DNA from: Pseudomonadales bacterium
Lineage (GTDB): Bacteria; Pseudomonadota; Gammaproteobacteria; Pseudomonadales; Azotimanducaceae
Assembly: GCA_022822135.1 (NCBI GenBank)
Contig: JAJECH010000041.1
Location: forward strand, 1-64,000
Length of the DNA stretch: 64,000 nt
Direction of reading: 5' to 3'
Shown here in pieces: positions 1-64,000 of the stretch. The notes beneath the pieces are model-generated. The model worked only from the letters and a program-made list of their open reading frames with translations, was not told the origin of the DNA and searched no databases. The translations under genes and the position numbers were made by a program. Every line of letters starts with the position of its first letter. The stretch's first letter is position 1.

Positions 1-2
1 TG

Positions 3-110
3 GTAGAAGGCACTACCAGCCTCGACGTCAACCTAGCACTCGGCCGTGTCGAAGAGCGCACCGGTGCTAGCAGCGGCAAGATCGGCTTGAACGCAACACT
101 GCGCTTCTAG
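3..110 (+). CDS. C-terminal end of an outer-membrane beta-barrel protein (partial)
   Basis: The window opens inside an open frame that runs to a TAG at 108-110. The last 35 residues alternate polar and hydrophobic positions and finish in Asn-Ala-Thr-Leu-Arg-Phe. A terminal Phe on an amphipathic strand is the usual C-terminal signal for insertion of outer-membrane barrels by the BAM machinery. The autotransporter-like protein ending at 45179 finishes in the almost identical Ala-Thr-Leu-Arg-Phe, so this is probably the end of a related surface protein whose body lies upstream. A strong hairpin terminator follows. The passenger part cannot be judged from this window. Confidence 0.6.
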   Translation, partial: VEGTTSLDVNLALGRVEERTGASSGKIGLNATLRF

Positions 111-164
111 GTCGTTTACGCCACGCGGCGGTCCTGATTAGATCGCCGCACGTCTCTTCTCCAG

Positions 165-194
165 CCCCGGCACTCCTAGGAGTGTCGGGGTTTT
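165..194 (+). terminator. Rho-independent terminator after the barrel gene
   Basis: A hairpin with the arms CCCCGGCACTCC (165-176) and GGAGTGTCGGGG (179-190), closed by one G-T wobble, is followed directly by TTTT. It lies 55 bases after the stop of the barrel gene and separates it from the next gene. Confidence 0.85.
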
Positions 195-276
195 CTTATG
201 AATAGCAGTTAACGGAGATTGAATTTGGCTAAAAGTGCATTTCCGTGATTAAACGCTTCTTAATACGAGACCAAAA

Positions 277-1170
277 ATGAGTGAATACGACATACCAATC
301 GTTCGAGTAGTGGTAAAAGGGAAACCGTCACTAAAAAACGCACCGGACAATATTGAACGGGCCTCGAACATGCTTCATGCAGCATTTACCTCTCGTGAGT
401 GGCCAGGTAAGGCTCTATTCGCTGTAACTCCAGGCGGTTTCATTAGAGGCAAAATCCCTAAAACTTGGCACGGTGAGAAAGGGTGGAAGAGTCGGAATGT
501 AGACTTCGAATCACTTGTAGAACACGCTACGCCACTCGTTAGTGAGGTGTTGAGAGGGAGAGTACTGAGAGTTGCAAGACCTCGCGCACGTTACTTGACC
601 CTTGGTATCGATCTTCTTAGAGAACCGAACACCTGGAAGTTAAGGAGAAAGGGGATGGGTGTCCACATTGAACTGGTATGCGTCGTCGACCTTCAGACTG
701 GCAATCCCATTCATTGGACCGGGAAATCCTACCCAACACAATACCAAGAAAACTGGTTAGTTCAAGTGGTTAATTTAGAGTCGCACTTGTTTCGACGCTC
801 GCGCAATCGGGTACTGATTCTTGGGTGTCATGATCTGAATATGTTCAGTGAGAGATCTAAATCTCTAATAAGACGTGGTTCGCATAAGTACAAACGAATT
901 AAGGAAATGCAGAAGCTCGCAAAGGACTTTCGACTGACGATTGTCCTACATCACCCTCATTCGACTGATTCACCGAGAATTTGGCAGACGGCTTGGAGTG
1001 GTGTACGCAATCTACTAGCGAATAACAACGGTGCCTTACGTTATTGGGCTTCTGGGATTGCCTTTTTTAATGGACTTGGAGTTAGCACAAGAGTGAAGAA
1101 GATTGACAAGGTATTGGTAGGTACGCGAAGTTGTGATGAACACGTAAAGGATGTGATAGTGAAACCGTGA
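277..1170 (+). CDS. Conserved-looking hypothetical protein with GCHDLN and HHPHSTDSPR motifs
   Basis: The 297-residue protein is basic and soluble, without signal peptide or membrane segment. Two blocks look constrained: a hydrophobic strand ending in Gly-Cys-His-Asp-Leu-Asn near residue 187, and a strand ending in His-His-Pro-His-Ser-Thr-Asp-Ser-Pro-Arg near residue 230. Each places His/Asp residues after a beta-strand, as in metal-dependent hydrolases, but I cannot name a family. It is alone on its strand. The neighbours are predicted PD-(D/E)XK proteins and a nuclease-STAND protein, so a role in a defence or mobile-element block is possible by association only. The ATG at 277 is the first start in the frame; no clear ribosome binding site precedes it. 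Confidence 0.6.
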   Translation: MSEYDIPIVRVVVKGKPSLKNAPDNIERASNMLHAAFTSREWPGKALFAVTPGGFIRGKIPKTWHGEKGWKSRNVDFESLVEHATPLVSEVLRGRVLRVARPRARYLTLGIDLLREPNTWKLRRKGMGVHIELVCVVDLQTGNPIHWTGKSYPTQYQENWLVQVVNLESHLFRRSRNRVLILGCHDLNMFSERSKSLIRRGSHKYKRIKEMQKLAKDFRLTIVLHHPHSTDSPRIWQTAWSGVRNLLANNNGALRYWASGIAFFNGLGVSTRVKKIDKVLVGTRSCDEHVKDVIVKP

Positions 1171-1289
1171 GGGGGAGTATTCAAGGAAACGCGTTTACAT
1201 ATTAATTTTCTTCAAACCAACGAGAGTGTTTACGCCGGTAGAAGGAGACTTAAACAACCTCGATTCGATGATTAATTAGTAGTGAAGAA

Positions 1290-1934
1290 TCATTCGAATG
1301 GACCAAATATAGAGTAAATTACTGAAATCCTGCTGCCAAAAGCGCAACCGCCTTCGATCGACCCTACGGAGAAGATCGGATGTTCGAGTTCACCATATTG
1401 ATGTCGTATTGCATTAAAGACGTTCGTTATTGAAAAGTCGCACTTTCTTTTATGTAAATAAGGTAGATACTTAACGACACCATTCCAATCCGTTGCAATT
1501 TCGTTTGGCGTGTGGATATGGGTCAGAAGGATTAACGTCAAAAGCTCGGGCGCATCTCCGCAATGCGGACCTTTATTCAAGAGTTTCACTTTATCCTCTT
1601 GACTCGCTGGAAGGACCTTCGGATTTTCAAAGTAGAGATCATCGGTATACCAGGCTTTGGCCTCTAAGAGCAGTTCTGCCCTTTGTGCATCGTTAACGAT
1701 GGCAAGGTCGAATCTCTTCCACTCTCGTGCGACCGCTCGCCGTACTGAAAGGCCTTCGCTCGCAAGACGCTTTACTAGCCTATATGCTAGACGGTCTCGG
1801 ATCGGAAACTCAATCTTTGAGGTTACTGCTAGGTACGCTAACTCATTTTGACTAAATTCGTCGCCGAGAGATATCAGTTCTTCTGCGACTAATCTAGCAA
1901 GCTCGGTAGATTGTTGTGTGCTTGTTAAAGACAT
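1290..1934 (-). CDS. Hypothetical protein with a PD-(D/E)XK nuclease-like core
   Basis: The product has 214 residues. Around residues 68-92 it has an Arg/Trp-rich strand with an Asp (KRFDLAIVND), followed by the strand ELLLEAKAW. A D...(E/D)xK pair spaced like this is the catalytic core of PD-(D/E)XK nucleases, and the Glu-Ala-Lys triplet recurs in the other predicted nuclease at 7387-8049. The N-terminal third is helical and resembles no family I recognise. Flanking genes run on either strand, so it is probably transcribed alone. The nuclease assignment is an inference from one motif. The protein could instead be an inactive DNA-binding relative or an immunity-type protein. Confidence 0.6.
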   Translation of the reverse strand: MSLTSTQQSTELARLVAEELISLGDEFSQNELAYLAVTSKIEFPIRDRLAYRLVKRLASEGLSVRRAVAREWKRFDLAIVNDAQRAELLLEAKAWYTDDLYFENPKVLPASQEDKVKLLNKGPHCGDAPELLTLILLTHIHTPNEIATDWNGVVKYLPYLHKRKCDFSITNVFNAIRHQYGELEHPIFSVGSIEGGCAFGSRISVIYSIFGPFE

Positions 1935-2187
1935 GCGTAGGATCCAGTAAATTAAACACTTTGAGGTACTTGATTATTAGTGGTACCGAGCTCTTTCTAC
2001 AAACGCCGTGGCGAGAGAGGTTCTCCTCCGTTAGAATGGATTTGGTATCGAAGGCTTTCCCACCTGCCTAACGAGACTCAAGGAACATCTCCGACGGCTG
2101 AAGTCCGGGGCACGGCAGCGTCGCTCGGTAAGGCTAGGAAGAGGTAAGACCGAAGAAAGACCTTATGTCCTTTGAAGTAAACTCTGG

Positions 2188-2622
2188 TCATGTGTGATAT
2201 CGTGTCGCTAGGATTCGCAAATGAGGAAAAAAGTCTAAATTCACTCCCATTTTCGCTGGATGTAGTAGGGAGTTTAAATCTACCATAATCTTCCAAAAAT
2301 CAACAGCACACGCAATTAGCCCCATGTGGTTACTGAATTTAACGTCAATTTCCTGGCGATCGATCAGAAGCGCAAGAATCTCCATACGGTATGCGATATA
2401 AAAAAGCGAAGACTCATGGTCCTCTATGAAAGCTACAGCTGATTCAGTATCGGTAATGCCCTTTATACGGGACATAAGCTGAAACATCTCTGACCAATCT
2501 TTACCAAACTGAGTCGTAATCTCTCGAAAGACCCTCTTTCGTTCAATCTCTTTTTGCATTGCGATAGTAAGGATCGCGACCAAAATTGCGCCAGCAAACC
2601 CACCGAAAACTACCGAAACCAT
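2188..2622 (-). CDS. Small membrane-anchored protein of unknown function
   Basis: The 144-residue product starts with one hydrophobic segment (about residues 3-22, VSVVFGGFAGAILVAILTI). A charged helical cytoplasmic part follows, with two more weakly hydrophobic helices around residues 73-90 and 100-120. GGAGG lies eight bases before the ATG, which supports this start and argues that the gene is real. No known domain is recognised. Its position between two nuclease-like genes would fit a membrane effector or anchor of a defence locus, but nothing in the sequence proves it. Confidence 0.55.
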   Translation of the reverse strand: MVSVVFGGFAGAILVAILTIAMQKEIERKRVFREITTQFGKDWSEMFQLMSRIKGITDTESAVAFIEDHESSLFYIAYRMEILALLIDRQEIDVKFSNHMGLIACAVDFWKIMVDLNSLLHPAKMGVNLDFFPHLRILATRYHT

Positions 2623-3170
2623 GTGCGAACCTCCGATTGCTAACCGATCTCGATGACTAGGAGGACTAAATCGTACTAAACTAAGGATCGTTTTGTTAGC
2701 TGACTAGGTGATCTAACTGAACTCTGAAAACTGCGTATCAGATCGTGAGTCACTAATCCGGTAATCACAATTGAGCATTTTCCATTTTCATATGGGCGAG
2801 CGCCGCGATAAAAGATGCTGCGAACCGAGGTCGAGGCCTAACTAGCGAGTATTCAGGGAGCAACTTCCATAAAGAATGGCTGATCCCTTCCTAACACATA
2901 CCAAATTAACACACGCGATACCCTCCGAAGATCAGATTCGTAGCCACTATGATCGAGTCGGAGTCGACTGTCGGTGAAAATCAAAACTAAATTGTTAAGA
3001 TTTCGTTCTCGCAGATTGTGCGTTGGCGGACGGACTTGGGGGGTTCGGATGACGCGCTTTCAATGTGCGGTTAGCTAGTAAACTGAAAAACGCCCTAACT
3101 AAGTAGATACGTACACCGACAAATAAGCAATTGAGGTGTTTCTTTGTAGTTGCCTCTAGGAGTATTCGCC
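2623..3170. other. Intergenic region upstream of the STAND gene
   Basis: About 550 bases without a credible gene. I saw no tRNA, strong hairpin or recognisable gene fragment on either strand. The segment must carry the divergent promoters of the membrane protein and the STAND gene; no clear -35/-10 pair stands out. Confidence 0.4.
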
Positions 3171-6100
3171 GTGCCTTACACGACCACTGAAATTGACTTC
3201 GCTCGCATCAATCCTCGTGACGGGAGCCGATACGCTGCGTTTGAAGAGTTGTGTTGCCTACTTGCGAGCCGCGAAAGTGGTGACGGATTTACTCGAAAAC
3301 AAGGCAAGGGTGGAGATGGTGGTATCGAATGTTATGTTGAGAGTTCGGAAGGACTCGTCGGATGGCAGGCGAAATACGTGTTTGAAGTTGGTCCGCTCAT
3401 TACTCAGGCAAGTAAATCGCTCACGACAGCGTTAAGTGTTCATCCGAACCTCACGAAATTCATCCTTTGTTGCCCATTTGAATTAACGGGTGAAACCGCC
3501 CGTGCAGGTCTCAGCGAAATAGAAAAGATGAATCTATGGATAGAGGAACGAGAAGAGGAGGCTTCCACTCTAGATCGTTCACTGACCATTGAATATTGGC
3601 CTAAGTCAAAACTCAATGAATTAATCCTTAAGCACGACGATTCAGGAACGATCAGAGAGTATTTTTTCGGCGAAATAGTTCTGGATTCCGGTTGGTTCAA
3701 GAAACACGTCGAAAGTGCTTTCAAGTCCGCGGGTCCTAGATATACGCCGGAATTAAATGTCGATACGGCAATGTGTGAATGGTTCGCCGCTTTAGGTAGG
3801 CAAAAAAGCTGGGAGCACGCATTCCGCGCCAGATTGCGACAAATGGACAGTTCGATTAAAGAGCTCAAGAGAACACAAACACTCTCGGGTAAAACGCACG
3901 AATTAGATCTCGATTGGCCCCAGGAGACATACGATGACACTAAAAAATCAATTGCCGAGCTAGAGCAAGTTATCGAACCACTCAGTACACCTGAATCTCT
4001 CTTGAAGAACGGCTTCCTGCGTGCACTCGAGCAACTCGATTCACTAAGAAGTAGATTCAGTGAGATTACCTTCGACCTAGCACGGGCAATCGATGAACGC
4101 CATGGAAAAGGCAAGTCTGAATCGGCTGAATGGCGACAGTTCAATATGGAGATTGCGGTTGGATTCCCTGCACTGCATCTTGATCAAGCAAGAGAACTCA
4201 ACGACAGGATCTCATCAGCTTTGGAGTGGTTTAGATCGCCGAGCTGCTCTCCAGCATTCGAAAAAGCGCTTGTTTTAACCGGCGAACCTGGCACAGGAAA
4301 GACACACGGTGTGTGCGACATGGCGCGGCGTCGGTTGGAAGATGGAGCCGATAGTTGTGTTATTTTTGGGACCCAATTCACGAACGAGCGGAGTCCGTGG
4401 GTTTGCATAACAGAAGCACTTGGACTCTCAACTACGATAGATCGTGACTGTCTATTGGATATGCTGAATGCTGCTGGCGAATCGAGTGGTTTTCCGTTTA
4501 TCGTATTCCTCGATGCAATTAACGAAACGAAACCTCTAAAGTACTGGCAAGACAATCTAGCTTCGATTGTTCACGAATTTGAATCACGTCCTTTTTTACG
4601 CTTATGCGTCGTATGTAGGACCGGAATGGTAGAACGTTGTGTCCCCGCACACCTAGGTTTATACGATGCCGAACACCAAGGCTTTGAGAACAACGCAAGG
4701 GAAGCTTGTGAGTCTTTCTTTAAACACTACGGACTAACTCCACCAATTTCACCCATACTCCCACGCGAACTCTCAAACCCGCTATATCTTCGATTGGTAT
4801 GTGAGACGCTTAGAGACGGCGGTTTGACAGCATTGCCGGTTGGTTGGAATGGCGGGGGTGTAGAGATTTTCGCGAAGTTTTTGGAAGAGAAATCAAATCG
4901 CTATAGCTCTGAATTCGAGATGGAACGGTCACGTGCGTCTAGTATCTGCCTGAAATGTATCGCACAGACCATTGCCTCTGAAGGTGTTAGCTCAATTCCT
5001 TGGGGTCAAGCTAAATCAAGCATTTCATCACTTGTGAGTTCTCCTGACGCTACATTGCGCTGGTTAATCAATGAAGGACTCTTAATCGAAGATGCTTCAA
5101 CTCATGGTGTTTGGGTCACAGACTCAAATATACGCCTTGCGTTCGAGCGACTCGGTGACTTCTTGGTCGCATCAGCGATTCTTGATACGGTCGGAGATGA
5201 TGATGACGTTAATGTCGCTAAAAGCAGAGACGGCGCGATCTATCCATGGCTCAAAGATCACAACGCGATTGCAGCGAACCGAGGGATACTCAGTGAACTT
5301 TCGTCGCTCATATGGACGAGATTCCAAGGTGTCGAGTTAACAGATTTCGCAGTCGACGAGCAACACTACATCGAGCTAGCTGATATTGTCATTGACGCAC
5401 TTATGTATAGAGAGACAGAATCTCTTACTGACTCTACAAGATCAGTCATTTGCGAAGCGATAGCTGATATTGATCGTAGAGAACGTGCTTTTGACGCCAT
5501 GCTTGGGTGCGCATGGCGCAAGTCCCACATTGACGCCGTTTGGATGCATGAGTTATTGTCAAAATTGCCGATGGTTAGTCGAGACTCGTTCTGGGCACCG
5601 TTCCTTCACAAACGATATGAATCAGATGCAACAGTCAGAGTCTTAATTTCTGCCGCATTCGATTTGTCCCACGAGACGATTGAGCACGAAGTAGCAGAAC
5701 TTTGGGTTACGACTCTGTTGTGGTTCACAGCAGCATCGGATCGACGCGTAAAAGACTACGCTACACGCGCCGCGACGACAATCCTCAGAAATTGCCCGGA
5801 ACTCATCCCTTCAATAGTCGAGAGATTCATCGAAGTAAACGATGATGAAGTTCGTGAACGCTCGTTGTTGGCTTGTTATGGTTCTTTGCTGCTTTCGAGA
5901 GATGCGCAGGTAGCGCAGCATATTGCTATTTTTCTCGTTTCGAAGTTCAAGCAATCCCCGGCGGATTTCGATAATGCACTACTTCGTGATCATATGAGGT
6001 GTATATGTGATTTAGCAACGAGACTAACCGGTGCCGATGGTCATAGATTTCAACCTGACATTTTTACAGAAACCGTTGTACCATCGGCATGGCCTCTGCA

Positions 6101-7367
6101 ATTACCTAGTAAACGCGATGCCGAAGAATGGGGTAGATTGCTTCGATTCGATCCAAATGAATTCTCCAGTGATTTCTTTAAGTACACCATGCACTGTCTT
6201 GATCCTTGGAAAAGAGGTATGTCAGGACCGAAAATGGCAAAGTGGATCGCGCAAAGAGTCGTGAAAGACTTTGGCTACTCGCTTGAGAATGTAGACGATT
6301 ACGAAAACCTATTACTTGAATCTTACGGCGGGGGTCGAGGAAAGCCGGTATGGGCGGAACGATTAGCAAAAAAATACATGTGGATAGGCCTATACCAGCT
6401 CGCTTCCCGCCTACATAATAATGTGCAGCGTTACGATCATATGGGCAATCCTGGCTCACGAGAAGGGCAACTCATTCTTCCTTCAATGAGACAGCTCGAC
6501 CCTACGGTTCCATTTCAGTCAATGGAAAAACGAGCTAGTAGCGTGTCATTTCCTTTCGAGATGAGCGAAGACCTAGAGGCAGTAGAGTTCGATGAGTTTC
6601 CTGACTGGATTTGCTCAGAATCGGTTCCTCAAATATGTGAGCTAGTCCGATCTCACGATTACAACGGTCAGCTGATGCAACCCGTAGTAATCAATCACGT
6701 GATGACAGGCAAAGAAAAAGATTCCAAATTAGAAAGTTCATATCGAGAACAGTGGATCTGCTTGCATTCGTATTTAACTACGAAAGATCAACTAAGGCAG
6801 ATACAAGATCGTCTAGATGGACAAGATTTGTTTGGGGACCATCTCCCCAATCCCGGTCACTTTTATGATGGGTTTTTAGGAGAATATCCTTGGGGTATTG
6901 CATTTGATATGGAACAATACGGAGAGTGGGAGGAAGACATGCTTAATGACCCTGCGAAGCTTCCCCTCAATCCGATTTGGGCTTCTGTGTCGTGCGACCG
7001 TGAGTATGACGCTACTCAGGTGACGAACTCTGTATTTGTACCGTCTCCTAAAGTAATCGTCGATGGAATGGTGTGGGATGGTCTTGGTGGATTCAGAAAC
7101 TCACACGAGGAATTGGAGTTTTTAGACCCTTCGATCCCTAATTCGCGATTTCCTGAATCCCTCTTAGTCCGAGATGGCTACCTCACTGAACTGTTAGATA
7201 AAGACAAGGTGGTTCTAGTCTGGACGCTGAAAGGACAGAAGACAATCGTGGAGCCTTACTCAACTCGAGGCGAACACACCGACTGGGGAAGTCAAAGATT
7301 CTGCCAATTCGGTTATACAGAGGGAACGGATGGTTTTTTTGGTGTTGTATCGTTTTTCAACTACTGA
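3171..7367 (+). CDS. Avs-like STAND NTPase with N-terminal PD-(D/E)XK (Mrr/Cap4-like) nuclease domain
   Basis: The GTG at 3171 is preferred because AGGAG sits eight bases before it; an upstream TTG would add seven residues. This gives about 1398 residues. The first 100 residues contain FEELC, then GGDGGIE (Asp at about 49) and GWQAKY (Gln-Ala-Lys at about 66-68), the layout of Mrr-type restriction nucleases. A helical linker follows, then a P-loop GEPGTGKT at 371-378 and a Walker B strand FIVFLDAINE at 443-452, typical of NACHT/STAND ATPases. The remaining roughly 800 residues are helical and repeat-like, as expected of a sensor region. Nuclease, STAND ATPase and long C-terminal sensor is the plan of Avs anti-phage proteins, which cut DNA after recognising a phage protein. 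Its target and activity here are inferred, not shown. Confidence 0.8.
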   Translation: MPYTTTEIDFARINPRDGSRYAAFEELCCLLASRESGDGFTRKQGKGGDGGIECYVESSEGLVGWQAKYVFEVGPLITQASKSLTTALSVHPNLTKFILCCPFELTGETARAGLSEIEKMNLWIEEREEEASTLDRSLTIEYWPKSKLNELILKHDDSGTIREYFFGEIVLDSGWFKKHVESAFKSAGPRYTPELNVDTAMCEWFAALGRQKSWEHAFRARLRQMDSSIKELKRTQTLSGKTHELDLDWPQETYDDTKKSIAELEQVIEPLSTPESLLKNGFLRALEQLDSLRSRFSEITFDLARAIDERHGKGKSESAEWRQFNMEIAVGFPALHLDQARELNDRISSALEWFRSPSCSPAFEKALVLTGEPGTGKTHGVCDMARRRLEDGADSCVIFGTQFTNERSPWVCITEALGLSTTIDRDCLLDMLNAAGESSGFPFIVFLDAINETKPLKYWQDNLASIVHEFESRPFLRLCVVCRTGMVERCVPAHLGLYDAEHQGFENNAREACESFFKHYGLTPPISPILPRELSNPLYLRLVCETLRDGGLTALPVGWNGGGVEIFAKFLEEKSNRYSSEFEMERSRASSICLKCIAQTIASEGVSSIPWGQAKSSISSLVSSPDATLRWLINEGLLIEDASTHGVWVTDSNIRLAFERLGDFLVASAILDTVGDDDDVNVAKSRDGAIYPWLKDHNAIAANRGILSELSSLIWTRFQGVELTDFAVDEQHYIELADIVIDALMYRETESLTDSTRSVICEAIADIDRRERAFDAMLGCAWRKSHIDAVWMHELLSKLPMVSRDSFWAPFLHKRYESDATVRVLISAAFDLSHETIEHEVAELWVTTLLWFTAASDRRVKDYATRAATTILRNCPELIPSIVERFIEVNDDEVRERSLLACYGSLLLSRDAQVAQHIAIFLVSKFKQSPADFDNALLRDHMRCICDLATRLTGADGHRFQPDIFTETVVPSAWPLQLPSKRDAEEWGRLLRFDPNEFSSDFFKYTMHCLDPWKRGMSGPKMAKWIAQRVVKDFGYSLENVDDYENLLLESYGGGRGKPVWAERLAKKYMWIGLYQLASRLHNNVQRYDHMGNPGSREGQLILPSMRQLDPTVPFQSMEKRASSVSFPFEMSEDLEAVEFDEFPDWICSESVPQICELVRSHDYNGQLMQPVVINHVMTGKEKDSKLESSYREQWICLHSYLTTKDQLRQIQDRLDGQDLFGDHLPNPGHFYDGFLGEYPWGIAFDMEQYGEWEEDMLNDPAKLPLNPIWASVSCDREYDATQVTNSVFVPSPKVIVDGMVWDGLGGFRNSHEELEFLDPSIPNSRFPESLLVRDGYLTELLDKDKVVLVWTLKGQKTIVEPYSTRGEHTDWGSQRFCQFGYTEGTDGFFGVVSFFNY

Positions 7368-7386
7368 CGTTCTAGTAATGGGGGTA

Positions 7387-8049
7387 TCAGCTACGTAAAC
7401 GCTCCAAATCTAAACGTAGATGGGTTCCTTTGGAGTTGTTCTTCCCGTTATCGTCACACCGAGTGATTTTTAGCCGTTCGGGTAAGCTGTATTTAAGGAT
7501 TCGAAATGTGTCGCCGTTGCGCATGAACTTCGGCCACTTTTCCGTTTCAACGTTTTCGATATTTCTACCTGTCATCAGTACGAAATGCGGCTCTACGGAC
7601 GGGTAACGCTTACCGTCACTCCTGAATATTTCTTCGAGTCGCGAAGCTTTTGATATTAGCTGTTTGTTATTCCACGACGAGAATGCTTTGGCTTCGATCA
7701 ATACAAGATGCGATTTGGTGTTACCAGTTTCATCTTTATCCTCGAACGCGATCATTAAATCGATATCTTGCTGGTTACTGTTGATCTCTGACGCCCGGTC
7801 ATAAGGGAATCTCGAACCCAATGACGATTTGCTATTGTGAAGATGAAGCGCAATTTCGATCCAGTCGAGATGGTAATCCATAGCAAGGAATACTTGCGAC
7901 GGTATGGACAAATCGATGCTCTCACTAAGGTTTTGACGGAACCGCTCCTCCAATTGGATCTTGTTAGGGTTGAATCCCATGGCTTCCCTTAGTACGGCAA
8001 AACGTTCCTTCCGTTCGAAGCTGCTTAGCCTTTCTAATAAACTAGACAT
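7387..8049 (-). CDS. Predicted PD-(D/E)XK nuclease-like protein
   Basis: The product has 220 residues, no signal peptide and no membrane segment. The central part reads DIDLMIAFED, an insert, then HLVLIEAKAFSSW: an Asp at the end of a strand followed by a strand carrying Glu-Ala-Lys, the catalytic signature of PD-(D/E)XK nucleases. The N-terminal 50 residues are helical and charged. AAGGA nine bases before the ATG supports the start. The gene converges on the STAND gene with a 19-base gap, so the two are not co-transcribed. A defence role is plausible from its position only. Confidence 0.6.
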   Translation of the reverse strand: MSSLLERLSSFERKERFAVLREAMGFNPNKIQLEERFRQNLSESIDLSIPSQVFLAMDYHLDWIEIALHLHNSKSSLGSRFPYDRASEINSNQQDIDLMIAFEDKDETGNTKSHLVLIEAKAFSSWNNKQLISKASRLEEIFRSDGKRYPSVEPHFVLMTGRNIENVETEKWPKFMRNGDTFRILKYSLPERLKITRCDDNGKNNSKGTHLRLDLERLRS

Positions 8050-8154
8050 TGGGTTGTTTCCTTCAAGCTAAATCGCGCGAATTATGCTTAGGAACACGAA
8101 AACGGATTAGATTGAGTGATCGATGTTCGTGTGGTCGAACTGCGCACGACCGGC

Positions 8155-8345
8155 CGCGTGGTGGACACGCCATGCTAATCGTCGGGTATGACCGTTCTGC
8201 CCCTGTTCCGTATTCTGTATGCAAGAATAGTTGGGGAGATACAAAGGGTGTCCATGGATACGATTATTTATCGTATGGCTACTTGATTGAGTACGCCAAA
8301 TATGGCTATCTCACACTTACAGTCCGAAATGACATGACAACCTAA
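8155..8345 (+). pseudogene. 3' fragment of a papain-family (C1) cysteine peptidase gene
   Basis: In this frame the sequence encodes GGHAMLIVGYD followed about 13 residues later by KNSWGD, then GYDYLSYGYL and a short tail. The His in GGHAML and the Asn in KNSWG are the second and third catalytic positions of papain-family peptidases. The part that would hold the catalytic Cys is missing: upstream of about 8155 the frame no longer resembles the family, and the minus-strand gene starts at 8049. This is therefore a truncated gene. Its TAA overlaps the next ATG by one base, so the two were once coupled. A shorter copy of the same tail precedes the related gene at 15892. Confidence 0.7.
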
Positions 8346-8930
8346 TGAATGCTACTCGTCTCAACGCTCTCCTACATGATGGAGTCCGTTCCAAGTACCG
8401 TGCGGTAGTTGGTTCAACGGTTAACGTAATGCTTCCGCGGCTCCCTATCACGGCCGACACTGAATTCGTCCAACTTGATCTCGACACTTCCGCATCTGCC
8501 CCGTTCGAGGCTACCGTTCCAGACCAGGGCGAAGGTAACGCGCTTCCAGATCATCTCCACGCTCATGTCCTCCGACCATGTTCAGGCGTGCTCCGCGTTA
8601 CGGCAATTGACGTATTCACCCAAGAACCAATCCCGAATGTCGAACCTCTTGAGATAGAAGTGACGGTCGTTAGCTAATACATGACTAATCGCGGACTGCC
8701 TACGACTACTCGATATTCAGGCCGAGCTATTTAATCGGCGAGATCTGGTTCATCCAAGTTGGTGAAGTACATACCGAATCGTGGACGAAAGCGCGATACT
8801 TGGTGAGTCTAACTAGCCCTCCTTAAGCGAATCGTCGGGTTACCGGTGACGACGGACTGTAAAGAACAACGGACATGGCGCAGACGAAAAAGAACACCGA
8901 CGCGCCCACTTTAACATCGTTACGCTACCC
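8295..8930 (+). repeat. 0.64 kb direct repeat, copy 1
   Basis: This segment is closely similar to 15837-16478. It covers the last residues of the C1 peptidase gene, the whole 110-residue gene at 8345, and about 250 bases of non-coding sequence after it. Long blocks are identical, for example from about 8450 to 8570. Similarity stops abruptly at CATCGTTACG(C/T)TACCC. The direct orientation and 7.5 kb spacing suggest duplication of a cassette or ectopic recombination. No inverted ends or transposase belong to the unit itself. Confidence 0.9.
8345..8677 (+). CDS. 110-residue beta-rich protein, possible chagasin-like partner of a C1 peptidase (copy 1)
   Basis: The protein has no signal peptide. 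It is predicted to be mostly beta strands: VVGSTVNVMLPRLP, then FVQLDLDTSASAPFEA, then HAHVLRPCSGVLRVTAIDV, ending in PLEIEVTVV. Its ATG overlaps the stop of the C1 peptidase fragment, so expression was coupled. The order 'GST-V-LP ... PG-G-LRV-A' loosely resembles chagasin-type (I42) cysteine-protease inhibitors, but their NPTTG motif is absent, so this is only a suggestion based on the neighbour. Compared with the copy at 15892, the first 35 residues differ most; the rest is nearly identical. Confidence 0.65.
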   Translation: MNATRLNALLHDGVRSKYRAVVGSTVNVMLPRLPITADTEFVQLDLDTSASAPFEATVPDQGEGNALPDHLHAHVLRPCSGVLRVTAIDVFTQEPIPNVEPLEIEVTVVS

Positions 8931-9086
8931 TCGGCCAGAACTAAACGGGCTAACGCCAATGTAGATCTACCGTGCCTAATGGTCTAGGGTCTTCGAACCA
9001 CGATGCAAGAACACAACCACACGTTAAGATTTAGGCGACGACCTTCAGTCGCTAATCACCAGCTTGATGGAAAATCGGTGTGGAGA

Positions 9087-9362
9087 ATGGAACGAAAAAT
9101 GAACCTGCCTACTGATTTCGAATCACAAGCGAGTTTTCTGAAATTTCAAGGCTTTGTTAAATCGGCTCAGCTAGTATCAAGTACTTACCAACGTCTAGTC
9201 GAAGAATTCGCACCACAGTGGATCGGCGTCTACCGAGAAAAGGTCGTCGCGAACGCCGGAACTCTCGACGAATTAATCGAACGCTTAGAAGAGAGGGATA
9301 TTCCGCTGGGAGAGACGTTCACACGGTTCATCAGTGAAGAACAGCCAATGTTGATACTGTAG
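9087..9362 (+). CDS. DUF5678-like small protein
   Basis: The C-terminal half reads EEFAPQWIGVYREKVVANAG, a short helix rich in Glu and Leu, then a final hydrophobic strand ending MLIL. The order 'aPqWIgVY..kVVA..gtLdELi..le' matches the DUF5678-type fold, a small protein of unknown role often found near toxin-antitoxin or transport genes. The start is uncertain: ATGs at 9003, 9087 and 9099 are all possible, and the first 28 residues from 9003 look random. No partner gene is adjacent. It lies just after repeat copy 1. Confidence 0.5.
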   Translation: MERKMNLPTDFESQASFLKFQGFVKSAQLVSSTYQRLVEEFAPQWIGVYREKVVANAGTLDELIERLEERDIPLGETFTRFISEEQPMLIL

Positions 9363-9594
9363 CATGATTTATGGTAGGTTTGACGCTGCATCTAGCAGAC
9401 CTATATAGAAGCAGGAGTAACGGAAACCTTACAACGCTATAGTTGCGACGCGATCAGGACTCAGGCGATGGCGAAATCGATTCAGAATCTTCGCTTACAT
9501 TCCCAAGACAATAGGCGCACGTTTAGGTTAACCATTGGTGTTACTTCTTGATCAGAATTAGTCAATCCAGTCTTCTGGACGGCAATTTGCGGAT

Positions 9595-10563
9595 TTATGG
9601 GACAGACAGAGGATCGCCGGTGTCCGCATCCTTTACTCCATATACAAAAGGGGGATTCTCTGAGTCAAATATACACTCATCAAGTTGCTCCTGCGTAAAG
9701 TCCTTGGCACTGTCGTACTCATCTAAGTAATCTGGATCTTCCGGATCGTCGGTAACAGAATGGAATCCCTTCCAGAAATCATCCTCAAAACTCTCATACG
9801 GGCTCGAGAACAAAGTCCCCGATATATGTGCTCGTTTGAAGCTGGTCTCCTTGAGTCTTGCTCCTCTTAAACTGACAGACGATAGATCGGCATTTTCAAA
9901 CGATGCCCAAGAGAGATCTGCAAGAAAGAACTCAGCGCCCCGAAGGTGTGCGCCAGCAAAGTTCGCTCCCTCGAGTCTCGCCCGATTGAAGTCTAGCTTG
10001 AAATTGCGTTGACTCTCGATCGCTTGTTGCTCCGATGTTCGATTGACAATCAAAGTGACTATTTCGCGTACATCCTCTCGCAAATGTACCTGGTCACGAT
10101 TCCGTACCGGTTTCAGACTTTCGTCTTTGGTCGGATTGCGCACGAAACCGCAAAAAAGTTGAACGATAGGCAGGTGGAAGCGGTCTGGATGCTCTTTTGC
10201 CAAACTCCCCAGTGTATAGATACCTCCTAATCTGACGGAGAGTCTTTCGTGCCCTAACATCTCGGCAGATCGTTGGAATCGATCGTTCAAGAGCGCCTGG
10301 AGTGAGGTGTCAGATTGTTGTACGGATGCTTTTGCTTGGCGGTCTGCAGCGTAGCCACGCCATATAGCGAGTGGAAATGCTAAAAATGCAGCTAGTATGA
10401 GAGCAAGATTTCGTAGAGTTGCCCCGTTTGACTCGCTACCAGTAGGAGGTGTATAGCGCAACCACTCCCAAATCTCTACGCCGAAGCAAGCCACGACTAT
10501 AAGGCCTCCGAGCGTAAGGAGCGCGACACTCACCCACAGTACAGACCGACCGAGATTTCGCAC
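9595..10563 (-). CDS. Membrane-anchored pentapeptide-repeat protein
   Basis: The GTG start at 10563 is preceded by an AGAGGG-type site. The 322-residue product has two N-terminal membrane helices (about residues 8-30 and 48-68), a linker with coiled-coil character, and five or more pentapeptide repeats at about 190-255 of the form A(N/D)Lxx or AxFxx, such as ARLEGANFAG and ADLSWASFEN. Pentapeptide repeats form a right-handed quadrilateral beta-helix. The C-terminal 60 residues are acidic. Such anchored proteins are common in bacteria and mostly uncharacterised. The gene stands alone between small plus-strand genes and the parA remnant. Confidence 0.8.
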   Translation of the reverse strand: MRNLGRSVLWVSVALLTLGGLIVVACFGVEIWEWLRYTPPTGSESNGATLRNLALILAAFLAFPLAIWRGYAADRQAKASVQQSDTSLQALLNDRFQRSAEMLGHERLSVRLGGIYTLGSLAKEHPDRFHLPIVQLFCGFVRNPTKDESLKPVRNRDQVHLREDVREIVTLIVNRTSEQQAIESQRNFKLDFNRARLEGANFAGAHLRGAEFFLADLSWASFENADLSSVSLRGARLKETSFKRAHISGTLFSSPYESFEDDFWKGFHSVTDDPEDPDYLDEYDSAKDFTQEQLDECIFDSENPPFVYGVKDADTGDPLSVP

Positions 10564-10712
10564 GAGAAATGCCCTCTATGAAAGAGATGTTGACTTCGTT
10601 AGGAAGCCTTGAATTGTGCTACGAGCAGTAAAACGGCTGGTGATACAAACGGGTCTACGAATACGCGTCGCTCGACTCACATGATTAGAGTATGGACGAT
10701 CTGATGCTTCGT

Positions 10713-11213
10713 TCATTTAACGATCGAGGTTGTACTACGTAAGCTGTGGCGAGATTCAGCATACTTACGGATTGCATCAGCGATCGGCGCTAAATGAGCT
10801 GGTCCGCGAAATGCACCATGTTTCAGAGTCTTTTCTATCTTATCGTTATCCATCGAAGCAAGGAAAGAGAAGACTCGTGGGATGGCACTAGCACGCGATA
10901 CTGATTTAGGTAATTTAAGATCATATACACGCGAGAATTCTTTGATGTCTGCAATTGCCGGCAGAAATCGTTTCTCATCGTATAACTCCGCCGCACGCGT
11001 TAGTGTAGGGACTTTTTGTGGCGCTAGCTCCATTCGTTGAACGTATTTAGCTGCCGTCGGTTTGGGTTTGGTGCGCTTGCGGGACTTGACATTAACTTGA
11101 GGAGCACTAGTGTCTTTGGCAGAAGTGATTTCAATCAGACTAGCTCGGACTGCGCTGATTCCGTAATGAGTGACGAGATCACGTAACTCTTCGGTTACGT
11201 CAGGATCCGTCAT
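10713..11213 (-). CDS. Hypothetical basic protein downstream of a ParA remnant
   Basis: The product has 166 residues. It has a short N-terminal helix (TEELRDLVTHYG), a Lys/Arg-rich linker (VKSRKRTKPKPTAAK) and a helical C-terminal domain from about residue 70. AGGAG stands before the ATG, and the start overlaps the decayed ParA frame by 14 bases. ParA-type ATPases are often followed by a DNA-binding or adaptor partner, and the basic linker fits that. I do not recognise the family. If ParA is dead, this gene is an orphan. Confidence 0.5.
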   Translation of the reverse strand: MTDPDVTEELRDLVTHYGISAVRASLIEITSAKDTSAPQVNVKSRKRTKPKPTAAKYVQRMELAPQKVPTLTRAAELYDEKRFLPAIADIKEFSRVYDLKLPKSVSRASAIPRVFSFLASMDNDKIEKTLKHGAFRGPAHLAPIADAIRKYAESRHSLRSTTSIVK

Positions 11214-11463
11214 TGGTTCTCTCCTGATAGGTCAAGGCGATTAAAAAATCTTGCGCAAAGCGAGTGAATATGGATTCAGTTGGCGGACAGTCGATGAGCA
11301 CAAGATCTCGATCGCCGATCGATGATCTGCAGAAAACATGAGATGCTGTCGTTAGTCGCGTAATCCGGAGTGAAAATAAGGGTCGCCAAGATCTCATCAA
11401 AATGAAGATCACGTCGCTTGGCCCCTCGTAGGCGTAGTCAAGTCTCGGCGTGCGATCGAGCAT
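11200..11463 (-). pseudogene. Decayed ParA-family ATPase gene
   Basis: Near the 3' end one frame encodes DRDLVLIDCPPTESIFTRFA, the conserved strand and loop of ParA/Soj ATPases (usual form YDxVLIDCPPTESxLTxAA). Just upstream, a different frame (about 11325-11410) encodes FDEILATLIFTPDYATNDSI, also in ParA style, so at least one frameshift separates them. Downstream the frame drifts after DCPPTES. No Walker A motif (KGGVGKTT) was found upstream. The locus is a remnant of a partition-type ATPase, possibly from a plasmid or integrated element. Confidence 0.6.
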
Positions 11464-11568
11464 TAGAACCGAACGCTAAGGGAGAGTGCTGTTGCGAACG
11501 CGGATCAGCAAGCCCAGGAGCGTTCTTATTGACGTCTCTATCGTGCCAAGGAGAGATTTGTGGACATT

Positions 11569-11973
11569 CTAAATTTCGATTCTGTTGATATTAGAGGCGG
11601 CTTCGTCTAGTGTTAGTGGGTTTCCGACCGGAAGTGTTGGATCGATCGCGATTAAGTCTGCAAAACGACGCTTGGGAGATGCTACTTCGACGAAATGGGC
11701 AAGCTGAGCAACCGAGATCATAATCACAGGATCTTCAGAGCGACGGCGCACGAGCTGGCACTCACCATCGCGCACGCGGTCGAGAATTTGGCTAAAGTGG
11801 TCCTTTGCTTCGACGACACTCCACACTTCAGCAGTGTCAGTGGTGTTCTCACTCAGTAGACGACGAAGAGCAACAGCAAAAGTGGTGCCAAAACGAGCGT
11901 CGAGCTGATCCAAATCGACGTCTTTCATCTTGAATCTTCGCAGCAAAGTGAACGAAATCTTAACGTGTTTCAT
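11569..11973 (-). CDS. Phd/YefM-family antitoxin (orphan)
   Basis: The 134-residue protein contains the Phd/YefM pattern from about residue 50: VWSVVEAKDHFSQILDRV, a short charged turn, then DPVIMISVAQLAHFV. Phd/YefM antitoxins bind DNA through this N-terminal fold and neutralise a toxin through the C-terminal tail (here about residues 97-134). This one has an extra 45 N-terminal residues; an internal ATG at 11928 would shorten that part. No Doc, RelE or PIN toxin lies on either side, so it is an orphan or its toxin has been lost. It sits next to the decayed parA. Confidence 0.7.
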   Translation of the reverse strand: MKHVKISFTLLRRFKMKDVDLDQLDARFGTTFAVALRRLLSENTTDTAEVWSVVEAKDHFSQILDRVRDGECQLVRRRSEDPVIMISVAQLAHFVEVASPKRRFADLIAIDPTLPVGNPLTLDEAASNINRIEI

Positions 11974-12265
11974 GGCATATGCGTGAGCTCGAGGTACTTT
12001 GTCTCACTGACCGGTTGAGCTGAGACTCGCGAAGTCCGACTATCTCGGAATTCGATCACAGGGATCGCCAAGCTAAATGTCGGAATTAGCGTTAAATATC
12101 GATCCGGACAACAAGCCGGTATCCGCGGCTCCCGTTGCAATGCCAGCGCTTGTTTGAAGACGAACCGACACGACTCGGTCGTTTTGCATCAAGTATCGCC
12201 CTATGACATGCTTGTTATACTTTGGTTACGAATTGCATCGTATAGGTGAGGGGAGACGAACGGTG

Positions 12266-12445
12266 ATGTCGAACAGAGGTAAATCGTTACGTGGGCATGT
12301 AAAGTTCACTAAATACGACCATAGACCCTACGTTGAGGCTACCCACTTAGTCAAGAGTGAGAATTTCAAAAAGATAGTTAAGAAAGCTGCCGAAAAGAGA
12401 AGGCAAGCACTAGGAAGCACCGAAGACTTCCGCGACGATCAATGA
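12266..12445 (+). CDS. Small basic protein, member 1 of a local RPYV/SExF family
   Basis: The ATG at 12266 follows GAGGGGAG, which favours it over an upstream start at 12203. The 59-residue product reads ...HVKFTKYDHRPYVEATHLVKS followed by ENFKKIVKKAAEKRR. The same pattern (RPYV or RLYV, seven to ten residues, a Ser, then SF or NF and a basic helix) occurs in the proteins at 14536 and 15017. The three form a family of tiny proteins, perhaps antitoxins or DNA-binding accessory proteins. I do not recognise it. The next gene starts 16 bases downstream. Confidence 0.55.
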   Translation: MSNRGKSLRGHVKFTKYDHRPYVEATHLVKSENFKKIVKKAAEKRRQALGSTEDFRDDQ

Positions 12446-12461
12446 AATCGAATCATTCGCT

Positions 12462-13220
12462 GTGATTCAGAATGGGTCCGTTTTATTCTTCGTCGTCGTA
12501 ATAGGTTACATCCTCTTATCCCGATCAAATCAGTATCGTCACCGATTGCTGACGGGTTCTAGAAACGCTGTACTTTATGAATCAGCGTTCGTGGGCGGCG
12601 GGATTTTCTTGTTTGTGTTGTTTGTGATCGAAGGAATAAAGACACAGTTCTTTGGTTGCACAAGTTTTCAGTTTGAAGGTTTGGAAGAGGCTCGTTGCAG
12701 TCTCGATCGTATATATCCGCTTCCATTTTTAGATGTACTTGCCGCGACCATTGCTTTCGTATTGTTCGGCATTCGTGTTGGAAACATGGCATTTACTGAT
12801 CGTGAAATGGATGAGCAAATCGCGAGAAAATCAGGACTGATTGCAAATGTGGTTCTTGACGCACTTGCAGAGGACCATCTTGTGCAGATTACAACCACAC
12901 GCGGGAAGGTATATGTCGGTTGGGTCATCCTAGGACCTGGTATCTCAAGAGAGGGCAAAGTTGAAGATGTCGCTGTTGTACCGTTATATAGTGGACATAG
13001 AGATCCAACGACACAGAAAGTCACGCTTGACATTGATTATTCGCTCGCGCTCGACGAATATGACGAGATTTTCCAGAATGAGTCAAATGTAGTAGACACA
13101 CAATCGCCACACAGACCAGAGATGAGCGTCGTGATTCCGATGGGGGAAATCGCTCTAATTCGCCTTCACAATGACGAGATTGAACGGTACTTTTTCCCGA
13201 TGAATACTACCGTGAATTGA
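12462..13220 (+). CDS. Integral membrane protein with a cytoplasmic KVYVG domain
   Basis: The product has 252 residues from a GTG at 12462. Three membrane helices lie at about 5-20, 40-60 and 90-105. The C-terminal 140 residues are soluble and contain VQITTTRGKVYVGWV, then VVPLYSGHRDPTTQKVTL and a final strand EIALIRL. The KVYVGWV block with SGHRD about 30 residues later resembles a widespread family of uncharacterised proteins in which a small beta-barrel-like domain hangs from the membrane. It is probably co-transcribed with the tiny gene 16 bases upstream. Function unknown. Confidence 0.65.
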   Translation: MIQNGSVLFFVVVIGYILLSRSNQYRHRLLTGSRNAVLYESAFVGGGIFLFVLFVIEGIKTQFFGCTSFQFEGLEEARCSLDRIYPLPFLDVLAATIAFVLFGIRVGNMAFTDREMDEQIARKSGLIANVVLDALAEDHLVQITTTRGKVYVGWVILGPGISREGKVEDVAVVPLYSGHRDPTTQKVTLDIDYSLALDEYDEIFQNESNVVDTQSPHRPEMSVVIPMGEIALIRLHNDEIERYFFPMNTTVN

Positions 13221-13330
13221 GATACTTTGAGATCTCACTACACAAGATCGAAATAAGAATATCGTACTTCAATCCCGTATCGATTGTCTAGGTTGTATCG
13301 TGTAGGGTACGATCCTAAATCCATACTGCC

Positions 13331-13575
13331 ACCGGTGATAGCGCTTACGCCTTCGATATTCATGACATGGCAACGATGCAACAGACGGTTCAGTGTCGCA
13401 CCCACCATAACCTCGCCGCGGACTCCACCGCCGATTCCTCGAGATTCTTGTAGGTGGTCAGGATCGTCGAACCGCGCTCAAGCCGGATAATGACCAGTTA
13501 GAAGAAGAGACGACCGTTGTCTTCCGCCAGGGGTGAGTAGCGGATTTCGTTTACGGTCAACAACACCGAAGCCTA
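13331..13575 (-). pseudogene. Decayed istB (IS21-family helper ATPase), C-terminal part
   Basis: On the minus strand, broken frames encode pieces of IstB in the right order: LLTVNEIRYSPLAEDNGRLFF, then after an in-frame stop LVIIRLERGSTILTTYKNLEE, then after a frameshift GEVMVGATLNRLLHRCHVMNIEG. Intact IstB reads about DEIGYLPL...LFFxLVSRRYERGSTILTSNKxFEEWG...FGDxVxxAAxLDRLLHHxxxxNI. This is a clear remnant of the IS21 transposition ATPase. Neither istA nor the element's ends were found, so most of the insertion sequence is gone. Confidence 0.8.
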
Positions 13576-13825
13576 CCGTGCATGTTGCGATTACCTCTAT
13601 AGAAGTCAGCACGACAAGGATGACGCTTGAAGATGTAACAATTATTGACGTGCACATAAAGCCTATAGAAATACATAAAGTATTGAACTACGGGAATGCC
13701 AGAGGGGAGCCGCTGCACTACTTTGGCGGCCAGCTCGCTCTCCGCGTTGTCTCTTGCTCGGATGAGTTCAATAAATCGTCGGCTAATTGATAGTATTGTC
13801 TTCAAATTCACTTTCAGCACAGCAA

Positions 13826-14269
13826 ATGACAGGGAACACCAATTTCATGCCGACAGGAGGCCATGTCCGTAATGATTCCGCATGGGTTGAAGTGAGCAAT
13901 TCTCCAGGTAATGAATCATTTCTGCGACTTATTGACTTTTTAGATCTTAGTCACGATTGGGATAACGAGGGAAGTGATGCCCCTTCGCTTGATAGCGTAT
14001 TAATGGCGGCGCGTATATTGTTTGATCACGACGATCTTCGTTCTAGGTCACATGTATACCCTACTCACGATGGTGGAATTCTGATTGAATGGGACCACAT
14101 TGGCTGGGGATACTCACTTAGAGTTCTTAATGCAGGACACTTTGAGTTTTTTGGTGTTGAGTATGGCGGAAATCTCGAAAAGGACGCGGACCCGATTGCA
14201 TATGGCGACTATTTGGTGCTCGTGGGACATATAGAAGACTCACTCAAAGAGACGTGTCATCCTAGTTGA
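13826..14269 (+). CDS. Hypothetical protein with DWDNEGS...AP and GGIxIEWD motifs
   Basis: The 147-residue product (ATG at 13826; a TTG at 13787 would add 13 residues) contains LDLSHDWDNEGSDAPSLDSV near residue 45, then VYPTHDGGILIEWDHIGWGY and a run of beta strands. 'WD.EGA.aP' followed by 'P...GGi.leW' is a pattern I have seen in small uncharacterised proteins of accessory regions, but I cannot name a function. No membrane or signal sequence. It follows the istB remnant, so it may have arrived with a mobile element. Confidence 0.6.
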   Translation: MTGNTNFMPTGGHVRNDSAWVEVSNSPGNESFLRLIDFLDLSHDWDNEGSDAPSLDSVLMAARILFDHDDLRSRSHVYPTHDGGILIEWDHIGWGYSLRVLNAGHFEFFGVEYGGNLEKDADPIAYGDYLVLVGHIEDSLKETCHPS

Positions 14270-14535
14270 GACGTCAAACCCGCAGAACGTGTTAACCGCA
14301 CAATAACGGCAACCTGACTGGATTCTGGAGATATATCAAAAAGCGCCTGAACGATCTGAACTCTGTAACTCGGATCCCTAGCGAATTCCGAAGTGCGTCA
14401 TACCGTCCAGACCGACGGTGTTTCATACGACATGTTGTGTCTCATGTTGGTTCATTAGGCTAAAACTGTATTCACCTCTCAAGTATTTCGATATATACTC
14501 CCTCAAGGAATGCTTGTTTAATAGACCAGACACCT

Positions 14536-14718
14536 ATGACAAAAGAACACAATCGACCCGCAGGGAGTCGCGTTAAATGGACAAAAGGAGATGAACGACC
14601 ATACGTGACAGCTCACGACCTGTTCACAAGCGAATCGTTTCGAAGAGCGATGGAGAGTCCGATATCCGAGCGAAAACCTCCAACACGCCCTAACCATCCG
14701 AGAGATACGAACACATAA
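14536..14718 (+). CDS. Small basic protein, member 2 of the local RPYV/SExF family
   Basis: The 60-residue product reads ...SRVKWTKGDERPYVTAHDLF followed by TSESFRRAMESPISERK. It matches the protein at 12266 in spacing and key residues: VKxTKxDxRPYVxAxxL, then SExF and a basic helix. The C-terminal tail is Pro/Arg-rich and differs. AAGGA lies upstream but too far from the ATG to be decisive. Function unknown; the size and basic helix would suit a nucleic-acid or toxin-binding role. Confidence 0.5.
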   Translation: MTKEHNRPAGSRVKWTKGDERPYVTAHDLFTSESFRRAMESPISERKPPTRPNHPRDTNT

Positions 14719-15016
14719 CGGCTAACCCCCAACGGTCTAGCAATGGAAAAACAACCACGACGACATTTCAAATTACTACTTGGAAAAACGCCATCCCTAA
14801 CGTCAACTCGAACCTTTCGCGCGAACTGCGCCATCACATTGGACGATACCGCGACCATGTGTCGGTGCAGCAGATCGGCGCTGATCTCAAGTTTATCGCT
14901 TGCGTATTTACCATGAACTCCATTTGAACGGCGACGGAATCGTACGCTATGCCACCACGCTAACGGTACCGATTCATGGTTTGTGCGATGAACGATTGGA
15001 ATAACGAGTTGCACTA
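14719..15016. other. Intergenic region between two small family genes
   Basis: About 300 bases with no recognisable gene, repeat or hairpin. A long minus-strand frame crosses it but shows no family resemblance and overlaps the family gene at 14536. Confidence 0.3.
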
Positions 15017-15217
15017 ATGAAATTCCTTAGGACTTTGATTGAATATATCAAACGAGATGATTCAAAGACCACTGAAGACGGTGAGCCAGAGATCCATATT
15101 GATAGACGAGGTCGATTGTACGTTGACATCAACGAACTCTTCGAAAGTCCTAGTTTCCGGCGACAAATTGAGATCGCTGCAAGTATCGATATCGCAGGTA
15201 ATACCAAAAATTCATAG
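15017..15217 (+). CDS. Small protein, member 3 of the local RPYV/SExF family
   Basis: The 66-residue product has an N-terminal helix (FLRTLIEYIKRDD), then EIHIDRRGRLYVDINELF, then ESPSFRRQIEIAASI. The block RxRLYVxxxELFxSPSFRR lines up with RPYVTAHDLFTSESFRR of the protein at 14536, so it is a diverged relative. It is followed 71 bases downstream by the 105-residue acidic gene at 15289, perhaps in one transcript. Function unknown. Confidence 0.5.
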   Translation: MKFLRTLIEYIKRDDSKTTEDGEPEIHIDRRGRLYVDINELFESPSFRRQIEIAASIDIAGNTKNS

Positions 15218-15288
15218 GATTGAACGACATCAGGGATAGGTGTGTCGCCATTTTTAATTTGATATCTCTTTACACGCCGAAATAGAAC

Positions 15289-15606
15289 ATGAACCTTGTC
15301 GACATGGATCCAATCACACTGGCCGATTTCGTAGTGGACGACGAACATTTCGTGATCGACCCACCACTACGTTGTGAAGTCGAATACGATGAGGATTCCG
15401 GATGCTATGGACTGCGAGGGGACTTGGAATTGGATTTGTATGCATATTCAAAGTCTGAGCTAGCGGAAGTGCTTGAGGAAACACTCCAAGATTGGTGGCT
15501 CGTCTATGTTCTCTCGGGTGAAGATGATCTATCCGAAAGTGGAAAGGAAAAGCGAAGACGAATCATCGAAAGAATCAAACCGGAGTCGAAGAGCGACATA
15601 TCGTAA
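15289..15606 (+). CDS. Acidic 105-residue protein of unknown function (intact copy)
   Basis: The product begins MNLVDMDPITLADFVVDDEH. It continues with VEYDEDSGCYGLRGDLELDL, then YAYSKSELAEVLEETLQDWW, and ends in a charged helix. The middle (a strand, a Gly turn, then a helix of about 20 residues) recalls the HicB-like small fold, but no HicA partner is visible. A second, frameshifted copy lies at 16751-17049, so the family is real and duplicated here. Codons and length look intact. It may form a unit with the small gene at 15017. Confidence 0.6.
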   Translation: MNLVDMDPITLADFVVDDEHFVIDPPLRCEVEYDEDSGCYGLRGDLELDLYAYSKSELAEVLEETLQDWWLVYVLSGEDDLSESGKEKRRRIIERIKPESKSDIS

Positions 15607-15836
15607 ATTGCCTACGCCTCATCAGGGATCAGTAACACGGTATTTCGAGGGTAAATTCAGCCGCTGAATATTCGTTTCCGAGTTTTGCGAAACGAACTCT
15701 AGAATTTTGGTACGCGACCTCATGCTCAACGCTGACCGATGCGAAGAGACGCAATTCCCGCCTGTACAGATCATTCGCTCATTGAACAAAGTTTGTTCTA
15801 ACCCAAAGATCAGCAGGGAAGGGGACCTTCGTCGAT

Positions 15837-16478
15837 CGTGCGCTAAGTATGACTATCTCGTGCTTCCAGTCCGAGCTGACGTGACGACCGAATGAATGCT
15901 ACTCGCCTAAACGCTCTCCTACATAGCGGAATCCGCTCTAAATACCGTGTGGTAGTGGGCTCAACCGTCGAGGTAGTGCTGCCGCGCCTCCCTATCACGG
16001 CCGACACTGAATTCGTCCAACTTGATCTCGACACTTCCGCATCTGCCCCGTTCGAGGCTACCGTTCCAGACCAGGGCGAAGGTAACGCGCTTCCAGATCA
16101 TCTCCACGCTCATGCCCTCCGACCAGGTTCAGGCGTACTCCGCGTTACGGCAATTGACGTACTCACCCAAGAACCAATCCCGAATGTCGAACCTCTTGAG
16201 ATAGAAGTGACGGTCGTGGGTAATACATGACTAATCTCGGACTACCTACGACTACTTGATATACAAGCCGAGCTATCTAACGGGCGAGATCTGGTTCATC
16301 CAAGTTGGTGAAGTACATACCGAATCGTGGACGAAAGCGCGATACTTGGTGAGTCTATCTAGCCCTCCTTAAAGAGAACCGTCTGGTTACCGGCGACGAC
16401 GGACTGTAAAGAACATACGGACATGGCGCAGACGAAAATGAACACCGACGCGCCCACTTGAACATCGTTACGTTACCC
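15837..16478 (+). repeat. 0.64 kb direct repeat, copy 2
   Basis: Copy of 8295-8930. It begins in the last 15-20 codons of a C1 peptidase gene (AKYDYLVLPVRADVTTE, compared with AKYGYLTLTVRNDMTT), contains the whole 112-residue gene, and ends at the same GTTACCC boundary. Upstream of 15837 the peptidase gene is missing altogether, so this copy lost even more of it than copy 1. Confidence 0.9.
15892..16230 (+). CDS. 112-residue beta-rich protein, possible chagasin-like partner of a C1 peptidase (copy 2)
   Basis: Almost identical to the protein at 8345. From PRLPITADTEFVQLDLDT onward there are only a few differences (for example RPGSG for RPCSG, DVLTQ for DVFTQ), and the tail is two residues longer. 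The ATG overlaps the TGA of the peptidase tail (ATGA), so translational coupling was ancestral. The Gly of RPGSG fits a beta-turn better than the Cys of copy 1, so this copy may be closer to the ancestral form. Function as for copy 1, not proven. Confidence 0.65.
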   Translation: MNATRLNALLHSGIRSKYRVVVGSTVEVVLPRLPITADTEFVQLDLDTSASAPFEATVPDQGEGNALPDHLHAHALRPGSGVLRVTAIDVLTQEPIPNVEPLEIEVTVVGNT

Positions 16479-16750
16479 GCAACTCCGTACGAGAATGCCA
16501 AGTCTTTCTCTGGCGGTGACGTAAGTGCGTGAAGCAGTAGATCGCGGATTGACTCGGTGCGTCCGCCAACCAGGCGATCTCACCCGGATGATGCCGCTTA
16601 GGCTAATCAACCTCGAACTATTTTCACAATCTCGCTACGAAAGAAAGGAAACGAAATTAGATTCATCGAATAACCGCACTCACATTAAGATTCAAGGATC
16701 ACAGAAAGTAAGCGCGGCTATCAACGTATCAGAGGTTGAAGGAGTGAGCG
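16479..16750. other. Region between repeat copy 2 and the frameshifted gene
   Basis: About 270 bases. One open frame (16525-16758) ends in THIKIQGSQKVSAAINVSEVE, which weakly recalls the EIHIDRRGRLYVDINELFE block of the protein at 15017. As at 15017/15289, this piece stands before the 105-residue-type gene, so it may be an eroded fourth family member. The match is too weak to annotate as a gene. Confidence 0.25.
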
Positions 16751-17049
16751 TTGGTTGACACATCTCCTATTGAGATCGCTTACCTTCAAGTCGGAAATGA
16801 GCATCTGAAAGCGACTCCACCATTAGTAGTATTCCAGGTGAACTTTGATCATGATGCGTCTTGTTATATCCTAGAGGGTGACCTCGATATTTTTTGTATG
16901 CATTCTCCAGACGAGAACTGGAGTCTGTATTAACCGAGCATCTCCAATTCTTGTGGCTTGATTACGCACGTGAAGAAGACGATGCCAAACTTGCTCCTAG
17001 TGGCTTGAAATTAAAGTCAGACTTACTACATCGACTCAGCACTGAATAA
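16751..17049 (+). pseudogene. Frameshifted second copy of the acidic 105-residue gene
   Basis: The first frame (TTG at 16751, with AAGGAG upstream) encodes VDTSPIEIAYLQVGNEHLKA, then ASCYILEGDLDIF, matching the N-terminal half of the protein at 15289. It then runs into a stop at 16931. The continuation is in another frame: FLYAFSRRELESVLTEHLQF, then WLDYAREEDD, ending at 17047-17049. It matches YAYSKSELAEVLEETLQDWW and the rest of the relative. The break falls in a run of six Ts at 16890-16895; a seventh T would restore one frame. It is either a homopolymer deletion or a sequencing error. Confidence 0.8.
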
Positions 17050-17298
17050 GTGCAACTCATTTGTCTTGGCAGACCGGTTTAGATATCCAGAATCCGCCGG
17101 TGAGTGCAAGGCCAGCTACTCGGAGCGTGTAGTGAATTCCTCGCTCGTCGATCTTTCGACCCACCCACCGACCGACATAGACCTTCTCAGGTTAGAACGC
17201 GAAACAGTTGATTGATCAAATGATTCCTTGCGAACGGAGAAAACCCGTAGGCAGATGGTCAGCGTGGCGGCCGTACGAAATAGTGCAGCACGCAGCGA
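17050..17298. other. Intergenic region with a possible minus-strand gene remnant
   Basis: On the minus strand (about 17195-17060) an open stretch encodes PEKVYVGRWVGRKIDERGIH and continues to a stop. The KVYVG block recalls the cytoplasmic domain of the membrane protein at 12462. There is no start or membrane part, so at best it is a fragment. Confidence 0.25.
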
Positions 17299-17526
17299 TT
17301 AATCGTCCACACCGAAAAGTCGATTAAAAGCCTCTTTGGATCGCTCGAAACCTTCCTCGCTGAAAGCAACGGACTTAGCTTTGCCGACTGGATTCGAGAT
17401 CAACCCCTTCTCGTGGAGTCGTTCCATTGCGTCCCAATCGAATGACTTCCATGTCCTTGCACCATCATTGTGAGCGCCGAGGTAGAGGAGTGCGAGTACT
17501 GCTTCGTCGACCTTGTCTATATCCAT
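17299..17526 (-). CDS. DUF6429-family protein
   Basis: The 75-residue product matches a small family of uncharacterised proteins along its whole length. It begins with MDIDKVDEAVLALLYLGAHN, then WKSFDWDAMERLHEKGLIS, then GKAKSVAFSEEGFERSKEAF. The layout (two helices, a beta-hairpin, a last helix) looks like a small winged helix. Members are scattered in accessory regions of many proteobacteria. The gene is complete and stands downstream of the RES toxin gene on the same strand, separated by about 280 bases. The role is unknown. Confidence 0.8.
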   Translation of the reverse strand: MDIDKVDEAVLALLYLGAHNDGARTWKSFDWDAMERLHEKGLISNPVGKAKSVAFSEEGFERSKEAFNRLFGVDD

Positions 17527-17804
17527 GTCGTCTGATTGGCGTGGTTCGAAGTGGAAATCCTAAGCGTTAAGCCTGATAAGCGATAGAGTATCTGGTAGGG
17601 TGTCTTCGTCGAATGAGCGGATGTCCGCATCGCTTTTGGAGTTCGAATATTCTCATTCGGATTGAGGTCTGACAATGCATTCCGCATCGCTCGAACAAAA
17701 TCTCGATTTCCATTTTCTAACGAACTACCGCACGCGTTAGAACATTCGTCGACGTAACTCACTAATTGGTTACGCCGTTTTAACGAGCTATTGCGGGTCA
17801 ACCG

Positions 17805-18446
17805 TCAATTCACGCGGATATTCCAAGACCGCAATGCACTTCCGAGGAGCTCCTGGGTAATCGACAATGACTTTCCGCACACGATACGGTGGATTCCGCG
17901 ATCGAAGATAGCGATATTGAGTTGGTTGGTGAAGCGACTTCGATATAGCAATCCATCGACGGTCGGCATGTTAGCGTACACGAACGTTGCAAAATCCTGT
18001 CCGTCGTTATGAGCTGAGTAGCTTGCCACGTTGCTAGGTACTCCGTGTCGGGTCGAGTTTCCGTCGGTAAGGTCCACTACCGTGATTACCTCATCGTGCA
18101 AAGTGGAAATGTTGACTGCTACGTGGGTTCCGTAATCTTCAGGTAAAAGAACACGCGCTAGATCAAGGTCGAATCGATCGCGAATCAAGGTTTCATAAGC
18201 TGCGGTCGCGAGGTCAGCGGCCATATAAGTGACTTGGAAAAGAGGATTTTGTGGAAGTGCGTCTAGTGTGGAAAGGATAGGACTGAAACGACTGGGTCCT
18301 GAACCAGGACTTAGAGGGTTATTCGCGTATCTTCGACGGAGTATTCGCACGTAGTTCGAAATGGACCGAACAGTTATAAGCCCTGCGAAAAGTCCTGCGA
18401 CCGCGTCGCGCTGCGTTGGGTCTAGCGTCGAGAGATTTGCGCCCAT
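17805..18446 (-). CDS. RES-domain toxin (NAD+-degrading type)
   Basis: The 213-residue protein shows the RES pattern. It has RILRRRYANNPLSPGSGPSR near the start, then LFQVTYMAADLATAAYETLI with the family's conserved Tyr and Glu, and later DGLLYRSRFTNQLNIAIFDR carrying the conserved Ser. RES toxins such as MbcT and Res deplete cellular NAD+. Its start overlaps the stop of the antitoxin gene by one base (TAATG), so the pair is translationally coupled in the usual antitoxin-first order. Activity is inferred from the family. Confidence 0.8.
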   Translation of the reverse strand: MGANLSTLDPTQRDAVAGLFAGLITVRSISNYVRILRRRYANNPLSPGSGPSRFSPILSTLDALPQNPLFQVTYMAADLATAAYETLIRDRFDLDLARVLLPEDYGTHVAVNISTLHDEVITVVDLTDGNSTRHGVPSNVASYSAHNDGQDFATFVYANMPTVDGLLYRSRFTNQLNIAIFDRGIHRIVCGKSLSITQELLGSALRSWNIRVN

Positions 18447-19297
18447 TAAATATGATCGCCGCGGTCGAGACTCTCCTTGATTCGAGTTAGTTCCAAGATC
18501 ACGTCGTGGCTCGCTTTACTTCCCACACACGCTTTCAACAGGTCGATAGGACGCGGTGTGGTATTGCCTGGATAGACCACAGTATTAAGGAAATACCAAG
18601 CGCCTCTGTGATCCGTATACGGTTCGCCGTCAATCGCTTCTTCCGTAAACATCCCCAGTACGTCTGGAATACCGGTAATCACCGTTCCGTCAACGAACTG
18701 TTCTGCAGGGATACGAAGCGCATTCGTAAACGCGCGAAAGCCAAGCACTTCGTTCTTGTCTACTTTTCGCGTGACGGTTGACTTTGCAACTCCCAGCAAA
18801 TTCGCCGCCTCGGAAGCAGATAGGAACGTACCGTCTCTCGTTTCCGATAGGTGAATCGTGGCTAACGGTTCCGGAACCTGCCCTTGAAGAGCTGCCAAAT
18901 CCTCACCTTCAAGAGACATTGCTTGACTAGCATTGAGCGTCACGTTCCCAGAGTCGTCAGCCACGAGATCAATGCTTGCGACAGCAGCGAGAGCCTTCTC
19001 TCCGCTCTCGGTGTTTGATAGCGAACTAAGGATGTCTAGCGAAGTTGCGGGAAAGTTAACTGCGTTCGCTAGCTTCAGGCATACATCTTTGATTTCTTCG
19101 CCTTGAGGTATCGAGGACTCGACCATCGCTGATAGACGGTGATCGTTCGATTTGAACATTCGGACGCGAACAACCTTTAAGGCGAGAAATACTGCCAAAG
19201 CGAGTCTCCGTTGAGACGGCTCGAGCTCATTTAATTCGGTAATGTACGCCTCAAGGGTCGAGATCGGATCCTCTTGTTCTGCGTGGGTCGTGGTCAT
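18446..19297 (-). CDS. Antitoxin of the RES toxin, with an excisionase-type helix-turn-helix
   Basis: The 283-residue product has a helical N-terminal half of unknown fold. At about residues 158-200 it has LSASEAANLLGVAKSTVTRK and then ALRIPAEQF, a MerR/excisionase-style helix-turn-helix. The C-terminal part contains AWYFLNTVVYPGN, then PRPIDLLKA and a final helix, which fits the toxin-binding domain of Xre/MbcA/ParS antitoxins. These antitoxins bind the RES toxin and repress their own operon. Most are about 120-160 residues; this one has an extra N-terminal region of roughly 140 residues. Confidence 0.7.
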   Translation of the reverse strand: MTTTHAEQEDPISTLEAYITELNELEPSQRRLALAVFLALKVVRVRMFKSNDHRLSAMVESSIPQGEEIKDVCLKLANAVNFPATSLDILSSLSNTESGEKALAAVASIDLVADDSGNVTLNASQAMSLEGEDLAALQGQVPEPLATIHLSETRDGTFLSASEAANLLGVAKSTVTRKVDKNEVLGFRAFTNALRIPAEQFVDGTVITGIPDVLGMFTEEAIDGEPYTDHRGAWYFLNTVVYPGNTTPRPIDLLKACVGSKASHDVILELTRIKESLDRGDHI

Positions 19298-19561
19298 CTT
19301 CTCAACCCTTTGAGTTTAACTGAATGAATTTTAAGAGTGTGTTGCATCTGTTGCATTCAATTCAATCGGTGCATAAACACTTTCGACACCCAACAGATAA
19401 AAATGCTTGCGACTTCGTAGGGCAACGGGTGAACGACTACATACACGATTTCCTTCGGTACCGATCCAGTGTTGGTTCTGTATAACGGCAGACGTGTAAC
19501 ATCGGTGCCAAACTAAAATCTCGATTTCCACCTAATCACCCTCCCTAACCAAACCCCGACC

Positions 19562-20386
19562 ATGAGCACAAATCCAGTCGGTACACGCCTTTACGTGTGG
19601 TCGACCATTCGACTGGGTCTTCAAGTAATAAGAAAGAAGGCAATTACGATCATAGTAATTGCCGTGATCGCGAGGTTCATCGCCTCCCAACTAGCGTCGG
19701 GGATAAATGACTTCAGCGAAACCGCATTCGGTCTCGAATTAACTTCCTATCTGGGAACCTTTGTTTTCTTGACGTCGATGCTATTGATGTGGCTTGCGGT
19801 TGTTCCGATGGTTATCCGTACCATCGAGTCTCCAGCTGAGAGCACTGACGGAACATTTCTCGACACGACTTGGAGCGCGGCGATCTCGCACCTTCAGGGT
19901 TTTACGCCGAGGCTTCTTATCCGTTCGGTTGGGTTATATTCAGTCAACATTTTGTTAGGCATATGTTTAGTAGGTCCACTGCTTGTTGCTGAGTACTCCT
20001 CCAGCATAGAGTTCCTGATAGTTGGTTTTTCGATCGCGATCTTTGCGTTTTGGCTGTCGCTTAGGTGGACTGTCGCTTTCCCAGCTTTGGTTATGGAAGA
20101 CTTGTCGATACGTCAAAGTCTAGGTCGGAGTTGGCAGCGAACCAAATCTCAAACACTTAGAGTTCTATGGTTGACCGTACTACTATCTACTATGACGTTA
20201 GTATTGAGTGGTCTCCTAGGAGGGATCGTAGGTCTCGTATTTGGCTTGACTTCCGATATTCAGAACTATTCTGAAAAACGTGTACTTATGATCGGTCTCG
20301 CATTGGGTCAGACAATTGCATTGGTTGTATATGCGCCGATAATCACGGCTTGTTACTACAAGCTAAGCGGAACACTGCGCAAATGA
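19562..20386 (+). CDS. Multipass membrane protein, glycerophosphodiesterase membrane-domain-like
   Basis: The product has 274 residues and about six membrane helices, at roughly 25-45, 65-90, 120-145, 150-175, 200-228 and 245-268. Between helices 4 and 5 it has RWTVAFPALVMEDLSIRQSL followed by GRSWQRTK. This 'RW..A.Pal.mE...i..aL.rSw.lt' block is typical of the membrane domain that accompanies bacterial glycerophosphodiester phosphodiesterases and of related YciC-like proteins. There is no catalytic domain here. A role in membrane lipid handling is possible but unproven. The gene is monocistronic. Confidence 0.65.
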   Translation: MSTNPVGTRLYVWSTIRLGLQVIRKKAITIIVIAVIARFIASQLASGINDFSETAFGLELTSYLGTFVFLTSMLLMWLAVVPMVIRTIESPAESTDGTFLDTTWSAAISHLQGFTPRLLIRSVGLYSVNILLGICLVGPLLVAEYSSSIEFLIVGFSIAIFAFWLSLRWTVAFPALVMEDLSIRQSLGRSWQRTKSQTLRVLWLTVLLSTMTLVLSGLLGGIVGLVFGLTSDIQNYSEKRVLMIGLALGQTIALVVYAPIITACYYKLSGTLRK

Positions 20387-20477
20387 AAGACACGCTGACG
20401 AGAGGTTTCTAATTTAAGTTTAGGACCTTTGGTTCCTGCATAAATTTGTCGACGTACTCCCTCATCAGTTCTTGCAG

Positions 20478-20639
20478 ATGTTCAATGACACTGAAACTGA
20501 GGGTCGCTTTAAGGCGGTGATTAGGACGCTCGCGATGCTCTGCCCGTCAAAGGACGAAGTGGTACAAGCTGCGTTGCGCTTGATAGTAGCGACCGCTGCG
20601 TACATCCTTGCCTACGTCGCCTGGCAGACGCTGGCATGA
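20478..20639 (+). CDS. Possible small protein with one hydrophobic helix
   Basis: A 53-codon frame encodes MFNDTETEGRFKAVIRTLAM, then a charged turn, then LRLIVATAAYILAYVAWQTL. It could be a single-pass membrane peptide. The same frame stays open upstream to 20424, so the real start may be lost. No convincing ribosome binding site. It lies just before the IS3 fragment and may be part of the same debris. Confidence 0.3.
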   Translation: MFNDTETEGRFKAVIRTLAMLCPSKDEVVQAALRLIVATAAYILAYVAWQTLA

Positions 20640-20695
20640 ACGCCGTTCGCCTTACGTGAGATAACGCGGGATGTTTGCTACAACGGGAGAAACCC

Positions 20696-20854
20696 ATGAT
20701 CGGCAAACGAAGCCAACATCGGTTCGCGCCATTGTTGAATTTTCAAGTAGCGTTGGAGGCAGTGGAGGGCGAAAAGACGTTAGCGGAATCGTCATCACGA
20801 TTTGAAATTCAGGACTTTGCTCAGGTAGCGAGAAACAGAAAACCGAGTGAGTGA
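20696..20854 (+). pseudogene. 5' fragment of an IS3-family orfA transposase gene
   Basis: A 52-codon frame begins MIGKRSQHRFAPLLNFQVAL and continues EAVEGEKTLAESSSRFEIQ. IS911/IS3 OrfA proteins begin [40 protein letters not shown], so the first 38 residues are clearly homologous. After that the frame is unrelated and stops, which removes the helix-turn-helix and leucine zipper. No orfB or terminal inverted repeats were seen. It marks an old IS3-type insertion at the edge of the accessory region. Confidence 0.75.
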
Positions 20855-20914
20855 GAATCCTTCTCAAGACGATGAATCGGACGAAATTCCATCGTGTCGA
20901 AAGAACCTACATCA

Positions 20915-23900
20915 TCAACGAAAAGAGGAGACGTTGGTTAGGTGCCCTGTGGGGTTAGTTAATAAACCCATCACTACGATGGGTTGGTCGGTTGATACGC
21001 CAATAACCCATGCACCTGCCCCAGGGCCGAGCGACCCGGTTAATCCTTCCTCTCCTTGTTCCAGAGCACGCACTGAGATATCTCGTGAGGTAAATGCAGC
21101 AAGCGTTAGTCCTATCCTACCGGAACTGTATTTGTGCTCTTCATCAAATCCAAATATCGTCACTGGCACGTCTGAAGACCCCGTATTGATGAGCCGAAAC
21201 GAGCTGACGTAATCGGTGTTCCCCACCGGAGTAACGTACGGTACGAGATATACACCGGAACTGTTTCTTGGCGCGAAATCGTGCATGTTTGAGAGCAGTG
21301 CGTCATTCCGAAGGTGCGTATAGGCTAGGACGATGACGTCAAGCGCAGTCGTCAGTTCCAACCACCAATTACCTTCGCCCGAGCCCGTGCCGGGGGACAG
21401 ACCTATCGCGGTATTTCCCATCTCAAGATCGTGAGAACTGAATTCGACCGTTTCTCCCCTCCCGATTGTCAATGTGGTCATGCGAGCTTCTAAATCTGTA
21501 TCGTCTCGAGCCGCGATTTGAATCGTTCCGGGATCGCCTTTGTTAATCACACGAACAAGCCCCTCAACCGATGACGGGTCAGACGTCGTCGGCAAAAAAG
21601 GAACGAGGTGGACCGATTCGCCGTCGTCAGTCTGCGATATGCTGCTGGCGCCGATCGACAGGTTTGTGATATATCCTGCCGAGTTTTTCATTAAATTGGA
21701 GACGGCCAAATTCTGATCGGAATTTACGAGCAAGCGCCATCTACCCTGTCCACTGCCCAACGCTCCGTTTAAACCATCACCCGACTCTAGATCCTGAGCG
21801 CTGAGCGTACGAGAAGTACCCGGTTCGAGCGTGACACTGACCTTACCCGGCGAAGTCGTACCTTGATCATCTATCCCTTCGATCGTTACATTGGCTGTGG
21901 TCGAATCCAAATTGATTAACCTTAAAAGGCTGATTTCGTCCATGTTTTCCGCGGGATTGAATATCGGAACGAGGTAACCATCCGACGACTTTGAAACGAG
22001 ATCGTGCAGATCAGCGATAAAGCCTTCCTCAGTACGTGCGTAAGTTCTAACGAAGAGGCCGTCACCGCGGACCTCGATCCTTTGATCGCGATCATCGATT
22101 CGATCCCGTAGCCGCCGTACGGTGTGTTCGCGCATCACGTCTTGCAAATCAACACGCCTCGTTGAACCGCTGATAATGGAAAATGGCACGGAGACGCTTC
22201 GACCCGCATCATCGAAAACGTTTAAGTGTCCGACTCCGTACTTTCCGAAATTAAAAATCCGTAAGAAACTCTCTCGAGTCTGATTCAAACTGTCTGGAAA
22301 AAAGGGAACGTGCGTGACCAGACCGTCTGGGTCTACAATGATTCCGGTCGCGCTACTGCGTTCGATTTTCACCCCGCCGCCACCACCTCCGGGAGTCGTA
22401 AGCGTAATCGAAACGCCCTCGACCGACTCCGAGTCGTCGTCGATATTCGTAGGTAGCACGACCTCAGCAAACGTACTGCGTGCTGACACCTCCAACTTCC
22501 CCGCGCCACTATCGACAAAGTCTGCACCTTCTTCGGCCGAAAGCGCGTTTAGGCTGTAAGGCACCTCGAGATCTTCGGTTGATGGCAAGTCGAGAATGAC
22601 GGGAAATATCAACGGCTGACCTTCGATCGCGGCGCTCGCTAATATGGACATTTCGATATAGGTAATTGTGACGCCTAATGATCTCAGCGTTGGGATACCA
22701 GTGTTTAGCGTCTCGTCATTGAGAGGATTACCAGTGATGTCCAACGTGTCACGATTGGTTAAGGTATTTCCTGTTATTAATGGACTAACGTCAGCGATGT
22801 TGTTGTCAGCGAGGTCAATGTACCTAGACAAGAAAGTGGGTAGTGGCTTAAGCCTACTGAGCGGTTCAATGTCCTCAATCTCATTGTTCGCAAGATTGAG
22901 ATACAAGAGGAGTTCAATGTCTGCTAACGCATCAATACTTGATATGCGGTTATTCCACAGGTCGAGAATTTGGATGAGTGTTAAATGTTCAAGAGGTCCG
23001 ATGTCCTCAATTCGGTTGTTCGCCATTTCCAATCTCGAGAGTTGCCGAAGGTCTGCGAGAGGCGTGACATCGACAACCGCGTTGCTGTTTAGGTTCAGCC
23101 TGTTTAGGACTTTGAGATTCGAGAGCGCACCAATGTTGGTAATCTGGTTCACTTGAAGATCTAAGTGTCGCATTGCGGAAAGTTCCGCGAGCGGGTCGAG
23201 ATCTGAGACGAGGTTGTTCGCTAAATTGACAAATGCCAAATGCTCAAGGTGTCGCAACGGAGACAGATCACTGATCGCATTACCAAAAAGATCTAGTGTG
23301 ACTAACTGATCCAGATTCGCCAGTGGCGATATGTCCGTAATGCCGTTGGCAACGAGCGAGATCGAGCGTAATTTGACAAGTGGCGCTAATTCCGTTAGAT
23401 CGGTGAATCCCGCGGTGTCGATATGCAGTTCACGAAGGAACGGGAGTTTCCGTAGCGGGGTCAAGTCGGTCACTGGATTGCTGTTAAGCCACAGCTTTTC
23501 TAAACGAGGTAAGTGGCGAAGCGGCGTCAAATCCGCGATTGCGTTGGAGTGAATAAAAACAGAACGTAGGTTAGTCGCAGATTCCAATCCACTCAGCGAC
23601 TCGATGTCCCTCCCCCAAGCTCGCAGCTGGGTTAACCTAGTCATGTCGGTCAGCGAGATCGGGTCGTGTTGTAGCTTGTGGAGTTCGAATCGGACCGCGT
23701 CTTCAAGTTGCGGGTCGACGAAAGTCGGTTCGCCGTCATTGTCCGTGATGGTTCCGGTCGCTAGCTCTTGGTCGACACGAATCGCAACTCCCGCATCCGC
23801 CAGTTGACCGGTATTGAGCAGACGTACGGAGAACGTATCGTCGCCGTCGACCACGGCGTCGTCGATTGACTCCACGTGAATCTTCGCGTTAGTTTCGCCC

Positions 23901-25780
23901 GCTGGAATCGTTACGAGCGAAGTTTCATTTAACCGGTAATCAACCCCTTCGGACGATTGCGCGGGGAGCACCTCAAACCTGATCTCTACGTCGGAAGGTC
24001 GGCTCTCTGACAACGTTACGTCAAACGACACGGGCATTCCTTCAACGTTTTGAGCATTTGCGATGGACACGGTCGGTCCAACGGTCACGCGTAACCCAGT
24101 AGAACAGTTGTTGGCTACATCCTCTTCGTCAGGAGCGGAATCTATGCATAGACCGTAGTAGTGATCGCCGAAATCATCCGGTGCGACAAGATCGATCGAC
24201 TCAATGATCACACTCCTTCCCGGAACATCTTGCAAATCGATTGTTCCCAATACAGAATCTTCAGATCCGATGGACGCATCGCTCGATCGGTACCAACGTC
24301 CTCCGATTGCGGTTGAGTCGATACCTCCTTGATTGGCAATCTGTGCCTCGATCGTAAAAACGTCGTTAGGCTGTAATGTCCTGACGTCGATTGTGGTTTC
24401 GACACGGAGATCGGTAACCTCGGAGTTGTATTCGGCTACCTCCCAACGCACTTCGTTAAGGAAACGTGCGGCATCTGCTGGTCCTCCCGCTCCTTCATTC
24501 TCTGTGTCGACGCCGACACCTAAGGGGTCTCCGAGGTGCTGGTGTTCTGCATTAGAGAACCGCGGCAACAGCGAGCAATCGATTGAAACCGAATGACACT
24601 GTGAGGAATACGCCATGATCGTATGCCAGCGGCGTAGATTGTCCGCGGAAGGGGCGAGCCCCGCTTGGTTGACATAGCCATGAAAATATACCGAGTGCGG
24701 CGTACCCGGATACACGAACCGGTCGTGTTGAAGACCCATGTTGTGTCCGATTTCATGTGTCGCGATCATGGTTCCTGCGTAGTACACAGCCACGCTGAAC
24801 GTGTAAACCTCCCCTTCTGCTAAGCGCATATCGTCTGGCATATAGGCGGTTCCGCCAATATTTGAATCTGCCAATTGAAGATGTACTACATCTGCGCCGG
24901 TTGCGTTGCGCCATTCGTGAATGATGTCCATATAGCCGTCGCCGCGTCGTCGAAGTCGATCCAGATCAACCTCACCATGACCGGTCTCCTGATAATCAAC
25001 TTCACCCGTGCGTGTAAGGAACAGGCGCATGTCGACGCCGCTTTCCTCAAACGCGTGGTTGGATTCAGCGATGATCAGGTCCATAAGTGCTTCTACCGCA
25101 CGCTCCCCTCCCATCGCTTTGCGGACAGCAGGTGTGAAAACCAGAAGAGTGTCGACGACCGCGATACCCTCACGTGACGCTGCCGAGGTGCTCCGTGAGA
25201 CTGCGATACGCGAAGGTCTCTTTGAAGCCGTATCGTTGGACCCCATTGACCCTTGATGTGCTGGTATAGGTTCACCGAGAGGAGGAAGGTCAGATGGATC
25301 TACTTCTCGAATGTAAACGAAACCTCTCCCAGCCGGATCGATAGAGTACGTTCCTGTGGGTGTGCGAACGGTACCGATCACTGTGTCGTCGTTGACGACC
25401 AACGTGACGGTCCCAAATGGAACGCCAACTAAGCGTCCGTTTAGCGAGTAGCCTCTTGCGGTCTGTGTGGTGCGAATATCCTCTACATCCCAAGCCGCAT
25501 CCTGAAACAGCTCCAGCTTGAACGATGCTCGGCCTTCGTGTTCCCTTTGGTGAGATGTCTGAACTTCCCGCAGTTGCGAGAAAGAAACCCCGGCATGACG
25601 TTCTCGTAAAACGGTTCCTCCTCTTACGCGGTGATGGCCTCCTTTTGTGGTGTCTTCCTCGAGTGTAAGACCCGACTTAGCAGTGGTCGGTGAGTGGTTG
25701 AAGAATACGCCTGATTCTTCACCGGAAATGGTGAGTGCCGGAAGAAGCGCTATTGAGAAAATACGTAGCAGGTTCTTCAT
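20915..25780 (-). CDS. Secreted zinc metalloprotease with Calx-beta, SDS22-like LRR and C-terminal repeat domains
   Basis: The ATG at 25780 (MKNLLRIFSIALLPALTISG) gives a typical signal peptide and about 1621 residues. A propeptide-like region comes first, then a reprolysin-like (M12B) catalytic domain with HEIGHNMGLQHD at about 342-353, the zinc motif HExxHxxGxxHD. Next come a CARDB-like segment, a Calx-beta domain (about 560-690), some 14 leucine-rich repeats of the 'L..L..L.L..N.I.D..PL' type (about 700-1050), a second Calx-beta domain, and three copies of a roughly 130-residue domain with 'LVPF...G..RVIN...G' strands. It probably cleaves extracellular proteins while bound to a surface or matrix. 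The 23-nt motif lies 34 bases before the start. Confidence 0.8.
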   Translation of the reverse strand: MKNLLRIFSIALLPALTISGEESGVFFNHSPTTAKSGLTLEEDTTKGGHHRVRGGTVLRERHAGVSFSQLREVQTSHQREHEGRASFKLELFQDAAWDVEDIRTTQTARGYSLNGRLVGVPFGTVTLVVNDDTVIGTVRTPTGTYSIDPAGRGFVYIREVDPSDLPPLGEPIPAHQGSMGSNDTASKRPSRIAVSRSTSAASREGIAVVDTLLVFTPAVRKAMGGERAVEALMDLIIAESNHAFEESGVDMRLFLTRTGEVDYQETGHGEVDLDRLRRRGDGYMDIIHEWRNATGADVVHLQLADSNIGGTAYMPDDMRLAEGEVYTFSVAVYYAGTMIATHEIGHNMGLQHDRFVYPGTPHSVYFHGYVNQAGLAPSADNLRRWHTIMAYSSQCHSVSIDCSLLPRFSNAEHQHLGDPLGVGVDTENEGAGGPADAARFLNEVRWEVAEYNSEVTDLRVETTIDVRTLQPNDVFTIEAQIANQGGIDSTAIGGRWYRSSDASIGSEDSVLGTIDLQDVPGRSVIIESIDLVAPDDFGDHYYGLCIDSAPDEEDVANNCSTGLRVTVGPTVSIANAQNVEGMPVSFDVTLSESRPSDVEIRFEVLPAQSSEGVDYRLNETSLVTIPAGETNAKIHVESIDDAVVDGDDTFSVRLLNTGQLADAGVAIRVDQELATGTITDNDGEPTFVDPQLEDAVRFELHKLQHDPISLTDMTRLTQLRAWGRDIESLSGLESATNLRSVFIHSNAIADLTPLRHLPRLEKLWLNSNPVTDLTPLRKLPFLRELHIDTAGFTDLTELAPLVKLRSISLVANGITDISPLANLDQLVTLDLFGNAISDLSPLRHLEHLAFVNLANNLVSDLDPLAELSAMRHLDLQVNQITNIGALSNLKVLNRLNLNSNAVVDVTPLADLRQLSRLEMANNRIEDIGPLEHLTLIQILDLWNNRISSIDALADIELLLYLNLANNEIEDIEPLSRLKPLPTFLSRYIDLADNNIADVSPLITGNTLTNRDTLDITGNPLNDETLNTGIPTLRSLGVTITYIEMSILASAAIEGQPLIFPVILDLPSTEDLEVPYSLNALSAEEGADFVDSGAGKLEVSARSTFAEVVLPTNIDDDSESVEGVSITLTTPGGGGGGVKIERSSATGIIVDPDGLVTHVPFFPDSLNQTRESFLRIFNFGKYGVGHLNVFDDAGRSVSVPFSIISGSTRRVDLQDVMREHTVRRLRDRIDDRDQRIEVRGDGLFVRTYARTEEGFIADLHDLVSKSSDGYLVPIFNPAENMDEISLLRLINLDSTTANVTIEGIDDQGTTSPGKVSVTLEPGTSRTLSAQDLESGDGLNGALGSGQGRWRLLVNSDQNLAVSNLMKNSAGYITNLSIGASSISQTDDGESVHLVPFLPTTSDPSSVEGLVRVINKGDPGTIQIAARDDTDLEARMTTLTIGRGETVEFSSHDLEMGNTAIGLSPGTGSGEGNWWLELTTALDVIVLAYTHLRNDALLSNMHDFAPRNSSGVYLVPYVTPVGNTDYVSSFRLINTGSSDVPVTIFGFDEEHKYSSGRIGLTLAAFTSRDISVRALEQGEEGLTGSLGPGAGAWVIGVSTDQPIVVMGLLTNPTGHLTNVSSFR

Positions 25781-25814
25781 GTCAAGTATGAAGTGAGTCA
25801 CCTATTTACATAAA

Positions 25815-25837
25815 GATTCTAAAGAATATAAAATGAA
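25815..25837 (-). promoter_or_regulatory. 23-nt shared upstream motif, copy 1
   Basis: Read towards the metalloprotease gene the site is TTCATTTTATA plus TTCTTTAGAATC. It differs from the sites at 29094 and 34617 at only a few positions, and ends 34 bases before the start codon. The sequence around it is AT-rich, with a further direct repeat. It could be a transcription-factor site or part of a promoter. Confidence 0.65.
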
Positions 25838-26164
25838 TATAAAGAGAAATAGGATATATTAGAATGAATATAAAATGAATTTAGGGTATTACGGTCAAAA
25901 TTCACCCTCGCTCTGAGTCAGTGTAATGTTCAAACCATGCCGTGAAACATTTTCTGACCGACAGCAACCCCACGACGAACGCAGCGCGCGTCAACTCTAA
26001 CTAGACTCTAATTTCCATATCCGTCGCAATGGAAGACGAGTTCGCTTAACAAAGCGAATCAACAGACAACAATTACGCCTCAGATTTGCACCATTGAGAT
26101 ACGAAAACCACGGTCACGAGAAATCTGTGAAGGCTGCTACGGTTTGGGACGCTGGAATGAGTCT
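25838..26164. other. AT-rich upstream region with internal direct repeats
   Basis: No gene. The 15-base string GAATATAAAATGAAT occurs twice, at 25824-25838 (overlapping the 23-nt motif) and 25866-25880, within a strongly AT-rich stretch from 25810 to 25890. The rest, up to the stop of the next minus-strand gene, has ordinary composition and nothing recognisable. Confidence 0.5.
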
Positions 26165-28897
26165 CTACCTCTTTTCTAACGCAGCCTCCGATGAGTCCGC
26201 CGTTTCCACCAATCTCAAGATCGGTTTTTTGGCCGTATTACGGTAGTTGTAGTGTTCCCACGTCTCATTCGTACTGAAGTTGCCTCCTCGAACAACGTGA
26301 AGTAACTGCATCGAATTCTGAACCTCTATTAGAATCGTTTCGGTGAAGTCGTAGTTCCTTTGATTCCGAGCTCGATCATGCGTACGCATTGATGCGAGTC
26401 CCCAATTCCCAGGAAGTGAGCCGGGCGGAAGGATCCAATTCGCCTGCCGCTTGTACCATTTATTAGGTTCGGTTCTAGGATACAGAGAGAAGGGATCGGG
26501 TCCTTCGTGCCATTGAAAATGTTGTCCACCTAGTGGGTCACGAAGGCGCATTGCGACATGTCGGAAGCCAGAGTTATCATCTCTGATGTAGAACGTGATG
26601 TTGACGATCGTTTCACCATTTGGTTGCTCAGGGTTAGTGGGTTCGGCGTCCACGTAAATCCTATTTATGTCGATTTCAGCCGGTGTCAGATCGGGATTCG
26701 AAGTGACAAGAGCCAAGGTTTTTATTGGCTCATTTTCACCGTTAAATGTGGTTCGCCCTTGGTTTAAGCCAGAATCCGTCATTACAACAAGCCGGAGCGA
26801 ATATGTCGCAGTCGGCATGTATTCTGGCATGACGAATTCAACCAAGCACACACCGTCTTCGTGGTCTCCAAAATGATCGTAATAGTAGGAGTTATCCGTT
26901 GGAATCGTCAGTCGCGCATAACACGGCGCGTTGCTTTTCATGGTTCCGTCTTCATCGACCTGCCAAGTAACTTCAATGACTTGAATGTCATACTCGACGC
27001 CATGTTCGGTTACTGTTTCGTCCCGCTTCGCCAATCGTGCTGATCCAGGGACGTAGCGAGGTTCGGTGTAGTCTTCAAGTGCGTTGTCAACGTACATCTT
27101 CCAACCGAAGTCGTTGTCGCGTTGGTAGCGATTGTTGCCCGCTAGATCTCGAATCACCATCTGAAGCGGATACCAGTACCCAGCCTTAGCCTCCTTTGGA
27201 ATAACCTTCGAACCAAATAGCACAATGCCTTCATCTATATACTCGCCATTCTCGTCGATTGGATACAAGTACAAATCGATGTGCGTTCCAATGTCGTTCG
27301 TGATCCGAGTGTATGCGTGCGACGCACCTTCCTTCTCGAAATCTATTGCATGTAGCTCAAGCGTGACATTCAATTCCTTGTCCGCTTCAGACTCACCGGC
27401 AACTTCGATATCAATGCGTTTTATCTTGCCGGGAAAGACATAATCGGGGAATAGGTTGTAAACCTCGAACTGCAAATCCTCGCGAATCTCCGACACGTAG
27501 ATATTGCCTTGCATTACGCGGTCGCGAACGAAATCGTATTTAAGACTCGCTCGGCTCCGGAGGACATCAGGATTAATAACAAAATCTGCAACCGATTCCG
27601 CCATATCTTCATTCGGATTCTTTAAGTGAGCGTATGCAGAGACGAACTGAGTGGTTAATGTTGTTGACCAGCCCGATCGAGCATTAGGATCTTCGTACCA
27701 TCCACCTAACTCGATCCAATCTGCTTTCAATTGATCATCGAAGACATGTGACCAAAGGAAATGAGACTTTTCGTGAAGAACAAGGCGGTGAATATCGTCG
27801 ACTGAAGCATTAAAAAATGCGCTGTCCATGAACTCAACGTACCCTTGTTCTGGCCACGCGACCGCAGGCGCTGTCGGATAGAGGGGATGTGGCATTCCGT
27901 CGATTCGGCGTATAAAGTATTTCAATTCCGGAATGACATGAAATCCTCGCGGCATGTCCTGTAGTAGATTGATGATCTGTACTAGCTCCTCGGAGTGAAA
28001 CGCTTGAAAAGAAGCGCTTGTTTCGCCCGTTGTTGGTCCGGTAAGAGCCGCATAGTCTCGAACCATCTGAGACATACCGAAGTTTTCATTCATGATGTGT
28101 TCGACTCGGTCTCGATCTCTACCTCTGTCAGTGATGTAACGCGTGACCGCATGATGCAATCGATTCGAATACCAAAAACCACGTTTACCGTCAACTTCGA
28201 CGACACGAGGATTCGCATTGACGAAAACAGCATTTGAAATACGAACAGAGCTGCTACCGTCGTTGTTAGACTCGATTTCGATATCGTTATGGAGTTCATC
28301 TTCGGTGATCGTCCACTTACTTTTATTCAGATCGTGTATAGGGATCGAGTCAAAGGTCATGAGTAACCTATATGCATGTTCATGCGACCAGGTCATTTCG
28401 TCGTTTACCAATGAGACATCGAATTCGCGTTCAAGCTCTAGCGATGCAGCGGTATCAACAATCGCGTACTGACGATCCAAAAACGTTACCTTTCGCGGCG
28501 TAGCGACACTGGCGGAATACTCAAAGCCGGCAGTACTTTGATCTTCTTCCCAATGAAACACGAATGGCTGCGTGGCAATCATCTCTAATCGAAACGGCTC
28601 CTCTGGTTCGTGTAGAGGGATGGTGACAATTCGCGCCGGTGTCGTCTTATGACCGGGCGCACGAACCTTAACAGCGTACTTCCCAGGCGCGACATCCTCG
28701 AATGTAAATTTGCCGGAGGTATCCGGTGATTCCACTCTCAAAACGCCTCGTGTCTCGAGGATGACTTCAACTTCTGAGGGGGAGCTTTCGTAACCTTCGA
28801 CGTAGCCATCGAAGTCTTCTGCGAAGACCGAAAATGTCAACAACACGAGAAGGGACACAGTCGTCGTCAAGAGAGTATGTTTCGGTTTCACCATCAT
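26165..28897 (-). CDS. Secreted protein with carboxypeptidase-regulatory-like domain and HExxH motif
   Basis: AGGAGGTGA lies eight bases before the ATG at 28897 and fixes this start over the upstream GTG. The product has about 910 residues: signal peptide (1-27), then a transthyretin-like domain (about 30-105, with YVEGY and GKYAVKVRAPGHKT). The central region carries LVLHEKSHFLWSH at about 372-384, an HExxH zinc motif, followed by DWIELGGWY; the rest contains Ig-like beta domains with 'Y.L..V...D..G' strands. It is probably an exported zincin-like protein, but the motif alone does not prove proteolysis. The 23-nt motif lies about 200 bases upstream. Confidence 0.7.
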   Translation of the reverse strand: MMVKPKHTLLTTTVSLLVLLTFSVFAEDFDGYVEGYESSPSEVEVILETRGVLRVESPDTSGKFTFEDVAPGKYAVKVRAPGHKTTPARIVTIPLHEPEEPFRLEMIATQPFVFHWEEDQSTAGFEYSASVATPRKVTFLDRQYAIVDTAASLELEREFDVSLVNDEMTWSHEHAYRLLMTFDSIPIHDLNKSKWTITEDELHNDIEIESNNDGSSSVRISNAVFVNANPRVVEVDGKRGFWYSNRLHHAVTRYITDRGRDRDRVEHIMNENFGMSQMVRDYAALTGPTTGETSASFQAFHSEELVQIINLLQDMPRGFHVIPELKYFIRRIDGMPHPLYPTAPAVAWPEQGYVEFMDSAFFNASVDDIHRLVLHEKSHFLWSHVFDDQLKADWIELGGWYEDPNARSGWSTTLTTQFVSAYAHLKNPNEDMAESVADFVINPDVLRSRASLKYDFVRDRVMQGNIYVSEIREDLQFEVYNLFPDYVFPGKIKRIDIEVAGESEADKELNVTLELHAIDFEKEGASHAYTRITNDIGTHIDLYLYPIDENGEYIDEGIVLFGSKVIPKEAKAGYWYPLQMVIRDLAGNNRYQRDNDFGWKMYVDNALEDYTEPRYVPGSARLAKRDETVTEHGVEYDIQVIEVTWQVDEDGTMKSNAPCYARLTIPTDNSYYYDHFGDHEDGVCLVEFVMPEYMPTATYSLRLVVMTDSGLNQGRTTFNGENEPIKTLALVTSNPDLTPAEIDINRIYVDAEPTNPEQPNGETIVNITFYIRDDNSGFRHVAMRLRDPLGGQHFQWHEGPDPFSLYPRTEPNKWYKRQANWILPPGSLPGNWGLASMRTHDRARNQRNYDFTETILIEVQNSMQLLHVVRGGNFSTNETWEHYNYRNTAKKPILRLVETADSSEAALEKR

Positions 28898-29729
28898 CGC
28901 GAAAATCACCTCCTAAATTGAAGCTGCCAGGTGCCTACGAAACACTCAAGTGAGGATCGGCAAATAATCCGAAAGGGGACATCGAAAACTCCCGATCGCT
29001 CACTCGAAGTGGTAGGTATCAAAGACTGCGCTAGTGGAGCAAACCACTCTAGATTCGTCATGTCGTTTTACATCGCGCAATCGATATAAAACCTGATTCT
29101 AGAGAAAATTAAATGAATTAGTAAAGAAAAAGAACCTTTATTAGTGAATTTAATAGGAATTTAATGAAAAACCTAAGATGTTTTGGTCCTTTTCACTTCT
29201 GAAACAAGGTATAGAAGAAACTGACGTCAAACCTCGATAGCAACACGAAAACGGCCCGGTCCGCTATGGATCTAAAAACACGTGCTACGCATTGTGGACC
29301 AGCAACCTGTCTTGTTCTACAAGATTGCGGCCCTACTCAGAAAACACAGAACAGCTAATCAGTAGAAGCAACGAGAGTCGAGAGAGAAGACACTAATTAA
29401 CGATCGCGATATTTCCGACTAAAAACGCATCTTCTACTTTGTTATGTGGTCGGTTCGTACTGATTGACTCTTACCACGTGTCGATTGAGAACCTACTTCG
29501 GATCTGCAACACTAAGAGACAGTGCGAGGGTCAAACGGAAATCAAGTGGCCACTACCAGAGAACGGGACCATAACCGTCGGCGATGGCCAGCTAAAAACT
29601 GAATATTCACACATTATTCACTATTTAGATTTTCCTTTCTAAAATAATTCATAATTTTCTGCGTAATATTTCGCAACTAGGTGTGCACAAGAAACACATG
29701 CCTTAATCATTTTCATTTAGGAGAGTGCG
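28898..29729. other. 830-base divergent intergenic region
   Basis: It separates the minus-strand HExxH gene from the plus-strand pair at 29730. It holds the second 23-nt motif (29094-29116) within an AT-rich block to about 29175. A 67-codon frame at 29439-29642 has no ribosome binding site or family resemblance. No tRNA or hairpin stands out. Confidence 0.45.
29094..29116 (-). promoter_or_regulatory. 23-nt shared upstream motif, copy 2
   Basis: Read towards the HExxH gene the site is TTCATTTAATT plus TTCTCTAGAATC. It is followed on the far side by more AT-rich sequence with TTCATTAAATTCC and AAATTCAC, echoing the repeats around copy 1. It lies about 196 bases before the start codon. Confidence 0.6.
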
Positions 29730-30071
29730 ATGAGACGAAATATTGCAGCGTGGATCGTCGTTGGAGTCGCGATAGTGTTGGTCCAGTCATCCGTATTTGC
29801 TTCAGGTTCCATTCGGCCAGGTGGCACCATTAGTGCGCGCGACGCCTACACTCAAGGTAAGGCGTTGACTTTTCAAAAACTCGTGTGTGCGTCTTGCCCG
29901 ATTTCGAGCGGTGAGTTGAATCGTGATCGCGCAATCAGCTTGAAAAACAGCCTTGAAGCTAGAGACGAGAGCGACAAACCCGGCACGCCAGACGACGAAC
30001 ATATCAAAGTTCTCGATCGAGATGAGCAGGAAATGGTGCACTACTACTTGCTACGCCGATTCAAGCTGTAG
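29730..30071 (+). CDS. Small exported protein with a CASC motif (decayed cytochrome-like site?)
   Basis: The ATG follows TAGGAGAG at good spacing. The 113-residue product has a signal peptide (about 1-25, ending VFASG). The mature part has ALTFQKLVCASCPISS with Cys at 53 and 56, and a charged C-terminal half ending YYLLRRFKL. The position and wording recall the start of small c-type cytochromes (KLxCxxCH), but the heme-binding His is replaced by Pro, so covalent heme through CxxCH is not expected. The two Cys could form a disulfide or bind metal. The barrel gene follows 24 bases later, so the two are probably one operon. Confidence 0.7.
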   Translation: MRRNIAAWIVVGVAIVLVQSSVFASGSIRPGGTISARDAYTQGKALTFQKLVCASCPISSGELNRDRAISLKNSLEARDESDKPGTPDDEHIKVLDRDEQEMVHYYLLRRFKL

Positions 30072-30095
30072 CACGTTAATAGAAGGAATAAAGAA

Positions 30096-31013
30096 ATGAA
30101 CAAAGTAAGAATCTATCTTGCTATAGCGACAGCTGGCTGGTTAACCACCGCACCTATTGTGGAGGCTGACGGGTCCGTATGGCTTCCCGCACCTGGGAGC
30201 GGCACGATGACGATGTCATACGTATCTCAATCGGCGGACAATATGTGGGTTGGCAAGAACGGACCCAACCCTATACCTTTTCAAGGTCTGGATCAAAGTA
30301 CCGTGACGCTCAACGGCACGTACGGATTCTCTGATGCTGTTTCAGTGGATATCAGTGTGGGTAGATCCGAAGTCTCTCCGAAGCATGGTAGACCGATTCC
30401 TCTTGAAACTGATGGGATCACGGATACAGAGGTAGGACTTACGTGGCGATTTCGTGACGAAATCGTAAGCGGGGGACCGAGCGCCGCGGTTCGGTTCGGT
30501 GCCGTTATTGCCGGAAATTACCCGACAGGAGGTCCGGGACCTGCTGAGATCGGGGGTGATCCAACGCGCGTTGGTGCTGGTCCTACTGCGATCGGGGACG
30601 GCGCGAGTGGAATCGAATTGTCAGGTGTCGTCGGTAAGGTCTTCAATAATCGCGTAGCACTATCCGCCGAACTAGGCATTCGAAACCGTTCGGGCGATGT
30701 GCCTCGGGAAACCTTTATGAACTTCGACGCGCACTTTATTGTCGGTGAACACCTCGTACTTAGTACCCAGTACCACATTCAATCGTCGTCAGGTGATATT
30801 GATATCGGTCCGCCGCCAGGACCTGGTGCACACGGAAGGCACTGGGATCAGTTCCCGAATGTGGCAGAAGACGTCAATCGCGTTTCCGTTGGCGGCACGC
30901 TACTGTTTAATAAAGTCGATATCGGGTTACATTGGTTTAAGGTGCTTGATGGACGAAACACGGCTGAATTCAAAGCGTTTGGCGGCACACTAACGTACAA
31001 ATTCAATCGTTAG
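30096..31013 (+). CDS. Outer-membrane beta-barrel protein
   Basis: AGAAGGAATAAAG precedes the ATG. The 305-residue product has a signal peptide (about 1-25). It then shows alternating amphipathic strands across its whole length, such as TLNGTYGFSDAVSVDISVGR, EVGLTWRFRDE and RVSVGGTLLFNKVDIGLHWF, with Gly/Pro-rich loops (GGPGPAEIGGDPTRVGAG). It ends in LTYKFNR, so the usual terminal aromatic is not the last residue. It resembles the transporter/MetA-pathway group of outer-membrane channels, but the substrate is unknown. It is expressed with the small Cys protein upstream, which may be its periplasmic partner. Confidence 0.75.
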   Translation: MNKVRIYLAIATAGWLTTAPIVEADGSVWLPAPGSGTMTMSYVSQSADNMWVGKNGPNPIPFQGLDQSTVTLNGTYGFSDAVSVDISVGRSEVSPKHGRPIPLETDGITDTEVGLTWRFRDEIVSGGPSAAVRFGAVIAGNYPTGGPGPAEIGGDPTRVGAGPTAIGDGASGIELSGVVGKVFNNRVALSAELGIRNRSGDVPRETFMNFDAHFIVGEHLVLSTQYHIQSSSGDIDIGPPPGPGAHGRHWDQFPNVAEDVNRVSVGGTLLFNKVDIGLHWFKVLDGRNTAEFKAFGGTLTYKFNR

Positions 31014-31105
31014 TCCTTAACCTTAAACAAAATTCGTGACGCTCGGTCGTCATCGCGACGGTGAAATACGCGAAAGAGACGCAAACTACAAGATTGTGAA
31101 CAGTC

Positions 31106-31849
31106 TCATTGATTTCTCTGTCTCTTACGGGATATCGAATCTTGCATCACGAGTTTCACGATCATTCCGAGGATACCGATGCTAGCTAGTACGACGCCTC
31201 GGACCGTACCGCCAATTTTGGATTTGCCATACTTCCTTTTGAGGGTGTCAACAGGGACTTCAACGACTGTCATTTTGTGCTGAAGCGCTTTGATCTGCAT
31301 CTCGATGGTCCAGCCGAATGTCTCGTCCGTCATCTGGAGCTTGGTGAGAGCTTTAGAGGTAATTGCCCGAAAGGGACCAAGATCTGTCGTCCGTTGTCGC
31401 CAAAGCAATCGAATCAATAACCCCGCCACCTGATTACCGACGACTTGAGGCAGTGACAGTGCGCCTGGTTCCATCTCTCCGAGAATACGGGATCCGATGA
31501 CGAGGTCGGCACCTCGCTCGATCGTCTGTAGTAGGAGAGTCGCTTGTTCTACTTTGAATGCTTGATCGCCGTCCACAAACAACACGACATCAACGGGTTT
31601 TAACGCCGCAATCGCGGTCAAACAGGCGATGCCGTATCCATGCTTGCGTTGACTAACCACACGAGCGCCGGCTTTACTGGCTCGTTGCGCGGTTGCGTCA
31701 TTCGAGTTGTTGTCGCAAACGACGATGTCATCAATCAAACGATTTCCGTCTGGACCACGCAGTGCAACTAGATCTTCAACTACCGATGCGATGTTGTCTT
31801 CTTCATTTTGCGCGGGAATGACCGCCCCAATGCTTGAGTTACCTAGCAC
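31106..31849 (-). CDS. Family 2 glycosyltransferase (dolichyl-phosphate-sugar synthase type)
   Basis: The GTG start at 31849 is the only one that keeps the N-terminal strand. The 247-residue product reads IGAVIPAQNEEDNIASVVED, then DIVVCDNNSNDAT, then VVLFVDGDQ with the nucleotide-sugar-binding DxD, and later TTDLGPFRAI. These are the standard blocks of GT-A fold family 2 enzymes that transfer a sugar from a nucleotide donor to polyprenyl phosphate or a similar acceptor. A single hydrophobic segment lies near the C-terminus (about 218-235), enough for a membrane association. It is monocistronic. Confidence 0.8.
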   Translation of the reverse strand: MLGNSSIGAVIPAQNEEDNIASVVEDLVALRGPDGNRLIDDIVVCDNNSNDATAQRASKAGARVVSQRKHGYGIACLTAIAALKPVDVVLFVDGDQAFKVEQATLLLQTIERGADLVIGSRILGEMEPGALSLPQVVGNQVAGLLIRLLWRQRTTDLGPFRAITSKALTKLQMTDETFGWTIEMQIKALQHKMTVVEVPVDTLKRKYGKSKIGGTVRGVVLASIGILGMIVKLVMQDSISRKRQRNQ

Positions 31850-32169
31850 TTTCTAGCCATGGTAGTTTCTGATACTCTTTTGTTGAGGTTGCCTCGTTCA
31901 GGATTCATAAATAACAGGAGGTGCTACTCGAGAACGCATGACAACACGGTGAATTCGTTTAACAGATCTCGCAATGACATTAGGATCAAAGTCCGACGAT
32001 GCCTATTGCCCAGGATATGAATTCACGGCCCAAATTGCTGAAGAACTAAGAATCGTACCGGCAACTCCTAAATCTCGTCGGCTGTTGAACTCCCGCATTG
32101 GCGATGTTCGACGTGATGATCTGCACGTCGCGATTGCCCTTTCTGATTCGATTTTCGCGGGAATGAACG
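31850..32169. other. Intergenic region between the glycosyltransferase and sensor genes
   Basis: About 320 bases. An 81-codon plus-strand frame (31974-32219) overlaps the end of the sensor gene and shows no family signal or ribosome binding site. Nothing else was recognised. Confidence 0.35.
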
Positions 32170-34497
32170 CTAACCGTCTTCGGGACCCGGCATGTAGTAT
32201 CCGACTCCACGTTGGTTAAAAATCCAACGCGGATTACGAGAGTCGTCACCTAACTTGCGACGAAGTTGCTTAACGAATGCTCGCACTAGGTCGTCGTCGC
32301 CATCGCCACGCCAGACGCGGTGTAGGAGCGTGGCGTACGTTAAGACCCGACCTGCACCAAACGATAGTACGCGCAGGAGATCAAATTCAGTCGCAGTGAG
32401 CTCGACTGGTTCCCCATCCACGGAGATTCGACGTTCGTCGTACTGAATTGTCAAACCATTCAATTCGAACGGTACAGATCCGCCACGTCCCCGTAACGCG
32501 ACCCGGATTCGTGCCACCAATTCAGTAGGCGAAAATGGTTTGACAATGTAGTCTGCCGCTCCGCTGTCGAGTGCTCGTGCGATCGTCGCATCTCTTCCGT
32601 AGGCTGAGATGAAAATCACAGGTAAGCTGGCAAGCTCGGTGTTGTGCTGCAGTAGCTCGATACCATCCATGTCTGGAAGCACAAGGTCGAGCAATACAAG
32701 ATCGGGTTTTTCCTTCTCGATCAGCTTCGGTATATCGTGATGGTCACCCGTCACTAGCACAGTGTAACCGGATTCAGACAATGCCTCACGGACGAATCGA
32801 AGTGCTTGCGGATCGTCATCGACTACCAGAATACGTGCCGACTTGCCATCGTTCTTACTGTACCGTGGCTGTTCTAAGTTGTCGAATGGTGTCCTTTCTG
32901 CTTCGGTCGCTACAGGTACTGTAAACGTGAAACATGCGCCTTGCCCAACGCCTTCGCTCTCCACACTGATACGTCCTCCATGCGCTTCGACAAGCCCTTT
33001 ACAAATGGAGAGACCAAGACCGCCGCCGACACCTCCTTTATCTCGTCCTGAGTGTTTTTGGAACAATTGAGTTAAGTGTTCAGGTGCGATGCCACGACCT
33101 TCGTCTCGGACCGAAATCGCTACATGGGGACCATAACCGGAAGCACTAATGTGAATTGGAGAGGTTTCTGGTGAATGACGCGCGGCGTTCGTCAATAGAT
33201 TTGTCAACACTTGCTGGATTCGTCGTCGATCAGTCATGACACGAGGCAGGTCTGGTGCTATGTCAATCGAGATTTCGTGACGTCTCTTACCACTTAGGAA
33301 CGTGTTGCGCGCCCTGTCCACCAACGCAGATACTTCGGTTGGTTCAGGAGAAACTGAGAGCGTGCCTGCATCAATACGTCCTGCGTCAAGCAAATCGCTG
33401 ATCAAACTGCGCATGTGTTCCGCTTGTTCGATGATGATGCGGAAAAATGCGCTCATCTCAGCTCGGTCGAGGGTCGCAACTGTGCCATCCAACGTAACAG
33501 CGGATCCAGTGATTGCCGCAAGAGGTGCACGCAACTCATGACTCACCATGTCGAGAAACGCTGCGCGCTGCTGATCGAGTTCTTCAAGTGGTGCAAGATC
33601 CTGCATGGTCACGACGACCGTATCGACATCACCGTTTGTGGATTCAATAGGCGTCACGTTGACGAGTGCGGACACGTCTCGCCCCTCTGGAATCGAAAAC
33701 ACAATCTCCTCAGCGCGCAGCATTTTCGCACTCGTAAGCTGGTGTGCTAAGGGGAGCTGACCCAGCGCGACCTCACGACCGTCAGCGAATCGGCATGTCA
33801 TTGAGTCAAGTAAGTGTTCGACAGGGTTTCCCGGTGTTCGCAGAGTTTCGAAGATCCTTCGCGCCTCATGGTTGAACGAGGTAACTACCCCGCTTCGGGC
33901 ATCGCAAACCGCTACGCCAATCGGTGAGGTGTCGATCAGAGCTTCAAGATCAGCGCGAGTACTTTGCTCGGCTTGATGCGTGCGCGCGTTGGCGATCGCT
34001 ACCGCCGCCTGCGACGCGAACAACGTCAGAATCTCTTCGTCTGCGTTGCTGAACTCGGTTCCTTCGTCTTTTTCCCCGACAAAGAAATTGCCGACATGGA
34101 TCCCTCGGTGCCGCAAAGGCATACCGAGGATGGGCACGGACGGCATGAGGTCGGTCGAAAAGCCGAGCTCGCGCACCCACTCGGCGATATTCGTCAATCG
34201 TAGTGGCTCAGGGAGATCGCGCATGTATGCAAACAGGTGTGGTCCGTCGGACCAAGTCGCCATACCGTGGCGTTCCCCCTCGGAAAAACCAATGCTGATG
34301 TACTCAAGAACCTCACCCAGTTCATCCACCGTCGTGATGATGCCGCGACTGGTCGAGGTAAGTGAACATGCGCATTCGACGACCTCTTGAAGAACCGTGT
34401 TGAGATCTAGGCTTTCGTTGATACGCAAGATCGCCGCACTGAGACTAGAGATGCGTTGCTCAAGTTCGTCGATCCGTTGTTGTTGCGCTGCCGTCAA
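32170..34497 (-). CDS. Single-chain two-component regulator: GAF-PAS-histidine kinase-receiver-winged helix
   Basis: The 775-residue protein has no membrane segment. In order: coiled coil (5-25), GAF (about 25-172), PAS (about 183-303), HisKA with SHELRAP (His320), ATP-binding domain with N box (Asn437), DEGRG (465-469) and GGGLGLSICKG, then a receiver domain (about 555-665; VVDDD, phospho-acceptor Asp604, Lys653), and an OmpR/PhoB winged helix (about 675-770; LTATEFDLLR, VKQLRRKLG, GVGYYM). Sensor, kinase, receiver and DNA-binding output are thus in one cytoplasmic chain, which should sense a small ligand or redox state and bind DNA directly. It is divergent from the 34913 gene and shares its upstream region, so that gene is a natural candidate target. 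Confidence 0.9.
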   Translation of the reverse strand: MTAAQQQRIDELEQRISSLSAAILRINESLDLNTVLQEVVECACSLTSTSRGIITTVDELGEVLEYISIGFSEGERHGMATWSDGPHLFAYMRDLPEPLRLTNIAEWVRELGFSTDLMPSVPILGMPLRHRGIHVGNFFVGEKDEGTEFSNADEEILTLFASQAAVAIANARTHQAEQSTRADLEALIDTSPIGVAVCDARSGVVTSFNHEARRIFETLRTPGNPVEHLLDSMTCRFADGREVALGQLPLAHQLTSAKMLRAEEIVFSIPEGRDVSALVNVTPIESTNGDVDTVVVTMQDLAPLEELDQQRAAFLDMVSHELRAPLAAITGSAVTLDGTVATLDRAEMSAFFRIIIEQAEHMRSLISDLLDAGRIDAGTLSVSPEPTEVSALVDRARNTFLSGKRRHEISIDIAPDLPRVMTDRRRIQQVLTNLLTNAARHSPETSPIHISASGYGPHVAISVRDEGRGIAPEHLTQLFQKHSGRDKGGVGGGLGLSICKGLVEAHGGRISVESEGVGQGACFTFTVPVATEAERTPFDNLEQPRYSKNDGKSARILVVDDDPQALRFVREALSESGYTVLVTGDHHDIPKLIEKEKPDLVLLDLVLPDMDGIELLQHNTELASLPVIFISAYGRDATIARALDSGAADYIVKPFSPTELVARIRVALRGRGGSVPFELNGLTIQYDERRISVDGEPVELTATEFDLLRVLSFGAGRVLTYATLLHRVWRGDGDDDLVRAFVKQLRRKLGDDSRNPRWIFNQRGVGYYMPGPEDG

Positions 34498-34616
34498 GAT
34501 TCGGCTCCGATGAGGACTTGATCTACGCCGTTATGAGCATCAAACTTAAACATGCGTGCTACAACCCTTCTAGTTTCACTATGTATTCATTCATTTTAAC
34601 ATATATTCCCTAATAT

Positions 34617-34639
34617 TTCATTTTATTTTCCCTAGAATC
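34617..34639 (+). promoter_or_regulatory. 23-nt shared upstream motif, copy 3
   Basis: The site reads TTCATTTTATT plus TTCCCTAGAATC towards the LRR/Calx-beta gene. It lies in the divergent region between that gene and the sensor-regulator gene, inside an AT-rich block starting at about 34580 (TTCATTCATTTTAAC and TATTCCCTAATATTTC). The distance to the ATG at 34913 is about 270 bases, so either the true gene start is further upstream or there is a long leader. Confidence 0.6.
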
Positions 34640-34912
34640 CATCGGTAATTCGTTGCTAATCAGCGACATTGACCGCTGGACGCGAAGTGATTGGTGATTG
34701 GATACTCGCTCGCATGCCGTGCTGTACTGCAAGAACTTGATCTTCACGACTAGTATGCATTGCAGCTAAAGAAGCAGCGCAGATGGAAGCCCCACATTCA
34801 CGAGTCGCGTTATTCGCTGGCTCTCGACACACTAACTAAGCGAGTTTCTACGGTGCCACATATACACGAATCGAATAGCCAAGTCAACAGAAGCTCGCTC
34901 AATCCGCGGTTC

Positions 34913-37900
34913 ATGCTCTACAAAGGAAGTTCACTACATAAACGACTAAGCACGCTCTCTATTGCGAAGCAACAGTTCGCAATCTTGGTAATTCTGTTCG
35001 CTGCGTCGCTATTAGGTAGTCCCGTCGCATCGGCACAGACATCGGAAGTGTTAGTGAGCAACATCAGTAAGTCATTATTCGATTATTTTGAATTCTTAAG
35101 TGAGGATTTGGCCCAGTCGTTTACAACCGGAACGAACATCGCCGGATATACGCTAGAAAACGTCGAGCTTAGACTAAGAACCTCATCTGGAACTACCCCA
35201 CCCACTATTACCCTCCGCGTTGGTGCTGCTGATGGCAGAATAGTTTCCACGTTCGATGGTCCCTCAGCGTTAACCTTAAACGTAACTGAAAACTACACGT
35301 TTACTCCGGCCAGTACAGTGATTCTCAACAGGTCATCGACATACTGGATTGTAGGAGAAGGCGGAGCCACGGGAGCTACGTGGTCAAGCACTCCCTCGAG
35401 CGACGAAGATGCTTCATCGGCGGAAGGTTGGAGCATCGGTGATAAGTACGAAGCTCGTAGCGCTAGTTCAACAGGATCTTTCGGGTTATCGCCCGACTCT
35501 GTTTCGCTGCGTCTCCGCGTCAATGGCACGATCAACACGGCAACATCAATCCCTTCAAATTGGAGCCTTAAACCGTCCGCGATAACATCGGGAAACGAGT
35601 TCCGTTTGCTGTTCCTCTCCAATACACTACGTGACGCGGATTCGACCGACATCGCGACATACAACACGTGGATTCAAGCTAGAGCCGCCGCAGGACACGC
35701 CGACATTCAGAGCCACAGTTCGGGTTTTCAGGTTGTAGGTTGCACGGCAGATGTAGACGCGCGTGATAACACCAATACGCGATTCACCACTTCTGCCAAA
35801 GGTGTCCCTATTTACTGGCTCAATGGCTCCAAAGTCGCTGATCAGTACGAGGACTTCTACGACGGCTCTTGGGACGACGAAGCCAACGACAAGAACGCAT
35901 TGGGTACGGACGGTCCAGATACGTCGTTAGGAGCCAACTTCCCATGGACCGGGTGCGATCACGATGGTACGGAGAAAACAACCTCAGGAGCTTCGAATGC
36001 CCTCGGCGCTAGTGCTGGTACCTATTTCGGAAGACCGAATTCCACCACGTCAGGTCACGGTCCCCTGAGCGGTGCCGGCGCCGATGGAGCTAATGACGGG
36101 ACTTTCTACGGACTTTCCGAGGTCTTCCGCGCCAATGCCGCCCCCACGACCGCTGATGGATCCGTCACCACGCAGCAGGATACGGCTTACACATTCGTCT
36201 CCAGCGATTTCCCGTTTACCGACACCGACTCCGGAGCGGAACTGCAAAGCGTCAAGATCACCTCCATCCCGGCAACCGGCACGCTCAACCATGACGGCAC
36301 GGCGATAACCTCCGGTCTGTTGCCACGAGCCGTCAGCAAAGCGGACATCGATGCCAATAAACTGACGTACACGCCCGCCTCTGGCGCTTCCGGGACCGTA
36401 ACTTTCAATTTCAAGGTGAATGACGGTACGGAGGACAGTGCCGAAGCTGAGATGACCATCACGATCAACGCGACGACGGTTACCAATCGTCCTCCTGTAG
36501 TGGCAAACGAGATCGAGAACCAGTCGGTGACGGCAGGGAGTCGCCTCAGCTTTACGTTCCCATCGAACACTTTTCACGATCCAGACGTCGGCGACCGCCT
36601 TACCTATCAGGCAACGCTGGCGAATGACTCAGCGCTCCCCAGCTGGTTGTCTTTCTCTCGAGACTCGCGGACGTTCGCCGGTACGCCTCAGTCCTCACAT
36701 ATTGGCACCATTTCAGTCAAAGTGACCGCGAGCGACGGCAACGGGGGGTCGGTGAGTGACACCTTCAGCATCTCGGTCGTCACCGCTGGGAACAGCGTTC
36801 CGGTCGTGTGGTACGGCATTCCAGACATGGAGGCGCGGATCGGGCAAAACTTCCGCTACACGGTGCCTACCACGACGTTCTACGATGCAGATGGTCTTCA
36901 TACGTTGACCTACTCTGCAACGCAAACCGACGGTTCCGCTCTACCCAGTTGGCTGACCTTTACGCCAGGTAACCGCGGATTTACCGGTATACCACAGGCT
37001 TTGGATGAAGGTGACGTCATACCGGTGCTGGTATCGGTCGATGACGGCGATGGCGGGTCCGCCAGCGTGACGTTCACGATCACGGTGATCGATCCGAATG
37101 ACCTGGTCGTGGATTTCGGCACTTCGGCAAGCTCCGCACCCATCACGATCACGGAGGGTGGGGTCTCGCATCACTTGCAGCTCTTTCTCAGCGCGCCGGC
37201 ACCGAACGCGTTAACCATCCCGATCGATGTAACGCACACGGGCGGTGCGACATCGGCGGACTACACCTTGCTTCCGCGGACGGTAACGTTCGCCCAAGGC
37301 GCAACCACGGCGAGTTTCTACATTCGCGCCGTCGCCGACAGCACGACGGAGTCCGGCGAAGGTCTGCGCCTGGACTTCGGCACCTTGCCTTCGAACGTTC
37401 GGAAAGGCACATGGGGTCCCTACGAAATCATCCAGATCGTCGAAGCATTGGACACCCTGATCGTGCGATTCGGCGCCGCGTCGTATACCGCTGTCGAAGG
37501 TGGCGCTGACGCTGAAGTGGCCATCAATCTTCACGCGCCGGTAGATGTTGAGCCTGTCGACGTAGGCTTGGATGTCGCGTACGGCGGCACTGCTTCGGCC
37601 GCAGACCACAGTACGATCCCTTCGAGCGTGAGATTCGCCGTGGGTGAACAGCGAAAGACGTTCACGATATCGGCGACTGACGACAGCGCTAACGATGACG
37701 GCGAAAGCATTACGCTGTCGTTCGTATACGATCATAGCGGTCGCCTGGATACGACAGACTATCCGTCGACAACGACGGTGGCGCTTGACGACAACGACGG
37801 GGTTGCACCCGTCACGGTGTCATTCGGATCGGCGGCTTACACGGCGACAGAAGGTGGTGCCGGTGCGACGGTAAGCGTCAATCTGGACGCCGCGCCTGGA

Positions 37901-39658
37901 CGTGCGATCGACCTTACGACACAGGTAACGTATGGCGGCGGCGCTTCGAGCTCTGACACCTCCACGATTCCCGCGACCGTGAGTTTCGGTGCGACTGAAA
38001 CAGCCAAAACGTTCACCGTGACGGCGACGTCGGACGGCAGTAGCGACGGTGGCGAAACCGTCGTGATCGGATTTCGGAATCTTCCTGAAGGCGTTACGAC
38101 CGGTACCCCCGCGACGACCACGATTACGCTCGCCGACGGCACCGAACAATCGCTAGTAGTGGATTTCAGTACGGCGGCCAACTCCAACCCCATCAGAATG
38201 CGCGAAGCCGACGTTCTCTATCGGATCGGATTACTGCTAAACACCGCAGCGAGGCGACCGGTCACGATTCCGCTTGTGGTGACGTACGTCGGCGGCGCGA
38301 CCGCAGACGATCACTCGGCTATCCCGGAGACCGTGACCATCGCAGCAGGAAGAACCTCAGGCGGGTTCAACATGCGCCTGATCCCGGACCAGGAAGATGA
38401 GACCGATGAGGGCGTACGCCTCGATTTCGGCACACTGCCACCTGGCGTCCGCAAAGGTACCTGGGGTCCGTACGAAATCATCGAGTTCGTGGACGAACCT
38501 TCAGCCAGCATCTCGATCGTTGGATCAGTGCTGACGATTGGTTTCCCGGATGAACTCGACACCACGTCTATCCCGTCGCCACGCGACTTCGTCGTGCTCA
38601 CGAAGATAGAGGACGGCGCACACGAAACGGTGAGTATTAAGTCCGTCAAGGTGAACGGATCAAACGTACGCTTGCATATCAACCGTCCGGTGACCCCCGA
38701 CGAAATCGTGACGCTGAGCTACCTCGACGCTGCGATGCATCCGATCCTCGATGTAACGGGTGTCGCCGTACCCGCTCTGATAGAACAATCGGTGATGAAT
38801 TTGACGGATGCGCCAATTCGTTACACCAGCATGTCGTCGAAAGTCAACGACACGCGCACAACTACGTCAGCTTCGCAAACGGACCTCGCTTTAGACAGCA
38901 CGGAAGTCACTCGTCTCGATCTATCGTCACAAGACCTCTCGGATCTTTCGCTATTGGCGGCGTATACCGGTCTGAGTGAATTGATCCTGCGCGACAACAA
39001 GATCACGGACTTGAGTCCGCTCGCACGAATGACCCATCTTGAAGTACTTGATCTAGGCAACAATGAAATCTCCGACCTTAGCCCGTTGGCGTCGCTGAGC
39101 GAACTGCGCGTTCTCAACTTGGCGGACAATCGCATTTCGGAGCTGTGGTCGTTGGCGTCGTTGCCGAACTTACGACGACTGAATCTAGCGGATAACGACA
39201 TCGTCGATATCAATGCAGTCGCGGACATGGATGGCATCCGAGTACTCGAGCTCTCCAACAACTTGATCTTGGACCTGTGGCCACTAGCGGCACTGATCTC
39301 AATAGAGCGACTTGGGCTCTCCGGTAATTACATTGAGGACCTTCAGCCGCTATCAGACTTGGAAACGCTGCGCGTGTTGCTTCTCGATCGCAACCAGATC
39401 GTCGAGGTCATGTCACTATCGAAACTAGTGGAACTTGAGAACATCGGACTCTCCCAAAACCGAATCAGTGATGTTCACGCATTGGAGGGAATGACCAAAC
39501 TTCGTCGACTCGATCTGGCGGACAATGCTGTTCAGGACCTGGCACCGCTGTTAGACGGTGCGAGCTTACTCTGGCTTAGGTTAAGTGGCAACCCGACTTC
39601 CGACGCGTCTCCGTTGAGACATCATGAGAACCTACGTTGGTTATGGCTCGAAAGGTAA
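34913..39658 (+). CDS. Giant surface protein with anchor-type, cadherin-like, Calx-beta and LRR domains
   Basis: The ATG at 34913 puts a signal sequence at the start (MLYKGSSLHK, then FAILVILFAASLLGSPVASA) and gives about 1581 residues; the frame is open upstream to 34760. Domains in order: a choice-of-anchor-type beta domain (about 40-170), a region with GNEFRLLFLSNTLRDADS, a VCBS/cadherin-like domain, two dystroglycan-type cadherin domains (NRPPVVANEIENQSVTAGSR), four Calx-beta domains, an Ig-like domain, and about 11 SDS22-type leucine-rich repeats. The first and last Calx-beta domains both end in RKGTWGPYEII, so one arose by duplication. There is no barrel or LPxTG motif at the C-terminus. 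Likely an adhesin or matrix protein. Confidence 0.75.
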   Translation: MLYKGSSLHKRLSTLSIAKQQFAILVILFAASLLGSPVASAQTSEVLVSNISKSLFDYFEFLSEDLAQSFTTGTNIAGYTLENVELRLRTSSGTTPPTITLRVGAADGRIVSTFDGPSALTLNVTENYTFTPASTVILNRSSTYWIVGEGGATGATWSSTPSSDEDASSAEGWSIGDKYEARSASSTGSFGLSPDSVSLRLRVNGTINTATSIPSNWSLKPSAITSGNEFRLLFLSNTLRDADSTDIATYNTWIQARAAAGHADIQSHSSGFQVVGCTADVDARDNTNTRFTTSAKGVPIYWLNGSKVADQYEDFYDGSWDDEANDKNALGTDGPDTSLGANFPWTGCDHDGTEKTTSGASNALGASAGTYFGRPNSTTSGHGPLSGAGADGANDGTFYGLSEVFRANAAPTTADGSVTTQQDTAYTFVSSDFPFTDTDSGAELQSVKITSIPATGTLNHDGTAITSGLLPRAVSKADIDANKLTYTPASGASGTVTFNFKVNDGTEDSAEAEMTITINATTVTNRPPVVANEIENQSVTAGSRLSFTFPSNTFHDPDVGDRLTYQATLANDSALPSWLSFSRDSRTFAGTPQSSHIGTISVKVTASDGNGGSVSDTFSISVVTAGNSVPVVWYGIPDMEARIGQNFRYTVPTTTFYDADGLHTLTYSATQTDGSALPSWLTFTPGNRGFTGIPQALDEGDVIPVLVSVDDGDGGSASVTFTITVIDPNDLVVDFGTSASSAPITITEGGVSHHLQLFLSAPAPNALTIPIDVTHTGGATSADYTLLPRTVTFAQGATTASFYIRAVADSTTESGEGLRLDFGTLPSNVRKGTWGPYEIIQIVEALDTLIVRFGAASYTAVEGGADAEVAINLHAPVDVEPVDVGLDVAYGGTASAADHSTIPSSVRFAVGEQRKTFTISATDDSANDDGESITLSFVYDHSGRLDTTDYPSTTTVALDDNDGVAPVTVSFGSAAYTATEGGAGATVSVNLDAAPGRAIDLTTQVTYGGGASSSDTSTIPATVSFGATETAKTFTVTATSDGSSDGGETVVIGFRNLPEGVTTGTPATTTITLADGTEQSLVVDFSTAANSNPIRMREADVLYRIGLLLNTAARRPVTIPLVVTYVGGATADDHSAIPETVTIAAGRTSGGFNMRLIPDQEDETDEGVRLDFGTLPPGVRKGTWGPYEIIEFVDEPSASISIVGSVLTIGFPDELDTTSIPSPRDFVVLTKIEDGAHETVSIKSVKVNGSNVRLHINRPVTPDEIVTLSYLDAAMHPILDVTGVAVPALIEQSVMNLTDAPIRYTSMSSKVNDTRTTTSASQTDLALDSTEVTRLDLSSQDLSDLSLLAAYTGLSELILRDNKITDLSPLARMTHLEVLDLGNNEISDLSPLASLSELRVLNLADNRISELWSLASLPNLRRLNLADNDIVDINAVADMDGIRVLELSNNLILDLWPLAALISIERLGLSGNYIEDLQPLSDLETLRVLLLDRNQIVEVMSLSKLVELENIGLSQNRISDVHALEGMTKLRRLDLADNAVQDLAPLLDGASLLWLRLSGNPTSDASPLRHHENLRWLWLER

Positions 39659-39774
39659 CCACCTCAAGCGAATGAGCCACTAGCGCCGCGTTCCTTCATG
39701 TACGCAACCGCTAAACGGATGATTTATTTGTAGTTTAGTATTCGAACCGTCGGTGCCGGATGCGAAACGGAGAG

Positions 39775-39890
39775 CGATAGATCCGTCAAGGTGAGCGGAT
39801 CAAACGTGTTGTTGCGACTCAGTCGTCCGAGGATTAATGGCGAAATCGTAGCCCTGACCTATCTCAATGCCGCAATGCACATGAGTCAGT
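39775..39890 (+). pseudogene. Remnant of a duplicated domain of the upstream giant protein
   Basis: The sequence encodes SVKVSGSNVLLRLSRPRING followed by EIVALTYLNAAMHM. Inside the gene just upstream (about 38640-38740) the matching stretch is SVKVNGSNVRLHINRPVTPD, then EIVTLSYLDAAMHP. DNA identity is high over about 100 bases. No start or continuing domain surrounds it, so it is a leftover of a tandem duplication or of a longer former reading frame. Confidence 0.8.
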
Positions 39891-40196
39891 CAGAGGAGGT
39901 GAAATCCCCAAATATCTTCGAATACGGGCAAGAAAACGAGAATTCCCAAGAGTCTATGACGCGAAGGCTAAGGATCTCTACCAAACTGCTTTCCAGCACT
40001 CGAGGGAGCCGATCACATTCACACGTCTTGTACCGTCTTCGAATGGAGATTCACGAACTCGTGCGGATGCGATCATGTGCAACACGCTCAAAGCGACTGT
40101 TATAGCCATCGTACCGAGGCATTGAATCGCGTAAATAAAACGCAAATTTCCCATACAATTCAAATTAGCGAAATAGGTTGCTTCGGGGAGCAAATC

Positions 40197-43100
40197 ATGC
40201 TAACCGTAGCGATACGCGACGCTTCACGAAGTTCGTGGATTGCATCGCGATCGACTGCCAGTAGACAACTTCGCAATCTGGCGTCGTTGGCTTTGTTAGC
40301 TCTCCTTACTCTTTTCGCGCACCCGATCGGTGCGCAATCAGCCGATCACGCATTCTCGCAAACCTCGCTCTCCATCGAGTGGAGCGAATCTCAAGATCAG
40401 CTAGTAGCAAACCTCCAAGCCCTTAATACCGCGTTTCATGCTGCGAAAGGCGCACAGGGCAGACGCTTCGCAAATTACTCCATTCGCAATCCCAACCTAT
40501 CGCGATTCGAGCTACACGACCAGGAAGGTCGTTACATCACGGCACAGGATCGCCAGGATTACTCGCACGCGCTCGAACTTCGGCTTAAATCGACCAGTAC
40601 GATCGACTTTGAGGCACTGCCTGAATCCAAGCACATCACGCTCGTTGTTGACGCCGTCGCGAAGACTGAAACCGAGATTCGACGACTCGTCCATTCCTCG
40701 GAAGTCGATGCGGCTTTGTCGGCTCGAGCCAGGCTAAATACCCCATCATCGCTCACGATTTCGATTAACGTGACCGACGTGGATGAACGGCCGGTGGTTG
40801 CGCCGCAGTACGATCCTTCAACCAATCATCAGCGCGGATTCTTGTTGCGTATGAACGCCAACGGCGGCGCTCAACGCATTCGTGCCGATCAGCTATTCCA
40901 TGATCCGGAACGGAAGGAGTTGTATCTCAAACCGAACGCTGAAGACATTGAGTTACGTGAGTTCTTGGGTTATTCACCTAATTTCGACGATCGCACGGTC
41001 AGCATCGGTAGTACCGAGCTGGATACGAACAGCATCGCCGGCAACTCACCTTCAAGAGACGGCACGATCGTCCGCGTCAGTACAGCAGGCTCAACGATCG
41101 TTATCACGCCGATTGCGGACGATCAAGACGGGATAAGAAAGGTAGAGATATGGGTACGCGGCTGGGATCAGCGAGGTCCGACGGCCGTGTTACCGCGTTT
41201 GGATCCCGCGACCGCCGAGTCGCTCGCAAAGATCACCGTGCTCGTCCAGACCGGTAACAACCGCCTGCCAGTATGGCCAGGTAACGCAACCGGGTTCTCC
41301 CTCAATTTGGATGAAGGCTTCACGGGACCGTTGACACCGCAGTTCGGTTCCTGGAACGCGACGGATCCCGATAACGACCAAATCACCTATTCGTTGTTGG
41401 ATACCTCCACTCGTGATGCGTGCTCGGCGTCAACGGTAGGTGAGGGTATCAGTTTCGCTAGCGCTTGCATTCGTTTGGAATCGACCACGAGTGTCATTTT
41501 TCAGGTATACGGCGAGTTCGACTACGAGGCAGTGCGCGCCAACCCGATCGGACGCTTCACCTTACAAGCGACCGACTCCCGCGGGGCGGTCGCGGAGGCC
41601 ATGTTCACCATCCGACTAGCCAATGTGGATGAGCCGATCTCGGGTGGCTTCAAGACCAACGCGTTAAGCATTTACCTGCCGACCACGACCGTCAAACGCT
41701 TCGACTTGAGCAAGCTCTTTATTGATCCCGAAGAGACTGAGACGCTGACGTTTCGTGCGGTTAGTGGTAACACCACGGTCGCCACCGTGAATGCGACCCC
41801 GAATCCAGTGCTTCAAATCACGGCACTAAAGCTCGGTCGAACGACCGTACATGCATGGGCAACGACCCGATCGGGTGAAACTCGACATTCTTCCATGACG
41901 GTCGTCATTAAGGACGATAACAATCCACCTGAATTTCCAGGCGGCGTAAGCCGCTACCAAGCGAACGTTGCAGAGAACGCCCCAATCGGGACGAAGCTGT
42001 CGACGACGATTTCAGCAACGGATCCAGACTACGGCGATGTGCTGAGTTTCAGTCTGCAGGAAAACGCTCATTTCAGGCTAACCGATGAAGGTCTGGCCGT
42101 CAATCAGATCCAGCTCGCCACCAAGGCTCTTCTCGACTTCGAGACCCGAGCCAGTTATCTCTTGACCCTTACCGTCAGTGACGATGTGGAAAGCGCAGAC
42201 GTCCAGGTATTCGTGAACCTGCTCGACATTGACGAAGCGGTCCGCGCCACGTCCGCCTCGATCCCAACCATCAGCATGAGTGTTAACGGGACGGAAATGT
42301 TCGACGCGAAGCCACACTTCATCGACGACGAAGGTAAAGTGCCGAATTTCCGTGTCACCGCGTTCGATTCGACGATTGTCGATATTTTTGTGCGTACTAC
42401 CGGCAAAGTACAGATCTTTGCGAAACGCAACGGCACAACGGATGCGACGTTGACCGCGACGGATTCCTCTGGCGGCGTTGCGGCAAAACGTTTCACGGTC
42501 GTCGTTGAGACGACCGAACCACCGGTGGTAAGTCGACCCGTTGGCAACCAGTCGATGCAGCCGGGCTTGATGGAACTCTCATTGGCAGGCGTATTCTCGG
42601 ACCCGGACAGTGAGGTATCGGTCGTTGAAGCGTCGTCGAGCGACGAAGAGGTGCTTTTGGCGATCTTACCGAGTAACGAACCCGATACGCTCGTGCTCTA
42701 TGCCTGGAAGACGGGGACAGCCGACGTCAAGCTCGTGGCGCGTGATCCGGCCGAAAACGAAGTAACCCACACCTTCCGAGTAACGGTGACCGATGAAGAG
42801 GCTCCCGTTACCAGCGCATTGATTTCCGATCAAACCCTCACCGTGGGTCAGCGCCTTGGTTCGTTGAGCTTATTAGAGGTGTTTTCGACCCCAGAAGAAC
42901 AACCGAGTTCTTTCTCCGTCAGTTCGAGCAGCGCATCGACTGTCAATGCCGTCGTCGCGAGCTCGGACGTGATTGCCTGGTGGGAGTCGTTGAACTGTGT
43001 GGAGAAAGTTGCTGCCGTCGGTGATACGGGCATGGCAAATGACTCGAACCCGTACTGCCAGAGTTTCATATCGCTAAGTGTTCAGCACAAGGTCATCGTT

Positions 43101-45179
43101 CGAGCGGTTGCCGCGCATCACGCGTTGTTGCACGGTCTTTCGGTAGGCAGCGCGGAGATCACGGTATCGGCAACATACGCGTCTGGAGCCATTACCTCAA
43201 CCACCTTCACCGCAACGGTTGAAGCTGTGGCTGCCAGCGTTGTCGCTTCGATACCGCAGCGGGTTGGTTATCTGGACGAAACGCTCACATTTCAAGTTCA
43301 GGAACTGGTCGGATCGGATATACCTGTCAATGCGATCGAGATCGCAGTTCGCGAATCGGATGTTGCGAACGCGCGACTGTCTGACGACGGGCAAACCGTC
43401 GAGATTCACGGTCTGGAAATTGGGTCTACGAGCATCGCGTTGATCGGAACGGATACCACCGGCGAGTACCGCGTGATACGTTTCAGCATTCGCATTGCGA
43501 ATCGAGCGCCACAGCTTCTGGCATCGGAACTTAGTCTGACGCTCCAAGTAGGAGAAGAACCCACTATTCAAGATCTCTACAAGGTCTTCGACGATGCCCA
43601 ATCGTTGCGTTTTGAATTGATCGCTGGCCATACGGACGTCCTTGACGGGAGCGTTCAAGGCTCAGACCTGGTCCTTTCACCGTTGCGCAAAGGATCCGCC
43701 GAAATTTCTGTTCGAGCCACGGACACCTACGGTGCGTCCGCAGTCGCGGTGTTCATCGTGAGCGTGAGCGAAGACCTTCTGAACGAGGTCGCATCTCAAG
43801 CGCTCGCTGGTTACGGTCGCGCAGTCCTGAACAGTGTCAGTTCGGTGATTGGATCGAGATTAGAGCAGCCCCTCAATGTGCCCGTTTTGCGGACAGATCG
43901 AGTCTCACAGAATGCTAATTCGCTTGAGTGGACGTCGTCCGGTAGGGGGTCGGAACCGTTTGATGCGCTGCTCGAAGACGACCCTGCATTGGGAGAGTCT
44001 TCGACATGGACGAGCGCTTCTCCACGTGTCCATTCGATCCCACGGCTTTCACATACATTCGCAAGCGCTGACGACTCGAGGTATTGGACGCTTTGGACGG
44101 ATTCGGACACGCAGTCTTATCGGGGCGACGGATATCGGGGACAGACGCGCTCGTATTACATAGGCACGGATGTTGTCATGAACAGCCGAACCCAGGTCGG
44201 CCTTGCCGGATCGCAAACGAAAGGCTCGGGTGACTACACCTTCGGTAATGCGCAGCGTTGGGTGGAAACGGAACAGACCTTCCTTTCGCCATACATGCGT
44301 TACCAGGTTCACGACAACGCATCGATTTGGGCAATCGCGACGATGGGTAGTGGGGAAATGGCGACAACGTCGAATCGGGAGGACAGACCGAACTCCACAC
44401 ACGGCTTGCGCACTTCAGCAGTTGTCCTTGGCTCGACGAGTGAACTCGCGAGCTTGAAACGCGTTAATCTCACCTGGAACAGTGATGTCGCTCATCTGTC
44501 GATAGCCGCCGATTCGTTGAATCCGGAGCGGGATTCACTGACCGCAGACGTCCAACGAGCGCGCAGTGGACTGACCACAACGTTCAACGTACCACTCAAC
44601 TCGCGCCTCGCCGTAGAACCATTTGCTACCCTCAATCTACGATACGACGGAGGCAGCGATCAAGAAGGCGTGGGAATGGAGGCAGTCGGCGGTGCGCGTT
44701 TGTCAACTGGCACGTTCAATGTCGAAATCCGCGGTCGTCGATTCGAGCTTCGCGACGAACAGAGTTACGTCGAACAAGGTTATTCGCTCTCGACCACGTA
44801 CAACCCATCGAAGGACGCCACAGGTTGGTCAGTATTGCTGGCTCCGACGTGGGGTAACTCGGAACAGACCGTCGATCCGTTCATGTCCAGCCAACGCGTT
44901 GGTTCACGTTTCAGTACTTGGCATGAGTCCGGTGCGAATGTGGAGGAATTTGGTCTTGAAGGGTCCTTGAGTTATGGCATCCTCGCCAGTCACGAGCGAT
45001 TCATCGTGACACCGTATCTACAGATGCGAACCCAAACGGTTAGCGATCAACGTGTGGGTGTGCGACTACAAGGAACGACCCAATCCACGCGTAGATTAGA
45101 GTTGGATTTCCTGATACAGCGTGCGGACCTTTTTCGGAACGATGTTGGCATCGCAACCACTGCAACATTACGTTTTTAA
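40197..45179 (+). CDS. Autotransporter-like protein with cadherin-type repeats and C-terminal beta-barrel
   Basis: GGGGAG seven bases before the ATG at 40197 sets the start, giving about 1660 residues (the frame is open upstream to 40077). A signal sequence with hydrophobic core LASLALLALLTLFAHPIGAQ is followed by a passenger of cadherin-like and Ig-like beta domains with calcium-type loops (DPDNDQITYSL, FDYEAVRANP, DPDYGDVLSF, LDFETRASYLLTLTVSDD). From about residue 1310 a barrel region starts, with repeated strands such as TQVGLAGSQTKGSGDYTF and LEGSLSYGILASH, and the chain ends ATTATLRF. The layout is that of a type V secreted adhesin, with adhesion or cell contact as the likely role. Same end signature as the partial gene at 3-110. 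Confidence 0.85.
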   Translation: MLTVAIRDASRSSWIASRSTASRQLRNLASLALLALLTLFAHPIGAQSADHAFSQTSLSIEWSESQDQLVANLQALNTAFHAAKGAQGRRFANYSIRNPNLSRFELHDQEGRYITAQDRQDYSHALELRLKSTSTIDFEALPESKHITLVVDAVAKTETEIRRLVHSSEVDAALSARARLNTPSSLTISINVTDVDERPVVAPQYDPSTNHQRGFLLRMNANGGAQRIRADQLFHDPERKELYLKPNAEDIELREFLGYSPNFDDRTVSIGSTELDTNSIAGNSPSRDGTIVRVSTAGSTIVITPIADDQDGIRKVEIWVRGWDQRGPTAVLPRLDPATAESLAKITVLVQTGNNRLPVWPGNATGFSLNLDEGFTGPLTPQFGSWNATDPDNDQITYSLLDTSTRDACSASTVGEGISFASACIRLESTTSVIFQVYGEFDYEAVRANPIGRFTLQATDSRGAVAEAMFTIRLANVDEPISGGFKTNALSIYLPTTTVKRFDLSKLFIDPEETETLTFRAVSGNTTVATVNATPNPVLQITALKLGRTTVHAWATTRSGETRHSSMTVVIKDDNNPPEFPGGVSRYQANVAENAPIGTKLSTTISATDPDYGDVLSFSLQENAHFRLTDEGLAVNQIQLATKALLDFETRASYLLTLTVSDDVESADVQVFVNLLDIDEAVRATSASIPTISMSVNGTEMFDAKPHFIDDEGKVPNFRVTAFDSTIVDIFVRTTGKVQIFAKRNGTTDATLTATDSSGGVAAKRFTVVVETTEPPVVSRPVGNQSMQPGLMELSLAGVFSDPDSEVSVVEASSSDEEVLLAILPSNEPDTLVLYAWKTGTADVKLVARDPAENEVTHTFRVTVTDEEAPVTSALISDQTLTVGQRLGSLSLLEVFSTPEEQPSSFSVSSSSASTVNAVVASSDVIAWWESLNCVEKVAAVGDTGMANDSNPYCQSFISLSVQHKVIVRAVAAHHALLHGLSVGSAEITVSATYASGAITSTTFTATVEAVAASVVASIPQRVGYLDETLTFQVQELVGSDIPVNAIEIAVRESDVANARLSDDGQTVEIHGLEIGSTSIALIGTDTTGEYRVIRFSIRIANRAPQLLASELSLTLQVGEEPTIQDLYKVFDDAQSLRFELIAGHTDVLDGSVQGSDLVLSPLRKGSAEISVRATDTYGASAVAVFIVSVSEDLLNEVASQALAGYGRAVLNSVSSVIGSRLEQPLNVPVLRTDRVSQNANSLEWTSSGRGSEPFDALLEDDPALGESSTWTSASPRVHSIPRLSHTFASADDSRYWTLWTDSDTQSYRGDGYRGQTRSYYIGTDVVMNSRTQVGLAGSQTKGSGDYTFGNAQRWVETEQTFLSPYMRYQVHDNASIWAIATMGSGEMATTSNREDRPNSTHGLRTSAVVLGSTSELASLKRVNLTWNSDVAHLSIAADSLNPERDSLTADVQRARSGLTTTFNVPLNSRLAVEPFATLNLRYDGGSDQEGVGMEAVGGARLSTGTFNVEIRGRRFELRDEQSYVEQGYSLSTTYNPSKDATGWSVLLAPTWGNSEQTVDPFMSSQRVGSRFSTWHESGANVEEFGLEGSLSYGILASHERFIVTPYLQMRTQTVSDQRVGVRLQGTTQSTRRLELDFLIQRADLFRNDVGIATTATLRF

Positions 45180-45308
45180 TCTGAGAGATCTCGGATAGTT
45201 GGTTACCAAGCTGCATTCATTGGTACGTTGGCGTAACGGAAGTAATATATTGAGAGATACCTTGTGGTGAGATGACACATCATATAAGGATCATTAAATT
45301 GGTATAAC

Positions 45309-45324
45309 ACCCTATATATAGGGT
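45309..45324. promoter_or_regulatory. Perfect 16-bp palindrome, probable operator of the XRE gene
   Basis: ACCCTATATATAGGGT is its own reverse complement and lies 16 bases before the ATG of the XRE-family gene. A palindrome placed like this is what an autoregulating HipB-like repressor would bind; HipB sites have the form TATCC-N8-GGATA, related but not identical. Confidence 0.75.
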
Positions 45325-45340
45325 ATAAAGTTAGGACATC

Positions 45341-45697
45341 ATGAGGCAGCTTACACCAGGAGCGAGTAGGGCAGTTAAATCGTTAGGGAGCGCTTTGAAA
45401 ACTGCGCGGTTGCGCCGTCGACGGTCGCAGAAAGATATGGCAATGGTCATGGGGGTCTCCCTAGGCACGGTTCAGCGGATTGAACGTGGAGACCCAGGTG
45501 TAGCTATCGGTAACATCGCTATGGCATTCTTATGTCTAAACTGCCTCGACAAACTAGCTAACGTGCTAGATCCAACGGTTGATGAGATAGGAGCCGCCGC
45601 TGACTCTCTTCGTGTTCCGAAAAGAGTGAGATCCACGAGCATCAAACAGAAGAATATGGATCGTGATGACTCCTCGTCGGATCCAGTCGCGTTTTAA
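45341..45697 (+). CDS. XRE-family transcriptional regulator (HipB-like)
   Basis: The 118-residue product has a helix-turn-helix at about residues 18-72: LGSALKTARLRRRRSQKDMA, then GVSLGTVQRIERGDPGVAIG. This is the pattern of HipB-type antitoxins and small XRE repressors. The C-terminal 40 residues are polar and probably disordered. A perfect palindrome precedes the gene and points to autoregulation. HipB is normally followed by HipA, but no kinase gene is present here: the next gene is on the other strand. It is thus an orphan regulator. Confidence 0.75.
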   Translation: MRQLTPGASRAVKSLGSALKTARLRRRRSQKDMAMVMGVSLGTVQRIERGDPGVAIGNIAMAFLCLNCLDKLANVLDPTVDEIGAAADSLRVPKRVRSTSIKQKNMDRDDSSSDPVAF

Positions 45698-45833
45698 TGG
45701 GAAGGATTCACTGAACACGCGGATATACGCCAAAAGGCGATAAGTCAACGCGATCTGACCTTCAATCACCGTATGATGATCGTCGTTTTAGCGATGGGTT
45801 AGGCAAAGAGATCCTCCCGGCGAGCAAAAGCGC

Positions 45834-47066
45834 TCAGCGCGCAGCATCGGCCAATCTAACTAGGACCTGACCGGATATGCCTAACAGTTTGGCTAGCTCC
45901 AAGAGGTGACCGCGAGAGATTAACTCTCTTCGATATGCCTCGATGGCCAAGTGGGTAACTTCCCTTTGAATTTCAAGAGCTTCTCGCCCTTTTTGTTCAG
46001 TACCTTCTAGATCCTCCAACATTTTGAGTTCCTTCAGGTATTCGAGACCGTATCGTTCTTGATCTAGAAGATGAGCTGATTCGGGGGAACTGATATATCG
46101 CAGACCTTTCAATCTAAAAACAACGACCTGGTAACTAACACCATAGTGGTGGGCGAGAGTGGCGATGTCTTTGTGGTTGATTTGTTGTGAGCCAGATGGG
46201 ATGCGGATCTCGCAATCGATCTGAGCTTCTCCAGCGACATCAAACACAGATTGTTCGTGACGAGTCGAAAATCCTTTATTGAACCTTTGAAGTGCCTCAA
46301 ATACGCCGTTTTTAGGCATCAGAAAGGATGCTGCAAATGCATTTGCTCGACACTCGGTTAGTTCCGAAGAATTCTGCGTACTAGAAACTCTTATTTCGTG
46401 GTTCGGGTCAAGTAGTGAGTGCGCGTACTCATGCGCTAGCGAAAAGCGCACGCGGGATCTGAAGTGCCTTGAGTTGGCCAAGATGAGCTCATGGATGTCG
46501 GGGTGTCGAACGAACACGCCGGACATTCCGTCGGGTAGTTCAACGCTGGAAACCCATATCCCCTGTTGTGCGATAACGCTTGAGATGTCGACTATGGGCG
46601 CATGACCAAATCCGATCCGTCGACGTTCTTGCTCGGCCACATTTTCGGCTTGTAGTACAGCTTCCCCAACACTTCGCGGGGCGGAAATGTCGTAGGTAGG
46701 CGGGATCAGTCGATCCTTCGACATGACTATTCGTTTAAGACGTACACCTTCTATGCAGAGTTCCAAGCAGTGTTCAACCTGAGTTTGAGCTTCGCTGTCC
46801 TGGTGAAGCTCCGGTGCATAACGGACTACGGCGGCAAATACGTTTTCGCTCTCCTGCGCCGTATCCACATTGAGGAGATCCTGAATCGTGTGGCGATACA
46901 GGTGTGCGAGCTTCGACAACTCGAGAGTTGATACTTTGCGATTGCCGTTTTCAATCTGGGTGATTGCAGTTCTAGGCACACCGATCTCTTCGGCTACGGC
47001 TCTCTGACTTAAGCCTCGCGATTCACGAGCGTTGCGTAAGCTGTCGCTAAGTCTTGGCGGTTTCAT
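45834..47066 (-). CDS. XRE regulator fused to ImmA/IrrE-type metallopeptidase
   Basis: The preferred start is the ATG at 47066 (MKPPRLSD; 410 residues). The N-terminus carries a helix-turn-helix (LRNARESRGLSQRAVAEEIG, then RTAITQIENGNRKVS). The C-terminal half has SLAHEYAHSLLD with HExxH at about 212-216 and a later ECRANAFAASFLMP, the zinc site and helix of ImmA/IrrE peptidases. Such proteins cleave or inactivate repressors in phage, conjugative-element and stress responses; this one may control itself. The divergent gene at 47286 is a related, damaged protein, and an inverted repeat lies between them. Confidence 0.85.
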   Translation of the reverse strand: MKPPRLSDSLRNARESRGLSQRAVAEEIGVPRTAITQIENGNRKVSTLELSKLAHLYRHTIQDLLNVDTAQESENVFAAVVRYAPELHQDSEAQTQVEHCLELCIEGVRLKRIVMSKDRLIPPTYDISAPRSVGEAVLQAENVAEQERRRIGFGHAPIVDISSVIAQQGIWVSSVELPDGMSGVFVRHPDIHELILANSRHFRSRVRFSLAHEYAHSLLDPNHEIRVSSTQNSSELTECRANAFAASFLMPKNGVFEALQRFNKGFSTRHEQSVFDVAGEAQIDCEIRIPSGSQQINHKDIATLAHHYGVSYQVVVFRLKGLRYISSPESAHLLDQERYGLEYLKELKMLEDLEGTEQKGREALEIQREVTHLAIEAYRRELISRGHLLELAKLLGISGQVLVRLADAAR

Positions 47067-47121
47067 ATGGATGATCGCGGTTACGTACAACAGAGGACTA
47101 GAACAATTCTATTCTGAAAAA

Positions 47122-47156
47122 CAAACAACAATGCTTGATATATCCATAGTTGTTTG
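47122..47156. promoter_or_regulatory. Inverted repeat in the divergent ImmA/IrrE promoter region
   Basis: CAAACAAC (47122-47129) and its exact complement GTTGTTTG (47149-47156) are separated by 19 bases, with TTCTATT on the outer side of each arm (one change). It sits between the divergent XRE-peptidase genes and is a likely operator for one or both. Confidence 0.65.
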
Positions 47157-47285
47157 AAAATAGAACATCAGGTTAGGAGTTTGCTACTTCAAACCAGGGC
47201 TAATTCACTAGGTTTCTTGAAATACGTAATGCGCGATTTCTTCTTGCGTCTTACGATTTGCGCGATTGAGACACTAAGCTTTCAA

Positions 47286-48330
47286 ATGTCTTCTGAATAT
47301 ATTGGCATTCGTCTAAAAACACTGCGCGAATCAAAATCGATTTCGCTGGAAACTGCCGCAGAGCTACTTGGAATTACAGCTCGCTACAGAAAAACTTGAC
47401 GTCCCGGTGGAGTACTTTATGGACCCTTTCAGGCTTGAAGGCGAAGGTCAATTCTCGTGGCGTTCGAATGGCGCTGAACTGAAGGAGATTCAAGAGTGGG
47501 AGGGACGTGTAGGTAGCTGGATCGCGTTGTACCGCGTATTGATTAAGCAACTGAACGTAGAACGACCATTGCTTCGGCATGCGATGAACCTCTCTAAGCG
47601 ATCAAGCTTTGACGATGCAAAAACAGTTGGCGAACGCTTCGCTACAGAGTTTGGATTGGGTGACAATCCCGCAAAACGGCTCAGTGAATTTATGGAAACT
47701 CATTTGAACTTCCTAGTGCTTTTTGTAGATATGGGTTCGAATATCTCCGGTGCGGCATGTCGCGTTTCAGATCTGGATGTAGTACTCGTGGCGCGTAATG
47801 ACATCGCCGGTAGTCGTAACTTCACGCTTGCTCGCGAGCTCTTTCATTTGCTTACATGGGATTCGATCCCACCAAAGTATGTCGAGGATTTGGGTGAAAG
47901 TCGAAAAAGCCGAGTCGAAGCACTTAGGGATAACTTCGCTGCCGCACTCCTGATGCCGTCAGACGTACTCCATCGCTATGGACGTTGGAACGATCTATCA
48001 ACCGAGCAACTTATTAGTAAGCTCAATTCGACCGCGACGGAGTTGGGAGTTGCTTCTCAAGAACTCAAATCGCGCTTGGTAAACCTTGGTTCAGTGAACC
48101 GAAAGGTCGCGGACGCGATCCAGAATCGCGCACTGTGGAACAACGGTGGTGAGGTAACGAAGATCGAAGAACCGCCTAAGTTTTCAAAGGAGTTCGTTAG
48201 AGTAGTCGGCGATGCGATCAACAAGGGACATATTTCGGCGCGACGAACAGCGAAATTGCTGCAAACGACGATTGATGACATGCAAGACCTCATCGACGTA
48301 CACGGTATCGACCGCGTGATTGGACTGTAG
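47286..48330 (+). pseudogene. Damaged XRE-ImmA/IrrE gene
   Basis: The frame from the ATG at 47286 encodes the first part of a helix-turn-helix (IGIRLKTLRESKSISLETAA, then ELLGI) and stops at 47397. The rest is in another frame: LATEKLDVPVEYFM, then 300 residues of an ImmA-like domain. Between them the recognition helix and its IExGxxxPS segment are missing, so a small deletion also shifted the frame. In the peptidase motif, NFTLARELFHLLTW has Arg where the first His of HExxH should be (a one-base change from CAC to CGC). A shorter protein from 47368 could still be made. Confidence 0.75.
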
Positions 48331-48390
48331 AGTCGATAAAACGGATTTTGGGTGATCAGTGATCAAACGATCGTTTCGGGTAAAGACCGC

Positions 48391-48408
48391 CGCCCCCAGA
48401 GAGGGGCG
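48391..48408. terminator. Hairpin between convergent genes
   Basis: CGCCCC (48391-48396) and GGGGCG (48403-48408) form a six-base GC stem with a six-base loop between the ends of two convergent genes. There is no clear T-run on either side, so it is a weak or Rho-assisted terminator at best. Confidence 0.4.
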
Positions 48409-48431
48409 ACGCTAACTAGGTATACCCGAAT

Positions 48432-50609
48432 CTAAAGCACGTCAAATAAATGCGTGTACTTAAGAACCAACTGCTTCCGATTCGCGCCGAAGCCGGTACG
48501 TTGGTCAAACTCGCTATAAACGAGGTAGAAACCCGTATTCGCGGTTCGCTGCCAAGAGAAGCGGACGTTGGTCGCGAACATGTCCTCCGCAATATTGTGT
48601 TGGACAAGCGCGCTGATTCGCGCTTTTGCCGAAAACGTGTAAGTGACGCCTAGCCGAGCTAAATCAGCTGTAAACGCTGAATCCTTTGTTGGCAGATCGA
48701 TGTTATTGTGGTTGTACGACGCATGGATATCCCACTTGTTTTCAACACGGTACGCGAGAAATAGGCTCGCATTGAAGCGGTCGCCGTTGTAGAACCCGCC
48801 TTGCGACATGCTGAGCGTCGCGCGCAGAGGTTTTGTCGCTGGTGAGGTCGCGTTGATTGAATACGCGACGTTGTCATAGTCCCCGGCCGGAACCGTGACG
48901 CCGACGATATCGAAGTCGCGTTTGACACCTTCCGAAATTAGATTCACCACCGGCCAGAAATCCGCGCCGTTTTCCCATAGCCACCAAGTCTCGAAGTGAG
49001 CACTCCCACTTTCTAGGTAGCCATCGAAGTCCTAAAATCCATCAAGAAACATGATCTGATTCCATTCCTTCAGGCCACCTTCGTCGGGAAACGAAGTCGT
49101 ATGGTGAACGCCTGCGAGCAAAGCTCGGTAGCCGACACGCGAGGTGAATCCAACTTCTGGATTGAACCCGCTGCCGACTTCAGCGAGACCTAGATTGAGA
49201 TTCCAAACAGGGGATCGATAGCTGGAATTGAAGGCGAATGCATGATCATCGTCGGTGATCCCAGCGGTATTCGTCTTCCCAGCGTAGCCGGAGATGTCTG
49301 TATGCTCACCAATTCCCCATTTTCCGTCGACGCCGAAGGTTTGGTTTTCCGAGTCTTCTCCTTCACGGTTAACCACGATGAATCCAAGCGACGAACGGTT
49401 TTTCATCTCACGATTGAATCGTCCAACGAAAAAGTCGTTTTGAGGTAGATACTCGCCGCTCTCGGCGCGTACGAAGAGCATTCCTACATTGTTCGAGGAA
49501 CCGACCTTTCCGGTAACGCGAGCGCCTCCGGTGAGCGGGAGTTTTCGCCCACCGGGCTCGATGCCGATGTTGCGACTGTGAAAGAGCCGTAAACCACCAT
49601 ATCCAACCTCAAACATTCCCGCGTTCTCGAGAAAGAAAGGTCGTGTTTCAGGGAAAAACAGGCTGAATCGACCTAGGTTGATTTGAAGCTGATCTGACTC
49701 CACCTGAGCAAAGTCCGTGTTGTAGGTGGCGTCGAGGGTGAGACTCCGCGTGAGCGAGTATTTCAGGTCGAAACCAACGTCGTTCTCTTTCTCCGTTGTC
49801 GAGTAATCCGTACTTTCGGATTCGACGATGCCGGAGAGCACATACGGCGTGATTTTTAGGTTTTGGCGATAGGCTGGGACCTCGATACCGCTGATTCTTC
49901 CGGCTAACGACAAGCGGTATGTGGAGAACTGAATGGGCAATGGTGCCCAATGCGACTGTTCGTTGATTTTTCGGCTGATTCGGGCGAAATTCACACCCCA
50001 TGTCTGTACTTTCTCGCTACCGAAGCGAAGCGACGTGAACGGGATCTCGAATTCGGCGCTCCATCCTTCGTCGATGTACTTCGTACGTACTTTCCAGGTT
50101 GTGGACCAATTCCAGTCAGCGTACTCGTTATCTAGTGCGGCGTCGTACTCGACTCCGATGGGATTCGTACCGAACATAAACCCAGTTTGGCCATTGAGGA
50201 ACGTATCGAGAGCCATCGCAAAGGAGTCGGATTGGAACCCGTCGCTTGAGAGGATGATGTCATCCTGGCTCGGTTCGTGGCAAATGACACCGATGTGCAC
50301 GAATTCATCCGAAAAAGCGAAATACACCTCGGTCTTGCGTGTCGCAGGCGCACCGTTGGTCGGCTGCCATTGGGTGAAGTCCGTGATGGGTGTAAATGCT
50401 TGCCAGGCGGGATCGTTTCTGACTTCACCGTCTAGTGTTGGTAGTGTCGTCAACTTCGTCGCGACGGCGCTGGGACGAGGGGATTCCTGACCCCAGGTTC
50501 CAACGGCGATCAAGAGCGCTAAGGCAATTGCGCTCTTTGCGATCAGAAATCTAGCGGCTTTGTGGAGCTTCGCGGCGCTTTGTACCAGCGACCGAAACCA
50601 CCGGTGCAT
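48432..50609 (-). pseudogene. DUF5916 outer-membrane protein gene interrupted by an in-frame amber codon
   Basis: One frame encodes an exported protein: signal sequence from the ATG at 50609 (FLIAKSAIALALLIAVGTWG), a family 9 carbohydrate-binding-like domain (about 45-210; LPTLDGEVRNDPAWQAFTPI and DSFAMALDTF), then a DUF5916 barrel region (RFSLFFPETRPFFLENAGMF). At 49032-49034 a TAG interrupts it (MFLDGF, stop, DFDGYLESGS), but the same frame continues without further damage to 48432 and ends in a barrel strand (LVLKYTHLF). Without that codon it would be about 726 residues. The rest is well preserved, so the mutation is recent, the base is an error, or the codon is read through. Confidence 0.85.
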
Positions 50610-50791
50610 GTTTTGCGTGTAGTTATCATGCGGAAAAGCCGCGTACCGAGCGTGACGATACTCGGTGTTAGCGTTTAGATAGCGTGTTCTTCTGCCAGCG
50701 GGCGTAGCGAACATGGAGGGTCTTTCCTTCTGTGGAATGAGAGCGATGATCGAGTCGGTTGTGTGCGAACGTCATAACAAAGACCCTCCTA

Positions 50792-50824
50792 CAAAAGAAA
50801 AAGGCACCAAGACCTAAAAGGTAC
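50792..50824 (-). terminator. Terminator-like hairpin in the leader of the DUF5916 gene
   Basis: Read on the minus strand, AGGTACC, an 11-base loop and GGTGCCT (one G-T pair) are followed by TTTTTCTTTT. It lies about 180 bases upstream of the DUF5916 start, within a leader that contains a well-placed short frame (ATG at 50910 after GGAG). It could be an attenuator or the end of a short upstream transcript. Confidence 0.55.
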
Positions 50825-51188
50825 CTGATGCGTCGGTCGCGAATTCTAGAAACATCAATCGCGAGTAGCAACCAGTCCTTTCGCTTCTTCCTGGTGATTC
50901 CTAACTTCATTGCGAATCTCCGCCACTTGTCGTGAATGTCTTGCTACGAAACGCTCTTGGTTTCGCCAACAGAGCAAAGCAATCGGATGTGACGTTGATC
51001 AAGAGAGAAGGGAAGGTCAGGCGAGGGTCTTTGAATTTGAGACGGACGCGCGCTAGGCTAGTTTTTTAGGCAAACCAAGCGTTCTGTCTTATTGAGTCGA
51101 AACGCGAGCGTCTTTTCTTCCCTGATTCGTCTCGGCGAAAGGAGTATTGATTCCGGAGACGGTGGAACGTGAATGTATGATCGCATCA

Positions 51189-51926
51189 ATGAAGGTAGTG
51201 TTTAGCCGTAAAGGCTTCGACAGTGCTGCGGGTGGTGCACCGTCACCGATCATCTCTGGGCGACCTACCAGTATTCCCATACCCGCTGACGATCGTTCCG
51301 AAACAACATACGGTGACTTGGGCTTAGGTTCTCGCGTCGAGCAACTCACGGGAGGCAAACTGACCGCAAGCTCGCTCTGCCACTGTGATCCGATGTTTGA
51401 GAATGGTCGTTGCGCCTTCGGTCAAACGGGAGCTTCGTTGACCCACCTTGCCAATAACGGCGTGGAGGTAGGTGATGTCTTTCTTTTTTTCGGTTTGTAT
51501 TCTGACGAGGATGGTGGCGATCGACACCATCGTATCTTCGGATATTTAAAGATCGAGGAGATTCTGAAACTAGGATCCGAACCGACGAAAGCACGCCAGC
51601 CGCCCGGCTTCTCCGTTCGCCACCCTCACACGATTGGGAACTGGAACAGCAACAACACGATATATGTAGGTCCAGGTCAGGTCGCTTGTACCGACTCGTC
51701 TGGTTTGCGGTTAACGGCTCCGGATAGTCCAGTAAGTCACTGGCGGATTCCGAATTGGCTACACGATACGGGTTTGAGCTACCACGGAAATCGCAAACGG
51801 TGGCTTTCTAATGGCAATCTCCACACGACCTCCCCGGGTCAGGAGTTCGTCGCTGATATTTCAGGTAACCGAGCAGCCTCGTCATGGCTTAAACGTATCC
51901 TAGGTTTGATCGCTAGCGAGGCCTAG
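51189..51926 (+). CDS. Nmad3-like protein (nucleotide modification associated domain 3)
   Basis: The ATG at 51189 (MKVVFSRKGFDSAAGGAPSP) is chosen because homologous proteins start with this strand. It gives 245 residues. Conserved blocks are RKGFDSAAGG, PTSIPIPADD, a DPMF-type segment (CHCDPMF), AFGQTGASLTHL and GDVFLFFGLY. Nmad3 is a domain found next to DNA base-modification genes in phages and bacteria; its biochemical role is not established. Here it heads a three-gene cluster with a DUF6998 protein (12 bases later) and a HicB-like protein, suggesting one operon. Confidence 0.75.
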   Translation: MKVVFSRKGFDSAAGGAPSPIISGRPTSIPIPADDRSETTYGDLGLGSRVEQLTGGKLTASSLCHCDPMFENGRCAFGQTGASLTHLANNGVEVGDVFLFFGLYSDEDGGDRHHRIFGYLKIEEILKLGSEPTKARQPPGFSVRHPHTIGNWNSNNTIYVGPGQVACTDSSGLRLTAPDSPVSHWRIPNWLHDTGLSYHGNRKRWLSNGNLHTTSPGQEFVADISGNRAASSWLKRILGLIASEA

Positions 51927-51938
51927 GAGCACGATGCT

Positions 51939-52454
51939 ATGGTGGGAGATGAAGGTAGTAGCGTGAACGCGCAGAAACCAGAGATTGATGAATGGTCAGA
52001 GGTTGGAGACTTGCTAGGCGAGCTCTATAGGATCGTAAAGCGACTGGAGGAAATGTTCCCAGGACGAAAGTTCACACCCGATGGGCACTTGGTCGGCAGC
52101 ATCGGCGAAGCGCTGGCGAAATTCATGTTTAACCTCTGCTTGCTACCCGCTTCGGCACCAGGACATGACGCGACTACCGCAGATGGTAAAACTAAGATTC
52201 AAATCAAACTAACGCAAGGAAAAATGATCGCTCTTAGATCAGAACCGGAACACTTAATCGTCCTTAGATTGGCTGGTGATCTTGGTGTAGAGATCGTCTA
52301 CAACGGTCGCGGGGTTTCCGCTTGGTCGGAGACCGATAAGATGAGTAGCAATGGCACGAGAATGATCTCAATAGCAAAGCTGCGTCAGATAGACTTGATC
52401 GTTCCGTCCGCAGACAGACTCCCGCTCATCAACAAAATAGACCTGCGTCGCTGA
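51939..52454 (+). CDS. DUF6998-family protein (predicted PD-(D/E)XK-like fold)
   Basis: AGGAG precedes the ATG at 51939. The 171-residue product matches the DUF6998 pattern: LGELYRIVKRLEEMFPGRKF, then TPDGHLVGSIGEALAKF, then HDATTADGKTKIQIKLTQGK. The D...QIK pair resembles the catalytic core of PD-(D/E)XK nucleases, though no activity is known. It is followed by the HicB-like gene after ten bases. Clustering with Nmad3 points to a nucleic-acid or phage-related role, but this is inference. Confidence 0.75.
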   Translation: MVGDEGSSVNAQKPEIDEWSEVGDLLGELYRIVKRLEEMFPGRKFTPDGHLVGSIGEALAKFMFNLCLLPASAPGHDATTADGKTKIQIKLTQGKMIALRSEPEHLIVLRLAGDLGVEIVYNGRGVSAWSETDKMSSNGTRMISIAKLRQIDLIVPSADRLPLINKIDLRR

Positions 52455-52464
52455 GGAGCCGTCA

Positions 52465-52677
52465 ATGACATCGAACGAGGTTATTTTTGAAGTATCAGAG
52501 TCTATGGACGGGGGTTTTGAGGCGCGAGCGCTTGGATTCAGCATCTTCACCGCAGGGGACGATTGGGATGATCTGAAATCAATGGCAAGAGACGCCGTTC
52601 TTTGTCACTTTAATGAAGACGAACTTCCTAGCGTTATTCGGCTTCATTTCGTCCGCGAGGAAGTCATAACTGTATGA
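52465..52677 (+). CDS. HicB-like small protein (often annotated 2-oxoisovalerate dehydrogenase-like)
   Basis: GAGGAG six bases before the ATG supports the start. The 70-residue product reads ESMDGGFEARALGFSIFTAG, then DDWDDLKSMARDAVLCHF, then a tail with IRLHFVREEV. This is the partial RNase-H-like fold of HicB antitoxins, found in many bacteria as a short stand-alone protein and often misnamed as an oxo-acid dehydrogenase subunit. A HicA toxin (about 60 residues, double-stranded RNA-binding fold) is normally adjacent; none is visible here in the 110 bases before the next gene. Confidence 0.75.
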   Translation: MTSNEVIFEVSESMDGGFEARALGFSIFTAGDDWDDLKSMARDAVLCHFNEDELPSVIRLHFVREEVITV

Positions 52678-52790
52678 GATAGCTTTGCGATGTTTCGAGT
52701 GAAGCAACCCGTCACGTACGATATCTAGAATGGGCTAAAGCTTTGCCGCGGCGCGGCGAGGTAACAAAAAACGACATTGCGATAAACCCC

Positions 52791-53921
52791 ATGAAGATTA
52801 CCGAAGCACGCCATTACCTCGTAGATAACGTCGCACCCTACCGCGGCGGACGTCAATTCCTCTTTTTCGAACTCTACACGGACGAAGGTATCGTCGGCAT
52901 CGGCGAGAGACCGACCGGCCATGCTAGTAGCCTGAAGTCCCAAATCAAGCTCTTCCACGAACTCGTCGATGAGTTTCTAGTCGGTCAAAGCCCATTCCAC
53001 ATTGAAGCGATGTGGCAGCGGATTTACGGCTCACGCCACGACTACCGGCATCCTAGCCTGTTCATGACGCCGACGTTGAGCGCGATCGAGATGGCGTGTT
53101 GGGATATCGTTGGTAAGGCGACAGGGCAGCCGATTTACGAGTTGTTAGGCGGACGCTATCACGAGAAGATCAAGGCGTATGCCTACATGCCGGCTGAGGG
53201 TATTTGGGAGAATCCTGAGAAAGCGGGTGAAGTCGCTGCGCAACTGATTGAGGAAGGTAATGGCGCGTGCAAATTGGATCCTTTCATGCCGCTTTACCCG
53301 TTGCCACGGGACTTCACGCTACAGACCATTAACCATGCAGCGAAGATCTTTCAGTGCATTCGCGATGCTGTAGGAGATACGCTTGAAGTTGGCATTGGCA
53401 CCCATGGGCAGTTTTCCACTTCTGGCGCGATCCGTGTCGCGGACGTCTTCGAGCAGTTCCACCCTATGTGGTTTGAAGAGCCAGTACCACCCGAAAACGT
53501 GGACGAAATGGCTCGAGTCGCGGCACATACCAGCATTCCGATCGCATCGGGGGAACGCTTAGTGACCAAATACGACTTCGCTGAACTGATCGAGAAGCAA
53601 GCTGCGCAGATCATCCAGCTAGACGTCGGTCAGTGTGGCGGGATTCTCGAATCGAAGAAGATCGCGTCGATTGCGGAAGCACACTATGCGATGATCGCTC
53701 CACACATGTACGTGGGTCCGGTAGCTGCAGCCGCGGCGGTACAGTTGGATGCGTGTTCGCCGAACTTCATGATTCAGGAGTACAACGGTGGACCTTTGCA
53801 CGAAGATCTGTTCGTCGATCCGATTAAGTTCGCTGATGGCTTTATCGAGCTGCCAACAACACCCGGGCTAGGGCTGGAATTCGACCGGAACGTACTGGAG
53901 AAGCAGCTGGCGACCCCTTAA
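52791..53921 (+). CDS. Enolase-superfamily sugar-acid dehydratase (mandelate racemase/muconate lactonizing type)
   Basis: The ATG at 52791 (MKITEARHYLV) is the family-like start; the frame is open further upstream. The 376-residue product has the N-terminal capping domain (about 1-125) and a TIM barrel with the expected ligands in order: ACKLDPF, GIGTHGQFS, WFEEPVPPEN, IASGERL and APHMYVGP. The last His (APHM) and the Glu of WFEEP and SGER fit the galactonate dehydratase-like group, which removes water from acid sugars using Mg2+. The KxK motif is replaced by KLD, so substrate prediction is unsafe. Monocistronic; converges on folA. Confidence 0.8.
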   Translation: MKITEARHYLVDNVAPYRGGRQFLFFELYTDEGIVGIGERPTGHASSLKSQIKLFHELVDEFLVGQSPFHIEAMWQRIYGSRHDYRHPSLFMTPTLSAIEMACWDIVGKATGQPIYELLGGRYHEKIKAYAYMPAEGIWENPEKAGEVAAQLIEEGNGACKLDPFMPLYPLPRDFTLQTINHAAKIFQCIRDAVGDTLEVGIGTHGQFSTSGAIRVADVFEQFHPMWFEEPVPPENVDEMARVAAHTSIPIASGERLVTKYDFAELIEKQAAQIIQLDVGQCGGILESKKIASIAEAHYAMIAPHMYVGPVAAAAAVQLDACSPNFMIQEYNGGPLHEDLFVDPIKFADGFIELPTTPGLGLEFDRNVLEKQLATP

Positions 53922-53930
53922 CGGTTACGG

Positions 53931-54446
53931 CTAGGGCGCGGTGTTTCTCGCATCGCGTTTACGTTCGCGCACGATGATGTCGAATGCGTGCTCGTGGCGT
54001 TCGTCAGCCGCGTGGTGCGTGCGCGAAACTTCGATCCAATCGTTCGCGTCGTATTCCGGAAAGTAGACGTCACCAGGGATTTCTGCGTCAATGATCGTCT
54101 CGTATAGACGATCGGCGACTGGCATCGCATTTTCGTAGATCGCCGAGCCGCCGATCACGAAACACACGTCTGCGCCATTCTCTTGAGCAATCGCAAGGGC
54201 TGTCGTCATGTCTCGCGCATGTCGAACGCCATCGTCCTGTAATTCACTCCTTGACATCACGATGTTCTGACGCTTCGGAAGGGGCTTACGACTCATGGAG
54301 TCAAACGTCTTCCTACCCATGATGATCGGATGACCGAGCGTCGTCAATCGGAAGTGCGCCATTTCATCGGGCAAACTCCACGGCAGCGCACCGTCTCGGC
54401 CGATGACCCGATTCCGCGTCATCGCATAGATCAGGGAAACGATCAA
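53931..54446 (-). CDS. folA: Dihydrofolate reductase
   Basis: The 171-residue protein has the complete FolA layout: [20 protein letters not shown], with the Leu-Pro-Trp loop, [20 protein letters not shown] (Asp27-type catalytic acid and Gly-Arg-Lys NADPH loop), later [13 protein letters not shown] and a C-terminal strand. It reduces dihydrofolate to tetrahydrofolate with NADPH. Its start overlaps the thyA stop by four bases (ATGA), and thyA overlaps lgt likewise, so lgt-thyA-folA form one operon. Thymidylate synthase makes dihydrofolate, which FolA regenerates, so coupled expression makes sense. Confidence 0.97.
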
Positions 54447-55240
54447 ACCGCGATCGGCGCCTTAATTCCAGGATGCGGTCGGTAGTTTTCGAGTTCGATA
54501 TCGTCGAACGAAAACTCAAAGATGTCTGTAACATCAGGATTTACGGCCAGATGAGGTAACGCCCGTGGCTGCCGACGCAGCTGCCGTTCTGCCTGCGAGA
54601 TGTGATTGTTGTAGAGATGTGCGTCGCCGAACGTGTGCACGAATTCGCCGGGCCGTAGATCGGTCGCTTGAGCCACCAAGTGGGTCAATAACGCGTAGCT
54701 GGCGATGTTGAACGGTACGCCTAGGAAGATGTCCGCACTCCGTTGATAAAGCTGGCAACTCAGTCGCCAGTTCACAACGTAGAACTGGAATAGCGCATGG
54801 CAAGGTGGTAAGCGCATCTTGTCGATATCCGCGACGTTCCACGCCGAAACGATGTGTCGCCGAGAATGTGGTTCCTCCCGAATGGACCGAATCACGTTCT
54901 CGATCTGGTTAATGACACCGCTTCCTGTTGGATCCGGCCATTGAGTCCACTGATATCCATACACCGGACCAAGCTCGCCACGCTCGTCAGCCCACTCATC
55001 CCAAATATGCACGTCGTCCTTTTGCAAGTCTCGGACGTTGGTGCTGCCGCTCAAGAACCAGAGTAGTTCATGCACGATTCCGTTAAAGAACACGCGTTTG
55101 GTGGTGAGCAGTGGAAACCCCTTCTCTAAATCACAACGAAACTGGTACCCAAAGATGGATCGTGTTCCGACACCGGTACGATCGCTACGCGGTACACCGT
55201 CGGTGAGAATCGTCTCTAGCAACTCAAGATACTGCTTCAA
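54443..55240 (-). CDS. thyA: Thymidylate synthase
   Basis: The 265-residue product has the usual length. It carries [20 protein letters not shown] at the start, the catalytic Cys147 in [13 protein letters not shown], the dUMP-binding [20 protein letters not shown] and the C-terminal IKAPIAV. It converts dUMP to dTMP with methylenetetrahydrofolate. It overlaps the upstream lgt gene (four bases) and the downstream folA gene (four bases), so translation of all three is coupled. No sign of damage. Confidence 0.98.
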
Positions 55241-56073
55241 CTTTGTGTTCTCCCTTGTAAATATCTAGCGGACATGGGTAGCAACAATACGACCCCGCCT
55301 AAGACCATTAGTGTGCTCAATACTTGACCCATCGACAAAACACCAAACAGGACAAAACCGAGTTCAGGGTCTGGCTGACGGAAAAACTCTGTTGCGAAGC
55401 GAAGTAACCCGTACGCAAGCAGGAAAAGACCGGCAACTTGACCGGACTCTTTCGGCTTCATTGAGAAGACCCACAGTACAACAAACAGAATCACGCCTTC
55501 CGCGCAGGCTTGATAAAGTGACGAAACGTGGCGTGTTACGTCCTCGAATTGCCCGACACAGAGGAAGTTGTGATCCACGACGCTGAAACACGGGAAGTGG
55601 ACACCAAGCGCAGAATCGGTGACACGTCCTGGTAGCTCTGTGTTGATGAAATTCCCTATTCGGCCAAGTCCGAGTCCAAGAGGGACAAATGGCGCAACAG
55701 TATCCATCGTTGTCCAGAAGCCGTGACCATTGAGCTTGCACCAGACAAAAAGTCCTGCGATGACGCCAAGCAGACCACCGTGAAAGGACATGCCGCCTTC
55801 CCAGATGCGAAATAGCCAAATCGGGTCGTCGAGGAATTGTTCAAATCCATAGAACAGTGCATAACCAGCGCGACCGCCAATGATCACACCCAGCACCATG
55901 TAGAAGCATGCGTCGTTGAGCTGACTGATGTTCCACGAAATCCGCTCGTTGCGAATTCGGATGTAAGCCAACAACCAGAACGTCGCAAAGGCCAGTAGAT
56001 ACATGAAACCGTACCAGTGGACTTGGAACAATCCAAAATCCACGAGAACCGGATCAATGATCGGGTAATTCAA
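55237..56073 (-). CDS. lgt: Prolipoprotein diacylglyceryl transferase
   Basis: The 278-residue membrane protein has about seven helices. It has the Lgt signatures [10 protein letters not shown] near residue 20, [13 protein letters not shown] with the catalytic Arg-Ala-Gly-Tyr, [12 protein letters not shown], and [14 protein letters not shown] (the essential Lgt signature). It transfers diacylglycerol from phosphatidylglycerol to the Cys of prolipoproteins in the inner membrane. The start is a TTG at 56073, since no ATG or GTG fits the N-terminal sequence. First gene of the lgt-thyA-folA operon. Confidence 0.97.
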
Positions 56074-56276
56074 TGTCGTCGGTAGTCTGACGAGTGGTCT
56101 GAGTAAGTCGATTGCATTTTACGGCTTGTTAGTGAGACAGGGAGCCACCATCACGCCTGTCAGATTCATATGCGTCATGTTCGAATTTAGTGATCTGAAC
56201 CGTACATTAGTAGTGCGTTCTCACGAGATTCGTATCTGTTATTAGGATTGTCGAATTGCATCGGAAGTCGGGACAC

Positions 56277-56489
56277 ATGAAGAGATTGAACATTAGGAGA
56301 ATTGAACCAGTAGCTAGTCCTCGATCTTTCTGGGAACCCGCATCGATTGACGAGTTAATTAAGGAACAGCGCGTAGAACCTGTAAACGATTTGTCTGTCT
56401 TGTACGGTTCTTGGCCAGGCGAATCGGATGACGGATTCGAAGAAGCGATTGATCGATTGAGGCATGGCGACTCAAAAATTCGTCGGTAG
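56277..56489 (+). CDS. Small antitoxin-like protein (orphan)
   Basis: The ATG at 56277 (an earlier in-frame start at 56256 adds seven residues) gives 70 residues: MKRLNIRRIEPVASPRSFWE, then PASIDELIKEQRVEPVNDLS, then LYGSWPGESDDGFEEAIDRL. 'sIdeLi.eQ.v.Pv.d...l.g.WP..e..d.f...i..lR' is a pattern seen in short antitoxins that sit before PIN-domain toxins. No PIN gene follows: after the stop there is only about 150 bases before a terminator. Role by analogy only. Confidence 0.55.
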   Translation: MKRLNIRRIEPVASPRSFWEPASIDELIKEQRVEPVNDLSVLYGSWPGESDDGFEEAIDRLRHGDSKIRR

Positions 56490-56635
56490 CATTGATTTAG
56501 TCAAACACAATCTCTTCATGCGGATTCCGAAACTAACTCGCTCACTACATTGGATGGGATTTTGTGTAACATTGAGACATAACTCGCCAGATTTGTCGAG
56601 AAAACGAATACCGGCCGGCAGCGTGCTGTCGGTCC

Positions 56636-56669
56636 AAGGGTCGCTAGAGATAGCGGCCCTTGCGTTTTT
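56636..56669 (+). terminator. Rho-independent terminator
   Basis: AAGGGTCGCTA (56636-56646) and TAGCGGCCCTT (56651-56661) form an 11-bp stem (one G-T pair) with the loop GAGA, followed by GCGTTTTT. It ends the transcript of the small antitoxin-like gene. Confidence 0.9.
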
Positions 56670-56780
56670 GGTCACCTAAAGAATCAATCCAAAGATAGGA
56701 CTTGGCGCCGAGTTAATTCCTAATCGATAGCCGCGATTACACTTCCCCGCTCTTTACGACTGGGTACACGACCCCTTGGT

Positions 56781-57512
56781 ATGTGCCTGATACTGATTGG
56801 TTATCGCGTTCGCGATGACCATCCACTCGTGATCGCGGCAAATCGCGACGAGTTCTTTGAGCGTCCTACCAAACAAGCGCACTTTTGGAATGATCATCCT
56901 GACATCTTTGCAGGTCGGGATGAAGAGGAACATGGGACTTGGATGGGTGTGACTCGTTCCGGTCGCATGGCGGCCGTGACGAATTGGACAGAAACAGAAC
57001 CAAACGGCGACGCAGACTTGAGTCGTGGTCATCTAGTAGCTGATTTTCTGCGTGGTGTTGAGAGTGCGGATGAGTTTGTCGAAACGATTGAAGGACCGCG
57101 TTATCGGGGCTTCAATTTCATCGCCTTCGACGGTCTGGAGCTCGTCTACTTTTCGAACCGAACATCGGAACGTCGTACGCTTAAGCCAGGTATCTACGGT
57201 CTAAGCAACACCCGTCTCGGCGACAAGTGGCTTCGCGTGATCAAAGGCGAACGCAAACTCTCAGACCAGATCGAGCATCCGGTTCTTGAGACACTTATTC
57301 ACACGTTATTTGACCCCCATGGCGTGGAGTTCCATCCTGCGCCAGAGAAGCACAACGCGCCTTGCTTTATTCTTGGTGAGCGTTACGGCACCCGTTCAAC
57401 GACGGCTATGATCCTGGCTGAAACCACCATAGACGTGCGTGAGCAGACCTACGGACCTATGGGTAGAGAATTGGGCGTAGTAGAAGAACATTTTGAGTTA
57501 AAGGAGCACTGA
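56781..57512 (+). CDS. NRDE (TANGO2-like) protein
   Basis: The 243-residue product starts MCLILIGYRVRDDHPLVIAA followed by NRDEFFERP: the conserved Cys2 and the Asn-Arg-Asp-Glu motif that name the family. It then has GRDEEEHGTWMGVTRSGRMA, also conserved. Bacterial members are soluble proteins of uncertain function, related to human TANGO2; a hydrolase-type (Ntn-like) fold with Cys2 as possible nucleophile is suspected. The next gene starts five bases after the stop, so NRDE-SDR-glpK look like one operon. Confidence 0.9.
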   Translation: MCLILIGYRVRDDHPLVIAANRDEFFERPTKQAHFWNDHPDIFAGRDEEEHGTWMGVTRSGRMAAVTNWTETEPNGDADLSRGHLVADFLRGVESADEFVETIEGPRYRGFNFIAFDGLELVYFSNRTSERRTLKPGIYGLSNTRLGDKWLRVIKGERKLSDQIEHPVLETLIHTLFDPHGVEFHPAPEKHNAPCFILGERYGTRSTTAMILAETTIDVREQTYGPMGRELGVVEEHFELKEH

Positions 57513-57516
57513 GAAC

Positions 57517-58299
57517 ATGGATTTATCAGGCAAGAACGCCTTGATTACAGGCGGAAGCATGGGTCTAGGGAAAGCGATGGCGAAAGCGTTCTATGGCGCG
57601 GGAGCCAATGTCGCGATATTTGCGCGCCGCAAAGACGAGCTGCGGGCAGCTAGCGCAGAAATCGTGTCGAGTGGCGATCGAGATGGCAAGCTTGCGGCGA
57701 TATCTTGCGACGTGACTCAAGCAGACCAGATCGAATCTGCTCATGCAGAAGTCGTTGATTCATTAGGTCCTGTTGACATTCTGGTCAACAATGCGGGCAA
57801 GTCGGAAGCCCATCCTTTTATGAACGTGACCGATGAGATTTGGCAGGGCGATTTGGATCTAAAACTGTTCGCGGCGATCAGGCTCGCGAGGCTCGTATTC
57901 CCAGGCATGTGTGAACGACGGTGGGGTCGGGTTATCAACATTCTGAATACTGCCGCTAAAGCACCAGGTGCTCGATCTGCTCCGACATCAGTAAGTCGCG
58001 CTGCTGGAATGGCATTGACGAAGGTTCTCGCCGGCGAAGGTGCGCCACACAACGTCCTCGTTAATGCGTTGCTTATCGGTCGCATCGAATCGGACCAAAG
58101 CCGACGAGCATACGACGCGCAGTCTCGAGAAGAAAGCTACGAGGAGTATCTGGCAGCAAGTGGGAAATCGCTTCCGATGGGTCGAATGGGCGAAGCGCAT
58201 GAATGTGGTAACGTCGCGCTCTTTCTCGCATCTGAATACGCGTCGTATCTGACCGGATGTGCCATCAACATGGACGGTGGTCTCTCACCCGTTACCTAA
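57517..58299 (+). CDS. Atypical short-chain dehydrogenase/reductase lacking the usual catalytic Tyr and Lys
   Basis: The 260-residue Rossmann protein has the cofactor loop TGGSMGLGKAMA (near residues 10-21) and LVNNAGKSE, standard for SDRs of the FabG type. At the active site, normal enzymes read S...YxxxK. Here the stretch is NILNTAAKAPGARSAPTSVS followed by RAAGMALTK, so Tyr is Thr and Lys is Arg. The protein may have lost ordinary NAD(P)-dependent oxidoreduction, or it belongs to a branch with another mechanism. It is preceded by the NRDE gene (four-base gap) and followed by glpK (18-base gap). Confidence 0.85.
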   Translation: MDLSGKNALITGGSMGLGKAMAKAFYGAGANVAIFARRKDELRAASAEIVSSGDRDGKLAAISCDVTQADQIESAHAEVVDSLGPVDILVNNAGKSEAHPFMNVTDEIWQGDLDLKLFAAIRLARLVFPGMCERRWGRVINILNTAAKAPGARSAPTSVSRAAGMALTKVLAGEGAPHNVLVNALLIGRIESDQSRRAYDAQSREESYEEYLAASGKSLPMGRMGEAHECGNVALFLASEYASYLTGCAINMDGGLSPVT

Positions 58300-58317
58300 G
58301 AAGCCGATGGTCGAACT

Positions 58318-59781
58318 GTGAGTCAATACCTGCTCGCATGCGATGAAGGCACGAGCAGTGCGCGTAGTGTCTTATTTGACCGCGAAGGTCAAGTTGCAGC
58401 TAGTGCGCAGATTGAATTGCAGAGCATCTTTCCTAACGACGGTTGGGTTGAGCAGGATGCGAACGCAATATGGGAAGCCCAGCGTCAAAGCATCACCGAT
58501 GCGCTTGAGCAAATGGGGACGACAACGTCCGCGTTACACGCGGTCGGAATTACCAACCAGCGTGAAACCACCTTGGTGTGGGACAAATCGACAGGTAAAC
58601 CAGTTGGTCCAGCGATCACGTGGCAGTGTCGACGTACCGCCGATCAATGCGCCGCAATCAACAGTTCGAACGACGCTGAGTGGATCTCTGCCCGTACCGG
58701 ATTAAAGATCGACCCGTACTTCTCGGCGACGAAGTTGCGATGGATTCTGGACAGCGACCCTGATTTAGCGCAACGAGCAGTGAACGGGGAGCTCGCTTTC
58801 GGCACCGTGGATTCTTGGTTGATCTTCAAGCTCACCGAAGGTCGCTTGCATGCGATTGATCGCACAAACGCCTCAAGAACGCTCTTGATGAACCTCCGCG
58901 AGGGCACTTGGGACGACGACATACTCAGTTGCTTCGATATACCACCTTCGATGCTGCCGACCATTGCTCCTTCCTCTGGCGAAATTGGGTACACCTCAGG
59001 AGATGTTCTAGGTGTTGAAATCCCGATTGCCGGAGTTGCAGGCGATCAACAGGCAGCATTGGTGGGTCAGAAGTGCACCACAGCAAACTCCGCCAAGCTC
59101 ACTTACGGTACGGGTGCATTCTTGTTAGTGCACACGGGATTCGAAGCTAAGGTCTCAAACTGCGGATTACTAAGCACGACGGCGGCAAGTCAGGGCGAAC
59201 GTGACGAGTTTGCGATCGAAGGATCGGTCTTCTCGGCGGGTAGCGCCATTCAGTGGTTGCGCGACAATCTAGGACTTCTCGCGACGGCCGCGGAGTCTGA
59301 AGATCTCGCAACATCCGTCCCAAACTGCGGCGGTGTGTACCTGGTTCCTGCGTTTGAAGGATTAGGTGCGCCTCATTGGGCGGCGAATGTTCGTGGCGCG
59401 TTGGTGGGATTGTCGCGAGCGGCGGACCGACGCCATATCGTTAGAGCAGCACTCGAGTCAATTGCCTTACAGTCATACGATCTTATCGAGGCGCTTGAAT
59501 CAGATACAGGCGATCAGATTTCGGAACTACGGGTCGACGGCGGCGCCGCTGCGAACGATTTTCTGCTGCAGTTTCAGGCCGATTTACTGGATCGACCGGT
59601 GGTTCGTCCCGTGGATTTAGAGTCGACAGCTCGAGGTGCTGCCAATCTCGCGGCTGCTGCGACTGACTTCTGGCTCGAAGCAAGCTACGAAGTAGATCGT
59701 CGATTCGAACCAGATATGACAGCGACGGATCGAGATTCCAAGTTGGACGAGTGGCACGCGGCGTTAGGTGCCGTCCTGTAG
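58318..59781 (+). CDS. glpK: Glycerol kinase-family protein
   Basis: The GTG start at 58318 gives 487 residues, close to the usual 500. The N-terminus has LACDEGTSSARSVLFD (phosphate-binding loop; most GlpK read DQGTTSSRA). Next come GWVEQDANAIW, ITNQRETTLVWDK, GPAITWQCRRT, GVAGDQQAALVG (with the catalytic Asp) and RVDGGAAANDFLLQFQADLL. It phosphorylates glycerol to glycerol 3-phosphate using ATP. The EGTSSARS wording is slightly unusual, so another FGGY sugar kinase is possible but less likely. Last gene of the NRDE-SDR-kinase cluster. No glpF or glpD lies nearby. Confidence 0.9.
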   Translation: MSQYLLACDEGTSSARSVLFDREGQVAASAQIELQSIFPNDGWVEQDANAIWEAQRQSITDALEQMGTTTSALHAVGITNQRETTLVWDKSTGKPVGPAITWQCRRTADQCAAINSSNDAEWISARTGLKIDPYFSATKLRWILDSDPDLAQRAVNGELAFGTVDSWLIFKLTEGRLHAIDRTNASRTLLMNLREGTWDDDILSCFDIPPSMLPTIAPSSGEIGYTSGDVLGVEIPIAGVAGDQQAALVGQKCTTANSAKLTYGTGAFLLVHTGFEAKVSNCGLLSTTAASQGERDEFAIEGSVFSAGSAIQWLRDNLGLLATAAESEDLATSVPNCGGVYLVPAFEGLGAPHWAANVRGALVGLSRAADRRHIVRAALESIALQSYDLIEALESDTGDQISELRVDGGAAANDFLLQFQADLLDRPVVRPVDLESTARGAANLAAAATDFWLEASYEVDRRFEPDMTATDRDSKLDEWHAALGAVL

Positions 59782-59920
59782 GGGCTACTTAGAAAATGAT
59801 CCCTTAATCCAATACGAGCCCGCTTTCTGGCTTTCCGTTCGTTTTAAGGTCAGGACGAGACACGCTTGTGGGTGCACGCTTCTGGAATCGAGTCGGCCTA
59901 TCGATAGCGGAAGAGTGCGT

Positions 59921-59949
59921 TGAAACAAAATATCGACTGGACTCGTCTA
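59921..59949 (+). promoter_or_regulatory. Candidate ECF sigma factor promoter
   Basis: TGAAAC (59921-59926) and CGTCTA (59944-59949), spaced by 17 bases, resemble ECF-type promoters (an AAC-type -35 and CGTC/GTCTA -10). The site is about 55 bases before the sigma factor gene, where autoregulation is expected. Found by eye only. Confidence 0.45.
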
Positions 59950-60003
59950 TAGGGGTACAAGAGCCACGTTAACCTCAGAAAAACTTCAGACCGTCAGCCT
60001 CTA

Positions 60004-61365
60004 ATGCCCGAATCCGACCTTGATCTCTTAAATCGGTTTTATCAGGAAGGTGATGCCGATGCGATCGAGGAATTTATCAGTCGCAATCGAAAGGAAGCTT
60101 GGCGGTATGCACAAGTTTTCACCGATTCTGATTTAGCCGAAGACATCGTTCAAGTCGCCTTGGTACGCCTCATGAACGCGAACCCAACCAACGACAAGGT
60201 TTCAAATGCAAAAGCGTGGCTGCGAGCAATCGTTCACTCCGTCGCAGTTGATCAGATTCGAGCAGATTCGATGCGCGCCGATAGGGAATCCGGTGCTGTG
60301 GTCGACTTGAACTTGATGCAGCGGGACATGGATCTAGAAAGTGACGCGATGAGAACGCAGCTGATAGGCGTCCTACGCGACGAAATTGGTCAGCTTGCGC
60401 CTCAATTTCGTGAACCTCTCATTCAAAGGTACTTCACAGGGCTCTCGTACAAGGAAATCGCGAAGACGTTGAACTTGAAGACCAGTACGGTTTCAACACG
60501 TCTCGCGCGAGGTCTGCATCAGTTGACACTCGTCCTTTCGCAGAAAGGACTCATTGAGCTGTCGGCGACCACAAACTCCAATCCACGCCAGCCTCAAGAA
60601 GGTACAAACATGACAAAGTTATCTGCAAAGACCATAGAAGCCAATCGACACCTCGCAGAGAGATGGAACAATCTGTGGGCGGTTTCCAATCAAGGTCTTG
60701 GTCGATTCACGTCTATCCAAAACGAAGATGGTACAACGAGTATCACCTGGCGCGAGGATTGCCCGGTTGGTAAATCCCGCGGGCTCCTAACGGAATTTCC
60801 AGATCACGCAGAAGAGAAAACGTGGATCGAAAGCACAATCCAATTCACTGATGCGGCAACGCTAGATTGGTCTAGTCTCGTTTCGGAGCGCGGGCGGATA
60901 GTAGATAGCTCGGTGACGTCGTGTGAGAAATACGAAATCGTTCCTGCGGGAGAAACGCTGAGTGTTTCCTTGAACGACCATCCCAACGGGACGATCCATC
61001 TCAACGCGAGCGGTCCAATCATCACAAATCCACTGTTACCAATCCTGGTGCGTGAACACGGTCAAGATTCGACCGCGCAATGGCCAGCAAGGTTGATCGG
61101 ATTGATGCCCGAAGAGTCACGGGAAGCCGCGGATTCAGATTGGGCGATGGTTGCGGTGTTTGGTCGTTACGCAGGCCAAATCGGTAAACCGATGTCGCGT
61201 GGACACCTGTATGAGTTCGGGTCAGAGTCTACCGTGCACATGGAAATTACGATCCTCATTAATAGCGGAAGGGAGCTAACCGGGTGCTTCTGGGAAGAGG
61301 AAGGATTTGCGGTAGTTGGTGATGAAGAATCTGCTCGAACTGCCTATCTCGCGACTCAAAGCTGA
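60004..61365 (+). CDS. ECF sigma factor with a 250-residue C-terminal extension
   Basis: Residues about 5-75 are sigma region 2 (FISRNRKEAWRYAQVFTDSD, LAEDIVQVALVRLM). Residues about 125-180 are region 4 with the helix-turn-helix YKEIAKTLNLKTSTVSTRLA followed by RGLHQL. The typical ECF protein ends near residue 190; this one continues for about 260 residues in the same frame. The extension begins with an internal ATG at 60610 (residue 203) preceded by GAAGG and contains strands such as RFTSIQNEDGTTSITWREDC and MEITILINSGRELTGCFWEE. It may be a sensory or inhibitory domain, or a separate protein made from the internal start. No anti-sigma gene is adjacent. Confidence 0.8.
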   Translation: MPESDLDLLNRFYQEGDADAIEEFISRNRKEAWRYAQVFTDSDLAEDIVQVALVRLMNANPTNDKVSNAKAWLRAIVHSVAVDQIRADSMRADRESGAVVDLNLMQRDMDLESDAMRTQLIGVLRDEIGQLAPQFREPLIQRYFTGLSYKEIAKTLNLKTSTVSTRLARGLHQLTLVLSQKGLIELSATTNSNPRQPQEGTNMTKLSAKTIEANRHLAERWNNLWAVSNQGLGRFTSIQNEDGTTSITWREDCPVGKSRGLLTEFPDHAEEKTWIESTIQFTDAATLDWSSLVSERGRIVDSSVTSCEKYEIVPAGETLSVSLNDHPNGTIHLNASGPIITNPLLPILVREHGQDSTAQWPARLIGLMPEESREAADSDWAMVAVFGRYAGQIGKPMSRGHLYEFGSESTVHMEITILINSGRELTGCFWEEEGFAVVGDEESARTAYLATQS

Positions 61366-61394
61366 TGGATAACTAAGTCGATACATTGATCGTT

Positions 61395-61456
61395 AGAGCG
61401 CAGAATCAGAACAAGCTTTCTTCTTGATGAGCATGACATGATTCTGCGCTCTTTTT
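61395..61456 (+). terminator. Long-loop terminator after the sigma factor gene
   Basis: AGAGCGCAGAATCA (61395-61408) is repeated exactly inverted at 61439-61452 and followed by TTTT. The 30-base loop contains a further CAAG...CTTG pairing, so the folded structure may be more compact than it looks. Confidence 0.8.
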
Positions 61457-61750
61457 GGAAGCCATCTGAGAATAGTTAGCGAAATCGAAATCACGCATAA
61501 CTCAAGCCGTGTTTTTTAGACCGCGAGTAGTTTCAAAGCTTTCGTCTCCGTTCGCACTGGATGGTGTATCTGAATAGGAGTGGTGATCCCTAGGGACACT
61601 TTGGACTTTCCGCTTCGATTCTCCGTCAAGAAGAGCGAGACGGCGATTTGGTACCAAAATCCTGCTTTCGTGTGAATTTGGCTAGATTTACTGTGAATCT
61701 AACTATGAAATTTGAGCATTTCTTAGCACTTCATAGTAGACTTCATACCT
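61457..61750. other. Intergenic region before the AlbA-type gene
   Basis: About 290 bases with no gene. The end has two direct repeats of ACTTCATA (at about 61728 and 61740) right before the start codon, a possible operator for the ATP-binding regulator that follows. Confidence 0.35.
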
Positions 61751-63103
61751 ATGGATCTTACTCAATTACTGCGTCGACCAGAAGGTAAGACGCTCGAATT
61801 CAAGCGCGACCTATCTTCGCCTGCGCCAATCCTGCGCACCATCGTCGCATTCGCGAACACATCCGGTGGAACGATTTTGATCGGCGTCGACGACGCTTCT
61901 CACGACGTTCGTGGCCTACCTAACGCTCGCGAGGAAGAGGAGAGGCTCTCGAACTTGATCTCTGACTCGGTTACCCCACAATTGGTCCCCGATGTGGAAT
62001 TACTGCGATTTCGCGAAGAGATGGTATTGGGAGTGGCAGTTTATCCGAGTCCTAATAGACCTCATTACTTACATGACTCACCCGAGACTGGTACATACGT
62101 ACGAGTCGGTTCTACTAATAGAAGGGCTGATGGGAATTTAGTTTCAGAAATGCGACGAGTGTCGCGCGGAGAATGTTTTGACGAGCAACCTCTACCGGGA
62201 CTTGACTCTGAAGCGATTGATATCGATGCGGTCTCTGAAGCGTTTTCTGAGGTGCGAAACATCTCGGACCGCGACCTTGACGTATTGGGAGTGCTTACGA
62301 CTCATCAAGGTCGTCGCGTTCCCTCTATTGGCGGAATGCTACTTTTCGGTAAAGACCGGCTGTCACATTTTCCAGATGCGTGGATTCAAGCTGGCAGATT
62401 TTCGGGATCAGATAGGTCGAACATATTCGAACAGATCGAATTTAAACAACCACTACCTAACGCGATTGAAGACGCGTACGGGTTCATCGAACGTCATGTC
62501 GCATCTGGCGTAGACATTCGAGGACTGAGAGGCTTGCCGCGTTGGCAGATACCCGAAGTCGTCGTCCGCGAGGCTCTGACGAACGCGGTAGTCCATGCGG
62601 ACTACTCCCAACGCGGCGCACCGTTTCGCATTGCAATATTCGATGATCGTCTTGAGGTCGAGAATCCTGGTTTGTTGCCATTCGGTCTAACGTTGGAGGA
62701 TCTTCCACTAGGCGTTTCGAAACTGCGGAATCGGGTGATCGGCCGGGTCTTTCACGAGCGGAAATTGATCGAACAATGGGGCAGCGGAATAGGTCGCATG
62801 ATCTCTGCCTGTCAGCAAGCCGGACTGCCGGAACCTGTTTGGGAGGAGCTGGGTACAAGATTTCGAGTGACAATACCGTCCGGACAGACGCAAAAAACAA
62901 CATCGGTCACTATCAATGATCCGATTTGTGACGTCCTTTCAGAAAGAGATGGGTTAAGCACTTCTGAGATTGCCGAAGAGATTGGTCTTTCGACTCGAGC
63001 AACAATAAATCGACTCAACAAATTGGTTAAACAGGGATTGGTAGTACGAATTGGTTCAGGTCGCACCGACCCCAATAGCAGGTACTTCATTGCTGTGAAG
63101 TAG
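61751..63103 (+). CDS. AlbA/Schlafen-type DNA-binding protein with ATP-binding and winged-helix domains
   Basis: The 450-residue product has an N-terminal AlbA_2 domain (about 5-135): EGKTLEFKRDLSS, IVAFANTSGGTILIGVDD, TYVRVGSTNRRAD. A HATPase-like domain follows in the middle (VVVREALTNAVVHADYSQRG with the N-box-like Asn, then LEVENPGLLPFGLTLEDL and GSGIGRMI). A winged helix ends the chain (about 380-440; STSEIAEEIGLSTRATINRL). The architecture is that of a widespread family of putative regulators, often called ATP-dependent DNA helicase RecG-related, although no helicase motifs are present. Often near phage defence or mobile elements. The exact role is unknown. Confidence 0.85.
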   Translation: MDLTQLLRRPEGKTLEFKRDLSSPAPILRTIVAFANTSGGTILIGVDDASHDVRGLPNAREEEERLSNLISDSVTPQLVPDVELLRFREEMVLGVAVYPSPNRPHYLHDSPETGTYVRVGSTNRRADGNLVSEMRRVSRGECFDEQPLPGLDSEAIDIDAVSEAFSEVRNISDRDLDVLGVLTTHQGRRVPSIGGMLLFGKDRLSHFPDAWIQAGRFSGSDRSNIFEQIEFKQPLPNAIEDAYGFIERHVASGVDIRGLRGLPRWQIPEVVVREALTNAVVHADYSQRGAPFRIAIFDDRLEVENPGLLPFGLTLEDLPLGVSKLRNRVIGRVFHERKLIEQWGSGIGRMISACQQAGLPEPVWEELGTRFRVTIPSGQTQKTTSVTINDPICDVLSERDGLSTSEIAEEIGLSTRATINRLNKLVKQGLVVRIGSGRTDPNSRYFIAVK

Positions 63104-63212
63104 AAGATGGCAACTAGGTTTCGGGATTCCCTTCGGTGCTTCACTCCTTCGTAGCGGAAGACATGAAGAGTGATTTCGGGTCTGTCGGAAGAAAGTCTGG
63201 ATTGGTCCTCTG

Positions 63213-63635
63213 TTGTTAGATCAAATGTGGGGTGTAACTCAACTGAGTGTGACTGATGTCATAGCTATTTCTAGTTCATCCAATAGAGGAATTGAGGACA
63301 CTAGGTCGGTCAACCAACCTCTTAGAAAACTACCCGAAGGTCCTATATCCAAATCCCAACTCGCTTTGTCGAACGTCCACAAAGGGGTAAGGCAGCTGTT
63401 TCAAGAAAAGGAGGTCTCGATTCGAGATTACTCGAACGACTATCGAACCACTATTAGCAACGTCAGGTCAGCTGACACGATACTTGAGTATGTGATCTTG
63501 GATGCCAACATGAGGTTATTTGATCAGATCTCCGACCGAGTGGAAGACATCGGATTGATTCCTGGTCGGCTGGTGAAGCTGCTGCCGCGAGGAGCAGAAG
63601 AAAGGGATGACACACACGTATACGATTATTTGTAA
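63213..63635 (+). CDS. Doubtful hypothetical protein
   Basis: The 140-residue frame begins with a TTG and carries no recognised motif. Its middle is helical and charged (LSNVHKGVRQLFQEKEVSIR, then DYSNDYRTTI), and it ends in a possible strand-rich tail (DIGLIPGRLVKLLPRG). It lies between the AlbA-type gene and a decayed peptidase gene, so it may be real or chance. An ATG at 63225 is the first ordinary start. Confidence 0.3.
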   Translation: MLDQMWGVTQLSVTDVIAISSSSNRGIEDTRSVNQPLRKLPEGPISKSQLALSNVHKGVRQLFQEKEVSIRDYSNDYRTTISNVRSADTILEYVILDANMRLFDQISDRVEDIGLIPGRLVKLLPRGAEERDDTHVYDYL

Positions 63636-63660
63636 TCGATGGAAAAACGCCTCGACAGAG

Positions 63661-63900
63661 ACGAGTGGTTGTGCTCGTTCATGGTTGTCCTGATTTATGT
63701 GATTCATAGGAATGGATTAGTGAAGTTCAGCTTCTCGCGACCGCAGGGATTCACTTAATGCGGGTGAATTTCTGTGACTCTGCAGGCTTTGGCTTGGATT
63801 TCGAGACGATGGAATACACGCAACAATGGGACGACGTAAGATAACGTTGCGGAAGCGACGCAGTGGGCTATGGATCAAGGGATCTACGACAACGATCGGA
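63661..63900 (+). pseudogene. Fragment of an S9 (prolyl oligopeptidase-type) peptidase gene
   Basis: One frame encodes VVVLVHGCPDLCDS, an in-frame TAG, then EVQLLATAGIHLMRVNFCDS and AGFGLDFETMEYTQQWDDVR before a stop. After a shift the sequence reads NVAEATQWAMDQGIYDNDRI. Prolyl oligopeptidase-type enzymes show HGGP...EVQxLASRGYxVLxVNFRGSxGFGxxF, then DDxxxAxxWAIxQGIADPDRI in this order. The following GxSYGGY nucleophile box is missing, so the gene is badly decayed, with at least two disruptions. Confidence 0.75.
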
Positions 63901-64000
63901 TTTGGTGGAATCCACGATATTGGTGCGATTGAATGGATCGGCGATGTTGCTCACGATAAAACCGGGATCAATAGTTAGAGAATCACCATCGGGGCTGACC
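63901..64000. other. End of window, no gene recognised
   Basis: The last 100 bases follow the S9 peptidase remnant. A short open frame encodes GFGGIHDIGAIEWIGDVAHD and then stops; I do not recognise it. Confidence 0.25.

Follow-up and report, generated by a model that had tools for sequence, protein, structure and literature searches.

The window analysed here, 64,000 nucleotides from the genome of a Pseudomonadales bacterium, carries a gene for a one-protein sensor-kinase/response regulator together with neighbouring genes whose products are exported or have signal-peptide-like starts:

20915..25801, minus strand: exported metallopeptidase of the reprolysin-like type, matching CARDB, Calx-beta and LRR (ATG probably at 25780), with site c1 as its proposed promoter
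26165..28909, minus strand: 914-aa ORF with a signal-peptide-like start (ATG at 28897 or 28894, following AGGAGG), with site c2 as its proposed promoter
29730..30071, plus strand: 113-aa protein with a signal-peptide-like start, judged from sequence, with site c4 as its proposed promoter
30096..31013, plus strand: 305-aa protein with a signal-peptide-like start, whose gene may be the second in the c4 unit
32170..34497, minus strand: candidate regulator, GAF-PAS-HisKA-HATPase-receiver-winged helix in one 775-aa ORF (Pfam)
34760..39658, plus strand: exported choice-of-anchor-R/Ig/Calx-beta/LRR protein with its ATG probably at 34913, putative target of site c3

The 26165-28909 ORF also shows a carboxypeptidase-regulatory-like match below the Pfam cut-off. 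The 29730-30071 protein has no NCBIfam match, and the 30096-31013 gene, which starts 24 bp after it and is perhaps also driven by c4, encodes a protein with neither a Pfam nor an NCBIfam match. Rfam found nothing in the window and ARAGORN no tRNA.

The initial annotation described a 23-nt motif upstream of three large exported-protein genes and proposed it as a regulator-binding site or special promoter of a co-regulated secretome. We found exact matches to its consensus at three places:

25815-25837, minus strand: 23-mer
29095-29117, minus strand: 23-mer
34617-34639, plus strand: 23-mer

The second copy thus lies one base away from the 29094-29116 originally given, and the agreement at 19 of 23 positions held, as did the invariant ends TTCATTT and TAGAATC. 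With up to three mismatches, the 23-mer was absent from 100 dinucleotide shuffles of the window, and a scan of the 3.75-Mb own genome returned just the three known copies (reversed control, 0). Across 97 genomes, the own one included, the same tolerance gave matches in 11; beyond the three known copies, the list has 12 sites, all of them 3 mismatches away from the motif, and the reversed control has 7, which puts the 23-mer hardly above background in other genomes.

Although real and not due to chance, the 23-mer proved not to be the full site but merely the promoter-proximal end of a larger array. Gap-free alignment of the three sites revealed a common TTC also at -42, -31 and -11 from the 23-mer start, and in 20,000 shuffled versions of these 70-bp flanks not even two TTC offsets were shared by all three. 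The array unit is TTC-N8-TTC-N17-TTC-N8-TTC-N13-TANNNT, with half-sites at 0/11/31/42 and a -10-like TANNNT 16 nt after the start of the last TTC. The inner half-site TTCATTT, the spacer, TAGAAT and one more base therefore make up the motif first described. The pattern has four exact matches in the own genome, all in this cluster, and a related array overlaps one of them:

c1, 25816..25879, minus strand: half-sites TTCATTT/TTCATTC/TTCTCTT/TTCATTT at 0/11/31/42 and -10-like TAGAAT, exact match
c2, 29096..29159, minus strand: TTCCTAT/TTCACTA/TTCTTTA/TTCATTT and TAGAAT, exact match
c4, 29606..29669, plus strand: TTCACAC/TTCACTA/TTCTAAA/TTCATAA and TAATAT, exact match, newly found
c3, 34575..34638, plus strand: TTCACTA/TTCATTC/TTCCCTA/TTCATTT and TAGAAT, exact match, between the regulator gene 32170-34497 and the divergent LRR/Ig/Calx-beta gene
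34604..34655, minus strand: overlapping array with 0/11/32/43 spacing upstream of the regulator (p = 0.02 against 500 shuffles), with two half-sites in common with c3

The deviating inner part of c4 (TTCATAATTTTCTGCGTAATAT) is why this site had been overlooked; c4 retains the outer half-sites but not the conserved 23-mer block. The three promoters first proposed are kept, and the array geometry adds a fourth, all four preceding genes for exported or signal-peptide-like products. The own genome holds no sites with one mismatch and five with two (eight in the reversed control), and a looser three-half-site pattern is near background outside the cluster (9 matches including c1-c3; control, 4). 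The architecture of the sites and their confinement to the cluster are direct results of these computations.

Sites c1 and c2 share 76% identity along 71 bp, as might be expected if the copies were functionless remains of one insertion sequence or of a duplicated promoter. However, the 400-bp flanks of the sites have nothing in common beyond the array (a match between the c2 and c4 flanks is mere overlap of the two), and the phase of the half-sites is constant across c1-c4 despite varying sequence between them. Since the similarity stops at the array, an insertion-sequence relic finds no support, and we regard this origin as hardly credible.

Within the 23-mer, TAGAAT is best read as a -10 hexamer. 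We dropped a reading in which TTCYYTA at +11 is a further half-site and a TA 18 nt after its start the -10, since c4 and the sites in two other gammaproteobacterial loci (L075 and L113) favour TAGAAT. A sigma-70 scan of positions 25000-36000 showed no excess (12 found, 10.8 expected). The invariance of TTCATTT and TAGAATC in three sites before genes would also suit the -35 and -10 blocks of an alternative sigma factor promoter acting with no activator. The two blocks, however, are only about 10 nt apart, which is too close for a usual -35/-10 pair; three more phased TTC stand upstream; c4 keeps the outer half-sites and not the block; and paired repeats recur in the regulator family with other sequences. 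A sigma factor promoter of this kind is accordingly improbable.

The winged-helix protein encoded at 32170-34497, around which the four sites cluster, had been named as a natural candidate regulator. Its true start codon is uncertain. Alignment identified the H-box SHELR; a Response_reg receiver at residues 556-665 precedes the C-terminal output domain (695-768 of 775), which scores 64.9 bits as Trans_reg_C (cut-off 26.2) and matches PDB chains of WalR, VicR, RegX3, PhoP and PhoB. A protein search of 97 genomes, the own one included, gave near-full-length homologues in six, again counting the own, listed at 44-58% identity with one of them partial. Homologues occur in 3 of 17 same-genus relatives (G015, G016 and G017), the others giving weaker regulator matches only (best E 1e-7 to 1e-30). 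A GTDB genome scan with a 13-member alignment provided a wider set: the best 80 of 562 loci, with best-segment identities of 55-61%, come from MAGs of many phyla.

The recurrence of the array beside such regulators was assessed in 75 nonredundant 360-bp upstream regions against dinucleotide shuffles. Self-matches, with a mean of 72 per lag, were most frequent at lags 11 (138), 18 (132), 21 (121) and 32 (121), followed by 9 (119), 10 (110) and 22 (105); those at 9, 10 and 18 are unaccounted for by the array model. The template 0/11/32/43 reached p <= 0.05 in 28 of the 75 regions (3.8 expected) and ranked first among 98 geometries, with the runner-up scoring 14 and the control geometry 0/10/30/40 scoring 11; with the three loci that had suggested the geometry removed, 26 of 72 remained. 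Upstream regions of other genes gave 17 of 300 at p <= 0.05 and, at p <= 0.02, 12 against 6 expected (300 genes sampled of 669). Arrays beside homologous regulators are thus far commoner than by chance, which supports the regulatory role of the 32170-34497 protein. The pair-to-pair distance is 31 at c1-c4, compared with 32 beside most regulators. A position matrix built from each of the 28 significant arrays and run on its own locus found 12 further matches in 9 loci that exceeded the best of 20 shuffled copies. Seven are strong (two in L075, one each in L113, L116 and L135, and two in the window) and the rest are marginal or intragenic.

Half-site sequence varies among regulators (GCGATAT, GAGTGAT, TGATGTT and others), an observation that bears on the weak signal of the 23-mer across genomes. 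Similarity between half-sites shows a weak correlation with the recognition helix (Mantel r 0.23 with P 0.01 for n = 28; P rises to 0.05 with 22 nonredundant and to 0.10 with 18) and none with the rest of the regulator protein. The earlier proposal, a regulator site or special promoter of a co-regulated secretome with the winged-helix protein as candidate regulator, is largely supported and fits most of the computational tests; the weak recognition-helix link and the 47 of 75 homologous regulators with no array at p <= 0.05 fit it less well.

In a common register, the family half-sites approximate RYGAWWTTT, whose reverse complement holds TCRY, comparable to the TTCAT of the window. A TANNNT 16 nt after the TTC-equivalent and pointing away from the regulator accompanies 8 of the 28 significant arrays (0.78 on average per offset; P about 3e-5 when corrected for 45 offsets), compared with 3 of 47 regulators without a significant array, and in the direction of the regulator no offset exceeds 3. 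A good part of the family arrays therefore look like promoters of the divergent gene. An autoregulatory reading of the family arrays was set aside, the -10 analysis pointing to the divergent gene instead.

Taken together, we consider it likely that the motif is the inner part of a predicted operator-promoter for the one-protein regulator 32170-34497. The same type of operator might instead serve another OmpR-family regulator, or the neighbouring protein might repress: the own genome encodes two further full-length paralogues, an array overlapping c3 lies upstream of the regulator's own gene, and the binding of regulator to site is something we infer. The clustering of all four sites around 32170-34497, the arrays beside homologous regulators in many genomes and the activator position of the innermost half-site argue against these variants, which appear rather unlikely.

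Thirteen significant arrays have a divergent gene within 400 bp, and 5 of these 13 genes encode at least 800 aa with a signal-peptide-like start, compared with 35 of 1000 random ORFs (P 8e-5); with the window left out, the count is 4 of 12 (P 7e-4). The signal-peptide call follows our own rule rather than a trained predictor and accepts some membrane proteins as well. Among the divergent genes next to regulators that lack a significant array, 5 of 14 are of this kind, and it is therefore the regulator, not a detectable array, to which the link applies. Four loci with significant arrays illustrate the products:

L104, Latescibacterota: LRR+Ig+M66-peptidase protein
L115, Gemmatimonadota: LRR+Ig+PD40 protein
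L138, Gemmatimonadota: Calx-beta+choice-of-anchor-R protein
L053, same genus: LRR+Ig+choice-of-anchor-R protein

Two gammaproteobacterial MAGs, those of L075 and L113 (the latter also containing L116), were scanned with WTCAY-N6-WTCAY-N15/16-WTCAY-N6-WTCAY-N11-TANNNT at up to two mismatches. This gave 14 sites, 7 of them exact, and none for the reversed control; the pattern was drawn in part from sites already seen there, which make up 7 of the 14. Judged by eye, 7 of the 14 precede exported products, 3 precede non-exported-looking genes and 4 have no clear gene. The seven new sites comprise five before exported-protein genes, one before an amine-oxidase-like gene and one at a contig end, and the seven previously seen comprise two exported, two non-exported-looking and three with no clear gene. 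Three of the exported products are related large proteins with open frames of 1069, 1018 and 1166 aa, of which the first two are cut off by the end of a contig or locus; the second and third are 59% and 48% identical to the first. Another is a choice-of-anchor-R protein, 27% identical over 273 aa to the c3 target (E 4e-14), and the remainder are a 112-aa protein, a lipoprotein-like protein that weakly matches TbpB, and an outer-membrane protein of the Opacity-like kind.

Choice-of-anchor-R genes stand at such arrays in the window, G017, G103 and G121. The own genome has four choice-of-anchor-R matches, one with an array site and three without; G017 has four, three of them in the regulator's contig; G103 has two, one with a site; and the single one in G121 is the divergent neighbour of the regulator. 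None was found in G114 or in 14 control genomes.

By RpoB (24 usable rows of 29 genomes, two genomes giving no row and L128, L089 and L069 being left out for a wrong reading frame that showed 15-17% identity), the own genome is nearest to five gammaproteobacterial MAGs (58-63%), the others ranging down to 45%. Across this RpoB range of 63-45%, the identity of the regulators to that of the window stays at 55-61%. Phyla are intermixed in a tree of 85 regulators, where Pseudomonadota accounts for 13 changes, at least 8 of them forced by starred branches, in a phylum count that leaves out 16 rows without a phylum label. The mixing suggests transfer between phyla, and paralogy or mis-binned contigs could partly explain it. 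Names of the jk18x type, which part of PMC9531527 uses for Ircinia sponge MAGs, account for 19 of the best 80 of 562 loci, and the genera of the sponge species named in an excerpt of PMC8163846 fit the prefixes RHO, COS, APA and IRC. We take these prefixes to stand for those sponge genera. Other locus-name prefixes presumably point to their sources as well. Many of the array-bearing relatives thus probably come from marine sponges.

The closest known kind is the OmpR/PhoB family, here in a hybrid one-protein form. As in PhoB, KdpE and WalR, a winged-helix output is combined with half-sites arranged head-to-tail about 11 bp apart, the innermost of them in the -35 region, and we found a Trans_reg_C output, a receiver before it and tandem 11-bp half-sites at promoters. 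Unlike in that family, kinase, receiver and DNA-binding part are joined in one protein, and there are two half-site pairs, 31 or 32 bp apart. For KdpE, an excerpt of PMC3264566 gives AT-rich 6-bp repeats with a 5-bp spacer. Since the array spacing is of the OmpR/PhoB type, it supports a winged-helix regulator. SARP activators of Streptomyces, such as AfsR, also have an OmpR-type winged helix. Their direct repeats are similarly spaced: PMC10936776 gives distances of 11 or 22 bp and places the 3' repeat 8 bp from the -10 element. Signalling here, unlike in SARPs, would be by kinase and receiver, and the SARP activation domain that follows the winged helix has no Pfam match in the regulator. Hybrid two-component systems (HTCS) have an AraC-type output and a periplasmic sensor. 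In Bacteroides, according to PMC11253607, one polypeptide comprises both the sensor kinase and the response regulator of such a system, and the 775-aa ORF likewise unites HisKA, HATPase_c, Response_reg and Trans_reg_C. Its output, however, is Trans_reg_C, of the OmpR rather than the AraC type, its input is GAF/PAS, and the HTCS targets are polysaccharide-use genes, whereas here they are exported repeat proteins.

In the operator-promoter reading, a signal would reach the GAF/PAS part, upon which the kinase would phosphorylate its own receiver and the genes would be activated. Two tandem dimers of the winged helix may occupy the half-sites, with the innermost half-site replacing the -35 element and the regulator recruiting RNA polymerase. 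The genes encode a protease-like protein and large repeat proteins that are exported, and these products would probably act on a host or a surface. Binding, activation, signal and host role are what we infer.

A role in the coexistence of sponge symbionts with their host is ascribed to exported eukaryote-like proteins, and to our knowledge no switch for these proteins is known. LRR proteins, also found here, are enriched in sponge MAGs according to part of PMC8163846, and no regulator or operator of the eukaryote-like repeat proteins of sponge symbionts was apparent in the literature searched. We give an even chance to a broader reading, that one-protein sensor-regulators and matching direct-repeat operators, fixed in geometry and variable in half-site sequence, form a horizontally spread module with which sponge-associated bacteria of many phyla switch on exported eukaryote-like proteins and proteases directed at the host. 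Every copy of the regulator would then have its own half-site "address". With such addresses, several copies could coexist in one cell. The eukaryote-like targets meant are LRR, Ig, Calx-beta and choice-of-anchor-R proteins.

What results is a concrete candidate regulator, an operator model resolved to single bases and a set of predicted sites in three genomes, all obtained from sequence alone, in bacteria for which metagenomes are the main source of knowledge. Although the half-site letters vary by copy, the spacing rule can be used to read the regulons of this regulator family elsewhere.

Alignment of the homologous regulators revealed three related proteins, one of them encoded in the own genome (L057), in which the H-box reads SDELR or SNELR, not SHELR, and lacks the histidine:

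L054, 6660-9032: regulator without H-box histidine
L056, 6584-8956: regulator without H-box histidine
L057, 6793-9198: regulator without H-box histidine

The acidic pocket of the receiver is also partly missing in all three, and significant half-site arrays are still present at L054 and L056, as judged by the shuffle test. From their sequences, these regulators look like pseudo-kinases whose operator design has stayed intact.

A paralogous regulator on contig C60 of the own genome (L058) is flanked on both sides by AT-rich islands, each upstream of an exported-looking gene:

L058, 5437-5562: AT-rich island
L058, 11680-11793: AT-rich island

Both islands contain TATAAAAGTCA, and they possibly mark a second, separate regulon.

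Further features lie in the window itself:

17805-19297: RES-domain gene and overlapping 283-aa ORF
45834-48330: divergent pair of IrrE-like (Peptidase_M78) genes, of which one carries an HTH
47099-47170: AT-rich island around which the IrrE-like pair is arranged

A Pfam search with the 283-aa ORF gave no match; with the RES-domain gene it is a possible toxin-antitoxin pair.

The L126 MAG, labelled Gammaproteobacteria, has an RpoB only 46% like that of the own genome, and its regulator clusters with Gemmatimonadota in the tree of 85 regulators; the label is perhaps wrong.

Two gammaproteobacterial MAGs share a strongly similar stretch of ~110 nt, which in each follows an array and its -10 at a place that has no large ORF close by:

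L075, about 3930-4080: region of the similar stretch
L113, about 12835-12985: region of the similar stretch

Judging from this conservation, the stretch may be a small RNA or leader controlled like the array genes.
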